NCBI RefSeq assembly: GCF_003351025.1
Contig: NZ_QPCG01000009.1
Coordinates: forward strand, 62,001 to 126,000
Direction of reading: 5' to 3'
From: Mucilaginibacter endophyticus
Lineage (GTDB): Bacteria; Bacteroidota; Bacteroidia; Sphingobacteriales; Sphingobacteriaceae
Length of the DNA stretch: 64,000 nucleotides
In this document: piece after piece, positions 1-64,000 of the stretch
Layout of the letters: each line of letters opens with the position of its first letter
Numbering within the stretch: the first letter of the stretch is position 1
The notes under the pieces: model-generated
Told to the model about the DNA's origin: nothing
The model's input: only the letters and a program-made list of their open reading frames with translations
The model's database searches: none
Position numbers and translations under genes: made by a program

Positions 1-1089
1 GAATGGAAACAACTGCTTGCCGGTAAATTTACGCCGATAGTTTTCAAGCCCGAGAAATCCCTTGAAGTAACAGGTCATCTTAAAACCTTTGGCGGCAAAC
101 CGGTACCTAACGGTAAGGTTACCTTATTTTCGACAGCAGGAGGCACCTTCATTATTGATACTGTTGCCGATGCCGAAGGAAAGTTTACTTTTAAAGATCT
201 GGTATTTAGGGATAGTATAAAATTTGTGATCCAGGCACGTACCGCTAAAGACCGCAAAAACCTCGACATCACCCTTGATAAGATAACACCGCAAGCTGTT
301 GGCCCAAATAAAAACGCACCCGATATCCAGGTAAACATCAATGATGGGGCATCAGCTTATCTTTTAAACAGCAAAAAACTCTATGACGAGCAGGTAAAAT
401 ATGGTATAGGCAACCATACCATCGTACTAAAAGAAGTGGTGATAAAAGAGAAACGGGAAAATCCATTCAAAAATTCGGCGAACCTTAACGGGGCCGGCAA
501 TGCCGATCAAACACTTACGAGTAAAGATCTGATATACGGAGGGATGCTTTCGCAGGTACTGCAGGGCCGGCTTAATTTTGTAACATTCAGAAACGGTATC
601 CCATATTCTACCCGGAGCCCAAACACGCCTATGCAAATTATACTTGACGGCGCGTATGTTGAATCGGATTTTTTGGATAACCTTACGCCAAGCGATGTTG
701 CTACTGTTGAAGTATTAAGAACAATTGGTACCACAGCAATTTATGGAGCAAGAGGTTCGGGCGGTGTTTTAGTTATAACCACCAAACGTGGTGGTGGCGA
801 TGCTGTTTATAACAAATATGCACCGGGTATTGCCACTTATGCACCTAAAGGGTATTACAGAGCACGTGAATTTTATTCGCCTAAATATGATGATCCTAAA
901 ACCAATGCGCAGATGCAGGATCTTAGAAGCACCATTTACTGGTCGCCAGGCTTGATAACCGATAAGGATGGTAATACCTCAATGAGTTTTTTTAATGCCG
1001 ACGCTAAGGGTATCTATCGTGTAATAATTGAGGGCATTGATGCCGATGGTAACTTAGGCAGACAGGTTTATAGATATAAGGTAGAATAA
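1..1089 (+). CDS. MG2/TonB-plug exported protein, 5'-truncated
   Basis: The frame is open from base 1, so this is the C-terminal part (about 362 residues) of a longer gene; the first internal ATG (226) is not a real start. It begins in a stretch (EWKQLL) matching the region just before the CarboxypepD_reg-like domain of the next gene. A CarboxypepD_reg-like beta-sandwich follows, then a TonB plug-like domain that opens with VLKEVVIKEK, carries an ILDG core and closes with VEVLR ... GGVLVITTKRGG. The last ~90 residues (REFYSPKYDD, TIYW, IEGIDADGNLG) resemble the terminal module of alpha-2-macroglobulin-like proteins. No beta-barrel follows the plug, so it cannot be a transporter alone. It is a tandem paralog of the gene at 1170. 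Function unknown; an envelope location is inferred from the paralogs' signal peptides. Confidence 0.8.
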   Translation, partial: EWKQLLAGKFTPIVFKPEKSLEVTGHLKTFGGKPVPNGKVTLFSTAGGTFIIDTVADAEGKFTFKDLVFRDSIKFVIQARTAKDRKNLDITLDKITPQAVGPNKNAPDIQVNINDGASAYLLNSKKLYDEQVKYGIGNHTIVLKEVVIKEKRENPFKNSANLNGAGNADQTLTSKDLIYGGMLSQVLQGRLNFVTFRNGIPYSTRSPNTPMQIILDGAYVESDFLDNLTPSDVATVEVLRTIGTTAIYGARGSGGVLVITTKRGGGDAVYNKYAPGIATYAPKGYYRAREFYSPKYDDPKTNAQMQDLRSTIYWSPGLITDKDGNTSMSFFNADAKGIYRVIIEGIDADGNLGRQVYRYKVE

Positions 1090-1169
1090 TATTATTTTTT
1101 TAGTGGATATTATTAATCCTTTGTGATATTTTAGAGTCATACAGGACACTTACAATCCTACTAAACCTT

Positions 1170-3965
1170 ATGAAATATCTACGTGCAATCCCCTTACTCG
1201 TATTATTGCTGCTTAACTTAAAATCATTTGCTCAAACCGATAGCAGCTTTTTGAAAAAAGCCGTTGCACTATCAAACAAACAATTAACCGACAAACCCAC
1301 TGAAAAAGTTTATCTGCATTTAGATAAGCCATTTTACAATATCACCGATACCATCTGGTTTAAAGTTTATACGGTAACCGGTGCCGAACATCAATTATCA
1401 GATATAAGCGGCGTGGTACATGTTGAACTTATTAATGCCAAAGATTCTGTTGCCCGGCGGATTAACCTGAAACTTACCAACGGTGTGGCCTGGGGCGATT
1501 TTGTATTGCCCGGCAATTATAAAGCCGGCAGCTACCGTCTGAGAGCATACACCAACTGGATGCGAAACCAGGGAACTGCAGCCATGTTTGATCAGCGGAT
1601 CCAGGTAAACGGCCGCCCGGTTTTCGGAGCAAATCAACCACAAAACCAACCTGCTACAGAAAATAAACCTGACGTTCAGTTTTTTGCAGAAGGTGGAAGC
1701 CTGGTGAATGGTCTAAGATCTAAAATAGCAGTTAAAGTAATTGGCCAAAACGGACTTGGGCGGGATGCCAAAGGCTCAATAACCGATAATGACGGTAACG
1801 AAGTTGCTGAATTTGAAACCACTCACCTCGGTATGGGCATATTTGCGTTGCTTCCACGGGCAGGTAAAACCTATAAAGCGAAAATAGCAACAGACGGCAT
1901 TCCTTTTTTTACTGTTGATCTTCCCAAAGCCGGCGATGAAGGTTTTACCATGACAGTGAACAATCGGCTTACTGACAGTATTAATATCAAATTAACAACC
2001 TCTTCTAAAACCCTCGGGGCAAAGCAGCACGCTTACTACTACCTGGTTGGGCAGTCGGGAAGCAAGGTTTATTACACTACTTCTTTCAAACTTGAAGACC
2101 CCGGTTATTCATTCAAGATTGAAAAGAAACGCTTTCCATCAGGGATAGCCCAGTTTACCTTATTTGGTGCCGATGCAGAACCACTTAATGAAAGGATAGC
2201 GTTTATACGCGCCAACGACACATTGAAACTTAAGTTGAATATAGCCGCTCAAAAATTCGCGACGCGAAACGCAGTATCTGTGGTTATGGAGGCCGCTAAT
2301 AACGCCAGCAAGCCGGTAGTTGGCGCTTTTTCTGTATCTGTAATAAACGAGAGCCGTATTCCTTTTAATCAAAATGCCGAAAGCACCATACTCAATAACC
2401 TGCTCCTGACATCCGACCTTAAGGGATATATTGAGCAACCTAATTACTATTTTAATAACATTACTGATAAAACCGAAAGCGACCTGGATATGCTCATGCT
2501 TACACAGGGCTATCATGGTTTTGAGTGGCGCAAAACTTTAAGCGAAAAACAGGAACAACCAGATTTTAAAGCCGAAAAATCCCTGAGCCTTGCAGGGGCA
2601 CTACAAACCCCGGGGGGAAAGCCGATACCCAACGGCAAGGTTACATTGCTGGGCAACAGGGAAAACTTTTATGCAGATACCGTAACCAACCTGAATGGTG
2701 ATTTTAAATTTGAAGATGTTGATGTTTCAGACACTTCCCACCTGCTGGTTCAGGCCCGCAAGCAAAACGATGGAAAAAATGTAACCATATTTGTTAAGCA
2801 GACCGATTATCCAAAAGTTGAAAAATTAAGCGATATAACAACCAAATGGCAGCCGCCTTCAATATCGGAGTTGATGGCATCTTCTATTCAGCAAAAAAAA
2901 GACTCACTGCAAAACGGGGTTGTGCTTAATGAAGTAGTAATAAAGGATAAAAAGCAATTTAAACCTACTCAGTTTAACGGCAACAACTCCTTCCAACAGC
3001 GCGCTGTTAATATGGCTAAATTAAGAGTGGACAAAGACGCTTCATTAAAGGATGCATTATACATGAATGAGCCCCTTGCTCATATCAACGTATCTGCGGC
3101 CAAAAATGACATTCTTAACGGCAATGGAACAATTATAGTTGACGGAGCAGCATTAGACGCGTCATTGCTTTCAGTTTACAGAGTAGATGAAATAGAAAGT
3201 GTAAGTTTAATATGGCAGCCACCTATTAGTGATTCAAACCATCCGCTAATTTATATCACTACCAAACGATACGCAGGCACAGATACAACTGTTTTAAAAG
3301 AGGTTACTATCCGCTCTACCAAAACAAATAAAGCAAACTATAGAGGTTACTCTGCAGGAAAATTAGGCCCACCACCAGACCAAGTTATTATGGGCGAAAA
3401 ACTTGTGGGATGCACTAAACTATCCGACTGTCTGAGAAACCAGATTTTTGGGGTAATATTTGATGTAAACGGAAATCCCATCAATAGCCGCGACAATAAA
3501 AAAATGGCGATTCTCCTGAATGGTGCCGTATTAGATGGCAGCGTTTTGAATAGTATTAGCGCGGCGGATGTTTATAGCATAGAAGTTTTACGCGGAGCTT
3601 CCTATGCAGTAGCGATTGGTTCTGAATTTCCGGGAGGTGCCCTTGCTATTACCACCAAACAAGGTGGAGATAATTATGTAACCGGTGCCAGTTCGTCACT
3701 AGGTGTAATTACTTATCCTTTTAGAGGTTTTTATAAAGCCCGTACATTTTACTCGCCTAAATACACTGCAGCAAATGTTAATACCAATACCCCTGATTAT
3801 CGTACCACAATTTTCTGGGAGCCCAACATTGTTACTAATGAAACGGGCGAAGCATCCTTCAGTTATTTCAACGCCGATACCCGTGGTATTTACCGGGTAA
3901 CCATTGAAGGCATCGATGCCAATGGTAATCTGGGCAGACAGGTTTACAGGTATAAAGTGGAATAG
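1170..3965 (+). CDS. MG2-domain exported protein with two tandem TonB plug-like domains
   Basis: 931 aa. A signal peptide (about residues 1-21, ending FAQ) is followed by an MG2-like domain (about 40-140; EKVYLHLDKPFY, YRLRAYTNWM), further MG-like modules, a CarboxypepD_reg-like domain (about 475-545), then two plug-like units. Unit 1 (about 585-705) starts LNEVVIKDKK, has IIVDGA and ends IYITTKR. Unit 2 (about 706-830) starts LKEVTIRSTK, has ILLNGA and ends ALAITTKQGG. The last ~90 residues match the C-terminus of the preceding gene. There is no TonB-receptor barrel and no thioester motif. An 80-bp gap after the upstream paralog suggests co-transcription, and a terminator-like hairpin lies just downstream (3991-4035). 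MG2/plug proteins of this sort are common in Bacteroidota but functionally uncharacterised. Confidence 0.85.
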   Translation: MKYLRAIPLLVLLLLNLKSFAQTDSSFLKKAVALSNKQLTDKPTEKVYLHLDKPFYNITDTIWFKVYTVTGAEHQLSDISGVVHVELINAKDSVARRINLKLTNGVAWGDFVLPGNYKAGSYRLRAYTNWMRNQGTAAMFDQRIQVNGRPVFGANQPQNQPATENKPDVQFFAEGGSLVNGLRSKIAVKVIGQNGLGRDAKGSITDNDGNEVAEFETTHLGMGIFALLPRAGKTYKAKIATDGIPFFTVDLPKAGDEGFTMTVNNRLTDSINIKLTTSSKTLGAKQHAYYYLVGQSGSKVYYTTSFKLEDPGYSFKIEKKRFPSGIAQFTLFGADAEPLNERIAFIRANDTLKLKLNIAAQKFATRNAVSVVMEAANNASKPVVGAFSVSVINESRIPFNQNAESTILNNLLLTSDLKGYIEQPNYYFNNITDKTESDLDMLMLTQGYHGFEWRKTLSEKQEQPDFKAEKSLSLAGALQTPGGKPIPNGKVTLLGNRENFYADTVTNLNGDFKFEDVDVSDTSHLLVQARKQNDGKNVTIFVKQTDYPKVEKLSDITTKWQPPSISELMASSIQQKKDSLQNGVVLNEVVIKDKKQFKPTQFNGNNSFQQRAVNMAKLRVDKDASLKDALYMNEPLAHINVSAAKNDILNGNGTIIVDGAALDASLLSVYRVDEIESVSLIWQPPISDSNHPLIYITTKRYAGTDTTVLKEVTIRSTKTNKANYRGYSAGKLGPPPDQVIMGEKLVGCTKLSDCLRNQIFGVIFDVNGNPINSRDNKKMAILLNGAVLDGSVLNSISAADVYSIEVLRGASYAVAIGSEFPGGALAITTKQGGDNYVTGASSSLGVITYPFRGFYKARTFYSPKYTAANVNTNTPDYRTTIFWEPNIVTNETGEASFSYFNADTRGIYRVTIEGIDANGNLGRQVYRYKVE

Positions 3966-3990
3966 TTTAAGTTGGAAGTCCGTAGTGGGA

Positions 3991-4035
3991 AAGTCCGAAA
4001 GATTTGAGCAATGCTTATTTCTTTCGGACTTTTTC
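3991..4035 (+). terminator. Rho-independent terminator after the MG2/plug pair
   Basis: AAGTCCGAAAG (3991-4001) pairs with CTTTCGGACTT (4021-4031), and a T-rich run follows on the + strand. It sits 25 bp past the stop of the 931-aa gene. The convergent CBM9-like gene ends at 4047, so it may work in both directions. Confidence 0.7.
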
Positions 4036-4046
4036 TTTTAAAAAAC

Positions 4047-4916
4047 TTATTTGGAGCTTAAATAATATTTCTCCCAAAAATCAACCGATTTTGACATTTC
4101 GCCGGCTCCTCCTGCTGCTCCACGGCCCATGCCGCCGCCCATGCCTCCACGGCCACCCCTTCCTCCACGACCGCCACCCATGCCACCGCCCATTCCACCT
4201 CTGCCACCACGACCGCCGCCGCCAAAGCCGCCGCCATCATGATCGCCTTCTCCTGCCCCACCACCGGTTGGCCGTTGAAAACCATTTATTTTAAAATTGA
4301 AAGCCCATTCACTTTTAAAAGTATCGTTACCGGCATGAAAAAAACTTAATGGAATAGCAGCCTCATAAACCAGGTCGCCGTTGGCATCATAATTTATGGC
4401 AGTTTTAATACCATAGGTGTTGGATGTGGTGATCATGTCACTCTCTATATCCTTAAAGCCAACAACCTTAATATATCTTAACTTGGTTATGCGTTCGCGC
4501 ATCAGCTCGTCACGATCTGCCTGAGTAATCTCTCCGTTATCATCTTTGGGCTTTGGAAACTCGGGCTTTTCGCCAGGGGCGGCTAACGGAAAAGTAAGGG
4601 TAAAACTATCTTTCTTTTTTCCTTTGGGATCTATAGTTAAAGTAATACCGGCATTCAGCACTTTCATTTTATCAAGCCTGTCACTCACCCTGATGGCGGC
4701 ATACAGGTAATCCTTATCATTAGCCAATGCATAATTTAACTTCTTTTCGTCGTTATAATAACGCAGACTATCGCCCCACTCCTTCAGGTCGCCGTCAACA
4801 TTGATGTTAGCAGGCGGGCCTTGCAGATTGTTTTTTGTGTTTTGAGCAGATGAATGATGAGCGGTTAAAAGTTGTGCAGCTAATGCCAAAGCAAAAGCCG
4901 GGTATGCCTTTTTCAT
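4047..4916 (-). CDS. Secreted CBM9-like (DOMON fold) protein with Gly/Arg-rich tail
   Basis: 289 aa with an N-terminal signal peptide (cleavage near SAQN, about residue 25). Residues ~35-215 resemble the family 9 carbohydrate-binding fold: INVDGDLKEWGD near the start, YLYAAIRVSD, and a late stretch YEAAIPLSFF. Residues ~220-272 are a low-complexity run of GGM and RGG-type repeats, and a short normal C-terminus (VDFWEKYYLSS) follows. The tract is coded by GGC/GGT/CGT-rich DNA and creates long spurious ORFs on the other strand. CBM9-like domains bind sugar termini or accompany outer-membrane proteins; the ligand here is unknown. It is convergent with the MG2/plug genes and divergent from clpS. 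Confidence 0.7.
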   Translation of the reverse strand: MKKAYPAFALALAAQLLTAHHSSAQNTKNNLQGPPANINVDGDLKEWGDSLRYYNDEKKLNYALANDKDYLYAAIRVSDRLDKMKVLNAGITLTIDPKGKKKDSFTLTFPLAAPGEKPEFPKPKDDNGEITQADRDELMRERITKLRYIKVVGFKDIESDMITTSNTYGIKTAINYDANGDLVYEAAIPLSFFHAGNDTFKSEWAFNFKINGFQRPTGGGAGEGDHDGGGFGGGGRGGRGGMGGGMGGGRGGRGGRGGMGGGMGRGAAGGAGEMSKSVDFWEKYYLSSK

Positions 4917-4999
4917 GTGAAATTTTTTAGGGGTTTGTGTGTAACATGATTTTTAAGACCATGGAACACGATTTTAACACTTTTATTATTGTTTTTGAG

Positions 5000-5007
5000 T
5001 AAATTTG
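5000..5007 (+). promoter_or_regulatory. Candidate Bacteroidota -7 box for clpS
   Basis: TAAATTTG fits the Bacteroidota -7 consensus TAnnTTTG and ends 9 bp before the clpS ATG. No good -33 TTTG at the usual ~19-bp spacing was seen, so this is a half-site call. Confidence 0.4.
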
Positions 5008-5016
5008 TAGTTACGT

Positions 5017-5298
5017 ATGCCAACCGAAGTACAGGAAGAAACATTTACCCTCGAAGAGTTACTTGCAGGACTTAAAGAGACACATCGTTTGATACTCTGG
5101 AACGATGATTTTAACACTTTTGATCACGTGATCCACTGTATGATGAAGTACCTGGATTACTCTGAACCGCAAGCCGAAAAGATAGCTTGGAAAGTACACA
5201 ATGAAGGCAAATGCGCCGTACTTGAAGGCTCCTTTACCGAGATGGAGATCTACCGCAAAATCCTTCAGCAGGAAGGGTTAACAGTTTCTGTTGAATAA
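5017..5298 (+). CDS. clpS: ATP-dependent Clp protease adaptor ClpS
   Basis: 93 aa, the usual size for ClpS. The fold signature is clear: LILWNDDFNTFDHV (the ND/T/H residues that line the N-degron pocket), then YSEPQAEKIAWKVHNEGKC and a conserved C-terminal helix. ClpS binds the ClpA N-domain and delivers N-end-rule substrates with bulky hydrophobic N-termini to ClpAP in the cytoplasm. It is divergent from the CBM9-like gene. The next gene may begin inside its stop region but more likely starts 20 bp after it. Confidence 0.93.
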   Translation: MPTEVQEETFTLEELLAGLKETHRLILWNDDFNTFDHVIHCMMKYLDYSEPQAEKIAWKVHNEGKCAVLEGSFTEMEIYRKILQQEGLTVSVE

Positions 5299-5317
5299 AA
5301 CGCTAACCATAACCGGC

Positions 5318-5866
5318 ATGATAAAAAGAACATTCATACTTTTTTTAATAGTCGGTTGGGCCAGCCTCACCGCCTGCGGCCAGGGGAAAAACCTGAAACT
5401 GGTATTTATCCGTCATGCCGAAAAGCCCGAAGTAGGAGATAACCTTTCCTGTGCCGGCTTTAACCGTTCGCTTAAACTGCCTGAGGTTTTAAAAGCCAAA
5501 TTTGGTTTGCCCGATCATATTTATGTACCGGCAATGCACCAGGGCAAATCAACCCCGAGGTCGCGTATGTTCCAAACTATCTCGCCATTTGCTGTAAAAT
5601 ACAACCTTACCATCAACAGTAGTTTTGAGGAAGAAGATGATAACGGCATGGCCAAGGAGCTTACATCAAAAAAAGGCACCATCCTTATTGTTTGGGAACA
5701 CAACGAGCTTAAACCTTTGCTGAAAGCTTTAGGCCTTAAAGTTAAAGACCTGCAATGGCCCGATAATGATTTTGACAGCATCTGGATAGTGACCTTCAAA
5801 AAAGGTAATCCATCGTTAACACAGGATAAGGAAGGAATTACACCCGCTGCAGGATGCAGTTTTTAA
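5318..5866 (+). CDS. Histidine phosphatase family lipoprotein
   Basis: 182 aa from the ATG at 5318. A TTG at 5291 would add nine residues and overlap clpS, but the ATG places a lipoprotein signal exactly at the N-terminus (MIKRTFILFL ... LTAC, lipobox Cys ~21). The catalytic motif FIRHAEKPE (RHxE) marks the histidine phosphatase (phosphoglycerate mutase-like) superfamily. The second conserved His is probably in VWEHNELKPLL, late in the protein. It is short for the family and envelope-anchored, so a periplasm-facing or surface phosphomonoesterase is likely; the substrate cannot be read from sequence. It runs in the same direction as clpS and may be co-transcribed. Confidence 0.75.
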   Translation: MIKRTFILFLIVGWASLTACGQGKNLKLVFIRHAEKPEVGDNLSCAGFNRSLKLPEVLKAKFGLPDHIYVPAMHQGKSTPRSRMFQTISPFAVKYNLTINSSFEEEDDNGMAKELTSKKGTILIVWEHNELKPLLKALGLKVKDLQWPDNDFDSIWIVTFKKGNPSLTQDKEGITPAAGCSF

Positions 5867-5905
5867 AATCCTGTTTACAATTGATGCAAACATGCGCCTT
5901 TAAAA

Positions 5906-7435
5906 TCATTTATTTTTATCTGCACCCTCCTTGCCATAGCCCATCAGTTTATTTGCCCATGCAATAAAATATTTTACGTTTGGCGCATCGGTATGGCCTC
6001 CGTCGTGCTGCCGCCAGGCCAGTTCTCCATTAAGTAAACCGGTATTTACCGGCGGCATTTTTTCAGTTTTGTAATCACTTGAAACACCAAGGTCCTTTGC
6101 GCCAAGCAGCTTAAATACCGGGCCGGCGGCTACAGTTGCCATATAACTCCCCTGCTGATCGAGCCATTTGGCATCACCTTGCTCAGGGATACCGTAGCTA
6201 ATAAAAGTAAGTCGTGGGGCACACAAGGCAATCAGTTCATGCGCATCTACCGGAATGTCTTTTGCGGTTTTGACGCCAAACTTACCTTCTGCAGCGCCAT
6301 ATTTCATAAAGTTGCCGGCCATCCAATAATACTCGCCCCCGGTAAGGCTTTCAACCGCCTCGCCAAAATTGCGGCGGTGCAGCTTTGCCCCACCCTCTCC
6401 CGACGAACCAATCAATCCCATTGCAAACCGCTGTTCAAAGGCCAACGTTACCAGCGCCGCCTTTCCATAGCGGGATACCCCTTCAATACCCACATGTTTA
6501 GCATCTACGGCGGATTCTGTTTCCAGGTAATCGAGGGCGCGTGCTGCTCCCCATGACCAGGCGCGCAAAGCCCCCCAATCCTCAGGTTTTCGCGGCTGAC
6601 CTTTGTTTACCAATCCAATAATTCCTTTGGTTAAACCTTCGGCATTATCCGCCTGGATCGAAGCAGGATCTATCAGTACATACCCCCAGCCGTTGGCTAT
6701 CAGTTGAGTGGCTGTCGGCGGATCACCTTTCATCGTCGGAAAACCGCCTGGCCCAAAGGGAGATTGTTCAGCTATCGGATTATAAGCCGGATACTGTTCA
6801 AAAATAGTTTTCAGTTCAGGATGATCTTTTACCAGTAATTCCTTTAACGCGTTGTTAACCTTTTCAACATCAGCAGCAGGGGGCTGCGCCGGTGCAGGTA
6901 AAACACTTCGGCCAAACATCATCAACACCGGAACCGGGCCTTTGGCATTGGCGGGTAACACCACAGTCATTTCAATGTTTACGTTAATAAGCGGATATAC
7001 CGCGTTGTCAACATGCCCTATCAGTTGTTTGGCAATCACCGGAAAGAAACCAACGCGCTCTTTATCAGTCACTTTTACTGTCCATGTTACTTTGGGTACA
7101 TCGGCGGGGATACGACCGTAAACTTCGCGCTCCATATCTTCCACAATCTCGGGGCGTCTTTGCTTCCACCACATTTGGGAGGTAGTAACCTTTTTGCCGT
7201 TTTTTAAAGTAAGTACTTCGGGCAAATCCGGATAAGGGTTTGCTAACGATTCGTCATAATTGGCGTGGTTGGGAGCCGATTCATCGCCACTGGGACCATT
7301 ACGCAATGTTTTAATTCCCAATTGTTTCATCATATTCTGATGATCCTGATCGGCTGTAAAGTTTACCGGCGGGGTATTTTGCGCCTTTGCCATCACGGCA
7401 TATGTGAGTAAGAAAAACAAAGCTGTGGTTTTCAT
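5906..7435 (-). CDS. CE15-type glucuronoyl esterase-like hydrolase
   Basis: 509 aa with a signal peptide (ends AKAQ). It is an alpha/beta-hydrolase whose nucleophile motif GVSRYGKAAL matches the G-C-S-R-x-G-K signature of carbohydrate esterase family 15, the Ser being the predicted nucleophile. A likely catalytic His lies in HDGGHTDAPN near the C-terminus. CE15 enzymes cut the ester between 4-O-methyl-glucuronic acid on xylan and lignin alcohols. Automated annotation often calls such proteins acetylxylan esterases. A stand-alone gene with a long upstream region carrying operator-like repeats; it fits the other plant-polymer enzymes of the window. Confidence 0.8.
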   Translation of the reverse strand: MKTTALFFLLTYAVMAKAQNTPPVNFTADQDHQNMMKQLGIKTLRNGPSGDESAPNHANYDESLANPYPDLPEVLTLKNGKKVTTSQMWWKQRRPEIVEDMEREVYGRIPADVPKVTWTVKVTDKERVGFFPVIAKQLIGHVDNAVYPLINVNIEMTVVLPANAKGPVPVLMMFGRSVLPAPAQPPAADVEKVNNALKELLVKDHPELKTIFEQYPAYNPIAEQSPFGPGGFPTMKGDPPTATQLIANGWGYVLIDPASIQADNAEGLTKGIIGLVNKGQPRKPEDWGALRAWSWGAARALDYLETESAVDAKHVGIEGVSRYGKAALVTLAFEQRFAMGLIGSSGEGGAKLHRRNFGEAVESLTGGEYYWMAGNFMKYGAAEGKFGVKTAKDIPVDAHELIALCAPRLTFISYGIPEQGDAKWLDQQGSYMATVAAGPVFKLLGAKDLGVSSDYKTEKMPPVNTGLLNGELAWRQHDGGHTDAPNVKYFIAWANKLMGYGKEGADKNK

Positions 7436-7764
7436 TTCTTCTTATTTAAAGATTGTTATCATTTATCGCTGGTACACAAAGGTGATGCAGGCCTTTTTTT
7501 GTACAATTCTACACCATTCGGATTATCAGTCCTGGCATACCTTACATAAATCATGTATGTATTTTATCATTCCAAACCCTTATTTGTCTCCCTTAACAAA
7601 GGCCTTTGCCCCAAACAAACTTTTTATCAGCACCGGCTATCACAAATTGCGACAGATCTTCTCCGTCCCATGCACAGTACTGCATCAGTAGCTTCACTGG
7701 CCTCATAACTTTGAAAAATTGAAATTTGCGGTTTATCCTACCAAGATAGAAATAAAAATTAATT

Positions 7765-7784
7765 ATTCAATCGATTGCACAAAT
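7765..7784. promoter_or_regulatory. LacI-family-like operator, copy 1
   Basis: ATTCAATCGATTGCACAAAT contains the perfect palindrome CAATCGATTG with a central CG step, typical of LacI/GalR-family operators. The near-identical second copy lies 124 bp downstream. No LacI-type regulator gene is in the window. Confidence 0.4.
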
Positions 7785-7888
7785 CTATTTCAAACGAAAT
7801 AAGTTTAGTTGTTAAACGATTATAAGTATACTGATGGCATGTACTTTAATAGTATTTATCTTACCAAAGTAGGAAATGAAAGGAAATC

Positions 7889-7908
7889 ATTCAATCGATT
7901 GCGCAAAT
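7889..7908. promoter_or_regulatory. LacI-family-like operator, copy 2
   Basis: ATTCAATCGATTGCGCAAAT differs from copy 1 only at the A/G in GCRCAAAT. It lies about 165 bp upstream of the ABC transporter start and about 450 bp upstream of the CE15 esterase start. Confidence 0.4.
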
Positions 7909-8074
7909 TGATCTTTATTTACTTTCAACCTGTACAAAATTTAAGGCATCAAAACAGATAAAATATCTCCCTATTTGAGGCACCATAAGTTTAGTCAGTA
8001 AATGTTCATAAGTATGCTGATTATCTGCATTTGAATATTAATTTGTTTAACATCGCACTTATTAAAGGTGGCGG

Positions 8075-9904
8075 ATGGCTAAAACAAGAAATATCAAACC
8101 CGAGCAAAAGATCTCATTCAAAGAACGGCTGTCTGCACTAAGTAACCTTCCTGAATTTTTCGGGCTGGTTTGGCAAAGCAGTCCGGGCAAAACAACAATG
8201 AGCTTTCTGCTGCGTATTATCCGTTCGGCTATGCCGGTTGCCCTATTGTACGTTGGCAAGCTAATCATCGACCAAGTGGTATTGCTTAACCGCCACGGGG
8301 GAAGTCAGCACGAATTATGGAAATTGGTTATCATCGAATTTTTGCTGGCTATAGTAACCGACGGCTTAAACAGGATGATAAGCCTGATAGATAGCCTGCT
8401 TGGCGATCTTTTTTCTAACTATACATCCATGCGCATCATGCGCCATGCGGCCACACTTGATCTCGAGCAATTTGAAGATTCTATATTTTATGATAAACTG
8501 GAACGGGCAAGGCAGCAAACCGTAGGCCGCACGGTGCTTTTATCGCAAGTAATGAGCCAGATACAAGATTTTATATCCATCGCTTTTCTGCTTACCGGCT
8601 TATTAACTTTAAACCCCTGGTTAATCCTGCTATTACTCGTATCCATTATCCCGTCATTTATGGGCGAAAGCTATTTTAACAGTCAAAATTACGCTTTAAC
8701 AAGGAGCCAGACTCCTGAAAGAAGAGAGCTGGATTATGTACGCTACCTGGGCGCAAGCGATGAAACGGCAAAAGAAGTTAAGATTTTTGGCCTTGCTGAT
8801 TTTATCATCAACCGCTTTAAAACGCTATCAGATAAATTTTATACCGATAATAGTAAACTTGCTGTAAGACGCTCGGCCTGGGGCACTTTCTTTTCTGTTT
8901 TGGGTAGCGCCGGCTATTATACGGCTTATGGGTTCATTATTTATCAAACGGTTACAGGTAAGTCTTCGGTAGGTACACTTACTTTCCTTGCCGGGTCTTT
9001 CCGGCAGCTTAGCAGCCTGATGGAAAATTCGTTAAACCGTTTTACATCGGTATCACAGGGAGCCATCTACCTCAATGATTTTCATGAGTTTTTTGAGATC
9101 AAACCCAAAATTACTGTAGCCTCATCTCCTTTGCCATTTCCAAAACCGATAAAGCAAGGCTTCACATTTGAAGATGTAGGCTTCAAATATAACAATACCG
9201 AATCATGGGCCAACCGGCACCTGAACTTTACTTTGCAACCCGGCGAAAAAATAGCATTGGTTGGTGAAAACGGCGCAGGCAAAACTACACTTGTTAAATT
9301 ACTTGCCCGCTTATATGACCCTACTGAGGGGCGTATCCTGCTGGACGGCACCGACCTGCGAAACTACGACATTGCCGATCTCCGGCTAAACCTCGGTATT
9401 ATTTTTCAGGATTATATCCGTTACCAGATGAGCTTTTCGCAGAATATCGCGGTTGGAAATATTGATGAGCAGGCCAATATTGAATTGATCCGCAAGGCAG
9501 CACATGAGAGCCTCGCCGATACATTGGCTGCCAGACTTCCATTGGGATATGACCAATGGCTGGGCAGGCGGTTTAACGAGGGGGTGGAACTATCTGGCGG
9601 GGAATGGCAAAAAGTTGCGCTGGCCAGGGCTTATATGAAAGAGGCACAAGTGCTTATTCTTGACGAGCCAACAGCCGCTCTTGATGCCCGTGCTGAGTAC
9701 GAGGTTTTCCAGCGTTTTTCGTCTTTAACCCGGGGCAAATCGGCAGTGCTTATTTCACACCGGTTTTCAACAGCAAGGCTGGCCGACCGGATCATTGTAT
9801 TAGAAAGGGGCAGTATTCTTGAAGCCGGCACACATGAACAGCTTATGGCCAACAATGGCCGCTATGCCGAACTTTTCAACTTACAGGCAGCCGGATATCA
9901 ATAA
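8075..9904 (+). CDS. ABC exporter, fused permease/ATPase
   Basis: 609 aa half-transporter of the type IV exporter class. An N-terminal membrane domain (about residues 40-320, six predicted helices) is followed by a nucleotide-binding domain. Walker A GENGAGKTT is at ~396, the signature LSGGEWQKVALARA at ~505, Walker B LILDEPTAALD at ~527, and the H-loop ISHRFST follows. A homodimer or a dimer with a partner half is expected; no partner gene is adjacent. The substrate cannot be told from sequence: lipids, peptides and drugs are all possible. It stands alone behind a long upstream region. Confidence 0.88.
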   Translation: MAKTRNIKPEQKISFKERLSALSNLPEFFGLVWQSSPGKTTMSFLLRIIRSAMPVALLYVGKLIIDQVVLLNRHGGSQHELWKLVIIEFLLAIVTDGLNRMISLIDSLLGDLFSNYTSMRIMRHAATLDLEQFEDSIFYDKLERARQQTVGRTVLLSQVMSQIQDFISIAFLLTGLLTLNPWLILLLLVSIIPSFMGESYFNSQNYALTRSQTPERRELDYVRYLGASDETAKEVKIFGLADFIINRFKTLSDKFYTDNSKLAVRRSAWGTFFSVLGSAGYYTAYGFIIYQTVTGKSSVGTLTFLAGSFRQLSSLMENSLNRFTSVSQGAIYLNDFHEFFEIKPKITVASSPLPFPKPIKQGFTFEDVGFKYNNTESWANRHLNFTLQPGEKIALVGENGAGKTTLVKLLARLYDPTEGRILLDGTDLRNYDIADLRLNLGIIFQDYIRYQMSFSQNIAVGNIDEQANIELIRKAAHESLADTLAARLPLGYDQWLGRRFNEGVELSGGEWQKVALARAYMKEAQVLILDEPTAALDARAEYEVFQRFSSLTRGKSAVLISHRFSTARLADRIIVLERGSILEAGTHEQLMANNGRYAELFNLQAAGYQ

Positions 9905-10193
9905 AAAATTCAGGAGCTATCGATTAATCAAATTTTGCTTCGCTGACATATTTCCCTTTGTCGTTCGGCAAGTTTTTTATCCAATATTCTTGATTACCAG
10001 CCGGTACAACAACAACTTTCGTGTAAAACGAGATAAAACAACCAAACAATGAGAGTATTTGACTAATAGGTTGAATAAATAATAAGGCATTTTTATCTTG
10101 CTTTAAACAGCCAGTTATAAACAATCAAGTGTCAGTACGCACTTGCTCCGGCTTACCGATACCGGATTTTAACAAACCATTACCTATTGCCTT

Positions 10194-12650
10194 ATGATCA
10201 TTAAAAAAGGTTTGCTTTTTCTCCTGCCCGCTATTTTTTTCAGGATGGTTGCTTTTGGTCAAACAGTAAGTCCTGAAAGCAGAATCTTCCCGCTTTTACA
10301 ACAATTGGGAGAGAAATTTCCGCAGGAAAAAGTGCACCTGCATTTGGATAGAAATTATCACTCAAGCGGCGATACCTTACGCTTTAGGGCTTATGTAGTA
10401 AATGCCCAAAACAATCAGCTTACAGACCTAAGCAAAGTATTATACATTGATCTTTTAAACAATCAGGATTCCCGTGTTATCGAACTCCGGTTTCCTATTG
10501 ATGATGGCGGCGTATCCGGTTGGGTTGCCCTACCAGACAGCTTGGAAAAAGGCACTTATACCTTACGCGCCTACACCGCCTGGATGCGAAATTTCAAACC
10601 TGAATTATTTTATCGTACCACCTTAAAAATAGACAACCCGGCAAATTCAAAACAGAATATCTCCAGAGAAACCCAAAAGACAAATAGTAAAGAACTCCAC
10701 AACATTCAATTTTTCCCCGAAGGTGGTGATCTGGTAAACGGTATTACATCAGTTATAGCATTTAAAGCCATTGGCAATACGGGATTGGGCGAAGATGTGT
10801 CAGGAACAATTACCGATGAAAGCGGAAAGATATTGTCAAACCTTCAATCTTCATTTGCGGGCATGGGCAGGTTTAATCTTACACCTACTCAAGGCCATAG
10901 TTATGAAGCCCATGTCAGGTTTAAGGATGGGGTTACAAAAAAGATCACTTTACCCCCTGCCTTACCCTCCGGATATGCTTTGGCTGTAAATAATCAGGAT
11001 AAAGCTAATGTGATTGTACAAGTGATGGCCGGTGGCTTAAACACTACTGAACCGGTTTGGCTGGCCGCTCAGGCAAACAATAAGCTGATCAGCTTAACAA
11101 AACTTAATCTTACTGGCAATCAGGGCAGTATTTCCATCCCAAAACGAACGCTACCCACCGGCATTGTTCAATTCACCCTTTTTAATAACCTTTCAGAACC
11201 TAAAGCCGAACGTTTGATATTTATAGACCGGCATGATCAGCTACGGTTAAATGTAGGTACGCCAAAAGTATCATCAACAAATTCTGTTATTCAAATCCCG
11301 ATTGAGGCTACAGATCAGTTAGCCAATCCGGTTAGCGCAAATTTTTCAGTTGCTGTTGTAAACAGAAAAGCTCCGGTTGATAGCACAACCTCAACTCCTT
11401 CTATTTTATCCGATCTGCTGTTGACATCCGATCTTAGTGGCTACATTGAATATCCCGACCATTACTTCAAAAGCCGGGAACCGCAAATCAGCTTACAGCT
11501 CGATAATTTAATGCTGACACAGGGTTGGCGAAGATTTATATGGAAAGATCTTTTAGCCGGTAAATTTCCGGATGTGATTTACCCGGCTCAAACACAACAA
11601 ACGTTAAGCGGCAAAATACAAACAGGCAAAGGCTCAGCTTTATCCAAGCAAAATGTTATGCTGGTATCAAAAGGCGATTCGGCATTTACAATACGCACCG
11701 TGACCGATAGCAAAGGAAGGTTTACTTTTAATTTGCCCGAACTGCAGGAGCAACATCAATTTTCGGTAATAGCATCTACAGATAGTAAAGATATCAACAT
11801 TATTCTTGATCAATTTGCACCTGCCGATTCAACCAGCCATGTTATAAAGGAAGAACTGTCAAATTACCCTGCACAATCCCCAACTAATCAAGCGCACACC
11901 ATCAAAAACGGAACGCGCCAGTTAAGTGAAGTTGTGGTGAAATCAAAAAAACTAAGCGCCACTGAAAAGGCTGTCGCGCCATCGGCAAACTTTAATGGTG
12001 CAGGAAATGCCAATCAAATCATAACCTATAAAGACCTCAACCATTGCGATAACCTGGAAATTTGTTTGGAGGGAAGATTAGTGGGCGTATATTTTAGAAT
12101 AAAAAAAGACCCGTTTAGCCATGGCTATACAAAAGTGCCTTACAGCACCAGCGGATTGAACAAACCAATGTTATTTGTGCTTGACGGAGTTCCGATACAG
12201 CCAGGCCAGATATCCTTAAACAGCATACCTGCACGCGATGTGCAGAGTATAGAAGTACTGCGTTCAGGCTCATTAATTGCAGCTTATGGCCTGGCTGGCA
12301 GCGGCGGTGTGTTGGTGATCACCACGAAAAAAGGTGGCATTAATTATAATGAGATGGATGAGCCGGAGGATATCACGGTTACATCAACACCTGGTGTAAT
12401 TAACTTTACTTATAACGGTTATCAAAAATACCGGGAATTTTATGTGCCGAAGTATCCTGTAGCCGATAGGACAAAAAGGAATTCGCCCGAAACTCTGTTT
12501 TGGAACCCGGTAGTAAAAACTAATGATAAAGGACAATCGGTATTGGAGTTTCCTGTTAGCGCTGAGGTAAAAAATATAGCTCTTACGATTGAAGGTATTT
12601 CAGACGATGGAAAAATAGGTTATCAATACCAGGAATATGCTATTAAATAA
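10194..12650 (+). CDS. MG2/TonB-plug exported protein
   Basis: 818 aa. Signal peptide (ends FGQT), MG2-like domain (EKVHLHLDRNYH, YTLRAYTAWM), MG-like modules with the recurring FFPEGGDLVNG stretch, a CarboxypepD_reg-like domain (about 465-545), one plug-like domain (about 580-725; LSEVVVKSKK, VLDGV, VEVLR, GGVLVITTKKGG) and a terminal alpha-2-macroglobulin-like module. No beta-barrel. The last module is more diverged than in the other copies. The next gene follows by 13 bp, so the two are probably one transcript. The same two parts occur as a single fused protein at 31837-35349. Function unknown. Confidence 0.85.
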   Translation: MIIKKGLLFLLPAIFFRMVAFGQTVSPESRIFPLLQQLGEKFPQEKVHLHLDRNYHSSGDTLRFRAYVVNAQNNQLTDLSKVLYIDLLNNQDSRVIELRFPIDDGGVSGWVALPDSLEKGTYTLRAYTAWMRNFKPELFYRTTLKIDNPANSKQNISRETQKTNSKELHNIQFFPEGGDLVNGITSVIAFKAIGNTGLGEDVSGTITDESGKILSNLQSSFAGMGRFNLTPTQGHSYEAHVRFKDGVTKKITLPPALPSGYALAVNNQDKANVIVQVMAGGLNTTEPVWLAAQANNKLISLTKLNLTGNQGSISIPKRTLPTGIVQFTLFNNLSEPKAERLIFIDRHDQLRLNVGTPKVSSTNSVIQIPIEATDQLANPVSANFSVAVVNRKAPVDSTTSTPSILSDLLLTSDLSGYIEYPDHYFKSREPQISLQLDNLMLTQGWRRFIWKDLLAGKFPDVIYPAQTQQTLSGKIQTGKGSALSKQNVMLVSKGDSAFTIRTVTDSKGRFTFNLPELQEQHQFSVIASTDSKDINIILDQFAPADSTSHVIKEELSNYPAQSPTNQAHTIKNGTRQLSEVVVKSKKLSATEKAVAPSANFNGAGNANQIITYKDLNHCDNLEICLEGRLVGVYFRIKKDPFSHGYTKVPYSTSGLNKPMLFVLDGVPIQPGQISLNSIPARDVQSIEVLRSGSLIAAYGLAGSGGVLVITTKKGGINYNEMDEPEDITVTSTPGVINFTYNGYQKYREFYVPKYPVADRTKRNSPETLFWNPVVKTNDKGQSVLEFPVSAEVKNIALTIEGISDDGKIGYQYQEYAIK

Positions 12651-12663
12651 GAGCAACAGGGTC

Positions 12664-13953
12664 ATGAAAAAAGCACTAACTATCATTTTTTGTCTTTTTG
12701 TTATTCATGCTTTTGGCCAGCAGCAAATTAGCGGTAAGGTAACCGATGAAAAAGGCAGCCCGCTGGTAAACGCAAGCGTATTCGTTGCTGAATCAAAAAA
12801 CGGCACAATGACCGATACCAGCGGGCATTTTAAACTCACGTTGCAGGCCAAAGGGAATTTCAAAATTGTAGTTTCTTATATCGGCTATAAAACCACCGCC
12901 AGGGCATTAAACACCAGTTCTATTTCATCAAACATTGATTTTGTTTTAACTCCCGTAAGTCATCAACTAAAAGACGTAATCATTACGTCTAAAGCCAATG
13001 ATAACTGGAAACGTTGGGGAGCAATGTTTACAGAACAATTTATCGGCACATCGGCATTCGCCGCACACTGTACCATTACCAATCCGGAAGCGATTGGTTT
13101 TGATTATGACAACGCCAAACAGGAGCTTCATGCCTACGCCTCCGAACCATTAATTATCAGGAATGAAGATCTTGGCTACCTGGTATCGCTGACACTGGTT
13201 GACTTTACATTTTACACATCAAAAAACGAAGTCGATTACCAGGGGTATTATCTGTTTAAAGAAATAGACGGAAACGAACGGAAGAAGGCTACCTGGGAGC
13301 AAAACAGGCTGAAAGCTTATTCATTGTCGTTTATGCATTTTACCCGGGCGTTATACAACGACAAATTAAAAGAAGAAGGTTTTGAAGTGCGGCAATTTAG
13401 CGCGGGAAACATCAGGGAAAAAGAAAGAATTGAAAAACTTTATGCACAAAAACTTAACACATACCTGGACTCGGCAAAAATTGAGAAAAACAAACTCTTA
13501 GACACCAATCAAATAGCTTCCAAAATATTCAACAAAGACTCGTTGCGGTATTACAAAAAAATACTGTCTGATAAATCCGAAATAAAAATGAGTGAGCCAT
13601 TACGGGCAAAAGACATTTCTGCAAAATCAGAAAATAACATTACCTTAAATTTTAAAGATCAGCTGCAAGTCGTTTATAAAAAGATTAAAGAACCGGAAGA
13701 ATATTATAACTACCGTAACCACGCCGCCCTAACCACCGAAAGCACAACGGTGCAAAGCAGCGGCATAAGTACAAGTCAGCTGGTTATGCCCAACAAACAG
13801 TATCCTTTCACCGAGCTACTGCTGGAGAAAGGCATCCCCGTAGAAATTACAGAAAATGGCTATTACAACAATACCAACCTGTACCTGAACGGCTTTTGGG
13901 GATGGTGGGAAAAAATGGCAACCAAATTGCCTTATGATTACGAACCTTATTAA
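12664..13953 (+). CDS. CarboxypepD_reg-domain exported protein, partner of the MG2/plug protein
   Basis: 429 aa from the ATG at 12664, which puts a clean signal peptide (MKKALTIIFC ... FGQQ) at the N-terminus; a longer frame from 12637 would overlap the previous gene. Residues ~20-105 are a CarboxypepD_reg-like domain (ISGKVTDEKGSPL, SYIGYKT). The remaining ~320 residues match residues ~110-385 of the 1170-aa fused protein, including FTEQFIG, the LGYLV core and the closing DYEP motif, after which this protein stops. Bacteroidota proteins of this type are exported and uncharacterised. The fused counterpart suggests physical partnership with the upstream MG2/plug protein. Confidence 0.82.
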   Translation: MKKALTIIFCLFVIHAFGQQQISGKVTDEKGSPLVNASVFVAESKNGTMTDTSGHFKLTLQAKGNFKIVVSYIGYKTTARALNTSSISSNIDFVLTPVSHQLKDVIITSKANDNWKRWGAMFTEQFIGTSAFAAHCTITNPEAIGFDYDNAKQELHAYASEPLIIRNEDLGYLVSLTLVDFTFYTSKNEVDYQGYYLFKEIDGNERKKATWEQNRLKAYSLSFMHFTRALYNDKLKEEGFEVRQFSAGNIREKERIEKLYAQKLNTYLDSAKIEKNKLLDTNQIASKIFNKDSLRYYKKILSDKSEIKMSEPLRAKDISAKSENNITLNFKDQLQVVYKKIKEPEEYYNYRNHAALTTESTTVQSSGISTSQLVMPNKQYPFTELLLEKGIPVEITENGYYNNTNLYLNGFWGWWEKMATKLPYDYEPY

Positions 13954-13959
13954 CGCCTT

Positions 13960-14988
13960 TTATTTATCTGCAATGTGATATTGAGTTTTGACGCTATCAT
14001 AAGTAGCCATATGTGCATTGGTGTTTCCTTGTTTATCAACAAAGGTTTCGCCCCAGCTAAAGGGCTCCCAAATAAAAGTTCCTTTAACCTTATTGCCGGG
14101 TAATGAAAACGCGACGTCATTCACCTCGCGTTTGCGTTGTGAATATTCAACTACAATAACGTCTTGCTTATAACGGGCGTTAAGATCTGTCAGATTGTTC
14201 CGTAAACTATCGGGCGTGCCATGCCATTCGGGATAATATGATTCGCCAATAATATCGAATTTAACCCCTCTCTTAAGCATATTATCAACAAAGTACCTTG
14301 ACTCGGCATTTTGCCCGCCACAGGCTATATGCAGCATAACCTTAATCTTGCTGCTCACCTCTCTTACCGTATTTGCACCGGACTTCAGGAAACCGGCCAG
14401 TGTATCCAGGTTTTTAGCGCGGCCATCGGGCCATAAAATACCATGATTAATTTCATTGCCTACCTGCACCATATCGGGCAGTGTGCCCTGCTGTTTAAGG
14501 GCAAGCAGGGTAAGCCTGGTAAATGCTTTTATAGAATCCTGTAATTGCTGGTTATTGAGATTTTTCCATGCGGCCGGCTTATATTGATGGGCTGGATCCG
14601 CCCAAGTATCGCTGTAATGAAAATCAAGCAAAAAGCCCATTCCGGCTTCCTTAATGCGTAAAGCCATCTTTTTGGTATCCTCTAAACCACAATAGCCCTT
14701 TACCGAATAGCCGCTATCGGCTTTGGGGTTATTAAAAACGCGAAGCCTCACGTAGTTAAAGCCATGGTCTTTCAAAATAGTGAACGGATCTTTGCTTACG
14801 CCATTATCATAAAACTTATGTCCTTCGGCTTCCAGTTGAGGGATAAAGGAAATATCGGCCCCCATAATCAACTTAGACTTAACGGGAACATTTTTAGCCG
14901 GCGAAGATTTATAAGCCGATAATGCCCCTATACTTATGATAATTAATGCTATCAGTAATATTTTGTTTATGCTAACCCTGGCTCTCAT
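13960..14988 (-). CDS. GH53 endo-beta-1,4-galactanase (arabinogalactanase)
   Basis: 342 aa from ATG 14988. The TTG at 15009 lies inside the TTTG of a promoter box (15007-15014), which argues for the ATG. An N-terminal hydrophobic segment (about residues 8-25) serves as signal or anchor. The GH53 start (MGADISFIPQLEAEG) is followed by HGFNYVRLRVFNNP and the acid/base Glu179 in VGNEINHG; the predicted nucleophile is Glu281 in VVEYSQRKREV. The enzyme cleaves beta-1,4-galactan side chains of pectin in the periplasm or outside the cell. Convergent with the CarboxypepD_reg gene, with only 6 bp between stops. Confidence 0.9.
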   Translation of the reverse strand: MRARVSINKILLIALIIISIGALSAYKSSPAKNVPVKSKLIMGADISFIPQLEAEGHKFYDNGVSKDPFTILKDHGFNYVRLRVFNNPKADSGYSVKGYCGLEDTKKMALRIKEAGMGFLLDFHYSDTWADPAHQYKPAAWKNLNNQQLQDSIKAFTRLTLLALKQQGTLPDMVQVGNEINHGILWPDGRAKNLDTLAGFLKSGANTVREVSSKIKVMLHIACGGQNAESRYFVDNMLKRGVKFDIIGESYYPEWHGTPDSLRNNLTDLNARYKQDVIVVEYSQRKREVNDVAFSLPGNKVKGTFIWEPFSWGETFVDKQGNTNAHMATYDSVKTQYHIADK

Positions 14989-15006
14989 ATTGGCTGTATT
15001 GATAAC

Positions 15007-15014
15007 CAAATTTA
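15007..15014 (-). promoter_or_regulatory. Candidate -7 box of the GH53 gene
   Basis: On the minus strand this reads TAAATTTG, a match to TAnnTTTG, about 18 bp before the ATG at 14988. It overlaps the alternative TTG start and so helps to fix the start codon. No clear -33 element. Confidence 0.45.
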
Positions 15015-15142
15015 CATAGTATATTTTATCATAGCCCTGTAAAGGTTATAGAAATTGACCTGCATCAACAAAATTACCCTGCACATTATTTAATTTCATA
15101 TCGTAAAAGGAATTGCCATACATGGCGCCAAATGCAATTATT

Positions 15143-15703
15143 ATGGATTTCACAGCATATCAACAGCTATTTTTCGATATTTTAAACAGCCCTAATCCCC
15201 CGGCTCCGTATGATAACCCGGATTATTTAAATTATACAAAGCTTAATTGGTCGCGCCAGCAACGCTGGCTAAAAGTAGGGATATTAAATCCTGATCTGAC
15301 TGCCGCTATTGAAAAGATCAGTAAACCACAAACATGGACGGTAATTACCGAAGCCTGGTGCGGCGATGCCTCACACACTATACCGTTTCTGCACCGTCTT
15401 TCGGAGCTTAACCCGCTTATTAAAGTTGATTACGAGTTAAGGGATTCGCCGCCATTTTTGATTGAAAGCTACCTTACCAACGGCACCCGGTCAATCCCGA
15501 AGATCATTATCTCGGATGAAAACAATCAGGACCTGGGCACCTGGGGCCCGCGACCGGCAGAATGTCAGCGCTTATACCTGCAAATGGTTAAAGACCATGT
15601 TGAAATGAGCGAGAAGAAGATCGTGTTACAAAAATGGTATAATGAAGATAAAGGCGTAAGCTTTCAGCTGGAGTTTTTGACGATTATTAATCAGATACTA
15701 TGA
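15143..15703 (+). CDS. Thioredoxin-like family protein (single-Cys WCGDA motif)
   Basis: 186 aa from ATG 15143; an ATG at 15122 preceded by AAAGGA is an alternative. Opens MDFTAYQQLFFDIL. The active-site region reads TEAWCGDASHT, followed by PFLHRLSEL and a SIPKIII strand with the cis-Pro of thioredoxin folds. The second Cys of CxxC is absent, as is usual in this cytoplasmic thioredoxin-like family (Thioredoxin_9), so it is not a classical disulfide reductase. Role unknown. No signal peptide. Confidence 0.75.
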   Translation: MDFTAYQQLFFDILNSPNPPAPYDNPDYLNYTKLNWSRQQRWLKVGILNPDLTAAIEKISKPQTWTVITEAWCGDASHTIPFLHRLSELNPLIKVDYELRDSPPFLIESYLTNGTRSIPKIIISDENNQDLGTWGPRPAECQRLYLQMVKDHVEMSEKKIVLQKWYNEDKGVSFQLEFLTIINQIL

Positions 15704-15727
15704 TTCTGGCCAAAAAGATAAAAAGGT

Positions 15728-15809
15728 CGTCATTGCGAAGAATGAAGCAATCCCAAACTATACAGAGCGGCTCTGCTAATCGGGGATTGCTTCGTTCCTC
15801 GCAATGACG
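15728..15809. repeat. 82-bp REP-like palindrome, copy 1
   Basis: CGTCATTGCGAAGAATGAAG at the left end mirrors the right end CTTCGTTCCTCGCAATGACG, around a short centre. A second copy of the same length is at 47932-48013, and a fragment (CCTCGCAATGACA) at 27227-27239. It probably acts as a bidirectional terminator or mRNA-stabilising element between the thioredoxin-like and phytase genes. Confidence 0.8.
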
Positions 15810-15857
15810 ATTCCTTATGTTTTGTTGTTATTTTACCTTCAACTCCTTGCCGTCCCA

Positions 15858-15978
15858 TCAGGGTCTCTCGCAGAGGACCCTGATGTATACGCCATGCAGA
15901 TTCATTGTTCTAAATATCCCGTTAGATGTTTAGAACGCGGCGAACCTCAGGGTCCTCTGCGAGAGACCGACCCTGAGG
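15858..15978. repeat. Nested inverted repeats
   Basis: The segment at 15861-15883 is the reverse complement of 15947-15969 with one mismatch. Each arm is itself partly palindromic (TCAGGGTC ... GGACCCTGA at 15858-15883; CCTCAGGGTC ... GACCCTGAGG at 15945-15978). Between them GTTCTAAA (15907) pairs with TTTAGAAC (15929). The whole could form a cruciform or a three-way RNA structure. Confidence 0.75.
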
Positions 15979-16055
15979 AAACACGGATTTGTCCAGTGAG
16001 AGGCGCAAATATGCGTCGCTACACAAAACTGAATTTTCAAACATCTGTTACTACG

Positions 16056-17156
16056 CTATTTTACCTTCAACTCCTTACCAGCTATATCTTCCCAGCGGTA
16101 ATAGTGAAAAGTTTTATCGGTACTCATCACCACAAAAATGCCATGCTTAAAAGTATCATTTAACGGAGTAGCAATCACGTCGCTGCCATCACTTTCCCTT
16201 GCGGCAACGTTGGCAATTTTCAGCAATTGATGCTCAAAAGGATTTGCTTTGGTACCCTCTCTGCTAAAAATCTGAAAGCGGTTAGAGCCCTGGTCGGATA
16301 CCAGGATATAGCCTGTTGTATCGGTTAATTTATAAATCGAAATCCCTTCGTGATCGGCCTTAAAGCCAGAGGTGCCGAATATTGCCAGTTCCTGGTCGCC
16401 TTTTTCAGGATCGGCATAATACTGGCGTACACCTACCTGCTCATCTGAATAGTAGATATAGCCCAGCTCGTTATCAACAGCAATTGATTCTATCTCTTTT
16501 TTGCCACTGTATTTACCAAACTTACGCACCAATGTAGCTTTTACATTGCCGGAGCCATCATCCTCAAGCAAATACTGCCAGATGTATCCCCCGTTTTGCG
16601 GACCATTTTTGCGGCCAACGATAGCGTACATCTTGCCATTTTTCGCGGTATAAATAGAGATCCCCATTAAATCGCGGTATTCCAAACCGGTTTCACCAAC
16701 AAAAGCATCTATACCGCCATTATCTACAGGTTTCATATCCGGCAATGAATAGATCCGGAGTTTGTGGGTCATGCGTTCGGTAGTAATAACAATATCTGTT
16801 GGTTTACCGCCCAGCATTAAACCATAGGCAAGGTCGACATTGTTTGGGCGTTTTAAACCATGCACAACTTTATCCTTAATAATTTTGCCCTGCAAATCGA
16901 ACACGAACAGCGCACCTTCGCTATTTTTATCGGTGCCGATAATAAGGCTTTTAGACGGATCAGCGGGGTTAACCCATATTGCAGGATCATCGGTATCATA
17001 CAATACCGGTTCGGTAATAACTACGGGTTTTATTTCGGGGGCTGTGCTGCCGGGGATAGTAAGGCCTTTACTGTTACGCACCTGGCTCTGACCGCAAGCG
17101 GTATTACCTATAGCAACAGCAAGCGCTACAAAAGCTAATTTGCTTAATTTATTCAT
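16056..17156 (-). CDS. Beta-propeller phytase (3-phytase-like) lipoprotein
   Basis: 366 aa. Lipoprotein-type signal with lipobox TAC at ~21. The beta-propeller phytase signature is plain: DTDDPAIWVNP near the start, LIIGTDKNSEGALFVFDL, then RPNNVDLAYG, SIAVDNELGYIYYSDEQVGVRQY and HEGISIY, contributing the Asp/Glu calcium ligands of this fold. Such enzymes release phosphate from calcium phytate, the main phosphorus store of plant seeds. Third gene of a leftward operon after a TonB-dependent receptor and a beta-helix lipoprotein; a terminator-like hairpin precedes it (17168-17201), which may lower its expression relative to the receptor. Confidence 0.9.
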   Translation of the reverse strand: MNKLSKLAFVALAVAIGNTACGQSQVRNSKGLTIPGSTAPEIKPVVITEPVLYDTDDPAIWVNPADPSKSLIIGTDKNSEGALFVFDLQGKIIKDKVVHGLKRPNNVDLAYGLMLGGKPTDIVITTERMTHKLRIYSLPDMKPVDNGGIDAFVGETGLEYRDLMGISIYTAKNGKMYAIVGRKNGPQNGGYIWQYLLEDDGSGNVKATLVRKFGKYSGKKEIESIAVDNELGYIYYSDEQVGVRQYYADPEKGDQELAIFGTSGFKADHEGISIYKLTDTTGYILVSDQGSNRFQIFSREGTKANPFEHQLLKIANVAARESDGSDVIATPLNDTFKHGIFVVMSTDKTFHYYRWEDIAGKELKVK

Positions 17157-17167
17157 TGATCATTATT

Positions 17168-17201
17168 AAAAAAATGATCCTGCCGGGGTACGCAGGATCA
17201 T
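17168..17201 (-). terminator. Intra-operon terminator/attenuator before phytase
   Basis: ATGATCCTGC (17174-17183) pairs perfectly with GCAGGATCAT (17192-17201). On the minus strand a seven-T run follows the stem directly. It sits between the beta-helix gene and the phytase gene of the same operon. Confidence 0.65.
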
Positions 17202-17215
17202 TGCGATGAGTTAAT

Positions 17216-18469
17216 TTATTTTGTTCCGAAAGCGCCGATATAGGTAGCCGGATCAGGAGATACGTAAGTTATCCCGTTTACGGTAATACCGGCAGCATGA
17301 TGGCGGGTAAAGTTGGTTACGCCGTGATTTAAGGCCGGAGAACCGCTTTGTAAATGGAAATCCCAGTTGGTATCAAAAACAGCATTCAATACCGGGGTTG
17401 ATTCTGGGTAGTTAACAAATTTAGGATCGTTATCACCTGCTTTGGTACCTATCACTTCGTTAACACCGCCAATAATATCTTTTGATGGCTGGAACTGGTT
17501 TACCGTGGTTTGATCATAACCATAGTAAAGGTTATTGCTGATCACGGTACGTTTATCTTCGGTAGATTTAGTATCGCGTTTGATGCCGAAACGGGTATTT
17601 GCAAACAGGTTATTGCGGATATCTGCACGAACATTGTTCTCCACCCATACCGAACCACCTTTAGCCGATGGCCTGCGCCAGCCGGTGTTTACCATGGTAT
17701 TATTATAGCAAATGATATAAGCCTGCGGATCACGGTCGCCAGAGTTTGATAGCTTCAGGGCGTTGGTATTGGCACTGTAAACAAAGTTAAAACCAACATC
17801 GGCCAAACAGCCAGATTTAAAGTTCATGGCCTCACCACCGGTAACGCCGGTAGTGTAAAAAGTATTGTTGGCAAAAATGATCTTACCACCTTCAATGTAA
17901 GTACAATCTTCCTGGAAGTTGCGCACAGTTGAGTTTACCACAATAAGTTTACCGTTCACATTTGAGAACCAAAGCGCAGGCAGGTTTTCGCCCGCGACAG
18001 CCTTGTAAAGTCCCATCTTTACCGATGACGAACCATCAGACGTAGTGTTACCACCGTACTCCAAAATAGTATGGTCAAGTACCAGCTCGGCACAGGTTTT
18101 GGCTGCCAGAATGCCGCCCCACATTTTTCCGAATTTTTTAGCATCGGTACGGTATTCCGGGTTTACGGTTATCCTTACCGGATTTTCGGCTGTACCTAAA
18201 GAGTATAAGTTACCTTTTACTATAAACTCAGGTTTTGCTATGGTATCCATCAATACAGTTACACCCTCTTCAATAGTAAGAGATTTACCTTCGGGAATAA
18301 TAATATCCCCTTTAATGATCTGCGTACTGCCTTTTGCCCAAACACCTGATACCTCACCACTTGCCGAACCATCGGCAGAGCTCGTGTCAACATCAAGGTT
18401 AGCTTTTCTGCAACTGCTAAAGGCTATAGCCGATAGCAGCACTGCCGCGAATATTTGTTTTAGTTTCAT
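17216..18469 (-). CDS. Right-handed beta-helix lipoprotein of the phytase operon
   Basis: 417 aa. Signal with lipobox FSSC (Cys 20), then a Ser/Gly/Asp-rich linker. The body consists of repeated short strands of the type VVNSTVRNF, IIFANNTFY, VENNVRADIRNNLF and VISNNLYYG, which indicates a parallel beta-helix. No polysaccharide-lyase catalytic motif was recognised. It lies 34 bp downstream of the TonB-dependent receptor and 59 bp upstream of phytase, so it is probably the surface lipoprotein of this uptake system, perhaps in the place a SusD protein would hold; it is not SusD-like in sequence. Confidence 0.75.
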   Translation of the reverse strand: MKLKQIFAAVLLSAIAFSSCRKANLDVDTSSADGSASGEVSGVWAKGSTQIIKGDIIIPEGKSLTIEEGVTVLMDTIAKPEFIVKGNLYSLGTAENPVRITVNPEYRTDAKKFGKMWGGILAAKTCAELVLDHTILEYGGNTTSDGSSSVKMGLYKAVAGENLPALWFSNVNGKLIVVNSTVRNFQEDCTYIEGGKIIFANNTFYTTGVTGGEAMNFKSGCLADVGFNFVYSANTNALKLSNSGDRDPQAYIICYNNTMVNTGWRRPSAKGGSVWVENNVRADIRNNLFANTRFGIKRDTKSTEDKRTVISNNLYYGYDQTTVNQFQPSKDIIGGVNEVIGTKAGDNDPKFVNYPESTPVLNAVFDTNWDFHLQSGSPALNHGVTNFTRHHAAGITVNGITYVSPDPATYIGAFGTK

Positions 18470-18503
18470 TGTAATGCCTTTTATTTATAGTTGATAAATT
18501 AAG

Positions 18504-21275
18504 TTAGAGTTTATAGCGAACACCTATCAAATACGTTTGCTTATAGTAATCGCTACGGATCAATGTTTGACCGTTTGCTACGATGTTATCATCTTTCAAT
18601 GTCGCGTTTTCAGGGTTGGTACCTTTCAGGAACAACTTAGCCGGGCTATTAAGCAAGTTGCCAGCCTTGATAAATACGCTCAGGTTATTTTTGAAACGTT
18701 TTTCTGCAGATGCATCCATCTGGATAAAGCCGCGCTGCCAAAGGTCGTTGTTCAGGAACTGCGATACGGTATTGATGCGCGGCCCGGTGTAAGATCCGGC
18801 AATTTGTGCATCCCAGCCTTTTTTAGTGTCCTTATATAAAAATGAAAGGTTAGCAATATGCTCCGACTGACCATATAGCGGCCTGGTTTGGTTTACCGAA
18901 ATCTTGTGGGTATCGCCTGTAGTGGCATCAGTTACATAAGTATCTTTAGGTGTAGTGATGCGTGAGTGGGTGTAAGTATAGTTTGCCTTTACACCAAACT
19001 TGTTAAAGAATTTGGTAAAATCAAGCTCCAAACCGTAGTTCTTAGCTGTACCAAAGTTGCCCGGCACATAATAGGTATCCTGACCACGTGTGGCATCAGC
19101 CTGGAAGCTGTACTCAATAGGATTTGTGATCCTTTTGTAAAACGCGCCTGCTAACAATTGCATGCTTGCGTCCGGGAACAACTCATACCTTAAATCATAG
19201 TTATCGGCAACGGCATGTTTAAGGTCGGGGTTACCACGCTCGTTATACTCGTCACCAATTCTTCCACCCGGAATAAGCTCATAAAAGCCCGGTCTGTTGA
19301 TTGATTTGAAATAAGAAGCATGCAATTGGTGTTTATCGCTTAAAAAGTATTTCAAGGTTAAGCTTGGCAATACATCGGTATAGGTTTGGTTACCGCTTGG
19401 TCTTGACTCGCCCTGAGGGAAAAGCATCCTGTAGCCCTGGTCTGTATGTTCAACACGTGCACCGCCAACTACCTGGATGGTTTTTGTAGTAAATTTAAAC
19501 ATACCATAACCTGCGCCAATTTTTTCAGATGCATCATTGGTTAAAGAATTATTTACAGCGCCAGCCGGGTTAGTTACGTTAAAGTTGAGCTGGGTATAAT
19601 TTGTAAAATCGGTACCGTACAACGCACTTGGGTTGGCGGCAGTAAGGTTGTAGTTATTATAGAAGCTGGTACGTTCTTTATCACGATATAAACCACCGGC
19701 AGAGAAATCAACATTAACACCAGCAATAGGCGCGGTGTAAGTAAGGTCTAAGTAACCTGCTTTGTCCTCATCGGTATTGCGCTCCCAACGGTGGGTAAGC
19801 GATGTACCGTTTGTAAGATAAGTACGCCTGTCAACAAAATTTTCGCGCACACCATTTAAGCTGATGGTTGTGTTGTTAGGCACTTCGTTTTCGGCCGAAG
19901 AGTAAACTGCCGACCATTGTACTTTTAATTTATCGTTGAACAGCTTATGATCACCACGTAATGTTCCGCTGTAAATTTGTTGTTCGGTAAAACGGCTGCG
20001 GGTTGAATAACCTAACTGCGCGTTTCCTTTGTCCGGGTCGTAATCAGTTGAAAAACTGGTAGATTTTTCGTCACGAACCTGGATACTGGTTAAGTTAACA
20101 TAAGTATTAAAGAAGCTCAGTTTATTGCGGCTGTCTAATACGTAATCAATTTTTGAGAATACGCCGTAACGTTTTTGCTGCTCAGAGTACTCCCTATCGG
20201 CACGGCTGGTTACGGCGGCATACTCGGCTGTTGGAACAACTTTAGTGTTATAAAATACACTGTTGCTACCGCGATAGGTGTTCTGGTAACTACCGGCTAC
20301 TAACACGCCCAATTTGTTGTTAAAAAAACGCTGACCTAATGACAAGCTACCAACAACATTTGGCGAAGGGTGTTTCAGCGTATAGTTTAAAGTTCCGGTA
20401 CCAAAATCGGCCTGGGTTGCCTGGTATGCTTTACCGTTAAGCTCATAAGGCGATTTGTGGTTGATACTTGAATAATCGTAGCTCATAAACTTACGATCTA
20501 AAAGCAACTGGCTGTAACCACCGGCAATATTGGCGTTTACTTCAAAGCGTTCAGGAGCATCCTTCATTACCAGGTTAACAACACCGCCAACAGCGTCACC
20601 TTCCAAATTAGGTGTTAGCGTTTTATAGTATTCCAGCCTTGATAGCAGGTCGGAAGGGAAAATATCAAGCGGTACGTAGCGGTATTTGTTATCAGGACTT
20701 GGGATTTTGATGCCATTTACCAGGGTATAGTTATAACGCTTATCCATACCACGTAAAATAGGATATTGAGCATCACCGTTGGTATTACGCTCAACTGATA
20801 CACCAGATACGCGGGAGATCACGTTAGCCACTGTCAAATCGGGAGATACTTCGATAGCCCTGCCCGATACAATGTTCATTACCTGTGTAGCTTGCTGCTC
20901 AATACGGCGGGCCGTCCTTTCGGTCGAGCCATTTCCGTGAGATGATACGGTGATTTCCTGCAATTGCTTGTTCGATTCTTCGAGGTATACTTTCAGGTGC
21001 GGGTTATCATCTTTAGATACTTCTACCTGTTGCGTTGTGGTTGTGTACAAAACATAAGATACCCGTACCGTATAAGAACCTTTAGACAAATTCTTCAATT
21101 CAAACGAACCATCCAGACCAGTGGTCGTGGCAATCTTCGTTCGGTCGAGACTTACGGTGGCCCCCACCATAGGCTCGCCGGTTTTACGGTCATAAACATG
21201 ACCTTTTAACTTTTGTGCGTTAGCGGCGGTAACACACAAAAGCAGGAGTAATAATGTTTGTAAGTATTTTTTCAT
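18504..21275 (-). CDS. TonB-dependent outer-membrane receptor of the phytase operon
   Basis: 923 aa. Signal peptide (ends ANAQ), CarboxypepD_reg-like domain (about 22-105; LKGHVYDRKTGEPMVGATVS), plug (about 130-245; NVISRVSGVSVERN, ILRGMDKRYN, GDAVGGVVNLVMK) and a beta-barrel to the C-terminus (TYLIGVRYKL, ending in an aromatic/hydrophobic strand). It belongs to the TonB-dependent receptor class with an N-terminal regulatory fold and lacks a SusD partner. Phytase downstream suggests uptake of inositol phosphates or a linked nutrient; that ligand is inferred only from context. Confidence 0.9.
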   Translation of the reverse strand: MKKYLQTLLLLLLCVTAANAQKLKGHVYDRKTGEPMVGATVSLDRTKIATTTGLDGSFELKNLSKGSYTVRVSYVLYTTTTQQVEVSKDDNPHLKVYLEESNKQLQEITVSSHGNGSTERTARRIEQQATQVMNIVSGRAIEVSPDLTVANVISRVSGVSVERNTNGDAQYPILRGMDKRYNYTLVNGIKIPSPDNKYRYVPLDIFPSDLLSRLEYYKTLTPNLEGDAVGGVVNLVMKDAPERFEVNANIAGGYSQLLLDRKFMSYDYSSINHKSPYELNGKAYQATQADFGTGTLNYTLKHPSPNVVGSLSLGQRFFNNKLGVLVAGSYQNTYRGSNSVFYNTKVVPTAEYAAVTSRADREYSEQQKRYGVFSKIDYVLDSRNKLSFFNTYVNLTSIQVRDEKSTSFSTDYDPDKGNAQLGYSTRSRFTEQQIYSGTLRGDHKLFNDKLKVQWSAVYSSAENEVPNNTTISLNGVRENFVDRRTYLTNGTSLTHRWERNTDEDKAGYLDLTYTAPIAGVNVDFSAGGLYRDKERTSFYNNYNLTAANPSALYGTDFTNYTQLNFNVTNPAGAVNNSLTNDASEKIGAGYGMFKFTTKTIQVVGGARVEHTDQGYRMLFPQGESRPSGNQTYTDVLPSLTLKYFLSDKHQLHASYFKSINRPGFYELIPGGRIGDEYNERGNPDLKHAVADNYDLRYELFPDASMQLLAGAFYKRITNPIEYSFQADATRGQDTYYVPGNFGTAKNYGLELDFTKFFNKFGVKANYTYTHSRITTPKDTYVTDATTGDTHKISVNQTRPLYGQSEHIANLSFLYKDTKKGWDAQIAGSYTGPRINTVSQFLNNDLWQRGFIQMDASAEKRFKNNLSVFIKAGNLLNSPAKLFLKGTNPENATLKDDNIVANGQTLIRSDYYKQTYLIGVRYKL

Positions 21276-21533
21276 TTTGCGAAACGATTAATGCAATTGT
21301 GATTTGCTTTTTGACGGCGCAAAAGTGTTTAAACCAACAATACATCTGTTAAAACATGCCGTTACAAAAAGGAAACAGCGTTACATGAGGCGTATACGCA
21401 ACAGCAGCACAAAATTACAATTAGTTGATTTTCAATAATATAACAAAAACACAAACCTCCATTATCATTCAGTTACCGTTACATTAAGCTAATGTTAAGC
21501 TGCAAAAAGACAAAGAAATCAACAGCAATTAAA

Positions 21534-23177
21534 CTACAGGGCCTGTATAAAAGTGGTAAGGTTTTCACCCTGATCAATATTGAGTTTCTTACGCAAACGG
21601 TAGCGGGCAACCCGCAAACTGTCAATAGAGATGCCTAATAACCCGGCAATATCCTTTGAATCCATATTTACTTTAAGCAGGGCTATCAAACGCAGATCTG
21701 TTGAGGTAAGATCATTGCTCTGTTGCTTCAGTTTGTCAAAAAAGCTCTGGTGAACCTGCTCAAAAGCAACCGTAAATTCCTTCCAGTGCTGTTCGTGGTT
21801 AAAGCTTTGATTTATTTGCTGAATGATTTGCTGCATCTGGCGTTTCTGATCGCGCTTATCCTCCTTCACCATATCCTGCAAAGTATTGCGCATACTCTCC
21901 AGCAACTGGTTATTCTTAATGAGGTTTAATGTATGTGACGATAACTCCTGCCCTTTAAGTTCCAGTTGCTGCTTAAGGCTTTCCTCCTGTAGTTGTTTGT
22001 TCTTAAGTTCAAGCTCCATTAAATCGCGCTGGGCTTCAAATATTGACCGGTTTTGCTCGGCCAAAGCACGCTGGTCGCGCATTTTAAGGCGCTGTCTACT
22101 GAAGGTTACAAAACCAAGTATAATAAGCAACAAGGAAATAGTAACACCTGCAATGGTGACAATTTGGTTGGTTTTACGGATATTGTTAAGACGAGTGATC
22201 TCATCGCTTTTTTTATCCATATCATACAGCACTTGCAAAAACGAGGTTTGCTTCAAACTTTCCCTTGAGTATACATCAAGCGAATACTTACGGCTGAGCT
22301 CAAGATAATGGTAAGCGCTATCCATACGGTTAAGCAGCTGATATGATTTCCCCAGATCGCGGCAGGAAGCTGCTAACTGGTACAGGTTTCCTGTTTTTAA
22401 CGATAGCGCATAAGCCTTGCGCGATTGCTGGATTCCCGCTTCATATTTGCCGGTTTTCCTTAAAATATCGCCGATATTATTGATCACCTCAATACTGGCA
22501 ACCTCATTATTGTACTTATTATAGATCTCTAATGACTTTTTAAAGCAGGAATATGATGAATCGTAATTGGCCAGATCTTCATGGATACTGCCGAGGTTCT
22601 CATAAATTTTCGCCTGCCCGTAGTCGTCACCTATACGCTGGTAGCTGTTCAGGGCCAGGCGCTGGTAGTAAAATGAGCTATCATATTTGTGATGTTTCTC
22701 ATACAAATGACCAATAGCACCCAATATTTCGGCCTGCCCTTTTTTATTATTTGTCGCCTTGTAAAGGTTTAACGCCCGGTTATATAATTGAAATGATTTA
22801 TCCGACTGCCTGTTGTAATAATACAGGATTCCCATTTTGCCCCAATTTTCGGCCAGCAGGTCCTTATTACCTATCTGTCCAAATACTTTATCGGCATGCA
22901 AATAAAAATCGAGTGCCTGCGCGTAATGGCCCTGGTTAAAACAGATCTGCCCCATTTGCTGCAGGCTCATACCCGCTGTAAGGTTATCGTTATCCTGAAT
23001 TGCATCGGCATGGATCTTTTTCAGAACGAGCAGTACAGAGTCGGGATGCTGCTGCGCAAGTAACTGTAATTTTTCAAACCGATCCGTTTTGCTTAACTGA
23101 GCCCGGGCCGCTGTACCAGATATTAATACAAACAGGTAAAACGTAAGTTGAATAATCCTGATGTAGCGTTTAATCAT
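21534..23177 (-). CDS. TPR/coiled-coil membrane protein with LuxR-like HTH
   Basis: 547 aa from the ATG at 23177, which starts a signal-like segment (MIKRYIRIIQLTFYLF ... ARAQ); a longer frame to 23321 adds an unlikely N-terminus. Residues ~60-320 hold about six TPR units (for example YNRALNLYKA, ENLGSIHEDL). A membrane helix follows (VTIAGVTISLLLIILGFV), then a Gln/Glu-rich coiled coil, then a LuxR-type helix-turn-helix (LTSTDLRLIALLKVNMDSKD ... LRVARYRLRKKL). This periplasmic TPR sensor/cytoplasmic HTH layout is common in Bacteroidota. Upstream of and in line with the TonB-phytase operon (258-bp gap), so it may regulate it; this is inference. Confidence 0.82.
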   Translation of the reverse strand: MIKRYIRIIQLTFYLFVLISGTAARAQLSKTDRFEKLQLLAQQHPDSVLLVLKKIHADAIQDNDNLTAGMSLQQMGQICFNQGHYAQALDFYLHADKVFGQIGNKDLLAENWGKMGILYYYNRQSDKSFQLYNRALNLYKATNNKKGQAEILGAIGHLYEKHHKYDSSFYYQRLALNSYQRIGDDYGQAKIYENLGSIHEDLANYDSSYSCFKKSLEIYNKYNNEVASIEVINNIGDILRKTGKYEAGIQQSRKAYALSLKTGNLYQLAASCRDLGKSYQLLNRMDSAYHYLELSRKYSLDVYSRESLKQTSFLQVLYDMDKKSDEITRLNNIRKTNQIVTIAGVTISLLLIILGFVTFSRQRLKMRDQRALAEQNRSIFEAQRDLMELELKNKQLQEESLKQQLELKGQELSSHTLNLIKNNQLLESMRNTLQDMVKEDKRDQKRQMQQIIQQINQSFNHEQHWKEFTVAFEQVHQSFFDKLKQQSNDLTSTDLRLIALLKVNMDSKDIAGLLGISIDSLRVARYRLRKKLNIDQGENLTTFIQAL

Positions 23178-23506
23178 ATCTGAAAATTGAGCAGGTGCCA
23201 TTGCAAAGAAGTCGCCCTCAGCTACCTGAGCATAAAAAGGCAAACAAAAAAAGCATTTCAATATGAACTTAATGTTAACTAACAGCCATGTGTTAACTAT
23301 TTTACATTCATTGAATAGCAATGGCAGTTTTCTAATTCCCTCCCCCGGGAGGGGTGTGTTGGAATTGTGTGTTGGCAGGGAGGGGTTTATACAGCTTTGC
23401 TACGACAGAGACATCTCGCTGAAACCCCTCCCTACACCCTCCCAAGGGAGGGAATCGCACTATCCAACGCTTTTTTCTCTGTCAACTATGACAGCCTCAA
23501 AGTCTC
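23178..23506. other. Intergenic region with a GC-rich palindromic repeat
   Basis: Lies between the TPR/HTH gene (start 23177) and the AsmA-like gene (end 23507), both leftward. Apart from the repeat at 23335-23459 nothing was recognised. Confidence 0.6.
23335..23459 (+). repeat. CCCTCCC/GGGAGGG palindromic dispersed repeat, copy 1
   Basis: Ends ATTCCCTCCC and GGGAGGGAAT are inverted. Inside are GGGAGGGGTGTG ... GGCAGGGAGGGGTTT and AAACCCCTCCCTACACCC. Copy 2 at 40332-40452 is in the opposite orientation. No ORF inside; the layout is MITE-like or REP-like. Confidence 0.75.
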
Positions 23507-26500
23507 TTACTCTTCGTCCTGCGTTTCTTTCAGCTCGTCTTCTTTTTTGCCTTTGCCCAAATGGATAATAGGTTTGTCCTGGGTGCCGGTGATGGTCATC
23601 GGGATTCCGAAAATGCCGAAAGGCGGCAATCCCAGCCTGAATTTCAGGTTCAACTTGCCATCCAAACCTACCTGTCCTTCAAACCTCGGCCTGAAACCTG
23701 CAATGCGCATTTTGGTGCGCTCAATGGTCATGATGTTGTTGGCTATGGTTGATTTGATATCAACCTTTTTAACATCCCCATGCCCAACACTGTCGTGCCC
23801 GGTTTCTTTACCTACCGCACTCAGCAATTTCAATCCGTATACCTTAACCTGTTTTACAGAAAGTACGCCGCCGCCTTTTAATGACGGATAAACAGGTTTC
23901 ATATCGCTGTTGAGCTTACCGGCCAGTTTATAATCTAACGATACAACACCTTGTACATGCGCCGCCGAGGTTGCCATATCATGGAATAATTTAATCTCGC
24001 GGTAAGCACGCTGAATGTCAAACTCTTTGGCGTTAATATGGTAATCAAAAAACGCTTTCTGCAGATTGATGCTACCATAAGTGGCGTCCATCACTACAGG
24101 TGCACCTATCAGGCTAAAGCCGGTTTGCTTAAGTATGATCTGTCCGTTGGTAATGTTCATCGCACCTTTGGCATCGCTGATATCCAAACCGTTGTACTTT
24201 ACTTTTTTTACATCAGCGACAAAATTAAGATCGAGATTGGAAGGCACCAATATCACACCTGATGATTTGGTTGGCTTGGCAGATGCCGGCACACCGGCAA
24301 AGGCCATAAAATCATCGGCTATGATCAGATCGCTCTTCAGGTTAAACTCCCCTTTTAAGGGCGAATTTGGTTGCATGGCATAACCTATCACGTTGGATAA
24401 AGCACCGTCAAGCACCACTATCGATTTACCATAGTTTGCCTTGAACTGGTCAAACTTCATTTTATCCTGGTTAAAGCTGAATACACCGTTGGTGATAAAA
24501 AACGGTTTCGGGAACAGCTCGGTTGTAAGCTTGATGTTTTTCACCTTCATGCTACCCGAATTGTCCAGCTTATCATAATGGCCCGAGGTAGCATCGCTTT
24601 GTTTCCCTTTCAATTTAAAGTTGGTACTTACAAAGCCATTTACATCATAACCTTTAACGGCAAATACCTTATAAATTTTACCCAGATCAAGGCTGCCTCG
24701 CGAGGCTACGTTATAATCAAGGTCGTCAAAATTGCGGAGATTAGCCCTTAGCAAAAATGGCTGTCCTTCAAAGTTGAACGATACCGGTTTAATATTCACT
24801 TTAAGCCCTTTCAACGAGCCTGTATTGTTAAAGATATTCACGCTAACCTGCACGTTTTGCATTGGGTGCGGGTAGTATTTGGTTTGGATATACCCGTTTT
24901 TCAGGTTGATCTCCGCATTTGTAACCGGGAAGATGCGGCGGGCTGGAATATACCTGCCTTTGCTTTGCAGGTTAGCGTCAAAATCACCACGGAAATCAAT
25001 GCTGTCAACCGGGTAAAACTGCTTGATATCATCTAAATGAAATTTAGCATTCAAGCCGGCATCAATTAAGGCTCCAGCCTTATTGCTTAGTTTCAGATAG
25101 CCTTTTATGTAATTATTAAGTGCATTAATGTTCAGGTTACGCACATCCATAGTGGCATTGGCAATGTTATGATCTGGACAGGCGGCATCCAGATCAAAGC
25201 TGATATTATTGATAGCTTGCGGCAGCTTGCTGTATTTAAAATACCCGTTCCTGAACGTCGACTTAAGTTTAAATTGAGGAATACTGGTTATCACGGTATC
25301 AACCTTTTGCCTTAGCCCTGTTTTCCTGATACCGGTAGTGTATTTACCTTCGGCCAGTAAATGTAAACCATACCTGCCTTTTACCTGGAATGGCTTAATA
25401 CCAAAAACCTTGTACCATTGCTCCAGATCAATTTCGGTATTCACTTTAGCATAAATGTATGGCGATTTTATCCCCCTTACTTTCAGCACCGAACCAAAAT
25501 AATCCTTACCAATATTAAAATAAACCGAATCTATATTTAATTTTAAACTGTCGGGGTTAAGACCGGGCAAACTTGCATCCATGTTCAGGTACAAGTTTTT
25601 AACCGGTGCAGGGGTACTCTTGTTAACGATGGAGCCGTCGCGCACTTTCATGCTGATACCCAGGTTAGGCATAATATTTTTTGAGGCGATGTACTTTCCG
25701 CTAAGATCAAGCTGGATGATGCCGTTACCGCTGATATCCATGTTATCAACATATTTGGCATATTCATCCGGTATGGCGGTAAAAACATCGCCAAGATCAT
25801 TTTGATCGCTCCTGATCTTGAAATCCATATCATAGCCATCTTTCAGGAACTCAAACCGGCCTTTAAATTTAACCGGGAGCTTGTTAATCAGCAGGTCGTT
25901 TTTTTGAAATGCGAAGGCCAATGATTTGGTGTTGATACTGGTAACCAGATCGGCATTTACTTTTTTCTTAAGCACGTAAGCTTTGTTACCGTAATAAAAA
26001 TCAACCGAAGCGGCATCCACATGGCTGTAAAGGTCAAAGATATCCTTGCTTAAATCACCGCTGCCTTTATAATTGAGTTCCCGAGCGTTGATTTGCATTG
26101 GCAATGAGCGGTCGTCATAAACCAGATGGCTTTTATCTATCAGAATCTGCTCAATTCCTAATGATGCGCTTGCGGTATCCGCTTTGTTATCTTGTTTTGG
26201 AGGTGATGACTTATAAACGTTATAGTTGGCTTTGCCCGCGCTATCCACCTGTATGTTGATCAGTGCATGATCAAGATAGATCTTGTTTACATTGATCTTG
26301 CTTTTGAACACTGAAGAAAGATCAATAGCCAGCGAAATTTCCTTAGCCGAAACCAGCGTATCATTCTGAAAAGGCACGCTACCATTCAGCACAAAATCAT
26401 TAAGTGTGAGCGTTAGCGACGGGAACTTTTTAAAGAAAGATAAGCGTGTACTTGAAAATGAAAGTTTGCTGTTTACGCTGCCGGCCGCCCATTGTTTTAT

Positions 26501-26623
26501 TTTTTGCGTTACAGTTTCGGGAAAAAGGTAAGGCAACAGGAACATCAACAGCAATAAACTAACAACGGTAATAGCGCTTATTTTAAGCGTTTTAACCAAT
26601 ACTTTTTTCAAGGGGAACGGCAT
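23507..26623 (-). CDS. AsmA-like family protein
   Basis: 1038 aa. One N-terminal membrane helix (about 12-34) is followed by a very long repetitive beta-rich periplasmic region, with an AsmA-type N-terminal domain (FSSTRLSFFKKFPSLTLTLNDF) and an AsmA-type C-terminal part (VSLDYKLAGKLNS ... GGVLSVKQVKVYG). It ends in a charged KKEDELKETQDEE tail. AsmA/TamB-class proteins are thought to bridge inner and outer membrane and move phospholipids. Single gene; the region upstream holds the 65-bp repeat array. Confidence 0.85.
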   Translation of the reverse strand: MPFPLKKVLVKTLKISAITVVSLLLLMFLLPYLFPETVTQKIKQWAAGSVNSKLSFSSTRLSFFKKFPSLTLTLNDFVLNGSVPFQNDTLVSAKEISLAIDLSSVFKSKINVNKIYLDHALINIQVDSAGKANYNVYKSSPPKQDNKADTASASLGIEQILIDKSHLVYDDRSLPMQINARELNYKGSGDLSKDIFDLYSHVDAASVDFYYGNKAYVLKKKVNADLVTSINTKSLAFAFQKNDLLINKLPVKFKGRFEFLKDGYDMDFKIRSDQNDLGDVFTAIPDEYAKYVDNMDISGNGIIQLDLSGKYIASKNIMPNLGISMKVRDGSIVNKSTPAPVKNLYLNMDASLPGLNPDSLKLNIDSVYFNIGKDYFGSVLKVRGIKSPYIYAKVNTEIDLEQWYKVFGIKPFQVKGRYGLHLLAEGKYTTGIRKTGLRQKVDTVITSIPQFKLKSTFRNGYFKYSKLPQAINNISFDLDAACPDHNIANATMDVRNLNINALNNYIKGYLKLSNKAGALIDAGLNAKFHLDDIKQFYPVDSIDFRGDFDANLQSKGRYIPARRIFPVTNAEINLKNGYIQTKYYPHPMQNVQVSVNIFNNTGSLKGLKVNIKPVSFNFEGQPFLLRANLRNFDDLDYNVASRGSLDLGKIYKVFAVKGYDVNGFVSTNFKLKGKQSDATSGHYDKLDNSGSMKVKNIKLTTELFPKPFFITNGVFSFNQDKMKFDQFKANYGKSIVVLDGALSNVIGYAMQPNSPLKGEFNLKSDLIIADDFMAFAGVPASAKPTKSSGVILVPSNLDLNFVADVKKVKYNGLDISDAKGAMNITNGQIILKQTGFSLIGAPVVMDATYGSINLQKAFFDYHINAKEFDIQRAYREIKLFHDMATSAAHVQGVVSLDYKLAGKLNSDMKPVYPSLKGGGVLSVKQVKVYGLKLLSAVGKETGHDSVGHGDVKKVDIKSTIANNIMTIERTKMRIAGFRPRFEGQVGLDGKLNLKFRLGLPPFGIFGIPMTITGTQDKPIIHLGKGKKEDELKETQDEE

Positions 26624-26742
26624 ATGAAATTATTATAGCTAACGAAGCATGAAAATAGTCATAAAACCTAATTATTGGATATCAAATTATGATGATTGTA
26701 ATGTTAGGGGAAAGTGACGGGGATAGGTAAGATCTTCGCTAC

Positions 26743-27132
26743 CTGGTCGAAGTTTAGCGACAGCATAACTTCGACCTAAAACAGGTTAAGCTTTCAGCTT
26801 ATCCTAACTGGTCGAAGTTTAGCGATAGCATAACTTCGTCCTAAAACAGGTTAAGCTTTCAGCTTATCCTAACTGGTCGAAGTTTAGCGATAGCATAACT
26901 TCGTCCTAAAACAGGTTAAGCTTTCAGCTTATCCTAACTGGTCGAAGTTTAGCGATAGCATAACTTCGTCCTAAAACAGGTTAAGCTTTCAGCTTATCCT
27001 AACTGGTCGAAGTTTAGCGATAGCATAACTTCGTCCTAAAACAGGTTAAGCTTTCAGCTTATCCTAACTGGTCGAAGTTTAGCGATAGCATAACTTCGTC
27101 CTAAAACAGGTTAAGCTTTCAGCTTAACCCTG
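26743..27132 (+). repeat. Six tandem 65-bp repeats, each with two hairpins
   Basis: Units begin with CTGGTCGAAGTTTAGCGA at 26743, 26808, 26873, 26938, 27003 and 27068, an exact 65-bp period. Units 2-6 are near-identical; unit 1 differs at two sites (GACAGC, CGACC). In each unit GGTCGAAGTT pairs with AACTTCGTCC (perfectly in unit 1, CGACC), and AGGTTAAGCT pairs with AGCTTATCCT (better in unit 6, where CTTAACC occurs). There are no unique spacers, so it is not CRISPR. Confidence 0.93.
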
Positions 27133-27158
27133 CCGTAATTAAAACTATGCAAAACCAC

Positions 27159-27183
27159 GGAAGCAGAATGCTTCCATCTTTTT
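27159..27183 (+). terminator. Hairpin with T-run just after the 65-bp array
   Basis: GGAAGCA (27159-27165) pairs with TGCTTCC (27169-27175), followed by ATCTTTTT on the + strand. No + strand gene precedes it; only the repeat array does. It may end an array transcript. Confidence 0.45.
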
Positions 27184-27218
27184 AGGACGAAGTTACGCTA
27201 TCGCTAAACTTCGACCAG
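27182..27218 (-). repeat. Inverted half-unit of the 65-bp repeat
   Basis: TTAGGACGAAGTT ... AACTTCGACCAG is the reverse complement of the first hairpin half of the array unit, with one base changed (GCGTAAC for GCATAAC on the repeat strand). It sits about 50 bp beyond the array. Confidence 0.85.
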
Positions 27219-27267
27219 AGCTGGGCCTCGCAATGACATGTTTTTTAACCAGGACTTCGCTTTAAAC

Positions 27268-27297
27268 AAAAAGGGCCCGCAATTGCAGGCCCTTTTT
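27268..27297 (-). terminator. Terminator of the glutaminase-family gene
   Basis: AAAAAGGGCC ... GGCCCTTTTT, a strong symmetrical stem with A/T tails, lies 24 bp past the stop of the leftward gene at 27321. Confidence 0.8.
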
Positions 27298-27320
27298 CAT
27301 TCGAAGAGATTACCAGTTGC

Positions 27321-29798
27321 TTATTTAGCTGCCAATTTATCCCTTAAAGTTTTCATGTAATAACCACCAATTACGCTACGCGCCTGGAAACCTACCATTT
27401 TACCGTTAGTAGTTTCGTGCCAGTCGCTCAGTGGTACGCGCGATGAAGTTTCGGTAGCGAATTTATAAACCGGCGCAACTAAAGCGCTAAAATCCGCTTT
27501 GTTATCGGCCATAGCCGCCGTCCATAGGATCCAGTCGCTTTTGGTGTAGGTTTTACGGCTATCCAATGGTAAACCAAACTCATTTTGGTGTGCCAAATAA
27601 AATTTAAGCTCCGTATCATATACTTTTTGAGGGAACAATTTTAAGCCCAACACTTTATCCCAAACCATGTTGTATTTCTGGCTCCAGGTATCTTTGCTGT
27701 CAAACACCAAACCATAGTGGTCGCCGGCGTCGGCTTTTTCCTGCCATTTTTTAGCCATATCCTTAGCCATCGCTTTGTATTTTTTAGCCGTAGCAGCATC
27801 GCCCATCATACCAGCCAGTTCGCCGTAAGCATCAATAGCTACAATGGCTTTTACCGATAAGTTAGCATTATGCGCCAGGTGACCGGCAAAGTCATCGGTA
27901 CATAATTGACTTCCAGGGTCAAAACCTGATTTAGCAAGGTATTCAGTCCAGATGGTTAGTGTTTTCCAGTGCTTTTTAGCATAGTTGGCGTTGCCTTCAA
28001 CTTTAGCTAAAGCAGCGTTAAGAATGATCATGTTGCCGCTTTCTTCTACCGGCATATCCTCACCATAAGTTTGGCCATTAGCCAATGGGTAAGTACCCAA
28101 ATCATGAGATGAGTAAGGTTTGTTCCATTTTCCGCTTTCGCTGAAGTAGAAGATACCGTTCATCATGCCCTTTAACAAATCAGGGTTATAAATCAGGTAC
28201 ATTGGAGCGGACGGATATGTAATGTCAACCGTATTGATTGAGCCATTGCTGAAGTTTTCTTTAGATAGGAACAACAATTCGCCTTCAGGGCTTTTAACCA
28301 CGTGGTGTGCAGCAATGCTTTGGCGATAGGCCATTACGCATAGTTTAGCATATTTTTCACCACCGGCTTTAATAGCGTCCGCCCAAATTTGTGCATCGGT
28401 TTTAGCACAGGCTCCCATCACTTTAGCATAAGCTTTGGTAGCGTCGCTCAGTACACCTTCAATAGTTGCACCCGGAGTATTTCTCCACCATGGCCTTAAA
28501 TTGGTCTTAAAGTATTGGATAGCGTAGATATCATCATACCCAACAGAAATAAATTTAGATACCGGCGAAGCAGTCACTTTACCAAATGGCACCACCGTAC
28601 TTAACATGAATTGTTTACCTGTAGCTGTAGCTTCACCTGTTTGAGCGCCCAGGAATGATGATACTGCACCGCTTTCAGGAGTGATATATTGTTTAGCACC
28701 CGCGGTTGACGAAGCTACATAAACATAGCCCCAGTCAATACGTACGTTATCGCCTTTTTTCTGCAATACCGGCTGTTCAACAGTACCTGCTTTTAATAAT
28801 TTAAGCCCGTTCTGGCTGTATTTTGATGCGGTAACTTCTTGTGATGGCGTATTTACGGCAAGATTAGTCGAGATCCCCTGGTAAATCTGAACATCATGTG
28901 CTTTACCATCAATTGATTTTAGCTGGTAAGTAATGTATGATACCGGGGTGGTAAGCAATTTCAGATCGCTCATAACCAGCGGCGAAGTGAAAGTAAGTTT
29001 CAGGTTAACCTCGCCTGCTTTAAAGTTATACACGGTTTGGGTAGCGGTAACTTTAACGCTGGTTTGTTCGGCCAGTTTAACGGCTTCATCATCCTTACTC
29101 AATACTTCCTCGGCCAAACCGGCATCAATAAATGAGCCGCCACCGGTGTTTTTGCAATGGATAGCCAAAACGTTCTCGCCTACTTTTAAATTTGATTTTG
29201 CACTGGCAGATAATGCAACAGTTTCAAAATCGCCATTAGCACCACCTTCGGTAGCAATCTGCTGACCATTAAGGTATACTTCGGCTTCATCATCATGATA
29301 GATTTTCAGCATCAAACGGCCTTTTGGTAATTCGGCAACATTAAACTTACGACGAACCCAAATGTCTTTACCTCTCCAATCGGTGCCTTTGCTTGCGCGT
29401 TCATCACCAAATGGTGCAGCTCCGCTTTTCCAGGCCTGGTCATTAAAGCCCGGTTTTTCCCAGCCTTCTGCCGGAGCAGTTTCGGCCTGGTACTGGCTGG
29501 TGTATGATTTTTCGTCGGTAGCGGCTAAAATGGTTTTATAATTAACGGCCGATGCGCCCAAAAAACGGTAGTAGTTACCATCAACCTTAATAAGGCCCAA
29601 TAATGATTGATCTTTTCCTGTCCAGTGTTTGGTGGTTGATTCGTTCAGCTTATCAGTGTTTGACCAAATACTGAAATAAGTGTTGTGCGTGATCAGCGGA
29701 TAAGATGGCATCTTGTCCTGAGCCAACGCTGTTTGTGCAACAAACGATGCCGCCAGTCCGGAAACAAGGAGGTACGTTTTCTTGAAAATGCGATTCAT
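27321..29798 (-). CDS. Glutaminase-family (DUF4965/DUF1793-type) exported protein
   Basis: 825 aa with a signal peptide (ends ALAQ). The order matches fungal GtaA-like and Bacteroidota glutaminase-family proteins: a start domain (PLITHNTYFSIWSNTDKLN), an inserted galactose-binding jelly-roll (about 95-230; WRGKDIWVRRKFNV, VYLNGQQI), a middle DUF5127-like part, then the alpha/alpha-barrel DUF4965/DUF1793 region (FSNGSINTVDITYPSAPMYL, LCTDDFAGHLAHNANLSVKAIVA and SDWHETTNG). The fungal homologue is described as a glutaminase; in Bacteroidota the activity is unproven and a glycan-related role is possible. A 46-bp gap follows the upstream sulfatase gene, so they are likely an operon. Confidence 0.83.
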   Translation of the reverse strand: MNRIFKKTYLLVSGLAASFVAQTALAQDKMPSYPLITHNTYFSIWSNTDKLNESTTKHWTGKDQSLLGLIKVDGNYYRFLGASAVNYKTILAATDEKSYTSQYQAETAPAEGWEKPGFNDQAWKSGAAPFGDERASKGTDWRGKDIWVRRKFNVAELPKGRLMLKIYHDDEAEVYLNGQQIATEGGANGDFETVALSASAKSNLKVGENVLAIHCKNTGGGSFIDAGLAEEVLSKDDEAVKLAEQTSVKVTATQTVYNFKAGEVNLKLTFTSPLVMSDLKLLTTPVSYITYQLKSIDGKAHDVQIYQGISTNLAVNTPSQEVTASKYSQNGLKLLKAGTVEQPVLQKKGDNVRIDWGYVYVASSTAGAKQYITPESGAVSSFLGAQTGEATATGKQFMLSTVVPFGKVTASPVSKFISVGYDDIYAIQYFKTNLRPWWRNTPGATIEGVLSDATKAYAKVMGACAKTDAQIWADAIKAGGEKYAKLCVMAYRQSIAAHHVVKSPEGELLFLSKENFSNGSINTVDITYPSAPMYLIYNPDLLKGMMNGIFYFSESGKWNKPYSSHDLGTYPLANGQTYGEDMPVEESGNMIILNAALAKVEGNANYAKKHWKTLTIWTEYLAKSGFDPGSQLCTDDFAGHLAHNANLSVKAIVAIDAYGELAGMMGDAATAKKYKAMAKDMAKKWQEKADAGDHYGLVFDSKDTWSQKYNMVWDKVLGLKLFPQKVYDTELKFYLAHQNEFGLPLDSRKTYTKSDWILWTAAMADNKADFSALVAPVYKFATETSSRVPLSDWHETTNGKMVGFQARSVIGGYYMKTLRDKLAAK

Positions 29799-29844
29799 AA
29801 ACTACGTTTTACTTTTTGGTTTTAATATTTGTTGTTGGGTTTAA

Positions 29845-31557
29845 TTATTTACTCTTAGTGCCGGGCTTTGGAAAAACCTGATGCGTATTTGCCCAAATAT
29901 GCCAGAGGCTATCCAGTTGGTGCACCTTTTCCGGGTGTTTTGATTTCAGATCGGTAGTTTCGGTTTTATCCTGCGACAGGTCATACAAATGCCAGGTAGT
30001 ATCATTACTTAACGATACCAGCTTCCAGTTCCCTGACCGCGCGTACCTCGCCCCGAAATGTTCGTTAAAGAGATCTTCATGTCCTGGCGTTTGCTTTCCC
30101 TTAAAACTTGGGACAAGGCTGATACCCGTAGTCGGCGGGATATTATGCCCTTTATAGGTTTTAGGATATTGAGCGCCGGCCAGTTCAACAAATGTGCTCA
30201 TGAAATCCATCACATGGCCTACATGGTCATTAAATCCACCCTTATTTACAGTAATCCCTTTGGGCCAGAAAGCGATCATCGGGGTATGAATGCCACCTTC
30301 GTATGATTCGGCTTTCCAATACTCATACGGGGTATTGGCTACGTTCGCCCAACGGGGACCGATGGATGAATATGTAGTTTCCGGGCCAGGCAGTGCTTCT
30401 TTTTTTGTAGCATAAACTATTTTACGGCCGTCGCGGGTCTCGTTTGGCCGGTCAAACCCTGGGCCATAAGCGGCACAATTTTCGGCACTGGCTCCATTAT
30501 CCGACAGGAAAACAATCAGTGTATTATCCAATTGACCGGTTTCCTTCAGTGTTTTAATGATACGGCCAATGCCCTGATCCATCCTATCTATCATGGCAGC
30601 ATGAACGGCCATGGCCATCGCATCCCACTCTTTATCCGGGTTATTTTCCCATTGCAGGTCGCCTTTCCATCGGTCGGATAGCTTGGTTTTTGTTGGATCG
30701 ATGAGGCCAAGCTTCACCATTTTTTTGTACCTGGCTTCGCGGATAGCCTGCCAGCCACCTTTGTACGTGTTTTTATATTTGGCGATATCTTCTGGCTTGG
30801 CCATCAACGGCCAGTGGGGCGCATTTTCGGCAACGTACAAAAAGAATGGCTTTAACGATTTAGCATAGCCCTTGATATAAGCTACCGCCGTATCGTTAAT
30901 AGCATCTGTATGATAGTAGTTTTTGGGGACTGTTTTAATAGGCGTTGTGCCGCTAACCAAGCTAAAGGGATCATAAAAATCAACCACGCCCCAAATGGTA
31001 CCGAAAAACTTCTCGAACCCACGACTGGTTGGGTACTGGCTAATCGGCGAAAACTCAGAATAATCTTTATGATGATTTAACCAGGCTAACTGATCCTGTG
31101 CATTAGGTTGACCGTTGGTGTTGGATACATGCCATTTACCCGACATAGCCGTATGATAACCGGCAGATTTCAACACTTCGGCAAGGGTTACAGCATTATC
31201 GGTGATATGACCAAGATAGCCTGGCTCGTCTTCAGCGTCGGTCATTTTGCCGATGCCTGCCTGCTGATTATATAAACCGGTAAGTAACGAAGCCCTTGTT
31301 GGGCAGCAGCGTGAAGTATTATAAAACTGCCTGTAGCGGATGCCATTTTGAGCAAGATAATTGATATTTGGCGTATTAACCTCACCACCATAGCAGCCCA
31401 GATCAGAAAAACCCATATCATCGGCCATGATAACGATAATGTTAGGCCGTTTCTTTGGTAGTTCAGGTTGTTTAGCAACTTTTGTTTGCCACGCAGCCGA
31501 AATAAGCGCTATTGTACCGGTAAAAAACAAACCGGCATATAGTTTATATTTATTCAT
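29845..31557 (-). CDS. Arylsulfatase (formylglycine sulfatase family)
   Basis: 570 aa with an N-terminal signal/anchor segment. Metal-binding start NIIVIMADDMGFSDLGCYGG; the sulfatase signature C-C-P-T-R at residues 84-88 makes Cys84 the predicted formylglycine residue, followed by ASLLTG. The GKWH stretch supplies the next catalytic Lys/His, and FLSDNGAS gives further metal ligands. Full family length. No formylglycine-generating or anSME maturase is in the window, so maturation must come from elsewhere. First gene of a probable two-gene operon with the glutaminase-family gene. Substrate: a sulfated glycan or aryl sulfate, not resolvable here. Confidence 0.9.
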   Translation of the reverse strand: MNKYKLYAGLFFTGTIALISAAWQTKVAKQPELPKKRPNIIVIMADDMGFSDLGCYGGEVNTPNINYLAQNGIRYRQFYNTSRCCPTRASLLTGLYNQQAGIGKMTDAEDEPGYLGHITDNAVTLAEVLKSAGYHTAMSGKWHVSNTNGQPNAQDQLAWLNHHKDYSEFSPISQYPTSRGFEKFFGTIWGVVDFYDPFSLVSGTTPIKTVPKNYYHTDAINDTAVAYIKGYAKSLKPFFLYVAENAPHWPLMAKPEDIAKYKNTYKGGWQAIREARYKKMVKLGLIDPTKTKLSDRWKGDLQWENNPDKEWDAMAMAVHAAMIDRMDQGIGRIIKTLKETGQLDNTLIVFLSDNGASAENCAAYGPGFDRPNETRDGRKIVYATKKEALPGPETTYSSIGPRWANVANTPYEYWKAESYEGGIHTPMIAFWPKGITVNKGGFNDHVGHVMDFMSTFVELAGAQYPKTYKGHNIPPTTGISLVPSFKGKQTPGHEDLFNEHFGARYARSGNWKLVSLSNDTTWHLYDLSQDKTETTDLKSKHPEKVHQLDSLWHIWANTHQVFPKPGTKSK

Positions 31558-31836
31558 AGGCGATCATATTACCTGCGCCAAAGCTGGTTAAACTTATGTT
31601 TTCAATAAAAAGCAGGAAGGTTAAAAATGGCCGGAGCTATTATGCCTGAACATACAGCACAACGAACAGTTTTGCACGTTCCAAATTAAAACAATCCTTT
31701 TGCACAAAATGGCTCAATACTTGGTAAAATCGTATCAATCTTGAGACAAAATGCCGATCAGGCTAAAGGAGCGGCATTTACACGGTACGACCCGGTAATC
31801 TGCATCTTTAATTAAACTATAAGGCAGCTCAATTTA

Positions 31837-34800
31837 TTACTGAACATTATACCGATACACCAACCGCCCTAAATTACCATCCTCATCAATGCCCTCAATA
31901 ACTATGCGATACGAGCCAGCTCCGTCGGCGTTGAAATAATTAAACAGCGCCTGGCCATTTTTATCTGTTATCAGCTCCGGTTGCCAATAAATAGTACTCC
32001 GCAAATCGGGGCGGTTACCGGCTTGTTCAAGATTTTCATATTTAGGAGAGTAAAACACACGCGCCTTATAAAATCCGGGCACCGAAATTGGTAATATCCC
32101 GGTTGATGTGATTTCTTTTTCGGTAAGCCCCCCTTTTGCTTTTGTGGTTATCACGATTACTCCATGGCCTCCCCGCGCTCCATATATTGCCGCATTGGCA
32201 TTGTAAAAAAACTCTACTGTTTCTACATCCGAGGCGCCTATAAAATCAAGCGAACCTCCGCCAGGTATTGGGTTCGCCGAAATACGACTATCTATTGCCA
32301 CCCCATCCAAAATTACTAAACCATCAAAATCACTCCTTAACATTGCGTATGCTCGTCCGCCGTGTACCCTGCTTTCTACCATTTGAGTTAACGAACCTGA
32401 AACAGGAAGCTGCCCCAGTTGTATCACCTGATCGGCACTACCCGGCCCTCCTAAAGCCGAAGAGCGATATTCATTCTTTTTAACGGCCTTGATCTTCACC
32501 TCTTTCAGCATTTTTATTTTGCTATACTTCAAATAATCGTCTTGCCGTAGCTTGTTATTTTCAAGATAGTTCGTCATTGATAAATTAATATCATTGGGTA
32601 CGACGTTTAAGCCGAATGACGATACTGGCAGTTTTTGATTGTTTTTGTTATAAGTCAATCTTGTTGAATTATCGCCTTTAGCTGTAACAGCCTGTAAAAT
32701 GAACCTGCCGGTATCGGTAAAGAACAAGTTACTGAATGCAAAATCGCCCCTATCGTCTACTGGTTGACTTAACACCGTTGTTGGTTGCGAAGAGATCAAA
32801 GAAACAGTGCCTTCATGCATGGCGCTCCCTCCCGAACGCTTTACATTGCCGCTTATTTCCAAACCCTTTTCAGGTTGGTATGCTATAGCCGGATAAGAGC
32901 TGCTTAATAAAGGCTTCCATTTAAAACCACGATAACCATTAGTAAGCATTACCAAATCCAGGTTTTTCGTTGTTTCGTCATTCACATTGGTAAAATAATA
33001 GTTGGGTTGTTCTACATTTCCCTTCAGATCTGAAGTTAACAACAGATCAGTTAGTATAGTGCGTTCTGAATTTCCAACTACCTGAACTTTATTTTCATCT
33101 ATAACGGATACCGAAAAATGGCCAACCGACGGATCACCCGCCCTGTTCTTTACATTCAGGCTGATATCAACCCTTTCCCTTTTTTTATAATCTGCTTTGG
33201 GACTGTTAATGGCCAGGCTCAATTGGTCGTAGTTTTGCACAAAAATCAGGCGTTCGCAAAGGGGCTCATTAGCGGCAGAAAATAATGTAATGGTAGCTAT
33301 CCCGGTTTTTAAACGCCGCTTTAAAATATCACGTGTTATTGTCTGACTATCTAACCTGCAGGCAATGGTTGAAGCTGTGCCGCCGGAATAAATGAGTAAT
33401 GTAAACTCCCTTCCTTTGTTTTGCTGGTAAAAAGCATCAGCAGCATTTATTTTAACAATAGCACGGGGAATTTCACTATTATCAACAGATAAGCTAATTC
33501 CATTTTCCATAGGCATTGGAAGATTGACAGTGTTTTTTGTTCCGTCTGCATAATTAAGTTCGGCTTTATAGCTTTTACCAGGTTGGGCTTTCAGGTAAAA
33601 AGATCCCATCCCCAGGTGCGATGAAGCAAATGTGGCTACCTGATTATTTTCATCATCGGTAATAATCCCGCTGATATTTACACCCGTTCCATTGGCGCCA
33701 ATAGCCTTGAAGGCTATTTTAGACTGAATGCCGGTAATCATATTGCCGCCTTCGGCAAAAAACTGCACATCAATTTTATTGGCGACAACCGGCAACGGCG
33801 CTTTAGCAGCGCTTTCGGCTATTTTATTATTGATCGATCCAATTTTAATTTCCCGGTCAAAATAATTGTTACTACCCTGGTTTTGCATCCATTTGGTATA
33901 CGCCCGAATATGATAATTCCCTTTAGGCAAAGTATCCGGCAGGGCAAAATCCCCCCAGGCCACACCATCAGTTATCTGTAGTTTAACTGACTGATCGATT
34001 CTGTTTGCTGTATTGATCAACTCGGCATGCAACACACCGCTTATATCCGATAGCTCGTGGCGATCGCCCGCGGTTATATAAGCTTTAAAGTAAACTGTAT
34101 CGCCGGCTGCATAGTAGGGTTTATCAAAATGCAAATAAACTTTTTCGGCAGTATATGAAGCATTGTAATTTCTAAGCTTATTTATAACATCGGTCAATCC
34201 TGGTTTTTCATTTACAGCGCGAGTATTTAAAGGCTCATAATCAACTGGCAAAAGTTCGGCTACCCGGTTATTGCCCCATGCGCCGCTATATGTTACGCTA
34301 TTAGGATCAAGCAGGGCCCCATTATCATCAAACAGGGCGTAAGACAGGTTAAAATTCAAAACCGTTACATCATGGTTAGCGGTACTGTTTATACTATTCA
34401 TTTGCCCGCGTTTCGTAAAACGATGATCTTCATTATAAGTGATATGGAACGAATCAAAATCACAACCGAGGGCATGTACGCCAATCTGATCGGTTTTAAC
34501 CATCATTTCATCTTCATTTAAAGGATAGGTCATCAGTATTGGGCGCCCTCTTTTGCTTAATAGTGATTTAGGCAGGTCCCGTCGTTCAGGGTTAGCATAC
34601 TGCAATACACGAAACCCTTCCTCATCCAAATGTTTAGCCTGCAGTGCACGTAAAAAATGCATAGCAGATCCTTTATAAACCTGTAATCTTGCCCTTTCCC
34701 AGTCTTTCTGTTGTGATGGCGTACCTTTTAACTCTTCAAACAGCACAGAACCTTCATAGTGCAGTTTCCTGTTTGAAATGTCTTTATCATCATAAATAAA

Positions 34801-35349
34801 ATTTGTGATAAGATACTTTACCCGGTAACCAAGCCCACGATTTTCAACAGTTAAAAAATCAACGGAAGATGCAGCCAGTGTTTTCGTATCATCGTTGTAG
34901 GCAAAATCAAGCATTTCCGGATTCAGAATTTTACATTGATCGGCCAGTTCCGATTTGCCTAAAAACTGCTCTTTAAAAGTTGTTAAATACTGCGCACGAT
35001 TGGGGTCGGTGTGCTGTTTTACAATTACCTCTTTTAAAGCATAGGTTTTAGGCGACATGATAATATCGGGCAAAACCATATCACTACCGGTTACCGTTAT
35101 GTTTTGTTTATAGGTTTCAAACCCAACAATGGAAACTACCAGCTCATATTTACCATTTTTAGCGTCGACAAGGGTAAACGTTCCTTCGGGTGTGGTTTTT
35201 GTCCCTACAGTAGCATTACTTAAAAATACACTTGCGTTCGCGATAGTTTTTTTATCTGTTGCGTTGATAACCCTGCCTGTTATCCTGGTTTGAGCCAGGC
35301 ACCAAAAAGGAGAAACCAGCAAATAGCACAGAAACAATTTCTTTAACAT
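31837..35349 (-). CDS. Fused CarboxypepD_reg + MG2 + TonB-plug exported protein
   Basis: 1170 aa. Signal peptide (ends CLAQT), CarboxypepD_reg-like domain (about 22-105), then a ~280-residue region (FKEQFLGKSELADQC ... LLPVDYEPL) matching the separate 429-aa protein at 12664, directly followed by the MG2/plug architecture: MG2 (EKVYLHFDKPYY), MG-like modules (FFAEGGNMITG), a second CarboxypepD_reg-like domain, a plug (LKEVKIKAVK, VILDGVAID, VETVEFFYNANAAIYGARGG, VIVITTKAKGG) and the alpha-2-macroglobulin-like end (IEGIDEDGNLG). No barrel. It joins in one chain what 10194 and 12664 make as two, in the opposite order. Function unknown. Confidence 0.85.
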   Translation of the reverse strand: MLKKLFLCYLLVSPFWCLAQTRITGRVINATDKKTIANASVFLSNATVGTKTTPEGTFTLVDAKNGKYELVVSIVGFETYKQNITVTGSDMVLPDIIMSPKTYALKEVIVKQHTDPNRAQYLTTFKEQFLGKSELADQCKILNPEMLDFAYNDDTKTLAASSVDFLTVENRGLGYRVKYLITNFIYDDKDISNRKLHYEGSVLFEELKGTPSQQKDWERARLQVYKGSAMHFLRALQAKHLDEEGFRVLQYANPERRDLPKSLLSKRGRPILMTYPLNEDEMMVKTDQIGVHALGCDFDSFHITYNEDHRFTKRGQMNSINSTANHDVTVLNFNLSYALFDDNGALLDPNSVTYSGAWGNNRVAELLPVDYEPLNTRAVNEKPGLTDVINKLRNYNASYTAEKVYLHFDKPYYAAGDTVYFKAYITAGDRHELSDISGVLHAELINTANRIDQSVKLQITDGVAWGDFALPDTLPKGNYHIRAYTKWMQNQGSNNYFDREIKIGSINNKIAESAAKAPLPVVANKIDVQFFAEGGNMITGIQSKIAFKAIGANGTGVNISGIITDDENNQVATFASSHLGMGSFYLKAQPGKSYKAELNYADGTKNTVNLPMPMENGISLSVDNSEIPRAIVKINAADAFYQQNKGREFTLLIYSGGTASTIACRLDSQTITRDILKRRLKTGIATITLFSAANEPLCERLIFVQNYDQLSLAINSPKADYKKRERVDISLNVKNRAGDPSVGHFSVSVIDENKVQVVGNSERTILTDLLLTSDLKGNVEQPNYYFTNVNDETTKNLDLVMLTNGYRGFKWKPLLSSSYPAIAYQPEKGLEISGNVKRSGGSAMHEGTVSLISSQPTTVLSQPVDDRGDFAFSNLFFTDTGRFILQAVTAKGDNSTRLTYNKNNQKLPVSSFGLNVVPNDINLSMTNYLENNKLRQDDYLKYSKIKMLKEVKIKAVKKNEYRSSALGGPGSADQVIQLGQLPVSGSLTQMVESRVHGGRAYAMLRSDFDGLVILDGVAIDSRISANPIPGGGSLDFIGASDVETVEFFYNANAAIYGARGGHGVIVITTKAKGGLTEKEITSTGILPISVPGFYKARVFYSPKYENLEQAGNRPDLRSTIYWQPELITDKNGQALFNYFNADGAGSYRIVIEGIDEDGNLGRLVYRYNVQ

Positions 35350-35496
35350 AAGGCAGACGATTTAGGTATATAATAAAGTAAACAGCTGGCGCCGAAACTT
35401 TTAAGAGACTTATGGTAGTGATAAAGTTATTAAATATTATTACCAAAACCAATACAGCATTTTATACTAACTTTCCGATTTATCACTAACATAAAA

Positions 35497-35958
35497 ATGT
35501 ATAATTCACTCACCGAAAGATTAAGAAACCAACACCTTGCTATAGCAGAATTGGTTGCAGCTACAAGCAACGAGAAGTTGGCTTCGCCACCTGCACCGGG
35601 TAAATGGAGTGCTTTGGATAATATAGCCCATCTGACCCGTTACCAGAAAATATTTATAGACAGAATACACCAGATACTTAATGATGATGTACCTGTGTTT
35701 GATCGTTATAATGGGGATCTTGATCCCGCGTTTACACCCTTCAGATCGATGGGGCTAACTGAACTGCTGGATATTATAAAAGCAGACAGAGCAACAATTT
35801 TCGATCTGCTCTCCGGGCTCACTGATACAGAACTATTGCGTATTGGTGTACACCCTAAATATGGCAGGCTTACTATTTCAAAATGGACCGAGTTTTTTGT
35901 ACTGCATGAGGCCCATCACCTGTTCACGATTTTTCAACTGGTAAACAGTACCGAATAA
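35497..35958 (+). CDS. DinB-family four-helix protein
   Basis: 153 aa, the standard size of DinB/YfiT-type proteins. The three metal-binding histidines can be assigned to IAHLTRYQK and the pair in HEAHHLF. Members are metal-dependent, often thiol transferases or of unknown role; in Bacteroidota they are numerous. Starts 148 bp from the divergent 1170-aa gene and ends at a shared terminator with the OmpA-like gene. Specific substrate unknown. Confidence 0.8.
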   Translation: MYNSLTERLRNQHLAIAELVAATSNEKLASPPAPGKWSALDNIAHLTRYQKIFIDRIHQILNDDVPVFDRYNGDLDPAFTPFRSMGLTELLDIIKADRATIFDLLSGLTDTELLRIGVHPKYGRLTISKWTEFFVLHEAHHLFTIFQLVNSTE

Positions 35959-35969
35959 TTGCCCAACAA

Positions 35970-35996
35970 AAAAGGCAGCCCAATGGGCTGCCTTTT
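35970..35996. terminator. Bidirectional terminator between dinB-like and ompA-like genes
   Basis: AAAAGGCAGCCC (35970-35981) pairs with GGGCTGCCTTTT (35985-35996) across a 3-nt loop. It lies between convergent stops. Confidence 0.85.
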
Positions 35997-36017
35997 ACTT
36001 TTATTAAAAGTTTTTAT

Positions 36018-36548
36018 TTACTGTGCTAACTTTACTTCAACACGGCGGTTAAGTACACGGCCTTCTTCGGTTGAGTTATCAGCAATTGGTTTGCTTTCGC
36101 CCCAGCCTTTTACAGTCAGGTTATCACCGTTTACACCACTGTTAACTAAATACAGTTTTACAGAATTTGCCCTATCAACAGATAATGACTGATTGTGTTC
36201 GGCAGTACCTTCGGCAGAAGCGTTACCATTCAAAATGAATTTAGCCGACGGATCTAATTTCAGTTCCTTAACTATATGATCTAACGTTTGGTAAGAAGCA
36301 GTTTTTAGCACTGCTGAGTTAAACTCAAACTGGATATTGGTAAAATTATAGTCTGGTTTTTCCGGAGCCGGAGCTGGTGGCGGCGGTGGTGTTTGCACTG
36401 GTTTTTGAACTGGCGGCGGCGTTGCAGCTTGTACCGGTTGAGCTGGCGGCGGTGTTTGCACCACGGCTTTTTTGGTTTTGCAGGCTTGGGTAGTGATAGC
36501 TAAAACAGCTATTGCAAGAGCTAATAAAGGTGTTTTTAGAGTTTTCAT
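36018..36548 (-). CDS. OmpA-family lipoprotein
   Basis: 176 aa. Lipoprotein signal with lipobox QAC (Cys ~23), a Pro-rich linker (about 30-68; repeated PPP and PVQ), then an OmpA C-terminal peptidoglycan-binding domain with the signature NGNASAEGTAEHNQSLSVDRA and the end motif GRVLNRRVEV. Pal-like in layout: it would tether the outer membrane to peptidoglycan. Stand-alone gene convergent with the dinB-like gene. Confidence 0.88.
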   Translation of the reverse strand: MKTLKTPLLALAIAVLAITTQACKTKKAVVQTPPPAQPVQAATPPPVQKPVQTPPPPPAPAPEKPDYNFTNIQFEFNSAVLKTASYQTLDHIVKELKLDPSAKFILNGNASAEGTAEHNQSLSVDRANSVKLYLVNSGVNGDNLTVKGWGESKPIADNSTEEGRVLNRRVEVKLAQ

Positions 36549-36742
36549 ATCTAATGATTTGCGTAAACATAAAAAACGTTGGCATAATGTTTATAGTGCC
36601 CAACCATAATTTTATGGTTAAATAATGCTTTTTACGTACAGATGTAGATTATTTAATCAATAGTTATGCCATTTGCCTAATAAAAAGCATCAAATCAAAT
36701 GTTAGGTGCCTCACCAGTACTGCTTTTCTCACACAATCAATT

Positions 36743-36750
36743 TATATTTG
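36743..36750 (+). promoter_or_regulatory. Candidate -7 box for the SMI1/KNR4 gene
   Basis: TATATTTG matches TAnnTTTG, 31 bp before the TTG start at 36782. The -33 region has only a T-run at a short spacing. Confidence 0.4.
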
Positions 36751-36781
36751 CTATAACTTAAAAGCGAAAACAACCTACACC

Positions 36782-37243
36782 TTGCATCTCATTAAATCCA
36801 CTACCGATATCATTAACTATCTAAAAAATCGGCTGCACGAAACCGACATTACCCTGTATGCCGGTGCAACGGACCGGGAAATATATGAATTTGAGAACAG
36901 CGCAGGCGTTAAGTTACCTGATGATATCCGACAATTTTACCAGTTCTGCAATGGTTTTATATCGGATGAAGACTTGTTTCGCATTGTCCCGCTTAATGAA
37001 CTTATTCACAGCAACTCTCTTTATATTGCTGAGTTCCTGATTTACAGCGATCTTTGGGAACTGATCATTAATCCTGCTGCAAATAATTGCTACGAAATAA
37101 CGTGTACCGATAAAGATCAAAACAGTTTAGTATTAACCACTTCATTTTTTGAGTTCCTCCAGCACTTTTTAATAGGTGGTGTATTTGAAAAGGATGGTTT
37201 ATATGACTGGACAAATGCGATCTCTGCAAAAAACCGGGAATAA
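36782..37243 (+). CDS. SMI1/KNR4-family protein
   Basis: 153 aa from a TTG start; no in-frame ATG exists upstream of the domain, so TTG is preferred. The SMI1/KNR4 (SUKH) signature is present: EIYEFENSAGVKLPDDIRQF followed by YQFCNGF, then LFRIVPLNEL. SUKH proteins are known as immunity proteins of polymorphic toxin systems, yet no toxin, Rhs or secretion gene is nearby. It could be an orphan immunity gene or have a different role. No signal peptide, so cytoplasmic. Confidence 0.75.
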   Translation: MHLIKSTTDIINYLKNRLHETDITLYAGATDREIYEFENSAGVKLPDDIRQFYQFCNGFISDEDLFRIVPLNELIHSNSLYIAEFLIYSDLWELIINPAANNCYEITCTDKDQNSLVLTTSFFEFLQHFLIGGVFEKDGLYDWTNAISAKNRE

Positions 37244-37339
37244 CATTACAATCCCCCTTCAAATCCCCTACAAGCTAAGAACAACGCCCAATCTCCCCCA
37301 GCCTATTCTTATCTTGGCGCACCATTACAAGCCATCGCC

Positions 37340-38521
37340 ATGAAAAAATTATTTACCGCAATGTTAATTGCCGTTACAACGCTTTCGCAATTTGCTTTTA
37401 CTACAGAACAAGTCAAGCCCGATAAATCCCCTGTCGAAAAAATCGCCGAAAAAACCCTCAAAAAACAAATAATGGCCGAAGCAGCCTGGGCCATGCAGCA
37501 GCAGCCGGTTACGGTTACCGCGTCATCATCGCCCAGAAGCGCCGGCGGCAAACACGATTTTTTTTCGGAGGCCGATTATTTCTGGCCAGATCCTAAAAAT
37601 CCCGAAGGGCCATATATCAACCGCGATGGCATGACTAACCCGGATAACTTTGTTGAACACCGCAAAGCGATGATCCGCTTCAGCAAGATCATCGGCGCGC
37701 TGGCTTCGGCCTATAAACTAACCGGAGATGAAAAATATGTAAATCAGGCTGTGATCCATCTTAAAGCCTGGTTTATGGATCCTGAAATCATGATGAACCC
37801 GAGCCTATGGTTTGCCCAGGCTGTCAAAGGTCAATTCACCGGTCGTAATTATGGCATTATCGATACCATCCACCTGATGGAAGTTGCCCAGGGTATGATT
37901 GTGATGGAGAAGGCTATGGATCCGGCTACCCAATCGGGAGTAAAAAAATGGTTTGCCGACTATACCAACTGGCTTATGACCAGTAAACCCGGTATGCAGG
38001 AAAGAGATGTAAAAAATAATCACGCAACCTGCTGGGCTATGCAGGTTGCCTCGTTTGCAAAACTTTGTCAAAACGGTGCAGTGCTTGATTCGATAAGGAT
38101 ACGTTATAAAACGATACTGCTACCACGCCAAATGGGCTCCGATGGCAGCCTCCCCTTAGAGCTGGAGCGTACCAAGCCGTATGGTTACTCCATTTTCAAT
38201 CTTGATGCCATGACCATGTTATGCCAGATCCTTTCAAGCCCACAGGATAATTTATGGAACTTTGAAACTCCTGATGGCAAATCCATTAAAAGAGGTATAG
38301 CTTATTTATATCCTTTTGTAGCAGATAAAAGCAAATGGACTTTAAAACCCGATGTAATGTATTGGGATAACTGGCCGGTTGCCCAGCCATTCCTGTTATT
38401 CGGCGCTAACGCTTACCGTGAAAACGCGTGGTTAACAACCTGGCAAAAACTGGATCATAACCCTCAGGTTGAAGAAGTTATCCGCAATTTACCTATCAGG
38501 CACCCGCTTATCTGGTTTTAA
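37340..38521 (+). CDS. Alginate lyase family protein (PF05426-type), copy 1
   Basis: 393 aa with a signal peptide (MKKLFTAMLIAVTTLS). It has the alpha-barrel alginate-lyase-family features: SEADYFWPDPKNPEGPYINR, then NPDNFVEHR, and the catalytic-type NNHATCWAMQ stretch with Asn/His; later ELERTKPYGYSIFNLDAM. It would cleave a uronate-rich polysaccharide in the periplasm by beta-elimination; the family includes enzymes of other specificities. A paralog lies at 44784. Single gene. Confidence 0.82.
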   Translation: MKKLFTAMLIAVTTLSQFAFTTEQVKPDKSPVEKIAEKTLKKQIMAEAAWAMQQQPVTVTASSSPRSAGGKHDFFSEADYFWPDPKNPEGPYINRDGMTNPDNFVEHRKAMIRFSKIIGALASAYKLTGDEKYVNQAVIHLKAWFMDPEIMMNPSLWFAQAVKGQFTGRNYGIIDTIHLMEVAQGMIVMEKAMDPATQSGVKKWFADYTNWLMTSKPGMQERDVKNNHATCWAMQVASFAKLCQNGAVLDSIRIRYKTILLPRQMGSDGSLPLELERTKPYGYSIFNLDAMTMLCQILSSPQDNLWNFETPDGKSIKRGIAYLYPFVADKSKWTLKPDVMYWDNWPVAQPFLLFGANAYRENAWLTTWQKLDHNPQVEEVIRNLPIRHPLIWF

Positions 38522-38888
38522 ACCGGGTAAGCGATTTACCCAAACTACCCATTTTCTCCTGCTATAATAATATATAACTGTGAGTTAAGCGTATCACAAA
38601 AATATTTCTTTGCTCAAAAGGAGGATTTTCCCTGTTAAGATTGCACTACAAAAGCACTACTACGCTTGCGATTGAATCGTATTGAGGTTATTATTAGGTA
38701 TTTATAATTAGATGTTTATATAATTTTACTCATACCAAAACATCTATTACACCTATTAACGCACCTTTCCTGATATTAGTATATGATATTCATAAGTATC
38801 ATGAATTTGGTTAACAGGTTTATGTTTTATTGTCCGGCTTATTTATAAACCAAATAATACATCAAAAACCACTTAACAAACTTAACTT
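38522..38888. other. 367-bp intergenic region before the GH18 genes
   Basis: AT-rich and without credible ORFs. A small inverted repeat (GGGTAA/TTACCC, 38525-38541) follows the lyase stop but has no T-run. Nothing else recognised; the promoter of the GH18 gene should lie here. Confidence 0.5.
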
Positions 38889-40301
38889 ATGAGATCAAAA
38901 TCTAACTCTTACCTCCTTGGCCTATTCCTGGTCGCGATGGCTGCACTATCATCCTGTAAAAAGGATAATATGGACCAGTTTAAAACCGGGGGCAACTCTA
39001 ACACCGACAACAGCAGTAAAACGGTTGCTGTTAATAACGCCGTTCCTGTTGCCTCATTTAAAGTAATTGGTTACCTCCCCAGCTGGCAGGGCGATGTAAA
39101 CGCGGTACAGTACAGTAAATTAACCCATGTTAACTACGCTTTCCTTACCCCAACAAACACCGGGGGACTAAATCCGCTTGACAACCTTTCAAAATTCACT
39201 ACCCTGGTATCAAATGCACACAGTCACAATGTTAAAGTTATTATTTCTGTTGGCGGCGGCGGTGGCGGCGATGCCTTCCATCCTATTGTTGCTAATGCAG
39301 GGTACCGTACCACGTTTGTTAATAACATGGTTAACTTCTGTAACCAGTACAATGTCGATGGTGTGGATATCGACTGGGAATTCCCATCCGCCGGTACCGA
39401 AACCAATAATTTTTACCTGCTGCTGCAGGAATTGTCAACCGCTATGCACAACGGTGGCAGGGTATGTACCATTGCCTCCATCTCGGTTGGCGCAAGCTAT
39501 GTTACCAATAATATGTTCACTATCCTTGACTGGATCAATATCATGGATTATGATGACAACAACTTCCAGCACTCTACTTACCAATCGGCGGTTGATTGTT
39601 TGAGCTATTGGGCCGGTCGCGGTTTACCGGTTGCCAAAACTATATTAGGCGTTCCATTCTATGCAAGGGACAACCGGTACGATTATTCGACCATGAATTA
39701 TGTTGATGTACTGGCTGCGGGAGGCAGTCCCAATTCCGATACCTTCCAAACTTTTGGCTATAACGGTATCCCAACTATTAAAAGCAAAACCACACTGGCG
39801 CTTAACCAGGCCGGCGGTATGATGATCTGGGACCTGGGTGGCGATGCAACAGGGGCTAACTCATTACTTTCGGCCATGAACTCCGTTATTACAGGTGGCA
39901 CTACTACTCCCCCAAATACGCCGCCAATTGGCACTGTAATTTCGCTGAAAGGCTTTAACGGCAAATATGTAAGCGGCGAAAATGGCACGCAGGCCATGAC
40001 CTGCACTCGCACTACAGCCGGCGACTGGGAGCATTTCACGGTGCTTGATGCAGGCAGCGGTAAAATTTATCTGCGCAGCATGGGTAAATACGTTTCATCA
40101 GAAAACGGTACTCAAGCCATTACCTGTAACCGAACCACTCCAAGCGACTGGGAAAAATTTGACTGGATAGTCACCACCGATGGCAAAATTACCCTGCGCG
40201 GCAACAATGGCAAGTTTATCTCCAGCGAAAACGGCACCCAGGCCATGACCTGTAACCGGGCCACGGCTTCAGGCTGGGAAGCTTTTGGTTTGAATCAATA
40301 G
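38889..40301 (+). CDS. GH18 chitinase-like lipoprotein with beta-trefoil tail
   Basis: 470 aa. Lipoprotein signal with lipobox SSC (Cys ~23). The GH18 barrel (about 55-335) shows [19 protein letters not shown] and the catalytic DGVDIDWE at 157-164, with Glu164 the acid; MDYD follows. The last ~120 residues are three repeats of the type [17 protein letters not shown], a fascin-like beta-trefoil that probably binds sugar. It would hydrolyse chitin or a related N-acetylglucosamine polymer at the cell surface. The paralog downstream is frameshifted. Confidence 0.88.
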
Positions 40302-40331
40302 AAAAAATTTTATTTCAAAGCAGGGTACTGT

Positions 40332-40452
40332 GCGATTCCCTCCCTTGGGAGGGTGTAGGGAGGAGTTTCAACAACATGCTGTAATGAGCAGAACGAACAA
40401 ACCCCTCCCTGCCATCACACATTTCCGTCACACCCCTCCCAAGGGAGGGAAT
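40332..40452 (-). repeat. CCCTCCC/GGGAGGG palindromic dispersed repeat, copy 2
   Basis: GCGATTCCCTCCCTTGGGAG at the left end is the reverse complement of the right end of copy 1 (23335-23459), so the two are inverted relative to each other. It lies between the two GH18 genes. Confidence 0.75.
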
Positions 40453-40495
40453 TTGAAGAATATCGCTTTTCATCCAATTACCAATAAACCAAATT

Positions 40496-41883
40496 ATGAA
40501 AACAACTTTAAACTCCCGCCTGCTATGGTGTATAGCAGTAGTTTTCTTTGCGCTTTCATCGTGCCGTAAGGATAATTTTTCATCCAATCAGCCCAGTGCT
40601 CCGGTTGATAACGCGCCTCAAAAATCGGTGGCTGTTGAGGCAGTTCCCGGCTTCAAAGTAGTAGGCTATCTGCCAAGTTGGGCCGGCGCTGTAAGCGCGG
40701 TTCAGTTCTCGAAGCTTACCCACATTAACTACGCTTTTGTGCCTCCTACTCCGTCGGGTGGCATTGGCGCCGTTGATAACGTATCTAAACTTCAAAGCCT
40801 GGTATCAACCGGTCATGCCAACAACGTTAAAGTACTGGTATCATTTGGCGCTGGAACAATGGCGACGACAGCGCCTTCGAAACATTGGCCGCCAACGCAA
40901 CATCCCGCACCAATTTTGTAAACAACCTTGTCAGCTTTGCCAATCAATACAACCTGGATGGCATCGACATCGACTGGGAATACCCTGACGACGGCGCTTC
41001 GGCTAACAACTATGCCGCCTTAATGTCACAGTTAAGCACAGCGCTTCACAACCAGGGTAAGCTGTTAACCGCGGCAGTAATATCCAACGATGGTTCAAGC
41101 GTATTGAACAGCGTATTTGGATATGTAGATTTCCTGAACCTGATGGCTTATGACGGTGATGGCTCAAACCACTCACCATACTCACTGGCGCAAACATCAT
41201 TAAACTACTGGATCGGTCGCGGGTTGCCTAAGGCCAAAGCCATTTTAGGGGTTCCGTTTTACGGCAGGGAGCCTTATACTTCTTATGCCGATATACTTGC
41301 AGGCGGCGGCAGTCCTAATTCGGATACCTGGAACGGTATTGGCTACAACGGTATCCCAACCATTAAAAGCAAAACTACCCTCGCCATTAACCAAGGGGGT
41401 GGTATCATGATGTGGGAACTATCGCAGGATGTTACGGGTGCTAACTCCCTATTATCGGCTATCAATTCTGTGATCAATGGCAGCACAACACCGCCATCAT
41501 CTCCACCAATTGGCACCATAATTTCGCTAAAAGGCTTTAACAATAAATATGTGAGCGGTGAAAACGGCACACAAGCCATGACCTGTACGCGTGCCACCGC
41601 GGGCGACTGGGAACACTTCACCGTATTGGACGCCGGCGGAGGCAAAATTTACCTGCGTAGTATGGGCAAATATGTATCGTCAGAAAATGGCACACAAGCC
41701 ATCACCTGCAACCGCACTACGCCCGGCGACTGGGAAAAGTTTGACTGGATAGTTACTACCGATGGTAAAATTACCATTCGGGGCAACAACGGCAAATTTA
41801 TCTCCAGCGAAAATGGCACCCAGGCCATGACCTGTAACCGGGCCACTGCTTCAGGTTGGGAAGCTTTCGGCTTAAACCAATAA
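40496..41883 (+). pseudogene. GH18 chitinase-like lipoprotein with a -1 frameshift
   Basis: The frame starting at 40496 (lipoprotein signal ending SSC, then FKVVGYLPSW) runs to a stop at 40921. The rest of the GH18 protein continues in another frame up to 41883 ([20 protein letters not shown], three beta-trefoil repeats). Around 40847-40851 the DNA reads TTTGGCGCTGG; adding one G gives TTTGGCGGCTGG and restores FGGWNNGDD, the expected GH18 stretch. With that base the product would be about 462 aa. Either a recent inactivation or a sequencing error; the rest of the frame is intact. Followed by a strong terminator. Confidence 0.85.
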
Positions 41884-41907
41884 AACTATTAACTGCTTAT
41901 ATAAAAG

Positions 41908-41941
41908 GCCGGGGTTATGATACTGAAATCATAACCCCGGC
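41908..41941. terminator. Bidirectional terminator after the second GH18 gene
   Basis: GCCGGGGTTATGAT (41908-41921) pairs perfectly with ATCATAACCCCGGC (41928-41941), flanked by A-run and T-rich DNA. Serves the GH18 gene and the convergent gene at 41974. Confidence 0.88.
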
Positions 41942-41973
41942 TGCTTTTCAAAGGAATAGGTATTTATATTTTT

Positions 41974-42786
41974 TTACTTCACAAACCTCGGCAGTAGATT
42001 AGTGGCGGCACCCATCATTTTTATTTTATACCGATAACCTCCGCCAAAAGCGTCTTCCTCTTTCAAAAACTCGTGGTTCTTTTTACTGATCCAGTACGTT
42101 TCTGTAAAATGACGGCCATTGTAATCGCTTTCATTGTATAGTTTCCAGCAATCCACTTTATTACCATCTAAAGTTGATATTACCTCACTGCCGGTTACTT
42201 TATAAAGCACATAAAGCGGCGCCGGGATCCCGGCTTCATAAAAAGGGATAGCGAAACTTTTGCCTTCGGCCAGCGGTAACATCTCAAAGGTTTCAATGTC
42301 TAAATTCCAGTTAAGGTTAGGGAAAGTAAAATCAAGTTTAAAATTCTTTGCTTCGTTATTGGCATTGGTATCGGCGCTTGCAATTTTATCAGGAGCCCAG
42401 TTAAAGGCTTTTGTTTTTTTTCCGATAGTTTCCGAATGATAAAGAGGCGAGAAATCGGCAACCTTATTAATAGAATAAACAGAGCGGTACGATGAACTAT
42501 CATTACCATACCAATGCTGGGTTACGGTAAATACTTTTTCGCCGTTACGGGTCTCGAGGTTTATATCGCGCAGCCAAAGCCAGAACTTCAGACTACGGTT
42601 GTCTTTAATATTTTGAAAATAAACAAGGTATTGCCTTAAGCCGGGTTTAAGCGTTGAGGTAAGCAAGCGCTTATCTTTTATGCGGATAGTATCGGTTTGG
42701 GCAAATACTTTAGGCGTGTGTGAAAGCAGTAGTAAAAGGCTGAGACTAACGGCTACGATCTTTTCAGCTAAATGTTCGGTTTTCAT
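41974..42786 (-). CDS. Exported protein, DUF3108-like
   Basis: 270 aa with an N-terminal signal segment (about 10-29, ending FAQT). No catalytic motif recognised. Features: beta-rich body, IETFEMLPLAEGKSFAIPFY, YKVTGSEVISTLDGNKVDCW and TETYWISKKNHEFLKEE, which recall the DUF3108 lipocalin-like family of exported proteins. Divergent from the LytS gene; convergent with the GH18 pseudogene. Function unknown. Confidence 0.6.
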   Translation of the reverse strand: MKTEHLAEKIVAVSLSLLLLLSHTPKVFAQTDTIRIKDKRLLTSTLKPGLRQYLVYFQNIKDNRSLKFWLWLRDINLETRNGEKVFTVTQHWYGNDSSSYRSVYSINKVADFSPLYHSETIGKKTKAFNWAPDKIASADTNANNEAKNFKLDFTFPNLNWNLDIETFEMLPLAEGKSFAIPFYEAGIPAPLYVLYKVTGSEVISTLDGNKVDCWKLYNESDYNGRHFTETYWISKKNHEFLKEEDAFGGGYRYKIKMMGAATNLLPRFVK

Positions 42787-42901
42787 GATAATTTGATGGT
42801 TTGATAAGGATAATTTTCTGTTAATAGTTCAAAACTGTCCTTTATCAAACGGCAAATAAAATCAGTTAAACCACTTCCGCTTTCTTTTTAGCCCGATACG
42901 G

Positions 42902-42967
42902 TATTTATTCAATAATGTGCCTGTAGCAACGTTTATTGAACCATTAACGTCATTTATTGAATAAATG
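42902..42967. promoter_or_regulatory. Cluster of TTTATTGAA inverted repeats upstream of lytS
   Basis: Three related elements: TATTTATTCAATAATG (42902-42917), GTTTATTGAACCA (42931-42943), and the perfect palindrome CATTTATTGAATAAATG (42951-42967). They lie 55-120 bp before the kinase start and look like a regulator-binding array. Confidence 0.45.
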
Positions 42968-43022
42968 CAGGTAATGGTTTAAAGCCGGCATCAACAAACA
43001 AAAAGCTTAGTAATTTTAAAAA

Positions 43023-44042
43023 ATGCAACTATTTAAAGCCCGGCCATCCATTAAAAAACTCCAGCTTTTGGTATGGATATCGGTATGCCTGCTCCTGTTT
43101 TTTTCTTATTTGCCGATGGATGGCGCAACCCAATCGGCTATGTACGCCAGCGTAACTACCGCTTTTTATGCCATCATTATATATGGAAACATATCGGTTT
43201 TGTATCCCCTGTTTTATCAAAAAGGCAAATATGCATGGTATGTGCTGCTGGTGATCATATTTATAGCAGCAACCGGCACGCTCCGCGGGTATATTACTTT
43301 ATTGCTCTACAACAGCTTCTTTGCAAAAGCACCTGAACCGGTAAGCTTAAAAGCTATTACCAACTATATTTCGGGTGGGGTGCTTATTTATATGTTAAGC
43401 CTGATATTCCGGATAGCATTAGAATATTTTAAGCTGAAACAACAAACCGAAGAGATCATTATACAAAAAAGCCAGGCCGAACTGAACCTGTTAAAATCGC
43501 AGGTGCAGCCGCATTTTTTGTTCAATACGCTCAACAATATTTATTACGAAGCCTATCGCGAAGCGCCACGAACGGCAGCATTGATAGAAAAGCTTTCGGA
43601 TATCATGCGTTATTTTGTTGATGAAAGTCCGAAGGACGATGTAACCATTGGTACCGAGGTACAATTCATTGAAAACTATATCGCCTTAGAAAAAATCAGG
43701 ATCAGGCATGAAGTAGTGGTATTTTTTGAAAAGAATTTCAACTCCGATCTCCGGATTCCGCCCATGCTTTTGATGACCTTTGTTGAGAATATTTTTAAGC
43801 ATGGTATCGATAAATCGAGCGAGCAAAACCTTATTGGCATATCTTTGATTCAGCAGGATGGTTACCTGTTTTTTAAAACCAATAACGCCATCCATGTTCA
43901 GGCAGCAAGCAAACGCGCAGCAGGTTTTGGCATTGCCAATTTAACCAAAAGGCTAACCATGTTATATGGCGCAGACTTTGACCTGAAAATTGACAACAGC
44001 AACAACACCTTTTCTGCATTTTTAAAGATCCCGGTAGCATGA
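43023..44042 (+). CDS. LytS-type sensor histidine kinase
   Basis: 339 aa. Four predicted membrane helices (about 15-130), then a short coiled linker and a His_kinase domain. The phosphoacceptor is His164 in QVQPHFLFNTLNNIY; the ATP-binding part ends with GFGIANLTKRL. Its stop overlaps the start of the response-regulator gene by 4 bp (ATGA), so the two are translationally coupled. The signal is unknown. Confidence 0.9.
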   Translation: MQLFKARPSIKKLQLLVWISVCLLLFFSYLPMDGATQSAMYASVTTAFYAIIIYGNISVLYPLFYQKGKYAWYVLLVIIFIAATGTLRGYITLLLYNSFFAKAPEPVSLKAITNYISGGVLIYMLSLIFRIALEYFKLKQQTEEIIIQKSQAELNLLKSQVQPHFLFNTLNNIYYEAYREAPRTAALIEKLSDIMRYFVDESPKDDVTIGTEVQFIENYIALEKIRIRHEVVVFFEKNFNSDLRIPPMLLMTFVENIFKHGIDKSSEQNLIGISLIQQDGYLFFKTNNAIHVQAASKRAAGFGIANLTKRLTMLYGADFDLKIDNSNNTFSAFLKIPVA

Positions 44043-44749
44043 ACTTAAGCTGTATCATCATTGACGACGAACCCAACGCGGTAAACCTGCTCGAGATCCT
44101 GGTGCAGCAAAGCACCCAATGGCAGCTTAAAGCCAAGTGCTACAACGCGCTTGAGGCATTGGCTTTTTTGAAAAGCCACAAGGTGGATTTTATATTTCTG
44201 GATATCAACATGCCGCAGCTAACCGGTATGGAACTGGCCGGTCTGCTACCCCCGCAAACCAAAATCGTGTTCACTACCGCTTATTCGGAATACGCTGCCG
44301 AGAGCTACACCTATCAAACTATTGATTACCTGCTCAAGCCCATCACCCTAAAACGCTTCCTGGCGGCCATGCAAAAAATTGAAGCCTATTTTGGTAAGAT
44401 CGATCAAGTAATGCCCCAAGGCCAAACCGCCGACGAAGGCTACTTCTTTGTAAAATCGGGCAAGGTATTACGCCGCATTCTGCTAGACGAGATCCTGTAC
44501 TTTGAAGGTGAAAAAGAATATGTACGCCTCGTTACCGGACAGGAACAATTGCTGATCTATCGCCGGCTTAAAGATATTGAAGAACAACTTTCGGCTCCAT
44601 TTGTACGGGTGCACAACTCCTATATTGTAAACACCAAACAACTGGCAAAAATTCAGGACAATCACATCTACATAGCTGATAAACATATCCCTGTGAGCGA
44701 AAAATTTAAAGATGGTTTTATGGCGATAATTAATAAAAGGATATTTTAG
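44039..44749 (+). CDS. LytTR-family response regulator
   Basis: 236 aa. Receiver domain (IIDDEPNA; phosphoacceptor Asp55 in FLDINMPQLTG; conserved Lys in YLLKPI) followed by a LytTR DNA-binding domain (RILLDEILYFEGEKEYVRL, VRVHNSYIVN). Cognate partner of the upstream LytS kinase. Its close neighbour downstream, an alginate-lyase-family gene 34 bp away, may be in the same transcript. Confidence 0.92.
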   Translation: MNLSCIIIDDEPNAVNLLEILVQQSTQWQLKAKCYNALEALAFLKSHKVDFIFLDINMPQLTGMELAGLLPPQTKIVFTTAYSEYAAESYTYQTIDYLLKPITLKRFLAAMQKIEAYFGKIDQVMPQGQTADEGYFFVKSGKVLRRILLDEILYFEGEKEYVRLVTGQEQLLIYRRLKDIEEQLSAPFVRVHNSYIVNTKQLAKIQDNHIYIADKHIPVSEKFKDGFMAIINKRIF

Positions 44750-44783
44750 CTTCTGTAAAGCGAACCAGGCTTTACCCTATCTT

Positions 44784-45971
44784 ATGAAATTCAGAAAACT
44801 ATCCGGCCTGTGCCTTTTGTTATTTATCATATTTAATAACTCTTCCTTCGCCCAGCAAAAAGTAAGCTTTCTGTTGGTTGATGAACAGTTGTTGACCAAA
44901 TCACGAGGACTGTTAAAACAAGGCGATAAGGAAGCATCTGCCAAAATCAACAAGATGATTAACCGGGCAGATAGTGCAATTATCAAAAGGCCATATTCGG
45001 TTACTTTCAACAAAACCAAAACCGCGCCAAGCAACGACAAGCACGATTATGTAAGCCAGGCCCCCTACTGGTGGGCCGATCCCGCAAAGCCTAAGGGCCT
45101 GCCCTACATCCGTAAAGATGGCGAACGCAACCCCGAAATTTATTTACTGCATGACCGCAGCCAACTGGGCGATATGTGTACAGCTGTTAAGCAGCTGAGC
45201 TTCGCGTATTATTATACCGGGAATGAAAAGTACGCGGTAAAAGCTAAAAGTTTATTGCAAACATGGTTTGTTGAACCTGCAACCCGCATGAACCCTAATT
45301 TAAATTATGCGCAATATATTCCAGGCCTTAATGACGGCCGGGGCATAGGTATAATTGAAAGCAGGGAGCTTACCGCGATACCCGATGCTATTGCCATGTT
45401 AAACGGTAGCAAGGCTATGGATGAGAAATTGGTAAATGATATAAAAGACTGGTTTAAGGCATTTTCTGGTTGGCTCCAAACCAGCCCCAACGGTAAAGAT
45501 GAACATTCGCAGCTCAACAACCATGGCTCATATTATGATGTACAGCTTATAGATTACTCGCTTTTTACAGGTGATAGTAAAACTGCTATAGAATTACTTA
45601 AGAGCACCACTATCCCCCGCATTGATAAGCAATTCACTCCTGAAGGTGCCCAGCCCCTTGAACTCGCCCGCACCAAATCGTGGGATTATGTGAATATGAA
45701 CCTGTATGCCTGGTGCCAGCTGGGCATTTTAGCCAACCATTTAAATATCGACCTGTGGCATAAACAAACCGTAGATGGCCGGGGAATGAAAGCGGCTGTA
45801 AAATGGCTGATCCCTTATGCAGCCGGCGAAAAAAAATGGGAAAACCAGCAAATAGCATCTTTTGAATACGAGCAGCTAAAGTTTATTATGGACAAGGCAA
45901 GTGCGCAATATCCCGACTTGAATTTTGATGCTGTATTCAAGAAGTTTCCGAAGGGCGTTGAAGTGGAGTGA
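44784..45971 (+). CDS. Alginate lyase family protein (PF05426-type), copy 2
   Basis: 395 aa with a signal peptide (ends SFAQQ). Same architecture as the gene at 37340: QAPYWWADPAKPKGLPYIRK, ERNPEIYLLHDRSQL, and the NNHGSYYDVQLIDYSLF stretch that carries the Asn/His pair; ELARTKSWDYVNMNL late in the protein. Full length. It follows the LytTR regulator by 34 bp, which suggests that a two-component system and a polysaccharide lyase share an operon. Confidence 0.83.
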   Translation: MKFRKLSGLCLLLFIIFNNSSFAQQKVSFLLVDEQLLTKSRGLLKQGDKEASAKINKMINRADSAIIKRPYSVTFNKTKTAPSNDKHDYVSQAPYWWADPAKPKGLPYIRKDGERNPEIYLLHDRSQLGDMCTAVKQLSFAYYYTGNEKYAVKAKSLLQTWFVEPATRMNPNLNYAQYIPGLNDGRGIGIIESRELTAIPDAIAMLNGSKAMDEKLVNDIKDWFKAFSGWLQTSPNGKDEHSQLNNHGSYYDVQLIDYSLFTGDSKTAIELLKSTTIPRIDKQFTPEGAQPLELARTKSWDYVNMNLYAWCQLGILANHLNIDLWHKQTVDGRGMKAAVKWLIPYAAGEKKWENQQIASFEYEQLKFIMDKASAQYPDLNFDAVFKKFPKGVEVE

Positions 45972-46078
45972 TAACCTTAGTTGCGGCTTACCTGTTTAGA
46001 ATGCTTTAGTTTACTCTCAGCACATCGGCTCTGGCCTATTTGTCCCATCATCTTAAAGTCATTTGAAATAAAAACGCT

Positions 46079-46102
46079 ATAAGTAAATGAACATTTACTT
46101 AT
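46079..46102. promoter_or_regulatory. 24-bp palindrome, probable TetR-family operator
   Basis: ATAAGTAAATG AA CATTTACTTAT is a perfect 11-bp inverted repeat around two bases, 31 bp before the TetR gene start. Autoregulation by the TetR protein is the likely role. Confidence 0.75.
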
Positions 46103-46117
46103 AATTGTATAACAATT
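46103..46117. promoter_or_regulatory. Second inverted repeat beside the operator
   Basis: AATTGT-ATA-ACAATT directly abuts the 24-bp palindrome. It could be a second half of the operator region or a promoter feature. Confidence 0.4.
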
Positions 46118-46132
46118 CAAATTACTCGTGTT

Positions 46133-46729
46133 ATGAGGCCAAAGAATTTAGAGAAGGAACAAGCGATTCGCACCATTGCCCTTGATATTATTGCCAACGA
46201 AGGGCTCGAAAACCTGAGTATGCAAAAGCTGGCTAAGGCAGCCAATGTATCGCCCCGCACTATCTATATTAAGTATGAGGATAAGGAAGACCTGCTGATC
46301 AAGCTTTTCATCACCGAAGTTTTAGGAGCATACGAAACTGCTATTCTGAAGGGGTTTGATGAAAAAATGGATTTTGAAACCGGTATCAAAAAGCTTTGGC
46401 ACAATGGCTTTCAGTACTTAAAAAACAACCGTACGCATTTCGCCTTAATTCTTTATGGTAAATCTTCGCCTTTGCTTAACAAAGCCTATCAACGGGAAAA
46501 TATTCAGCAAGGCCAGTTCTTCGCTCCTATCCATCGCTTTATTCAGTCAAATGTCGAGGCAGGCGTAATCCGCGACCTTCCTTTCGATGCTCAGCGGGCC
46601 CTGATGTTTTCGCCGCTGCTTGATTTGATGAACGAGTATTTTGATCATCTCAACAGACCTGTACAAATCATCACCGACGAAGTGATAGCGGCCTGTTGTG
46701 ACGCGGTAATAAAAGGTATGATGAAATAA
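46133..46729 (+). CDS. TetR/AcrR-family regulator
   Basis: 198 aa. N-terminal TetR HTH (IRTIALDIIANEGLENLSM, then VSPRTIYIKYEDKEDLLIKLF) and an all-helical ligand domain. The flavin monooxygenase gene starts 9 bp after its stop, so they form one transcript under the palindrome at 46079. The inducer is presumably a substrate of the monooxygenase. Confidence 0.9.
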   Translation: MRPKNLEKEQAIRTIALDIIANEGLENLSMQKLAKAANVSPRTIYIKYEDKEDLLIKLFITEVLGAYETAILKGFDEKMDFETGIKKLWHNGFQYLKNNRTHFALILYGKSSPLLNKAYQRENIQQGQFFAPIHRFIQSNVEAGVIRDLPFDAQRALMFSPLLDLMNEYFDHLNRPVQIITDEVIAACCDAVIKGMMK

Positions 46730-46738
46730 TTAAACAAC

Positions 46739-47890
46739 ATGAAAGCAATTAAAAACAAAAATATAGCAATAGTGGGCGGTGGCCCGGGTGGACTTACCCT
46801 CGCACGCATTTTACAAATGAACGGTGCCAACGTAAAAGTTTACGAGCGCGACTTAAATCGTGAAGTGCGTGTACAGGGTGCTACCCTTGACCTGCATGAA
46901 GAGTCGGGTTTAAAAGCCCTGGAAGTAGCCGGACTGATGGATGCCTTTAACGCCAACTATCGTCCCGGTGCCGATAAACTAAGAGTTGTAGATAAATACG
47001 CCAACATTATACACGATGAGCACGGAGCCGACGGCGGCTCGTACAATCGCCCCGAAATTGACCGCGGCCCATTAAGAAAAATCCTGCTCGATTCCCTGCA
47101 ACCGGATACCGTGGTTTGGGATAGCCAGTTTGTATCACTTGATGAGCAGGATGGTAAAATTAAGCTGGATTTTAAAAACGGTTCAACCGCGAGGGCCGAT
47201 CTGGTGATAGCCGCCGATGGTGCAAATTCAAAGATCCGCCCATACATTACTCCTATTAAACCATTTTATGCTGGGGTGAGTGTGATAGAAGGAGCCGTTT
47301 ATGACTCAGAAAAGGCAAGTCCCCGGGTTCACGAGCTGCTGAACGGCGGTAAAATATTTGCCATGGGCGACGAAAAAACGCTGATAGTAAGTTCTAAGGG
47401 AGATGGCAGCCTGGTATTTTATGCAGGTATCAAATCAACAGAAACATGGCTGCAGGATAGCGGGATTGATTTCAAAGATAAAGCATCAGTATTTGCCTGG
47501 TTTAAGCAGGAGTTTACCGGCTGGGACAATATCTGGGATGAATTGTTTGAAAATGCTGAGCCCGTATTTATTCCCCGCCCGCAATACTGTATGCCTTTAG
47601 ATCAAACCTGGGAAGCTTTGCCCAATATAACCATGCTTGGCGATGCCGCCCATCTAATGCCGCCTTACGCAGGCGAAGGCGTTAACATGGCTATGCTCGA
47701 CGCTTTAGAATTGGCCCAACACTTATTAAATAATGAGTTTGAAAACACCCGTGATGCTATAGCCGCTTACGAAAAAACAATGCGCGCGAGAGCATCCGAA
47801 ACCGCCGCTATGACGTTGGAACAAACAGATTCACTGCATTCGGCTGATGGGCTAAAGAATTTGGTGGCAATGTTTAATCCGGAGGGGTAA
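46739..47890 (+). CDS. Tet(X)-like FAD-dependent monooxygenase
   Basis: 383 aa, near the 388-aa length of Tet(X). Dinucleotide-binding start IAIVGGGPGGLTLARIL, then VYERDLNREVRVQGATLDLH with DLHEESGLKALEVAGL, the DLVIAADGANSKIR (DG) motif, and the flavin GD motif MLGDAAHLMPPYAGEGVNMA at ~300-320. Several of these stretches closely follow Tet(X) from Bacteroides. Such enzymes hydroxylate aromatic compounds, and Tet(X) inactivates tetracyclines; whether this one does is unknown. Co-transcribed with a TetR regulator. Confidence 0.85.
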   Translation: MKAIKNKNIAIVGGGPGGLTLARILQMNGANVKVYERDLNREVRVQGATLDLHEESGLKALEVAGLMDAFNANYRPGADKLRVVDKYANIIHDEHGADGGSYNRPEIDRGPLRKILLDSLQPDTVVWDSQFVSLDEQDGKIKLDFKNGSTARADLVIAADGANSKIRPYITPIKPFYAGVSVIEGAVYDSEKASPRVHELLNGGKIFAMGDEKTLIVSSKGDGSLVFYAGIKSTETWLQDSGIDFKDKASVFAWFKQEFTGWDNIWDELFENAEPVFIPRPQYCMPLDQTWEALPNITMLGDAAHLMPPYAGEGVNMAMLDALELAQHLLNNEFENTRDAIAAYEKTMRARASETAAMTLEQTDSLHSADGLKNLVAMFNPEG

Positions 47891-47931
47891 TTTCAATCGG
47901 CAAAGTCGATAAGATAAAATCCCAAAAACAA

Positions 47932-48013
47932 CGTCATTGCGAGGAACGAAGCAATCCCAAACTCTACAGGGCGAACCTGCAAATCGGGAATTGCTTCGTT
48001 CCTCGCAATGACG
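47932..48013. repeat. 82-bp REP-like palindrome, copy 2
   Basis: CGTCATTGCGAGGAACGAAG at the left pairs with CTTCGTTCCTCGCAATGACG at the right. Same length and ends as 15728-15809; here the stem ends match perfectly. It lies between two convergent genes and probably serves as their terminator. Confidence 0.85.
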
Positions 48014-48052
48014 CTTTTATAAACTTATTTTCCTTAGATTATTTTAGAGAAT

Positions 48053-49075
48053 CTACGAAACAGTCAATTCGCCCCGCAAATCAGTTTCAAGCCATTCCCT
48101 AACCTGGGCCGGGTTATCACTTTGACCAAGCAGGTACATCATTTTGGTAACGGCGGCTTCAAAGGTCATGTCGTAACCGTTGGCAACGCCAATATCTTTC
48201 AGATGCTTGCTGGTTTCATAACGGCCAAGTTCAACTGTGCCTACCTTACATTGTGAAATATCAAGGATCACCTTACCACTGTCGATAGCGTTTTTCAGCA
48301 AATCTATAAACCAGGCATCCGTTGTGGTATTACCGGCTCCAAAAGTTTCCATTACAATGCCACGCACATCGGCACTTAGTATGTTTTCGACTACCTTAGG
48401 GCTTATGCCTGGGTACAGTTTTAACACACCTACATCACTAACCAGATTATTATGGATAATAAGGGCGCTTTCGTCTTCAGGTTGCCTGATGTCGTTTACG
48501 CTGAAACGCAAATGCACGCCCGATTCGGCCAATATTGGATAATTTGGCGAGCGGAAAGCTTCAAATTTTGATGAGTTATATTTAAAAGCCCTGTTACCGC
48601 GGAAAAGTTTATAATCAAAATAGATACAAACCTCCGGCACACGGGCACGATCGTTCTTTTTGGCTTTGGCTATTTCAATAGCCGTCATCAGGTTTTCCTT
48701 CGCGTCGGTGCGGATAGCGCTGATAGGCAATTGCGAGCCCGTAAAAATAATAGGCTTACCTAAGTTTTCTAACATAAAACTTAATGCCGAAGCGGTGTAC
48801 GCCATTGTATCCGAGCCGTGCAAAATTACAAAGCCATCATTATCATGGTAGTTAGACTGGATAAGTCCTGCCAATTCGCTCCATATCTCAGGGTTCATAT
48901 TTGATGAATCAATGATCTCATCAAACGAATGCACTTTAATACGGCAATTAAGCTTTTCAAGCTCGGGCACGTTATCCATTATTTGCTCAAAGTTGATAGG
49001 CTTGAGCACCTTAGTAACCGGATCACTCATCATACCGATTGTCCCTCCGGTATAGATGATTAAAATTTGGCTCAT
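48053..49075 (-). CDS. ansA: Type I L-asparaginase
   Basis: 340 aa. First catalytic Thr in IIYTGGTIGMM; second motif VILHGSDTMAYTASALSFML. The C-terminal domain (VMETFGAGN, DISQCKVGTVELGRYETS) fits type I cytoplasmic asparaginases such as AnsA. It converts asparagine to aspartate and ammonia. No signal peptide. Leftward, 37 bp downstream of the tatD-like gene, with which it may be co-transcribed. Confidence 0.9.
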   Translation of the reverse strand: MSQILIIYTGGTIGMMSDPVTKVLKPINFEQIMDNVPELEKLNCRIKVHSFDEIIDSSNMNPEIWSELAGLIQSNYHDNDGFVILHGSDTMAYTASALSFMLENLGKPIIFTGSQLPISAIRTDAKENLMTAIEIAKAKKNDRARVPEVCIYFDYKLFRGNRAFKYNSSKFEAFRSPNYPILAESGVHLRFSVNDIRQPEDESALIIHNNLVSDVGVLKLYPGISPKVVENILSADVRGIVMETFGAGNTTTDAWFIDLLKNAIDSGKVILDISQCKVGTVELGRYETSKHLKDIGVANGYDMTFEAAVTKMMYLLGQSDNPAQVREWLETDLRGELTVS

Positions 49076-49112
49076 TAATTAAGTTTATGCTGTGGTAAAA
49101 TATTAAACAATT

Positions 49113-49880
49113 TCAAATTCCGAACACAAGCCTGGAATTTTCGGTAGTGACCTCGGCCACTTTTTCAATGCTTGTGTGGTGAAGCTCGGCTACTTTCTCC
49201 GCAATATACACCAGGTACGAGCTTTCATTAGGTTTACCCCTGAACGGAACGGGCGTAAGGTACGGAGAATCTGTTTCTAAAACTATATGTTTTAAGTCAA
49301 TTTCCGGTATTACTTTATCCAGTCCTGAGTTCTTGTAAGTTACAACTCCGCCTATCCCAAGGTAAAAATTAAGGTCGATTACTTTTTGCGCTTGTTCAAC
49401 CGTACCGCCAAAGCAATGGAAAATGCCACGCAGTTTTTCATCCGCTTCCTGTTTCAACACTTCGTACACTTCGTCAAAAGCATCACGGCAATGGATCACT
49501 ATGGGCAAATCAAGGCTTTTAGCCCAGTTGATCTGTTTTACAAAAGCATCTACCTGCTCTTTCAAATGCGTTTTATCCCAATACAGGTCAATCCCAATCT
49601 CGCCAATAGCATAGATCTTATTTTGCTGATGGGCATCCATAATGGCCGATAGTTCGTCTTCCCAGGCCTCCTTTACATCGCAGGGATGTAAGCCAAGCAT
49701 AGGGTAACAATATTGAGGATAGTCGTTTACCAAACCATAAACCAGCGGAACAGACGCGGCATCAACATTGGGTAAAAACAAACGGGTAATGTTATTATCG
49801 ATACAGCGCTGCATTAATGCCGCGCGTTTTTCAGAAATGGTTTCGTAATATAGATGTGTATGCGTGTCGGTTAAAACCAT
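49113..49880 (-). CDS. TatD-family metal-dependent DNase/hydrolase
   Basis: 255 aa. Metal-binding start LTDTHTHLYYE (HxH), then YAIGEIGIDLYWDKT (Glu ligand), LPIVIHCRDAF, GIFHCFGG and the Asp in LETDSPYLTPVP, all in the order of TatD hydrolases. Cytoplasmic 3'-5' DNase or related phosphoesterase. A TATTTTTG box ends only a few bases before its ATG (49885-49892). Confidence 0.92.
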   Translation of the reverse strand: MVLTDTHTHLYYETISEKRAALMQRCIDNNITRLFLPNVDAASVPLVYGLVNDYPQYCYPMLGLHPCDVKEAWEDELSAIMDAHQQNKIYAIGEIGIDLYWDKTHLKEQVDAFVKQINWAKSLDLPIVIHCRDAFDEVYEVLKQEADEKLRGIFHCFGGTVEQAQKVIDLNFYLGIGGVVTYKNSGLDKVIPEIDLKHIVLETDSPYLTPVPFRGKPNESSYLVYIAEKVAELHHTSIEKVAEVTTENSRLVFGI

Positions 49881-49884
49881 GCTG

Positions 49885-49892
49885 CAAAAATA
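49885..49892 (-). promoter_or_regulatory. Candidate -7 box of the tatD gene
   Basis: On the minus strand TATTTTTG ends 4 bases before the ATG at 49880. A start site ~7 bases downstream would fall at or next to the start codon, which would make the mRNA (nearly) leaderless. No clear -33 match. Confidence 0.4.
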
Positions 49893-49971
49893 AACCTTGA
49901 ATACTTAATAACGAATTTATAACCGTAAAGTATAAACCCATCCAACTAAAAATTGCTCCCTATAAACAAAA

Positions 49972-49998
49972 AACCTCTTGCTTTTAGGGCAAGAGGTT
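49972..49998 (-). terminator. Terminator of the FKBP gene at 50023
   Basis: AACCTCTTGC pairs with GCAAGAGGTT across a 7-nt loop; on the minus strand a T-run follows. It lies 25 bp past the stop. Confidence 0.75.
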
Positions 49999-50022
49999 GA
50001 TTATTATGATCTTTTAATATGA

Positions 50023-51027
50023 TTACTTGGTCTTTTTTGCAGGGTTAACCTTCACCAATTCAATATCAAATAAAAGGGTGCTGCCCGGAGGGATAGCGCC
50101 AGAACCTCTATCACCATAGGCAAGACCCGATGGAATAATGAAAGTAGCTTTTGAACCTTCGTTAAGCAAAAGCAAAGCTTCTTCCCAACCTGGTATTACC
50201 CTGCCTTCGCCCAGTACCACACTAATTGGCTCGTAAGGACGACCAGGCTGATCTAAACCGGCAGCCTTGGCATTAGCTTCGATGCTGCTGTCAAATACTT
50301 TGCCGTTAAGCAGCTTACCTGTGTAATTAACCAGTACGGTATCTCCGTTTGCCGGTTTGCCTTTATCAGTAGGGCTTGTAATTACATATTGTAAGCCTGA
50401 TGCTGTGCTTGTGGTTTTAAGACCGTGTGAAGCTACATACGCGTTAGCAGCAGCTACTTCAGCCTGTTTTTGCTTTTCCAAAGCGGCATTTCTTTCGGCC
50501 ATAGCTTCATTTATCGACTGGATCTTTTCCATTTTAATCACAAAGCTCAGGAAACTGCCTTTAGGAAAAAACGGTGGACGGGCTTCTTCATGACCTTTAA
50601 ATATCGAATCGGCAGGAATTTTTACCAAAGCACTGTCTTTAGCAGCCAAAAGCGGGAAAACATCCATCATATCGCCTAAACCGCGCGACGGCTGGATTTG
50701 CGCCTGTGCAGGGTGCCCTGCTGCGAAGCTATTATAAAGTACAGAATCTTTATCCGTTTTCTGGATAAAGTTAAAAGTGATCACATCACTGGTTTTAGGT
50801 TTTACCCCTGTGTTTGCGGTATAGATCTTGTAAAAAGAACCTTTGGATGTTTTCAACATGCCAACAACCTGCGGTGGTGTAACTGTTTTTTTTGCAGGAA
50901 CAGCCTTTTTAGCCACGCCGCTTTTGGCTGTAGCAGGGCGTTTTTTTACAGCACCGGTTTGCGCATTAGCAGTTAAAGCCGATAGGCTTAACAATGGTGC
51001 TATAAAATAAAGAATGTACTTTTTCAT
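50023..51027 (-). CDS. FKBP-type peptidyl-prolyl isomerase, exported, 1
   Basis: 334 aa. Signal peptide (ends ANAQT), then a Lys/Pro/Ala-rich linker (about 27-52). A first FKBP-like domain (about 55-165) is diverged and lacks the aromatic active-site set. The C-terminal FKBP domain (about 205-330) has VLVNYTGKLLNGKVFDSS, VIPGWEEALLLLNEGSKATF, then FIIPSGLAYGDRG and IPPGSTLLFDIELV. It folds proline-containing envelope proteins in the periplasm. Tandem with a second FKBP gene upstream, separated by a hairpin (51042-51073). Confidence 0.88.
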   Translation of the reverse strand: MKKYILYFIAPLLSLSALTANAQTGAVKKRPATAKSGVAKKAVPAKKTVTPPQVVGMLKTSKGSFYKIYTANTGVKPKTSDVITFNFIQKTDKDSVLYNSFAAGHPAQAQIQPSRGLGDMMDVFPLLAAKDSALVKIPADSIFKGHEEARPPFFPKGSFLSFVIKMEKIQSINEAMAERNAALEKQKQAEVAAANAYVASHGLKTTSTASGLQYVITSPTDKGKPANGDTVLVNYTGKLLNGKVFDSSIEANAKAAGLDQPGRPYEPISVVLGEGRVIPGWEEALLLLNEGSKATFIIPSGLAYGDRGSGAIPPGSTLLFDIELVKVNPAKKTK

Positions 51028-51041
51028 AAGCTATAAATAAA

Positions 51042-51073
51042 AAAGCCTTTCCTGCTGGTGCAGGAAAGGCTTT
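51042..51073 (-). terminator. Hairpin between the two FKBP genes
   Basis: AAAGCCTTTCCTGC pairs with GCAGGAAAGGCTTT around TGGT, a perfect 14-bp stem followed on the minus strand by A/T-rich DNA. It may terminate the upstream gene fully or act as an attenuator. Confidence 0.8.
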
Positions 51074-51087
51074 GTAAAATAGTATAA

Positions 51088-52071
51088 TTATTTTGTTGCC
51101 GGAGTTGGCGCTGGCATTTGCATTTGCGGCATAACCGGTTTCGGCGCGTTTGGATTTGGGTGAACAATGTTTACCAGCTCAACTTCAAACACAAGTGGTG
51201 TATAAGGCTGCATTTGCGGGCTACCCTGGTCACCATAACCTAATGATGAAGGAACAACCAATACAGCTTTAGTGCCTTTGTTAAACAATTGGAAAGCTTC
51301 GTCCCAGCCTTTGATCACTTTGCCTTCACCTACCGGGATGCGGATTGGCTGGTAAGGGTTCATCGGGTTGATCTGCATTTTTTCTTTAACAGCAACTTCT
51401 TTAGAGCTGGTTTCTAAAACCTTGCCGGTAACAAGTCTTAAAGTATAGTTAATTACTGCAGTATCACCTACGGCCACGTTTGCACCGGCACCTGGGGTAG
51501 TAACAGCATAGTTTAAGCCTGATGCTGTTTTCACAAATTTCAAATCTTTATGAGCATCTAAGTAGCCTTGAATTTTAGCAGGCTCTTTACCTTTAAGTGC
51601 ATCGGTCTGGCCTTTCATGTACTGAGTAACACGATCACGGAAAACCTGCTCGTTAAGGGCACCTTTAGCAATAACTTTTTCAATTTTGATGGTATAAACC
51701 AGGTATTTGCCTTTAAAGCCCGGAGGACGTTGCTGGCCACCTTTAAATACCGAATCGGCAGCGATTTTAAATGTAGCGCTATCGCCTTCACCTAACAATC
51801 CTAATCCAGAAACAATATCACCTTTCATTTGAGGTTTAGGCATCAGCGTTGGAATAGGCTGGCCATTATCATAAGAATTGTTGATAATTGAATCTTTATC
51901 GGTTTTAAGGATCATGTTCAGTGTCATAAAGTCACCTTCCTTAACTTTAGGATTGCCTTTTGAAGTGTGGATGTTATAAAGCAAGCCACCATCGCCTTGC
52001 TTAAACCCACCGTTGCAACTTGCAAATCCTATAGCCGCAAGTGACAGAAACATCAGTTTTCTTTTCATCAT
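51088..52071 (-). CDS. FKBP-type peptidyl-prolyl isomerase lipoprotein, 2
   Basis: 327 aa. Lipoprotein signal with lipobox ASC (Cys ~19). Like its neighbour it has a diverged first FKBP-like region (GDFMTLNMILKTDKDSIINNS) and a complete C-terminal FKBP domain (AVINYTLRLVTGKVLETSS, VIKGWDEAFQLFNKGTKAVL, VPSSLGYGDQG), ending in a Pro/Met-rich tail. A membrane-anchored chaperone of the envelope is likely. Its start is 7 bp from the stop of the nrnA-like gene, so they share a transcript. Confidence 0.88.
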   Translation of the reverse strand: MMKRKLMFLSLAAIGFASCNGGFKQGDGGLLYNIHTSKGNPKVKEGDFMTLNMILKTDKDSIINNSYDNGQPIPTLMPKPQMKGDIVSGLGLLGEGDSATFKIAADSVFKGGQQRPPGFKGKYLVYTIKIEKVIAKGALNEQVFRDRVTQYMKGQTDALKGKEPAKIQGYLDAHKDLKFVKTASGLNYAVTTPGAGANVAVGDTAVINYTLRLVTGKVLETSSKEVAVKEKMQINPMNPYQPIRIPVGEGKVIKGWDEAFQLFNKGTKAVLVVPSSLGYGDQGSPQMQPYTPLVFEVELVNIVHPNPNAPKPVMPQMQMPAPTPATK

Positions 52072-52078
52072 TACTTTT

Positions 52079-53092
52079 TTACTGTATTAATAGTTTTTTA
52101 TATTCAGGTAAAATTTGTTTAAACTGTTGGATAACGTGTTCGAGGGTATCATCTGAATGACCTCCCGCCGCATTGCGATGACCACCACCGTTAAAGTATT
52201 TTTTGCAAATTTCATTGGCCGGGAATTCGCCTTTTGAGCGCAAAGAAAGTTTCACCCTATCGGTACGTTCAACTATAAAAGCAGCCAATCGCACATTTGC
52301 CATTGATAGCGCATAATTCACAACGCCTTCGGTATCGCCGGTTTCAACGTCAAAACGCTGAAGGTCCTGTTTACTTACGGCAATGATAGCGGTATTAAAT
52401 TCTGGTAATACCTCCAGGCAATTCGCCAGGCAATGCCCTAAAAAGCGTAACCTGTTTTCAGACGCGCTATTATAAACCAGCTCATGAATGCGCCAGTTAA
52501 CGGCACCCGCGTCAATCAGGTCGGCAACAATGCGGTGAACCCCAGACGTAGTATTAGGAAGCCTAAACGATGCAGAATCGGTCATGATGCCTGTGTAAAG
52601 ACACGTAGCCACATCCTTATTTACAAGTTCTTTATGGTGAAGTTCATTTACGATAAAATCATACACCAGTTGCGCGGTAGCGCAGGCGTTGATATCCCAG
52701 TGCCTGAAATCGTCAAAATCAGCCGGTTCCAGGTGGTGGTCGATCATGATCTTATAAGCGCTGCTTTCGGCAACCAGTTCGCCCATATCATTGATACGGC
52801 TCAGGGCATTAAAGTCAAGGCAAAATATCAGCTTGGCATCGGCTATCAGGGCGGCAGCCTCTTCGCGGTGCTCGGTATAGACAATAACGTTCTCGTTACC
52901 AGGCAACCAGCTTAAAAAGTCAGGATAATCTGTAGGGGCAATAACCCTGGCATGATGGCCCTGCTGTATTAAATAATTATATAAGCCTAATGACGATCCC
53001 ATAGCATCACCATCAGGTTTATGATGGGTAGTGATTACTATCTTTTGAGGTTGCGTTAAAAGGTCAGTAAGCGAAGCTAAATCTAACATCAA
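52079..53092 (-). CDS. nrnA: DHH/DHHA1 phosphoesterase, NrnA-like
   Basis: 337 aa. Metal-binding motifs in order: ITTHHKPDGDAMGSSLGL, CLDFN, and IDHH in IMIDHHLEPADF; the DHHA1 domain ends with the GGGHRNAAGG motif. NrnA-type enzymes degrade nano-RNAs and dephosphorylate pAp. First gene of a leftward unit with the FKBP lipoprotein. A candidate promoter box is at 53111-53118. Confidence 0.88.
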   Translation of the reverse strand: MMLDLASLTDLLTQPQKIVITTHHKPDGDAMGSSLGLYNYLIQQGHHARVIAPTDYPDFLSWLPGNENVIVYTEHREEAAALIADAKLIFCLDFNALSRINDMGELVAESSAYKIMIDHHLEPADFDDFRHWDINACATAQLVYDFIVNELHHKELVNKDVATCLYTGIMTDSASFRLPNTTSGVHRIVADLIDAGAVNWRIHELVYNSASENRLRFLGHCLANCLEVLPEFNTAIIAVSKQDLQRFDVETGDTEGVVNYALSMANVRLAAFIVERTDRVKLSLRSKGEFPANEICKKYFNGGGHRNAAGGHSDDTLEHVIQQFKQILPEYKKLLIQ

Positions 53093-53110
53093 TTCTTAAA
53101 AAAAGAGTTG

Positions 53111-53139
53111 CAAAGCTAAATAAATAAATGAAATACAAA
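53111..53139 (-). promoter_or_regulatory. Candidate promoter of the nrnA-like gene
   Basis: On the minus strand, TTTG (53139-53136) precedes TAGCTTTG (53118-53111) by 17 bp, close to the Bacteroidota -33/-7 pattern, about 19 bp before the ATG. Confidence 0.45.
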
Positions 53140-53162
53140 CCATCTAATTTAATTCAAAAAGC

Positions 53163-53193
53163 TTTATGATACAGTTACAAAAGCCTATTTTTG
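53163..53193 (+). promoter_or_regulatory. Candidate promoter of ndk
   Basis: TTTA (53163-53166) and TATTTTTG (53186-53193) are 19 bp apart, the usual Bacteroidota spacing; the -33 has one deviation. The start codon is about 95 bp downstream, so a long leader is implied. Confidence 0.45.
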
Positions 53194-53288
53194 CGGCAAA
53201 TTTTAAATAAGCACGTAAGTGTAGTTTAAAATTAACCCAACAAAGGCATTTAGTCTATTAATAACCAAAAAAAGAAACAATTATTTCA

Positions 53289-53708
53289 ATGAAAACTAAC
53301 AGAACGTTTACAATGATAAAGCCAGATGCTGTTGCAGACGGCCACATCGGTGCTATTTTAGATATTATTACCAAAAATGGTTTTAAAATTGTAGCCCTTA
53401 AATACACTAAACTATCTGCAGAAAAAGCCGGACAGTTTTACGAAGTACATAAAGAGCGTCCTTTTTATGCCGGACTGGTTGAATTTATGTCATCAGGCCC
53501 TATTGTAGCTGCTATTCTTGAAAAAGATAACGCTATTACCGAATTCCGTACATTAATTGGTGCTACTAACCCTGCGGATGCTGCTGAAGGCACTATCCGT
53601 AACCTGTATGCAAGGTCAATTGGTGAAAATGCCGTTCACGGTTCAGACTCTGACGAGAACGCAGACATTGAAGGAAACTTCTTTTTCTCGGCTTTTGAAA
53701 GGTTTTAA
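53289..53708 (+). CDS. ndk: Nucleoside diphosphate kinase
   Basis: 139 aa. The family start [17 protein letters not shown], the [14 protein letters not shown] stretch and the active-site His117 in [12 protein letters not shown] are all present. Transfers the gamma phosphate from ATP to NDPs in nucleotide metabolism. A terminator hairpin follows (53717-53758). Monocistronic. Confidence 0.96.
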
Positions 53709-53716
53709 TTAGCCTT

Positions 53717-53758
53717 ATTTCGGGTGCAATCAGTCAATCAGCGGGTTGCGCCCGAAAT
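53717..53758 (+). terminator. Terminator of ndk
   Basis: ATTTCGGGTGCAA (53717-53729) pairs with TTGCGCCCGAAAT (53746-53758), one mismatch, and a T-rich stretch follows. Confidence 0.7.
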
Positions 53759-53857
53759 GTTTACGTTTTTCTTGGAAGTATGGTTACATTTTTTTTAACT
53801 TTACATTCGCTACCTGAACATTATTACATTTAGACGAACCAAGAAATATCGAACAAG

Positions 53858-54049
53858 ATGAAGCCGTTATTCAAATACATATTTTACGTACTGGTGCTGG
53901 TACTTTTAGTTATCGGTTCGATACTGCTTTATAAAACTCACCCTGAAGCACAACTTGCTTTTACAATTCCGGGCTTGTTCATCCTTGCTTACTCAAAGCT
54001 TACCGATGATATTAAGCTAAAGCACCACGGTATGGTTAGAGGAAGATAA
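53858..54049 (+). CDS. Small membrane protein, unknown
   Basis: 63 aa. Two hydrophobic segments (about 8-27 and 34-48) separated by KTHPEAQ, with a basic C-terminus (KLKHHGMVRGR). No family recognised. Its end overlaps the end of the convergent DciA-like gene by 14 bp. Confidence 0.6.
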   Translation: MKPLFKYIFYVLVLVLLVIGSILLYKTHPEAQLAFTIPGLFILAYSKLTDDIKLKHHGMVRGR

Positions 54050-54326
54050 TCTCTTCTACAATAATACTTTTAGCTTCATTATTTATTTTCTCGATGATCT
54101 GACTGCGCATAAGCATCAGTTCGTTTTTTATTACCGACGATTCAATCCGCAGGAATAATTTCCTGTCGCGCACAAATAACTCTTTAGTACGGTTGGCTAC
54201 CGATTTACCTACCAGATCAGGCCAGGCCGTAACAACACCGGTTTCATCAAAACGTCTTTTGATCTTGTACACATTAAGCATTTGCTCAATGGCCTCTTTC
54301 AGTGTTTTATCATTAGTTTTACGCAT
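54036..54326 (-). CDS. DUF721 / DciA-like protein
   Basis: 96 aa from the ATG at 54326, preceded by a clear GGAGG-type ribosome-binding site (unusual for this phylum); a TTG one codon upstream is the alternative. DUF721 features: LKEAIEQMLNVYKIKRRF, VVTAWPDLVGKSVANRT and ELFVRDRKLFLRIESSV. DciA proteins load the replicative helicase DnaB in many bacteria. Overlaps the end of recF by 8 bp, so the pair is translationally coupled, as is common in Bacteroidota. Confidence 0.85.
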   Translation of the reverse strand: MRKTNDKTLKEAIEQMLNVYKIKRRFDETGVVTAWPDLVGKSVANRTKELFVRDRKLFLRIESSVIKNELMLMRSQIIEKINNEAKSIIVEEIIFL

Positions 54327-55419
54327 CAATCGCTCCTCCCTTTACTTTAAATAATTTAACGGGTACCTCTATTTTATTAAAAACGCTTTCAACACGCTCA
54401 ACTCCGGTATCGGTTATAAAAACCTGGCCAAAATCATTGTTTGATACCATCTGCATCAATTTGGTAACGCGCCCATCATCAAGCTTATCAAAAATATCAT
54501 CCAACAAAAGCAAGGGTTTAAAACCCTTTTGCTGATACAGGAAACTGTATTGGGCAAGCTTCAATGCAATTAAAAACGACTTCTGTTGCCCCTGCGATCC
54601 AAATTTTTTCATGGCCATGCCGTGAATATTAAACTGCAGATCGTCTTTATGGATGCCGGCGGTGGTTCGCTCCAGCGCCTTATCACGGTCAAAACTCTTT
54701 TTTAATAAACTATCAAAGCTATCTGTAAGCAATTGTGATTCATAGATGAGTTCGACCCTTTCGGCATTATCGCTCAAAAAATCGTAGTGCTTATTAAATA
54801 CCGGTACAAAGGTATCCATAAAGGCGCGGCGCCTTTCAAAAATACGCATGCCCGAATCTGTTAGCTGCTCATCAATTACTTCAAACAACCCCGCGTCATA
54901 CCGCCCGGTTTCATTTACCTGTTTTAACAGCGCGTTACGATTGGTGAGGATCTTATTATAGGTGATCAGCTCATCCAAATAATGGTTATCCGTTTGCGAT
55001 ATCACATTATCAATAAACTTCCGGCGCTCCTCGCTCCCCTCGGTTATAATACTGGTATCATTTGGCGAGATCATTACCAGCGGCAGCAGCCCGATATGAT
55101 CGGCCAGGCGCTGATAATCTTTTTTATTACGCTTAAACTGCTTTTTCTGGTTCCGTTTTACCGAGCAGGCCACAGCCTCCGGCTGATCATTTTTATTAAA
55201 AACTCCGGTAACAATAAAAAAATCGGTCCCTTGCTTTATCTGCTGACTATCAATTGGGTTAAAGTAACTTTTGCATAATGAAAGGTAATGAATAGCGTCA
55301 AGCAAATTAGTTTTGCCGGCCCCGTTGTTACCTGTAAATACATTAACCCCCTCGCTGAAAACCAGTTCGGCCTCATCGTAATTTTTAAAATTGATAACTG
55401 ACAGCTGTTGCAGGTGCAT
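54319..55419 (-). CDS. recF: DNA replication and repair protein RecF
   Basis: 366 aa. Starts MHLQQLSVINFKNYDEAEL; Walker A FTGNNGAGKTNLLDAIHYL (~30-48); ABC-like signature GSQGQQKSFLIALKL and Walker B LLLLDDIFDKLD in the C-terminal half. RecF loads RecA at gaps with RecO/RecR. Coupled with the DciA-like gene. A TAACTTTG box (55427-55434) lies directly before the ATG. Confidence 0.96.
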   Translation of the reverse strand: MHLQQLSVINFKNYDEAELVFSEGVNVFTGNNGAGKTNLLDAIHYLSLCKSYFNPIDSQQIKQGTDFFIVTGVFNKNDQPEAVACSVKRNQKKQFKRNKKDYQRLADHIGLLPLVMISPNDTSIITEGSEERRKFIDNVISQTDNHYLDELITYNKILTNRNALLKQVNETGRYDAGLFEVIDEQLTDSGMRIFERRRAFMDTFVPVFNKHYDFLSDNAERVELIYESQLLTDSFDSLLKKSFDRDKALERTTAGIHKDDLQFNIHGMAMKKFGSQGQQKSFLIALKLAQYSFLYQQKGFKPLLLLDDIFDKLDDGRVTKLMQMVSNNDFGQVFITDTGVERVESVFNKIEVPVKLFKVKGGAIDA

Positions 55420-55426
55420 GGGATGG

Positions 55427-55434
55427 CAAAGTTA
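55427..55434 (-). promoter_or_regulatory. Candidate -7 box of recF
   Basis: On the minus strand TAACTTTG ends 7 bases before the ATG at 55419, again implying a very short or absent leader. No -33 match seen. Confidence 0.4.
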
Positions 55435-55460
55435 GTGTTTTATTAGATTGAATAAGTTCA

Positions 55461-55567
55461 GAACCATGATTAATAGGATTAATTGATTTTCATGATATCA
55501 GGGTAAATTCACTTTTTCAAATGTTCCATCTATCATGTCATCCTTTAATCAAGCATAATCATGGTTC
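55461..55567. repeat. Inverted-repeat element between recF and the TPR gene
   Basis: GAACCATGATTA (55461-55472) is the exact reverse complement of TAATCATGGTTC (55556-55567), with further pairing just inside (AGGATTAA versus TTTAATC). MITE-like or REP-like; no coding content. Confidence 0.6.
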
Positions 55568-55611
55568 ATAATCAACCATTCACCCCTCTTTAAAGATTTA
55601 ATACAAAAGGT

Positions 55612-55642
55612 ATTGCCAGTAAATTTGAAAACCGTATTTTTG
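55612..55642 (+). promoter_or_regulatory. Candidate promoter of the TPR gene
   Basis: ATTG (55612-55615), N19, TATTTTTG (55635-55642) fits the Bacteroidota -33/-7 promoter well. The ATG is 22 bp downstream. Confidence 0.6.
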
Positions 55643-55664
55643 CAAACTTAATTTTAGAACAACA

Positions 55665-56342
55665 ATGTCAAAAACCCAGGCGAACACCAAAGTTGCAGCA
55701 CCAGAAAACAATTTTGGTCAGAGTGGCAATTTTGTACGCGAGAACCAAAAAAGCTTACTGTTTATTGTAGGGGCTATCGTCGCCCTTATTGCTATCTATT
55801 TTATTTACATTAAATTATACTTAGGTCCGCGTGAAGTTACTGCCGCTAACCAAATGTATAAAGCACAAGAGTTCTGGCAGCAAAAAAACTGGGACAAAGC
55901 CATTAAAGGCGATGCCGGTTTCCCTGGTTTTGAAAAAATCATCAGCGATTACAGCAACACTAAAGCTGCTAACCTGGCTTATTTTTACCTGGGTACAGCG
56001 TATTTAAATAAAGGTGATTACCGCAAAGCCGTTGACAACCTGACTAACTATCGCGGTGACGACAACATGATTGCAGCCGAAGCTTTCGGCAGCACAGGTG
56101 ATGCTTACGTAGAGTTGAAAGACTACGAAAAAGCAGAAACTTATTTCAGCAAAGCGGTTGACAAGGCAAAAAACAAATTCTTATCGCCACTTTACCTTAA
56201 AAAGTTAGGTTTAACTTACGAGGCTCAAAAAAACAACAAAGAAGCTGCCGACGCTTATAAAAGGATAAAAAATGAATATCCTGAAAGTGCAGAAGCTCAA
56301 AATATCGACGAGTATATAGCACGCGCTGAAGCAAAACAATAA
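55665..56342 (+). CDS. Membrane-anchored tetratricopeptide repeat protein
   Basis: 225 aa. A single membrane helix near residues 35-57 (SLLFIVGAIVALIAIYFIYI), then a periplasmic-side TPR region (AYFYLGTAYLNKGDYRKAVD, FGSTGDAYVELKDYEKAETY, LKKLGLTYEAQKNNKEAADA). This is the layout of YfgM-like and tol-pal-like helper proteins. Function unknown. It has a good promoter and a strong terminator, so it is monocistronic. Confidence 0.82.
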   Translation: MSKTQANTKVAAPENNFGQSGNFVRENQKSLLFIVGAIVALIAIYFIYIKLYLGPREVTAANQMYKAQEFWQQKNWDKAIKGDAGFPGFEKIISDYSNTKAANLAYFYLGTAYLNKGDYRKAVDNLTNYRGDDNMIAAEAFGSTGDAYVELKDYEKAETYFSKAVDKAKNKFLSPLYLKKLGLTYEAQKNNKEAADAYKRIKNEYPESAEAQNIDEYIARAEAKQ

Positions 56343-56365
56343 TTTATTTCGGATTTGAGAATTTC

Positions 56366-56418
56366 GATTTCGGATTTATCAGGTAGTTAAATACCTTTAA
56401 ATCCGGAATCGATTTTTT
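56366..56418 (+). terminator. Terminator of the TPR gene
   Basis: GATTTCGGATTT (56366-56377) pairs with AAATCCGGAATC (56399-56410), one mismatch, with an inner AGGTA/TACCT stem, and an eight-T run directly follows. Confidence 0.85.
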
Positions 56419-56507
56419 TTATAAGCACATTTTAATCGTCAATCACAGCGCTTAACAAATCCGAAATCGAACCACCGAAATTCGAAATAAAAATATCCGA
56501 AATCAAA

Positions 56508-57002
56508 ATGGCTACACAGCTTAAAAACCTTTCCGACTTTTCAAATACCGAAATACCTTCGGCAGCACCGTATCGCTTTGGCATTGTCGTGGCCGAGTGG
56601 AACGCCGAAATTACCAATGCACTTTACCAGGGCGCATACCAAAGCCTGGTAAGCAATGGGGCGTTGGCCGAAAACATTTTTTCATACCAGGTACCGGGCA
56701 GCTTTGAGCTTACCTCAGGAGCCGATCTATTGCTGCAAAAAGGCGACCTTGACGCGGTAATTTGCCTGGGCTGTGTAATACAGGGCGAAACAAGACATTT
56801 TGATTTTATTTGCGACGCGGTAGCACACGGCGTAAGTAATGTATCTATAAAATATTCAAAACCTGTTATATTTGGTGTATTAACTACCGATAATCAGCAA
56901 CAGGCTATTGACCGGGCAGGTGGCAAACATGGCAATAAAGGCGATGAAGCGGCTATCACCGCTATCAAAATGGCTGCACTTGCCGAAACATTAAACAGTT
57001 AA
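56508..57002 (+). CDS. ribH: 6,7-dimethyl-8-ribityllumazine synthase
   Basis: 164 aa. FGIVVAEWNAEITNALYQGA gives the substrate-binding Trp/Asn, followed by VPGSFELTSGADLL, the CLGCVIQGETRHFDFI stretch with the catalytic His, and FGVLTTDNQQQAIDRAGG. It makes the penultimate riboflavin precursor. Followed at once by a tiny lipoprotein gene. Confidence 0.96.
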   Translation: MATQLKNLSDFSNTEIPSAAPYRFGIVVAEWNAEITNALYQGAYQSLVSNGALAENIFSYQVPGSFELTSGADLLLQKGDLDAVICLGCVIQGETRHFDFICDAVAHGVSNVSIKYSKPVIFGVLTTDNQQQAIDRAGGKHGNKGDEAAITAIKMAALAETLNS

Positions 57003-57032
57003 CACACGTTAAAGCAGTTAATTTAGCTCAAC

Positions 57033-57143
57033 ATGAAAAAATTAGTTTACATAGCACTTATAGCGGCGGCAATTGCAACAGTATCATCCTGCTCAAACAA
57101 ATTGTGCCCTGCTTACGGTTCATATCCTAAAACAGGTCGTTAA
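57033..57143 (+). CDS. Tiny lipoprotein, 36 aa
   Basis: ATG at 57033, TAA at 57141-57143. The product starts MKKLVYIALIAAAIATVSSC: a full lipoprotein signal whose lipobox Cys is residue 20, leaving a mature peptide of only 17 residues (CSNKLCPAYGSYPKTGR). It lies 30 bp downstream of ribH in the same direction. Function unknown; mature peptides of this size are reminiscent of entericidin-like or Bacteroidota mini-lipoproteins. Confidence 0.65.
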   Translation: MKKLVYIALIAAAIATVSSCSNKLCPAYGSYPKTGR

Positions 57144-57233
57144 CAGTTAATTGTCATTTTTAAACCTGTTTAAACACATTGCAGAGTTTTTGTGTTATAA
57201 TTACGTTATAGCATTTTAACTATTATAATAAAT

Positions 57234-57563
57234 ATGAACTGGATTTCGTTGGAGACGGCCGATCAGCTTATGCAGATCAAGCAGCAGGAAGGCTATAGCC
57301 TTATATTTAAACACAGCACACGCTGTTCCATCAGCATGATGGCAAAAAGACGATTTGAGCTTGACTGGGACAATCTTCCCGAAAATATGCCCCTCTATTT
57401 TTTAGACCTGATCAAACACCGCGATCTGTCAAACCAGGTTGCGCAATTATTCCAGGTACATCATGAGTCGCCTCAGCTATTACTCATCAAAAATGGCGAA
57501 TGCATTCTTGACCAATCGCACAGCGGTATCTCCGTTGATGAAACTTTAGAAGTATTGAATTAA
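57234..57563 (+). CDS. YtxJ-like bacillithiol-system redox protein
   Basis: 109 aa, the family size. Thioredoxin-like fold with KHSTRCSISMMAKRRFE; a single active-site Cys in the position of the TCPIS motif. Then YFLDLIKHRDLSNQVAQLF and ESPQLLLIKNGE with cis-Pro. YtxJ proteins are thought to act as bacilliredoxins removing bacillithiol from proteins; bacillithiol synthesis genes are not in the window. Confidence 0.82.
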   Translation: MNWISLETADQLMQIKQQEGYSLIFKHSTRCSISMMAKRRFELDWDNLPENMPLYFLDLIKHRDLSNQVAQLFQVHHESPQLLLIKNGECILDQSHSGISVDETLEVLN

Positions 57564-57700
57564 TTTTGTTCATGGATCATAGTTCATGGTTCATGGGTTC
57601 ATAAAATGTTAGTGTTAGTACGTTACAGCAAATGATCATTTTGCAGTCATTTGCTGCCACTATGAACAATGAACCATTCCCCATCAACTAAATATTTAAC

Positions 57701-57708
57701 TACATTTG
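57701..57708 (+). promoter_or_regulatory. Candidate -7 box of lipA
   Basis: TACATTTG ends 4 bases before the ATG at 57713. The same geometry as at tatD and close to that at recF. -33 match weak. Confidence 0.4.
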
Positions 57709-57712
57709 CACC

Positions 57713-58594
57713 ATGATTGAATTGCCGGTAGTTCCTGCTGTTAGCCAGCCTGTGCGTAAGCCCGATTGGCTTAGGGTTAAACTTCCTACAGGAAAAGAAT
57801 ATGCTCACGTACGCAGTCTTGTTGATACCCACAAACTGCACACTATATGCGAAAGTGGTAACTGCCCCAATATGGGCGAGTGCTGGGGAGCCGGTACTGC
57901 TACTTTCATGATCCTTGGTAATATTTGTACCCGCTCATGCTCGTTTTGCGCTGTCGCAACCGGCAGGCCGTTGGCTGTTGATGTTGATGAGCCAAACCGC
58001 GTAGCTACTTCGGTAAAACTGATGCAGGTAAAGCATTGTGTCATTACCTCGGTAGATCGCGACGATTTAAAAGATGGCGGTTCCATTATCTGGGCCGAAA
58101 CCATTAACGCCATCCGCCGCGAAAGCCCGGAAACTACTTTAGAAACTTTGTTACCCGATTTTAAAGGTAACTGGGATAACCTTGCCCGCGTTTTAGAAAC
58201 CAGGCCCGAAGTGGTATCTCACAATCTGGAAACCGTAAGGCGCCTTACCAAAGAGGTTCGCATCCAGGCAAAATATGATCGTAGCCTTGAGGCTTTGAAA
58301 CATATTTCAGAAGCTGGCCTGCGCACCAAATCGGGCATTATGCTTGGCCTGGGCGAAACTGAAGAAGATGTTTTGGAAGCTATGGATGATCTGCTTGCAG
58401 CCGGCGTACACATACTTACATTAGGCCAATACTTACAGCCAACTCGCAACCATCACCCGGTAATTGACTGGATCCACCCAGATCAGTTTGCCCGTTACAA
58501 ACAATTTGGACTTGACAAGGGTTTTAGATATGTAGAAAGCGGACCACTGGTACGCTCTTCTTATCACGCAGAAAAACATCTGTTTGAAATGTGA
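57713..58594 (+). CDS. lipA: Lipoyl synthase
   Basis: 293 aa radical-SAM enzyme. Auxiliary 4Fe-4S ligands in [12 protein letters not shown]; radical-SAM cluster CTRSCSFC; also SHNLETV and the C-terminal [13 protein letters not shown] with the conserved RSSY. Inserts two sulfurs into octanoyl groups to form lipoate. No lipB in the window. The ECF sigma gene begins 24 bp downstream. Confidence 0.97.
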
Positions 58595-58618
58595 TAATTC
58601 CTTTATATCTTCACCAAG

Positions 58619-59170
58619 TTGAGTAAAAAACGAAAAATATCGCTGTCGGAAGAAGAACTGGTGCTGTCATTACAGCACCGGGAAAAAATTGCCGTAGAAG
58701 CGCTATACGATATGTATTCGGCCTCGTTATTCGGGGTGATATCACGCATTATAAATGACACCGCTATAGCCGAAGATGTTTTACAGGAAACTTTTGTAAA
58801 AATCTGGCATTCCTTTTCAAGCTACAGTACTGAAAAAGGCCGTTTATTTACCTGGATGGTTAATATCGCGCGCAACCTCGCGATAGATAAAATCAGATCG
58901 AAAGATTTTAAGAACCAAAACAAAAACCAGGAGATTGAAAATAACGTAACTTTCATTGACGAGCAAAGGAACACAGTTTACAAACCTGAGTTAATGGGCG
59001 TTAAGGATTTAGTGCAAACGCTAAAACCCGAACAAAAGCTAATTGTAGAGCTGGTGTATTTTAAAGGTTATACCCATGTGGAAGCCGCCGAAGAGTTAGG
59101 CATGCCGCTGGGAACCATTAAAACCCGGTTACGAATGGCAATCATGGAACTCAGAAAACATTTTAATTGA
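58619..59170 (+). CDS. ECF-type RNA polymerase sigma factor
   Basis: 183 aa from a TTG start (no in-frame ATG precedes the domain). Sigma region 2 (YDMYSASLFGVISRIIND ... AEDVLQETFVKIWHSF) and region 4 (LIVELVYFKGYTHVEAAEEL, GMPLGTIKTRLRMAI). Downstream by 4 bp is its anti-sigma factor, a standard translationally linked pair. The stimulus is unknown; the type is close to SigK-like ECFs whose partner is RskA-like. Confidence 0.9.
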   Translation: MSKKRKISLSEEELVLSLQHREKIAVEALYDMYSASLFGVISRIINDTAIAEDVLQETFVKIWHSFSSYSTEKGRLFTWMVNIARNLAIDKIRSKDFKNQNKNQEIENNVTFIDEQRNTVYKPELMGVKDLVQTLKPEQKLIVELVYFKGYTHVEAAEELGMPLGTIKTRLRMAIMELRKHFN

Positions 59171-59174
59171 GAAA

Positions 59175-60002
59175 GTGGAAGATTTAAAAGCATATATTGA
59201 ATCAGGGATACTGGAACTTTACGTTCTGGGGGATGTTACCCCGGCCGAAAGGTTACAAGTTGAAGAGATGGCTTCAAAGCATCCGGCTATTAAGGCTGAG
59301 CTGGATGAAATAGAGCGGTCAATAGAATTATATGCTGAAGAAAACGCGATAGAACCATCTGAACAATTACGTAACCGTGTATTAGGCAGCCTGCTAACAA
59401 ATTTTGGCGACGATAACAACTTTCCGACGCCAACCCACGTACAACATGAAAATGTTGTAGCCATGCAACCTAACGCCGATAAAGGAACCAACTTTTATAA
59501 ATACGCATTTGCAGCTTGCCTTGCTTTATTATTAGCAAGCGCCATAGCTTTATATAATCTTTATACCCGCCTTAACGACACCAATACCCAGTTAAGTGCC
59601 ATGCAGGCGCAAAATCAGCATTTTAGCAATACGGTTAGCGCGAAGGATAGTGAACTGAACCTGTTAAGAGACACATCATACAAACTGATCCACTTAAGAG
59701 GTACGGCAAAATCGCCTGAGTCAATAATGACTGTTGCCTTTAGTCCATCTAAACAAAAAGTGGTTATTGATATGGAAGGCCTTAAACTACCTGCCAATGA
59801 TCAAAATCACCAATACCAGCTTTGGGCACTGGTGGGTGGCAAACCGGTCGATCTGGGTGTATTTGATGCTACATCTGATTCAAGCGGCTTCAAGAACATG
59901 AAAGCAATAGCCGCAGCCGATGCGTTTGCTGTAACCCTTGAGCCACGAGGCGGAAGTGCAAGCCCAACACTATCAGAGATGGTGGTACTCGGCAAATACT
60001 AA
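59175..60002 (+). CDS. RskA-like anti-sigma factor
   Basis: 275 aa from a GTG start. N-terminal anti-sigma domain (IESGILELYVLGDVTPAERL, EEMASKHP), one membrane helix (about 110-130; YAFAACLALLLASAIAL), then a periplasmic C-terminal RskA-type domain (VVIDMEGLKLPANDQNHQYQLW, FAVTLEPRGGS). No zinc-finger Cys/His motif. Holds the cognate sigma factor at the inner membrane. Terminator downstream at 60040. Confidence 0.87.
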   Translation: MEDLKAYIESGILELYVLGDVTPAERLQVEEMASKHPAIKAELDEIERSIELYAEENAIEPSEQLRNRVLGSLLTNFGDDNNFPTPTHVQHENVVAMQPNADKGTNFYKYAFAACLALLLASAIALYNLYTRLNDTNTQLSAMQAQNQHFSNTVSAKDSELNLLRDTSYKLIHLRGTAKSPESIMTVAFSPSKQKVVIDMEGLKLPANDQNHQYQLWALVGGKPVDLGVFDATSDSSGFKNMKAIAAADAFAVTLEPRGGSASPTLSEMVVLGKY

Positions 60003-60039
60003 AACCATAAATAGCCGCCTTTTAGGTTGCTCATAAATA

Positions 60040-60090
60040 AAAAAGCTTACATTTTTTTCAGATTTATTCCGAAAACGATGTAAGCTTTTT
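60040..60090 (+). terminator. Terminator of the sigma/anti-sigma operon
   Basis: AAAAAGCTTACAT (60040-60052) pairs with ATGTAAGCTTTTT (60078-60090) and a T-run follows on the + strand. Confidence 0.75.
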
Positions 60091-60318
60091 GTTTTTTATC
60101 CGTTAGTAGTTATATTTCGTGTAAACCTAAAGTTCACGGAATAAATTATTTAACATATTTTTAACGAAACCCAAAACCAATTATTAGTTTTTTTGTAACT
60201 AATAAGTACGTGCAAGCGTCTTATGATTAGTTAGGACATAAACGAGAGAAAAAACCTAAAATTCCTAACCCCCAGATTTGAGTATTTAGTTCTTTATAAG
60301 ATCAGTTAATAGTTAATT

Positions 60319-60349
60319 AAAACGGGCGTATAATACTTGCGGCCGTTTT
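60319..60349 (-). terminator. Weak terminator of the NAD(P)HX repair gene
   Basis: AAAACGG (60319) pairs with CCGTTTT (60343), with T-runs on either strand; adjacent to the stop at 60351. Confidence 0.45.
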
Positions 60350-60350
60350 T

Positions 60351-61856
60351 TTATGCCCTTAATTTTGCCATGGTGATTGGCAATTGCGCAATAAGTTTAC
60401 CCGGCAAAACAACATGCATGCGGTTAGGCAACGCCAGTTCGTCACCAGCTTTACCATGAATGTAGGCACCAATAATACAAGCCTGTTCCGGAGCATACTT
60501 CTGGCCAAGCAACGCGGCTATTATACCGGTAAGCACATCGCCCATCCCTCCGCTTGCCATAGCGGCATTGCCCGATGAATTGAAATAGGCTGTACCATTA
60601 GGTGTGGCCACAATAGTATAATCGTTTTTCAGCAGGATACACAGGTTTAGTTCTTTTGCCTTAACTATTGCTTTCTGTAGCCGCTGCCACCAATTGGTAT
60701 GATCACCAAATAGCCTGTCAAACTCTTTCATATGCGGAGTTAAAACGCTCCCGGCAGGCAATTGAGTTAACAACTCCTGATTTTCCGCAAGTAGGTTCAG
60801 GGCATCAGCGTCAATAACTAATGGCTTTTTATAGTTTTTAATGATAGCATTTAACAACTCCAGGGCACCAGCTTCTTTACCCAAACCTGGCCCCACAGCA
60901 ATCGAACTGAATTTATCCCACTCAATATCAGGAAGTTCATCACCGGTCCTCACTATAGCCATAATTTCGGGCTGATAGCTGTTAAGTGCCGTCAAACCGC
61001 TTTCGGGGATACAGGCCGTCGTCAATCCCGCCCCCGCATGTGCCGCGCCAGATGAACTTAGCAAGGCTGCTCCCATGGTTTTTGCCTGTCCCGCCACGAT
61101 CAGGGCGTGCCCGTAAGTGCCTTTATTACTGAAGCGATGACGAGGTTTGAGCATCTGCCTGATATCTTTTTCTTCAATAAATTGATATGGCGAATTAAGG
61201 CCCTGCACAAACTTTTCATCGATACCAATATTTACCGCTTCCCAGCAATTGATATAAGGTGCCGACTCAGGCAGCAGGAAATTGATCTTGGGCTGCTGAA
61301 AAGTTATCACTAAATCGGCCTTTATGGCAACAGTATCTTTTGGCACCTCTCCTTCGGAAAAAAAGCCTGTAGGTACATCAACCGAAACAACTGTGCGGTC
61401 AAGATCATTGATGTAATTAACCAACCGCTCGTAATCGCCAGAAAGGGGCTTGTTTAACCCGCTGCCGAGTAATGCATCAATTATTACCGGGCTGTTATCT
61501 ACAGGAATCTCTTCGCCATTGCCAAGTTCGGTTATTGTTACGCAGGTTTGCTTTAACCTTTCAAAATTATGATTGAAATCGGCAGAAGCTTTATCAGAAA
61601 AACGGGCTATAACAACATGCAGATTATTATAATGATGGTCGCATAAAATACGAGCTATGGCTAAGCCATCGCCCCCATTATTCCCGGTTCCGCAATAAAA
61701 AGTTATGGGTTCATTTTTATCGGGGAAACGATTTGCAAACCATCCCACAAAAGCCCTGGAAGCACGCTCCATCAGGTCCACAGATGATATCGGTTCCTGA
61801 GCAATGGTATAGGCATCACCCTCGCGAATTTGTTCGGCAATTAATAAAGGAAGCAT
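60351..61856 (-). CDS. nnr: Bifunctional NAD(P)HX epimerase/dehydratase
   Basis: 501 aa fusion. N-terminal YjeF-type epimerase (about 1-215; ITFYCGTGNNGGDGLAIARIL) and C-terminal ribokinase-like dehydratase (about 225-501; NKGTYGHALIVAG, AVGPGLGKEAG, VIDADALNLL, VLTPHMKEFDRLFG and the catalytic SGGMGDVLTGIIAAL). It repairs hydrated NAD(P)H in the cytoplasm. Full length for this fused form. A single gene. Confidence 0.94.
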   Translation of the reverse strand: MLPLLIAEQIREGDAYTIAQEPISSVDLMERASRAFVGWFANRFPDKNEPITFYCGTGNNGGDGLAIARILCDHHYNNLHVVIARFSDKASADFNHNFERLKQTCVTITELGNGEEIPVDNSPVIIDALLGSGLNKPLSGDYERLVNYINDLDRTVVSVDVPTGFFSEGEVPKDTVAIKADLVITFQQPKINFLLPESAPYINCWEAVNIGIDEKFVQGLNSPYQFIEEKDIRQMLKPRHRFSNKGTYGHALIVAGQAKTMGAALLSSSGAAHAGAGLTTACIPESGLTALNSYQPEIMAIVRTGDELPDIEWDKFSSIAVGPGLGKEAGALELLNAIIKNYKKPLVIDADALNLLAENQELLTQLPAGSVLTPHMKEFDRLFGDHTNWWQRLQKAIVKAKELNLCILLKNDYTIVATPNGTAYFNSSGNAAMASGGMGDVLTGIIAALLGQKYAPEQACIIGAYIHGKAGDELALPNRMHVVLPGKLIAQLPITMAKLRA

Positions 61857-61928
61857 ATATCCTAAAGTAAGGATTTATAAGATTTGTTTGCGGGGAAATT
61901 AATGCGAATGACTTTATTGTAAAAATAT

Positions 61929-61955
61929 AAAAGCCATCCTGGCAGAATGGCTTTT
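61929..61955 (-). terminator. Terminator of the transglutaminase-like gene
   Basis: AAAAGCCAT (61929-61937) pairs with ATGGCTTTT (61947-61955) across a 9-nt loop, 30 bp past the stop on the minus strand. Confidence 0.7.
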
Positions 61956-61986
61956 ATGAATAACAAGCATATTAGAGAAAACCGCC

Positions 61987-62877
61987 TTATGGCTTCTTCC
62001 AAAACAAGTTGCTGTTGTTTGTATGATAGGTTATCACACTATACCATTTACTAACCGATGTTTCAAACCTATCGGCTTTGGGATTTTTACTCCCAACAGG
62101 CAGCAGTTCCACATATGTAAAAACTTTACCTGGCGTAATTGTTTGCGAATTGTATTCGCTAACAACCGGGCATATCATTCTGTATAAATGCTCGGCTAAA
62201 AAGGTATATACATAATCTTCCTTTTTAGTTGGGATGTTGTGATAATTAGCCGTGCTGTTTAAGATGATCGGTCTGCCGTCAATTATACGTTGCCTCACTT
62301 CTTCTATGCTTAAAAACGCCCCTTTCTCATCTTTCATATAGGCATTTTCCTGCGGGTCGATATAGATCCATTTATTTAGCGAATCGATATACAGCGCGTT
62401 AACCACATGCCCACCGTGTGCTACAGGATAAGCGTCAGAAAAACAAATAACTGTTCTCGACTTAAAACCCATAGCTAAGAAAATATCATTCATCCCTATC
62501 GACAGTACATAGCAGCCCTGCCCCACCTTGTGCGAACGATAAAAAGAGATCACGTTCATGGTATTCAGCGAATCAATATTAAGCGTGTCCTGATGCGGCA
62601 CCTGGTTATGAAACCAATTTAGTAAACGGATGGCCCTATCGGTTTGAGAACCTTTGCCGGCAACCGAATCAAGATTAAATGCCTGCCTCAAACCAATTAG
62701 TTGTGGGCTTAATTGCGATTGATAAGTAAAGTCGGGAAAACTCTGATGCCCTGTATTATCATATGGCGCACTTTTGCTTAGTTCTTTTACATGCGCGAAA
62801 TTGCTATAAGATTGTGCTTTTACTTGCGCTGCGGCTGCAAACAACAGGCAGGCAATTATAACTGATTTAACTTTCAT
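61987..62877 (-). CDS. Exported transglutaminase-like protein
   Basis: 296 aa with a signal peptide (ends VKAQ). A papain/transglutaminase-type triad is visible: Cys in HKVGQGCYVLSIGMND, His in HGGHVVNALY and Asp in WIYIDPQENAY. The N-terminal half is FPDFTYQSQLSPQLIGLR. Such proteins are cysteine peptidases or transamidases of the envelope. Substrate unknown. Single gene with its own terminator. Confidence 0.75.
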   Translation of the reverse strand: MKVKSVIIACLLFAAAAQVKAQSYSNFAHVKELSKSAPYDNTGHQSFPDFTYQSQLSPQLIGLRQAFNLDSVAGKGSQTDRAIRLLNWFHNQVPHQDTLNIDSLNTMNVISFYRSHKVGQGCYVLSIGMNDIFLAMGFKSRTVICFSDAYPVAHGGHVVNALYIDSLNKWIYIDPQENAYMKDEKGAFLSIEEVRQRIIDGRPIILNSTANYHNIPTKKEDYVYTFLAEHLYRMICPVVSEYNSQTITPGKVFTYVELLPVGSKNPKADRFETSVSKWYSVITYHTNNSNLFWKKP

Positions 62878-63083
62878 TTGTATTTAAATTGTTGATTTTG
62901 AACAAATAAACACACATAAAATATCGCTTTTTATATTTTTAGCTGTAAGGGCAATCATGTGCCGTCAAAAGGGCATTTTTAACGACGAACTAATTTCAGG
63001 GAGATAAATTGCCTGTTAAAGGTTTTCAATTCGTTACTCGCAAAAAAATTGGCCGTACAAATAAAAATTCAGCATTTTTAACC

Positions 63084-64000
63084 ATGCCGGTACTCAAACA
63101 CATACTTTATAAAGACATCATAAGGCACAGTTTATTCTGGCTGGCGTACATACTGTATCAGGCGGTAACCTATAAATGGAACAATGTAGATGAACTTAGC
63201 TTTCAGCTACCTCCGCAAATTATAGGTATTACGGTACCATTAACCATAGTTATTACCTATATAAATCTGCTGATACTAATGCCATGGCTATATCGCAGGC
63301 GCAGGTATGTTTTATATGCCGTATTCTTTTTATTAATAATAACTATCGGCGGTGTACTTACAAGGCTACTCACCCACCTTTTTGTACTACCATGGGAACA
63401 GGTCCATGACCCGGCCAGATATAAATTGGAAATAAAAACATTTTGGATCCCAATACGGATAACACGCCTTTCATTTGAAATGGGAACAATACTTGCCATC
63501 ACTATGGTATTTCAGCTTATGAGAGATAACATACTGCGTGAAAAACATTTAAGGCAGATAGAAAAAGAGAAATTTACCGCTGAGCTCAATCTCTTGAAAG
63601 CACAGATCAACCCGCACTTTTTATTCAATACATTTAATAGCCTGTATGCGCTCACCCTCAACAAGTCGGACATGGCACCGGGGCTGGTACTTCGCTTATC
63701 ACAATTGATGCATTACATGCTCTACTCAACATCCGGTGATACGGTATCATTAAACAACGAGATCAACTATTTAAAAGATTACATCAGCATTGAGCAAACC
63801 CGCTTTGCCGACAGGGTTGATATTTCTTTTCAGTGCGCCGGTGTAAATGCCGATGTAAAGATCGCCCCGCTTCTGCTCCTGCCTTTCGTCGAAAACGCGT
63901 TTAAGCATGGGGTTGAAGAAGGGTCGGGCTGGATAACTATTAATCTGAATTATTTAAATGGGCATCTTTATTTTAAGGTTGAAAACAGCTATGTGGCAAA
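63084..64000 (+). CDS. LytS-type sensor histidine kinase, 3'-truncated by window end
   Basis: The frame is open from ATG 63084 (MPVLKHILYKDIIRHSLFW) to the last base, so 305 residues are seen and the gene continues outside. Four predicted membrane helices occupy about 14-155. The phosphoacceptor is His178 in QINPHFLFNTFNSLY, and LLPFVENAFKHGVEEG is the ATP-binding N-box. A LytTR-type partner would be expected just beyond the window. Confidence 0.85.
   Translation, partial: MPVLKHILYKDIIRHSLFWLAYILYQAVTYKWNNVDELSFQLPPQIIGITVPLTIVITYINLLILMPWLYRRRRYVLYAVFFLLIITIGGVLTRLLTHLFVLPWEQVHDPARYKLEIKTFWIPIRITRLSFEMGTILAITMVFQLMRDNILREKHLRQIEKEKFTAELNLLKAQINPHFLFNTFNSLYALTLNKSDMAPGLVLRLSQLMHYMLYSTSGDTVSLNNEINYLKDYISIEQTRFADRVDISFQCAGVNADVKIAPLLLLPFVENAFKHGVEEGSGWITINLNYLNGHLYFKVENSYVA

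What the first reader, a model, noticed from the sequence alone, without database searches (positions are those of the whole stretch)
1..3965. Expanded family of alpha-2-macroglobulin-like proteins with an inserted TonB plug and no barrel
Four genes (1-1089 partial, 1170-3965, 10194-12650, 31837-35349) share the order MG2, MG modules, CarboxypepD_reg, plug, macroglobulin-like C-terminus. A plug without a barrel next to a macroglobulin scaffold suggests a role other than transport, such as occluding or capturing a partner barrel, surface display, or an envelope defence or adhesion function. The family is known to annotators but not characterised.
Basis: partly seen in the sequence, partly recalled or inferred. 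Interest (0 to 1): 0.7.

Follow-up and report, generated by a model that had tools for sequence, protein, structure and literature searches.

The report
Macroglobulin frame with swappable TonB plug
Many Bacteroidota carry uncharacterised envelope proteins in which the gate piece of a nutrient transporter, without its channel, sits in a macroglobulin frame where related proteins carry their protease trap, and in some of these genes the gate piece has been swapped between strains like a cassette.

Summary
Four macroglobulin(MG)-plug genes are present; 31837-35349 is on the minus strand, 1-1089 is cut by the window edge, and 1170-3965 has two tandem plugs. The genome (nearest named relatives: Mucilaginibacter) has nine members; full chains occur in several Bacteroidota families.

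The chain matches the MG ring of A2M/C3/C5 up to the end of MG6 (best Z about 21-22) and then stops: no thioester (0 of 139 chains), no barrel. By alignment ranges, the two halves of MG6, where relatives carry bait region or anaphylatoxin, enclose a SusC-like N-terminal module: CarboxypepD_reg-like domain, Ton-box-like LKEVxIK, plug. Plug homology is solid (profile-profile E 4.7e-26).

New here: (1) in 5 of 25 close pairs (four gene loci, including window gene 1170-3965) the slot has synonymous divergence of 0.67 to saturation while the frame on both sides averages 91-97% identity: an exchanged cassette; (2) in the genus, 14 of 60 C39-peptidase/VKOR regions hold a member, always co-directional, and 47 of 60 hold Cys-rich GG-leader ORFs; (3) a partner domain is fused or adjacent in many loci.

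Best reading: a periplasmic, possibly TonB-coupled frame whose plug is the partner-specific part. The mechanism is unproven.

The parts
1..1089 (+). P0002: 3' part of a 918-codon-frame member (whole gene about G000:C30:60372-63089); one plug, Ton-box-like LKEVVIK at 427-447
1170..3965 (+). P0001: 931 aa member with two tandem plug modules
1239..2564 (+). P0001 MG ring up to the first half of MG6 (residues 24-465)
   Evidence: rows of C3 chains of about 640 residues align to 24-465
2565..3704 (+). P0001 insert in the MG6 slot (residues 466-845): CarboxypepD_reg-like, linker, plug 1, plug 2
2521..3720 (+). segment exchanged relative to the M. kameinonensis orthologue (60-base windows: 83-100% identity outside, 38-92% and mostly under 80% inside); versus genome G013 only about 2790-3270 (linker, box 1, plug 1)
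2925..2945 (+). Ton-box-like motif 1 (LNEVVIK, residues 586-592)
3294..3314 (+). Ton-box-like motif 2 (LKEVTIR, residues 709-715)
3705..3962 (+). P0001 second half of MG6 with its lead-in, end of chain
10194..12650 (+). P0003: 818 aa member with one plug; Ton-box-like LSEVVVK at 11922-11942
12637..13953 (+). partner protein: CarbopepD_reg_2 plus about 300 aa without a credible Pfam match; overlaps the end of P0003 by 14 bases
31837..35349 (-). P0004: 1170 aa fusion of a partner-like N-terminus and an MG-plug chain
34225..35349 (-). P0004 partner-like N-terminal part (residues 1-375)
32488..32508 (-). P0004 Ton-box-like LKEVKIK (residues 948-954), in a low-confidence linker of the model
32137..32454 (-). 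P0004 plug (about residues 966-1071)
8075..9904 (+). ABC exporter directly upstream of P0003 (neighbour; functional link not shown)

Best explanation
These are periplasmic macroglobulin-frame proteins. The frame (MG1-MG6, no thioester part) holds a SusC-type N-terminal module (CarboxypepD_reg-like domain, Ton box, plug) in the slot where A2M has its bait region and C3/C5 their anaphylatoxin. I think TonB binds the Ton box and pulls on the plug, and that the plug, which recognises a particular envelope partner (a barrel or a secreted peptide), is the exchangeable specificity part while the frame carries the response. Shown: domain identity and order, absence of barrel and thioester, a conserved Ton-box-like motif in a low-confidence linker, cassette exchange at four gene loci. 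Inferred: insertion inside MG6 (from alignment ranges plus recalled domain borders), periplasmic location, TonB binding, pulling, and what the partner is.
For: Frame: models of P0004 and P0001 match E. coli and Salmonella A2M, C3 and C5 (best rows Z about 19-22), with the last residue aligned to C3 826 / C5 820, and rows of C3 chains of about 640 residues (taken as the beta chain; Z about 13) aligned to about residues 24-465 of P0001. 115 of 139 chains end exactly at this domain; 0 of 139 have a thioester-like motif. Plug: E 4.7e-26; 125 of 139 chains with one plug, 8 with two, 2 with three, 4 with none detected. Ton box: 125 of 158 plug-bearing chains carry [LIM]x[EDQ][VI]x[IV] near the plug start, against 1.65% of random 70-residue stretches of the MG part; it aligns with the TBDT motif; in Bt1763 the Ton box DEVVVTG follows a CarboxypepD-like NTE, and its deletion gives a growth defect on levan like loss of SusD (PMC7782687, passages seen); the linker has low pLDDT. 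Exchange: 5 of 25 close pairs have slot dS at least 2.5 times the higher flank, and in no pair is the MG part the outlier.
Against: TonB binding was not tested. 33 of 158 chains lack the motif by this pattern, among them 10 of the 16 plug-bearing chains listed from other families. The plug is about ten residues shorter than in TBDTs around the IRG strand (consensus). MG6-half sequence matches are weak: A2M_BRD in 6 of 29 fragments (best E 0.028) and A2M in 2 of 29 (best E 0.0018), with other Ig-type families as good or better (Big_13 in 7 of 29, Arrestin_C in 5 of 29). The plug was not folded alone. 17 of 25 close pairs show no raised slot divergence.
Confidence: 0.35

Rival explanations
1. 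Plug in trans: the plug docks into the periplasmic mouth of specific TonB-dependent receptor barrels and blocks or gates them, for instance as protection against bacteriocins or phages that enter through them. Expansion and cassette exchange would follow receptor diversity.
For: True plug homology; exchange confined largely to the slot; nine members in the genome; some members sit inside GG-leader peptide export operons, where bacteriocin systems often keep their immunity gene (recalled).
Against: No plug-less barrel candidate seen in the genome (not all candidates were scored). The plug is about ten residues shorter around the IRG strand. Barrels with their own plug leave little room.
Confidence: 0.25
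2. Plug kept only as a binding fold: the slot domain binds a soluble or surface partner and TonB plays no part.
For: Distant members often lack the strict Ton-box pattern (10 of 16); flanking residues differ from TBDT boxes.
Against: The L-x-E-V-x-I/V core is among the best-conserved positions of the region, in an otherwise poorly conserved linker.
Confidence: 0.2
3. Accessory factor for export, folding or surface hand-over of Cys-rich GG-leader peptides.
For: 14 of 60 C39-VKOR regions in the genus contain a member, all on the same strand as the C39-VKOR gene, 11 of them directly next to it; 47 of 60 such regions contain a Cys-rich GG-leader ORF, against 1 and 0 of 20 control stretches.
Against: The window's genome has no C39-VKOR match at E 1e-20 and the window no GG peptide by the pattern used, yet it has nine members; 0 of 20 C39-VKOR regions from other genera hold a member; 3 of the 14 regions with a member have no GG peptide found. 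So this is at most a secondary use. The query locus was itself one with members.
Confidence: 0.12
4. TonB decoy: the Ton box competes with receptors for TonB and tunes import.
For: Conserved Ton-box-like motif, several members per genome, and two or three plugs in some chains.
Against: Does not explain the plug, the frame or the cassette exchange.
Confidence: 0.08

Closest known systems
Bacterial alpha-2-macroglobulin (E. coli/Salmonella A2M, PDB 4rtd, 4u48) and complement C3/C5
   Same: MG ring up to the end of MG6; an insert in MG6 (domain borders recalled)
   Different: Slot filled by a plug module instead of bait region or anaphylatoxin; no thioester; chain ends after MG6
SusC/RagA TonB-dependent transporters (for example Bt1763, RagA)
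   Same: CarboxypepD_reg-like domain, Ton box and plug in the same order
   Different: No barrel; shorter plug; family motif NLNGxGNADQVI in place of the receptor consensus; embedded in a macroglobulin frame
BamP of the F. johnsoniae BAM complex (NF053692; PMC12611786, passages seen)
   Same: Weak match over residues 1-120 of the fused member P0004 (29.4 bits, cut-off 230)
   Different: The match covers little more than the common CarboxypepD-like domain; not filed as BamP
C39/GG-leader bacteriocin-type export systems (NF047798 leader, HlyB/HlyD-type)
   Same: Some members in the genus lie in such operons
   Different: The window's genome has no C39-VKOR match

Membership tests
alpha-2-macroglobulin superfamily | MG2 domain | tested here: met
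   PF01835 in the three uncut window chains: 34.3 bits (over the 32.8 cut-off) in P0004, below it in P0001 (30.2) and P0003 (24.9)
alpha-2-macroglobulin superfamily | multi-MG ring fold | tested here: met
   E. coli A2M 4rtd: Z 21.2, rmsd 2.0, 217 aligned (P0004) and Z 21.9, rmsd 14.3, 302 aligned (P0001); 4u48 with P0001: Z 21.7, rmsd 5.2, 315 aligned
alpha-2-macroglobulin superfamily | bait region or anaphylatoxin in MG6 | tested here: inconclusive
   slot present by alignment ranges; its content is a plug module; A2M_BRD weak in 6 of 29 fragments
alpha-2-macroglobulin superfamily | thioester/TED and following domains | tested here: not met
   0 of 139 chains with a thioester-like motif; 115 of 139 end exactly at the MG6 end and the rest within 7 residues
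TonB-dependent transporters (SusC/RagA) | plug domain | tested here: met
TonB-dependent transporters (SusC/RagA) | Ton box before the plug | tested here: met
   125 of 158 by pattern, by sequence only
TonB-dependent transporters (SusC/RagA) | CarboxypepD_reg NTE before the Ton box | tested here: inconclusive
   PF13620 at 22.9-24.0 bits in P0001-P0003, below the 32.3 cut-off; not reported at that place in P0004
TonB-dependent transporters (SusC/RagA) | beta-barrel | tested here: not met
   no barrel family hit in the window chains (hits to SusC models cover only the N-terminal part); chains end in the MG6 half
TonB-dependent transporters (SusC/RagA) | binds TonB | not testable with these tools
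   needs experiment or complex modelling
GG-leader bacteriocin-type systems | GG-leader precursor and C39 peptidase at the locus | tested here: not met
   for the window: no GG peptide by the pattern used; own genome: no C39-VKOR match at E 1e-20

The most novel reading that the evidence does not exclude
A TonB-powered macroglobulin: the proton-motive force, through TonB pulling a plug held in the bait slot, drives the conformational change that a protease triggers in A2M, and recombination swaps plug cassettes in a constant frame to change which envelope partner is handled.
Probability: 0.2. Interest if true: 0.9.

Novelty: new variant of a known kind. Interest (0 to 1): 0.62.

Why it matters
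It joins two well-studied machines, the macroglobulin frame and the TonB-coupled plug, in one chain. If TonB acts on it, the family would be a TonB client that is not a transporter. The cassette exchange makes partner specificity directly testable by swapping natural alleles. The family occurs in several Bacteroidota families and, as far as I searched, is unstudied.

Tried and rejected
Surface lipoprotein or type IX cargo: 7 of 139 lipobox-like starts, no sorting-domain model hit in the window chains. BamP relative: only the common domain matches. Plug-less barrel partner: none seen among 56 scored SusC matches (of 174 candidates) and 91 TonB-barrel matches (116 of 134 candidates scored) in the own genome. 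A conserved OMP_b-brl_3 receptor lies upstream of one subfamily in 9 loci, but a plug-like stretch is found weakly in two copies (L047, L076; E about 2e-4), so it is probably not plug-less. GG peptides as the general function: rejected for the window. TIGR04149 was an insensitive probe (6 of 41 genomes). Sequence proof of the MG6 halves stayed weak. PDB sequence search with P0001 alone gave nothing at E 0.01. Partner protein: the credible solved relatives match only its CarboxypepD-like domain. VIA lists were filled by macroglobulins, so they do not test the plug or partner folds. Mutual exclusion of members and a TlpA-like thioredoxin in the C39-VKOR operons: 27 of 29 loci with the thioredoxin lack a member, but 66 of all 80 do, so I make nothing of it. 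In the plug tree the receptor plugs did not form one clade at the root used, so it says nothing on the origin of the family's plug.

Papers: searches for macroglobulin with plug/TonB/Bacteroidetes terms showed no paper on this architecture; one search listed 15 of 50 papers, none of the 15 with the word macroglobulin; two searches listed 1 and 2 unrelated papers. On the peptide systems: 4 papers listed, none opened, none found. Only open-licence papers are held. Passages of two papers were seen; none was read whole.

Counts and drops: 57 pairs with MG identity of 80% or more were taken and 56 could be computed; 4 with MG nucleotide identity of 99.5% or more were left out, 30 of the rest have MG dS under 0.5, and 5 of these were dropped as fragments or second copies of one gene, leaving 25. 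A slot dS above the formula's range was set to 9.99. The C39-VKOR set is 60 of the 87 genus places (the best matches, two fragmentary places skipped, the weakest not taken) and 20 of the 40 other-genus places (chosen by hand); the query locus is one of the 60, and several contigs were short. The control is 20 stretches 100 kb away on larger contigs of the same genomes. No significance test was run on these counts.
Full report
What is there. The window (G000:C30:62001-126000) comes from a 7.5 Mb genome; the closest named records are Mucilaginibacter. It holds four members of one family: P0002 (1-1089, cut by the window edge), P0001 (1170-3965), P0003 (10194-12650) and, on the minus strand, P0004 (31837-35349). 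Five more lie elsewhere in the genome, and 39 of 41 genomes searched (the own one, its genus and its class) match the family profile; because that profile includes the plug, part of the matches in distant genomes may be receptor plugs alone. In a phylum sample 248 of 296 genomes match, but many of the listed matches cover only the plug region in long receptor-like frames, so 248 is not a count of members. Of the 30 loci fetched with that search (the best matches), 24 gave a full MG-to-C-terminus chain and 22 of these 24 have a detected plug, in nine family codes (f1, f15, f18, f20, f21, f24, f25, f26, f38).

Plug without barrel. A plug profile made from the family finds 21 other, receptor-type ORFs; the match lies near the N-terminus, mostly at residues 90-250, as a receptor plug should. 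Profile-profile comparison aligns 129 columns, from the Ton box to the end of the plug, at 99.7% probability and E 4.7e-26. SusC/RagA-type structures are the only solved relatives found with the family profile at E 0.01 or better. Of 139 full chains, 125 carry one plug, 8 two, 2 three and 4 none detected. Window gene P0001 has two; plug 1 is more diverged (31 bits) than plug 2 (93 bits). In a tree, plugs of multi-plug chains mostly sit nearest to plugs of the same position in other chains, in at least two separate sets (L041/L204 against the P0001 set).

Frame. AlphaFold models of P0004 (pLDDT 80.5) and P0001 (78.1) match E. coli and Salmonella A2M, C3 and C5 (best rows Z about 19-22; Z differences under 1 are ties; rmsd 2-14). 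The last residue aligns with C3 826 and C5 820, while C3 chains of about 640 residues, which I take for the beta chain, align to about residues 24-465 (Z about 13). From recalled domain borders of C3/C5, 465 lies after the first half of MG6 and the C-terminus is the end of its second half, so residues about 466-845 fill the slot of the anaphylatoxin or bait region. Sequence support is weak: A2M_BRD in 6 of 29 fragments before the slot and A2M in 2 of 29 after it, with other Ig-like families scoring as well or better. No thioester-like motif in 139 chains; 115 end exactly at this domain and the other 24 within 7 residues.

Ton box. LKEVxIK precedes the plug. Its core positions are about as conserved as the best plug positions (L 93%, E 81%, V 91%), in a linker that is otherwise poorly conserved and of low model confidence. 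The pattern occurs near the plug start in 125 of 158 plug-bearing chains, against 1.65% in MG stretches and 1.65% in shuffled segments; of the 16 plug-bearing chains listed from other families 10 lack it. In Bt1763 the Ton box is DEVVVTG, preceded by a CarboxypepD-type NTE, and deleting it gives a growth defect on levan like loss of SusD (PMC7782687, passages). TonB binding of the window family remains untested.

Cassette exchange. Over window positions 1-5800, P0001, the end of the gene before it and the genes after it are 83-100% identical, per 60-base window, to the M. kameinonensis SCK record (L037), except about 2521-3720, where identity is 38-92% and mostly under 80%. MG part dS is 0.14, last domain 0.33, and the slot as a whole is beyond the formula's range (one search agrees by parts). 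Against genome G013 only 2790-3270 (linker, box 1, plug 1) is strongly diverged, while the plug 2 stretch is 88-98% identical. The gene just upstream shows no such effect in the same strains (MG 93.0%, slot 91.6%, last domain 93.5%). In all, 5 of 25 close pairs (MG dS under 0.5) have slot dS at least 2.5 times the higher flank, at four gene loci (slot dS 0.67, 0.80 and three beyond range; frame 91-97% identical); 3 more lie at 1.5-2.5 times; in 2 pairs slot dS is less than half that of both flanks; the MG part is never the outlier and the last domain is so in 2 pairs. Raised synonymous divergence confined to the slot points to recombination and not to fast protein change. P0004 shows no swap against L084 or L087. 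In the three P0004 pairs the plug has the highest dN/dS of the parts that could be computed (0.30-0.37, below 1, on few changes in two of them).

Neighbours. The partner gene 12637-13953 overlaps P0003 by 14 bases and is homologous to the N-terminus of P0004. In the window and the 76 fetched loci, 22 of 120 MG-bearing ORFs are fused to a partner-like part, and 12 separate partner ORFs were found, 7 of them within 200 bases of a member (3 co-directional, 4 convergent) and 5 more than 5 kb away; the fusion argues for joint action. In the genus, 60 regions around a C39-peptidase/VKOR/thioredoxin gene were compared with 20 control stretches: a member in 14 against 1; a fused member in 7 against 0; a GG-leader ORF with at least three cysteines in 47 against 0. 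All 14 lie on the same strand as the C39-VKOR gene, 11 directly next to it, and in at least 7 of the 14 between it and the C39 ABC exporter gene. Of 20 such regions from other genera, 0 hold a member and 13 hold GG peptides. In the 76 family loci themselves 7 have such a peptide ORF. The window's genome has no C39-VKOR match. So this is a secondary use by some members.

Verdict. The sharper picture is a macroglobulin frame with a SusC N-terminal module in the trap slot, and a slot that is exchanged between strains in some genes. What it does is open; my best reading is a TonB-coupled periplasmic adaptor with an exchangeable specificity part (0.35), with a plug acting in trans next (0.25).

Noticed in passing
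L042, L050, L052, L055, L057, L067, L086 (for example L050:8329-8568, L052:9658-9885): Cys-rich GG-leader peptide ORFs in loci that hold macroglobulin-plug genes; of 7 scanned, 6 hit the NF047798 bacteriocin leader model at E under 0.001, 4 of them over its cut-off.
   Followed up: partly
L200-L259: A C39-VKOR-thioredoxin gene, in 65 of 120 genus genomes, often with GG-leader peptides, TlpA-like proteins, a C39 exporter and in some loci glycosyltransferases or DUF6625: possibly a disulfide-rich, perhaps glycosylated peptide system.
   Followed up: partly
L047, L049, L069, L074, L075, L076, L082, L083, L098: An OMP_b-brl_3 receptor (about 830 aa) one or two genes upstream of one subfamily, in several with DUF2911, DUF3810 and penicillin amidase genes downstream.
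   Followed up: no
G003:C8:142123-147309 and G019:C18:55041-59768: Open frames of 1749 and 1849 codons that appear to hold two family matches each: apparent fusions of two members.
   Followed up: no
family plugs, between Ton box and plug core: Conserved motif NLNGxGNADQVI in the consensus of 125 family plugs, not in the consensus of the 21 receptor plugs compared.
   Followed up: no
window 18504-21275 (-): An ordinary-looking TonB-dependent receptor (the match G000:C30:80654-82063 lies in it).
   Followed up: no
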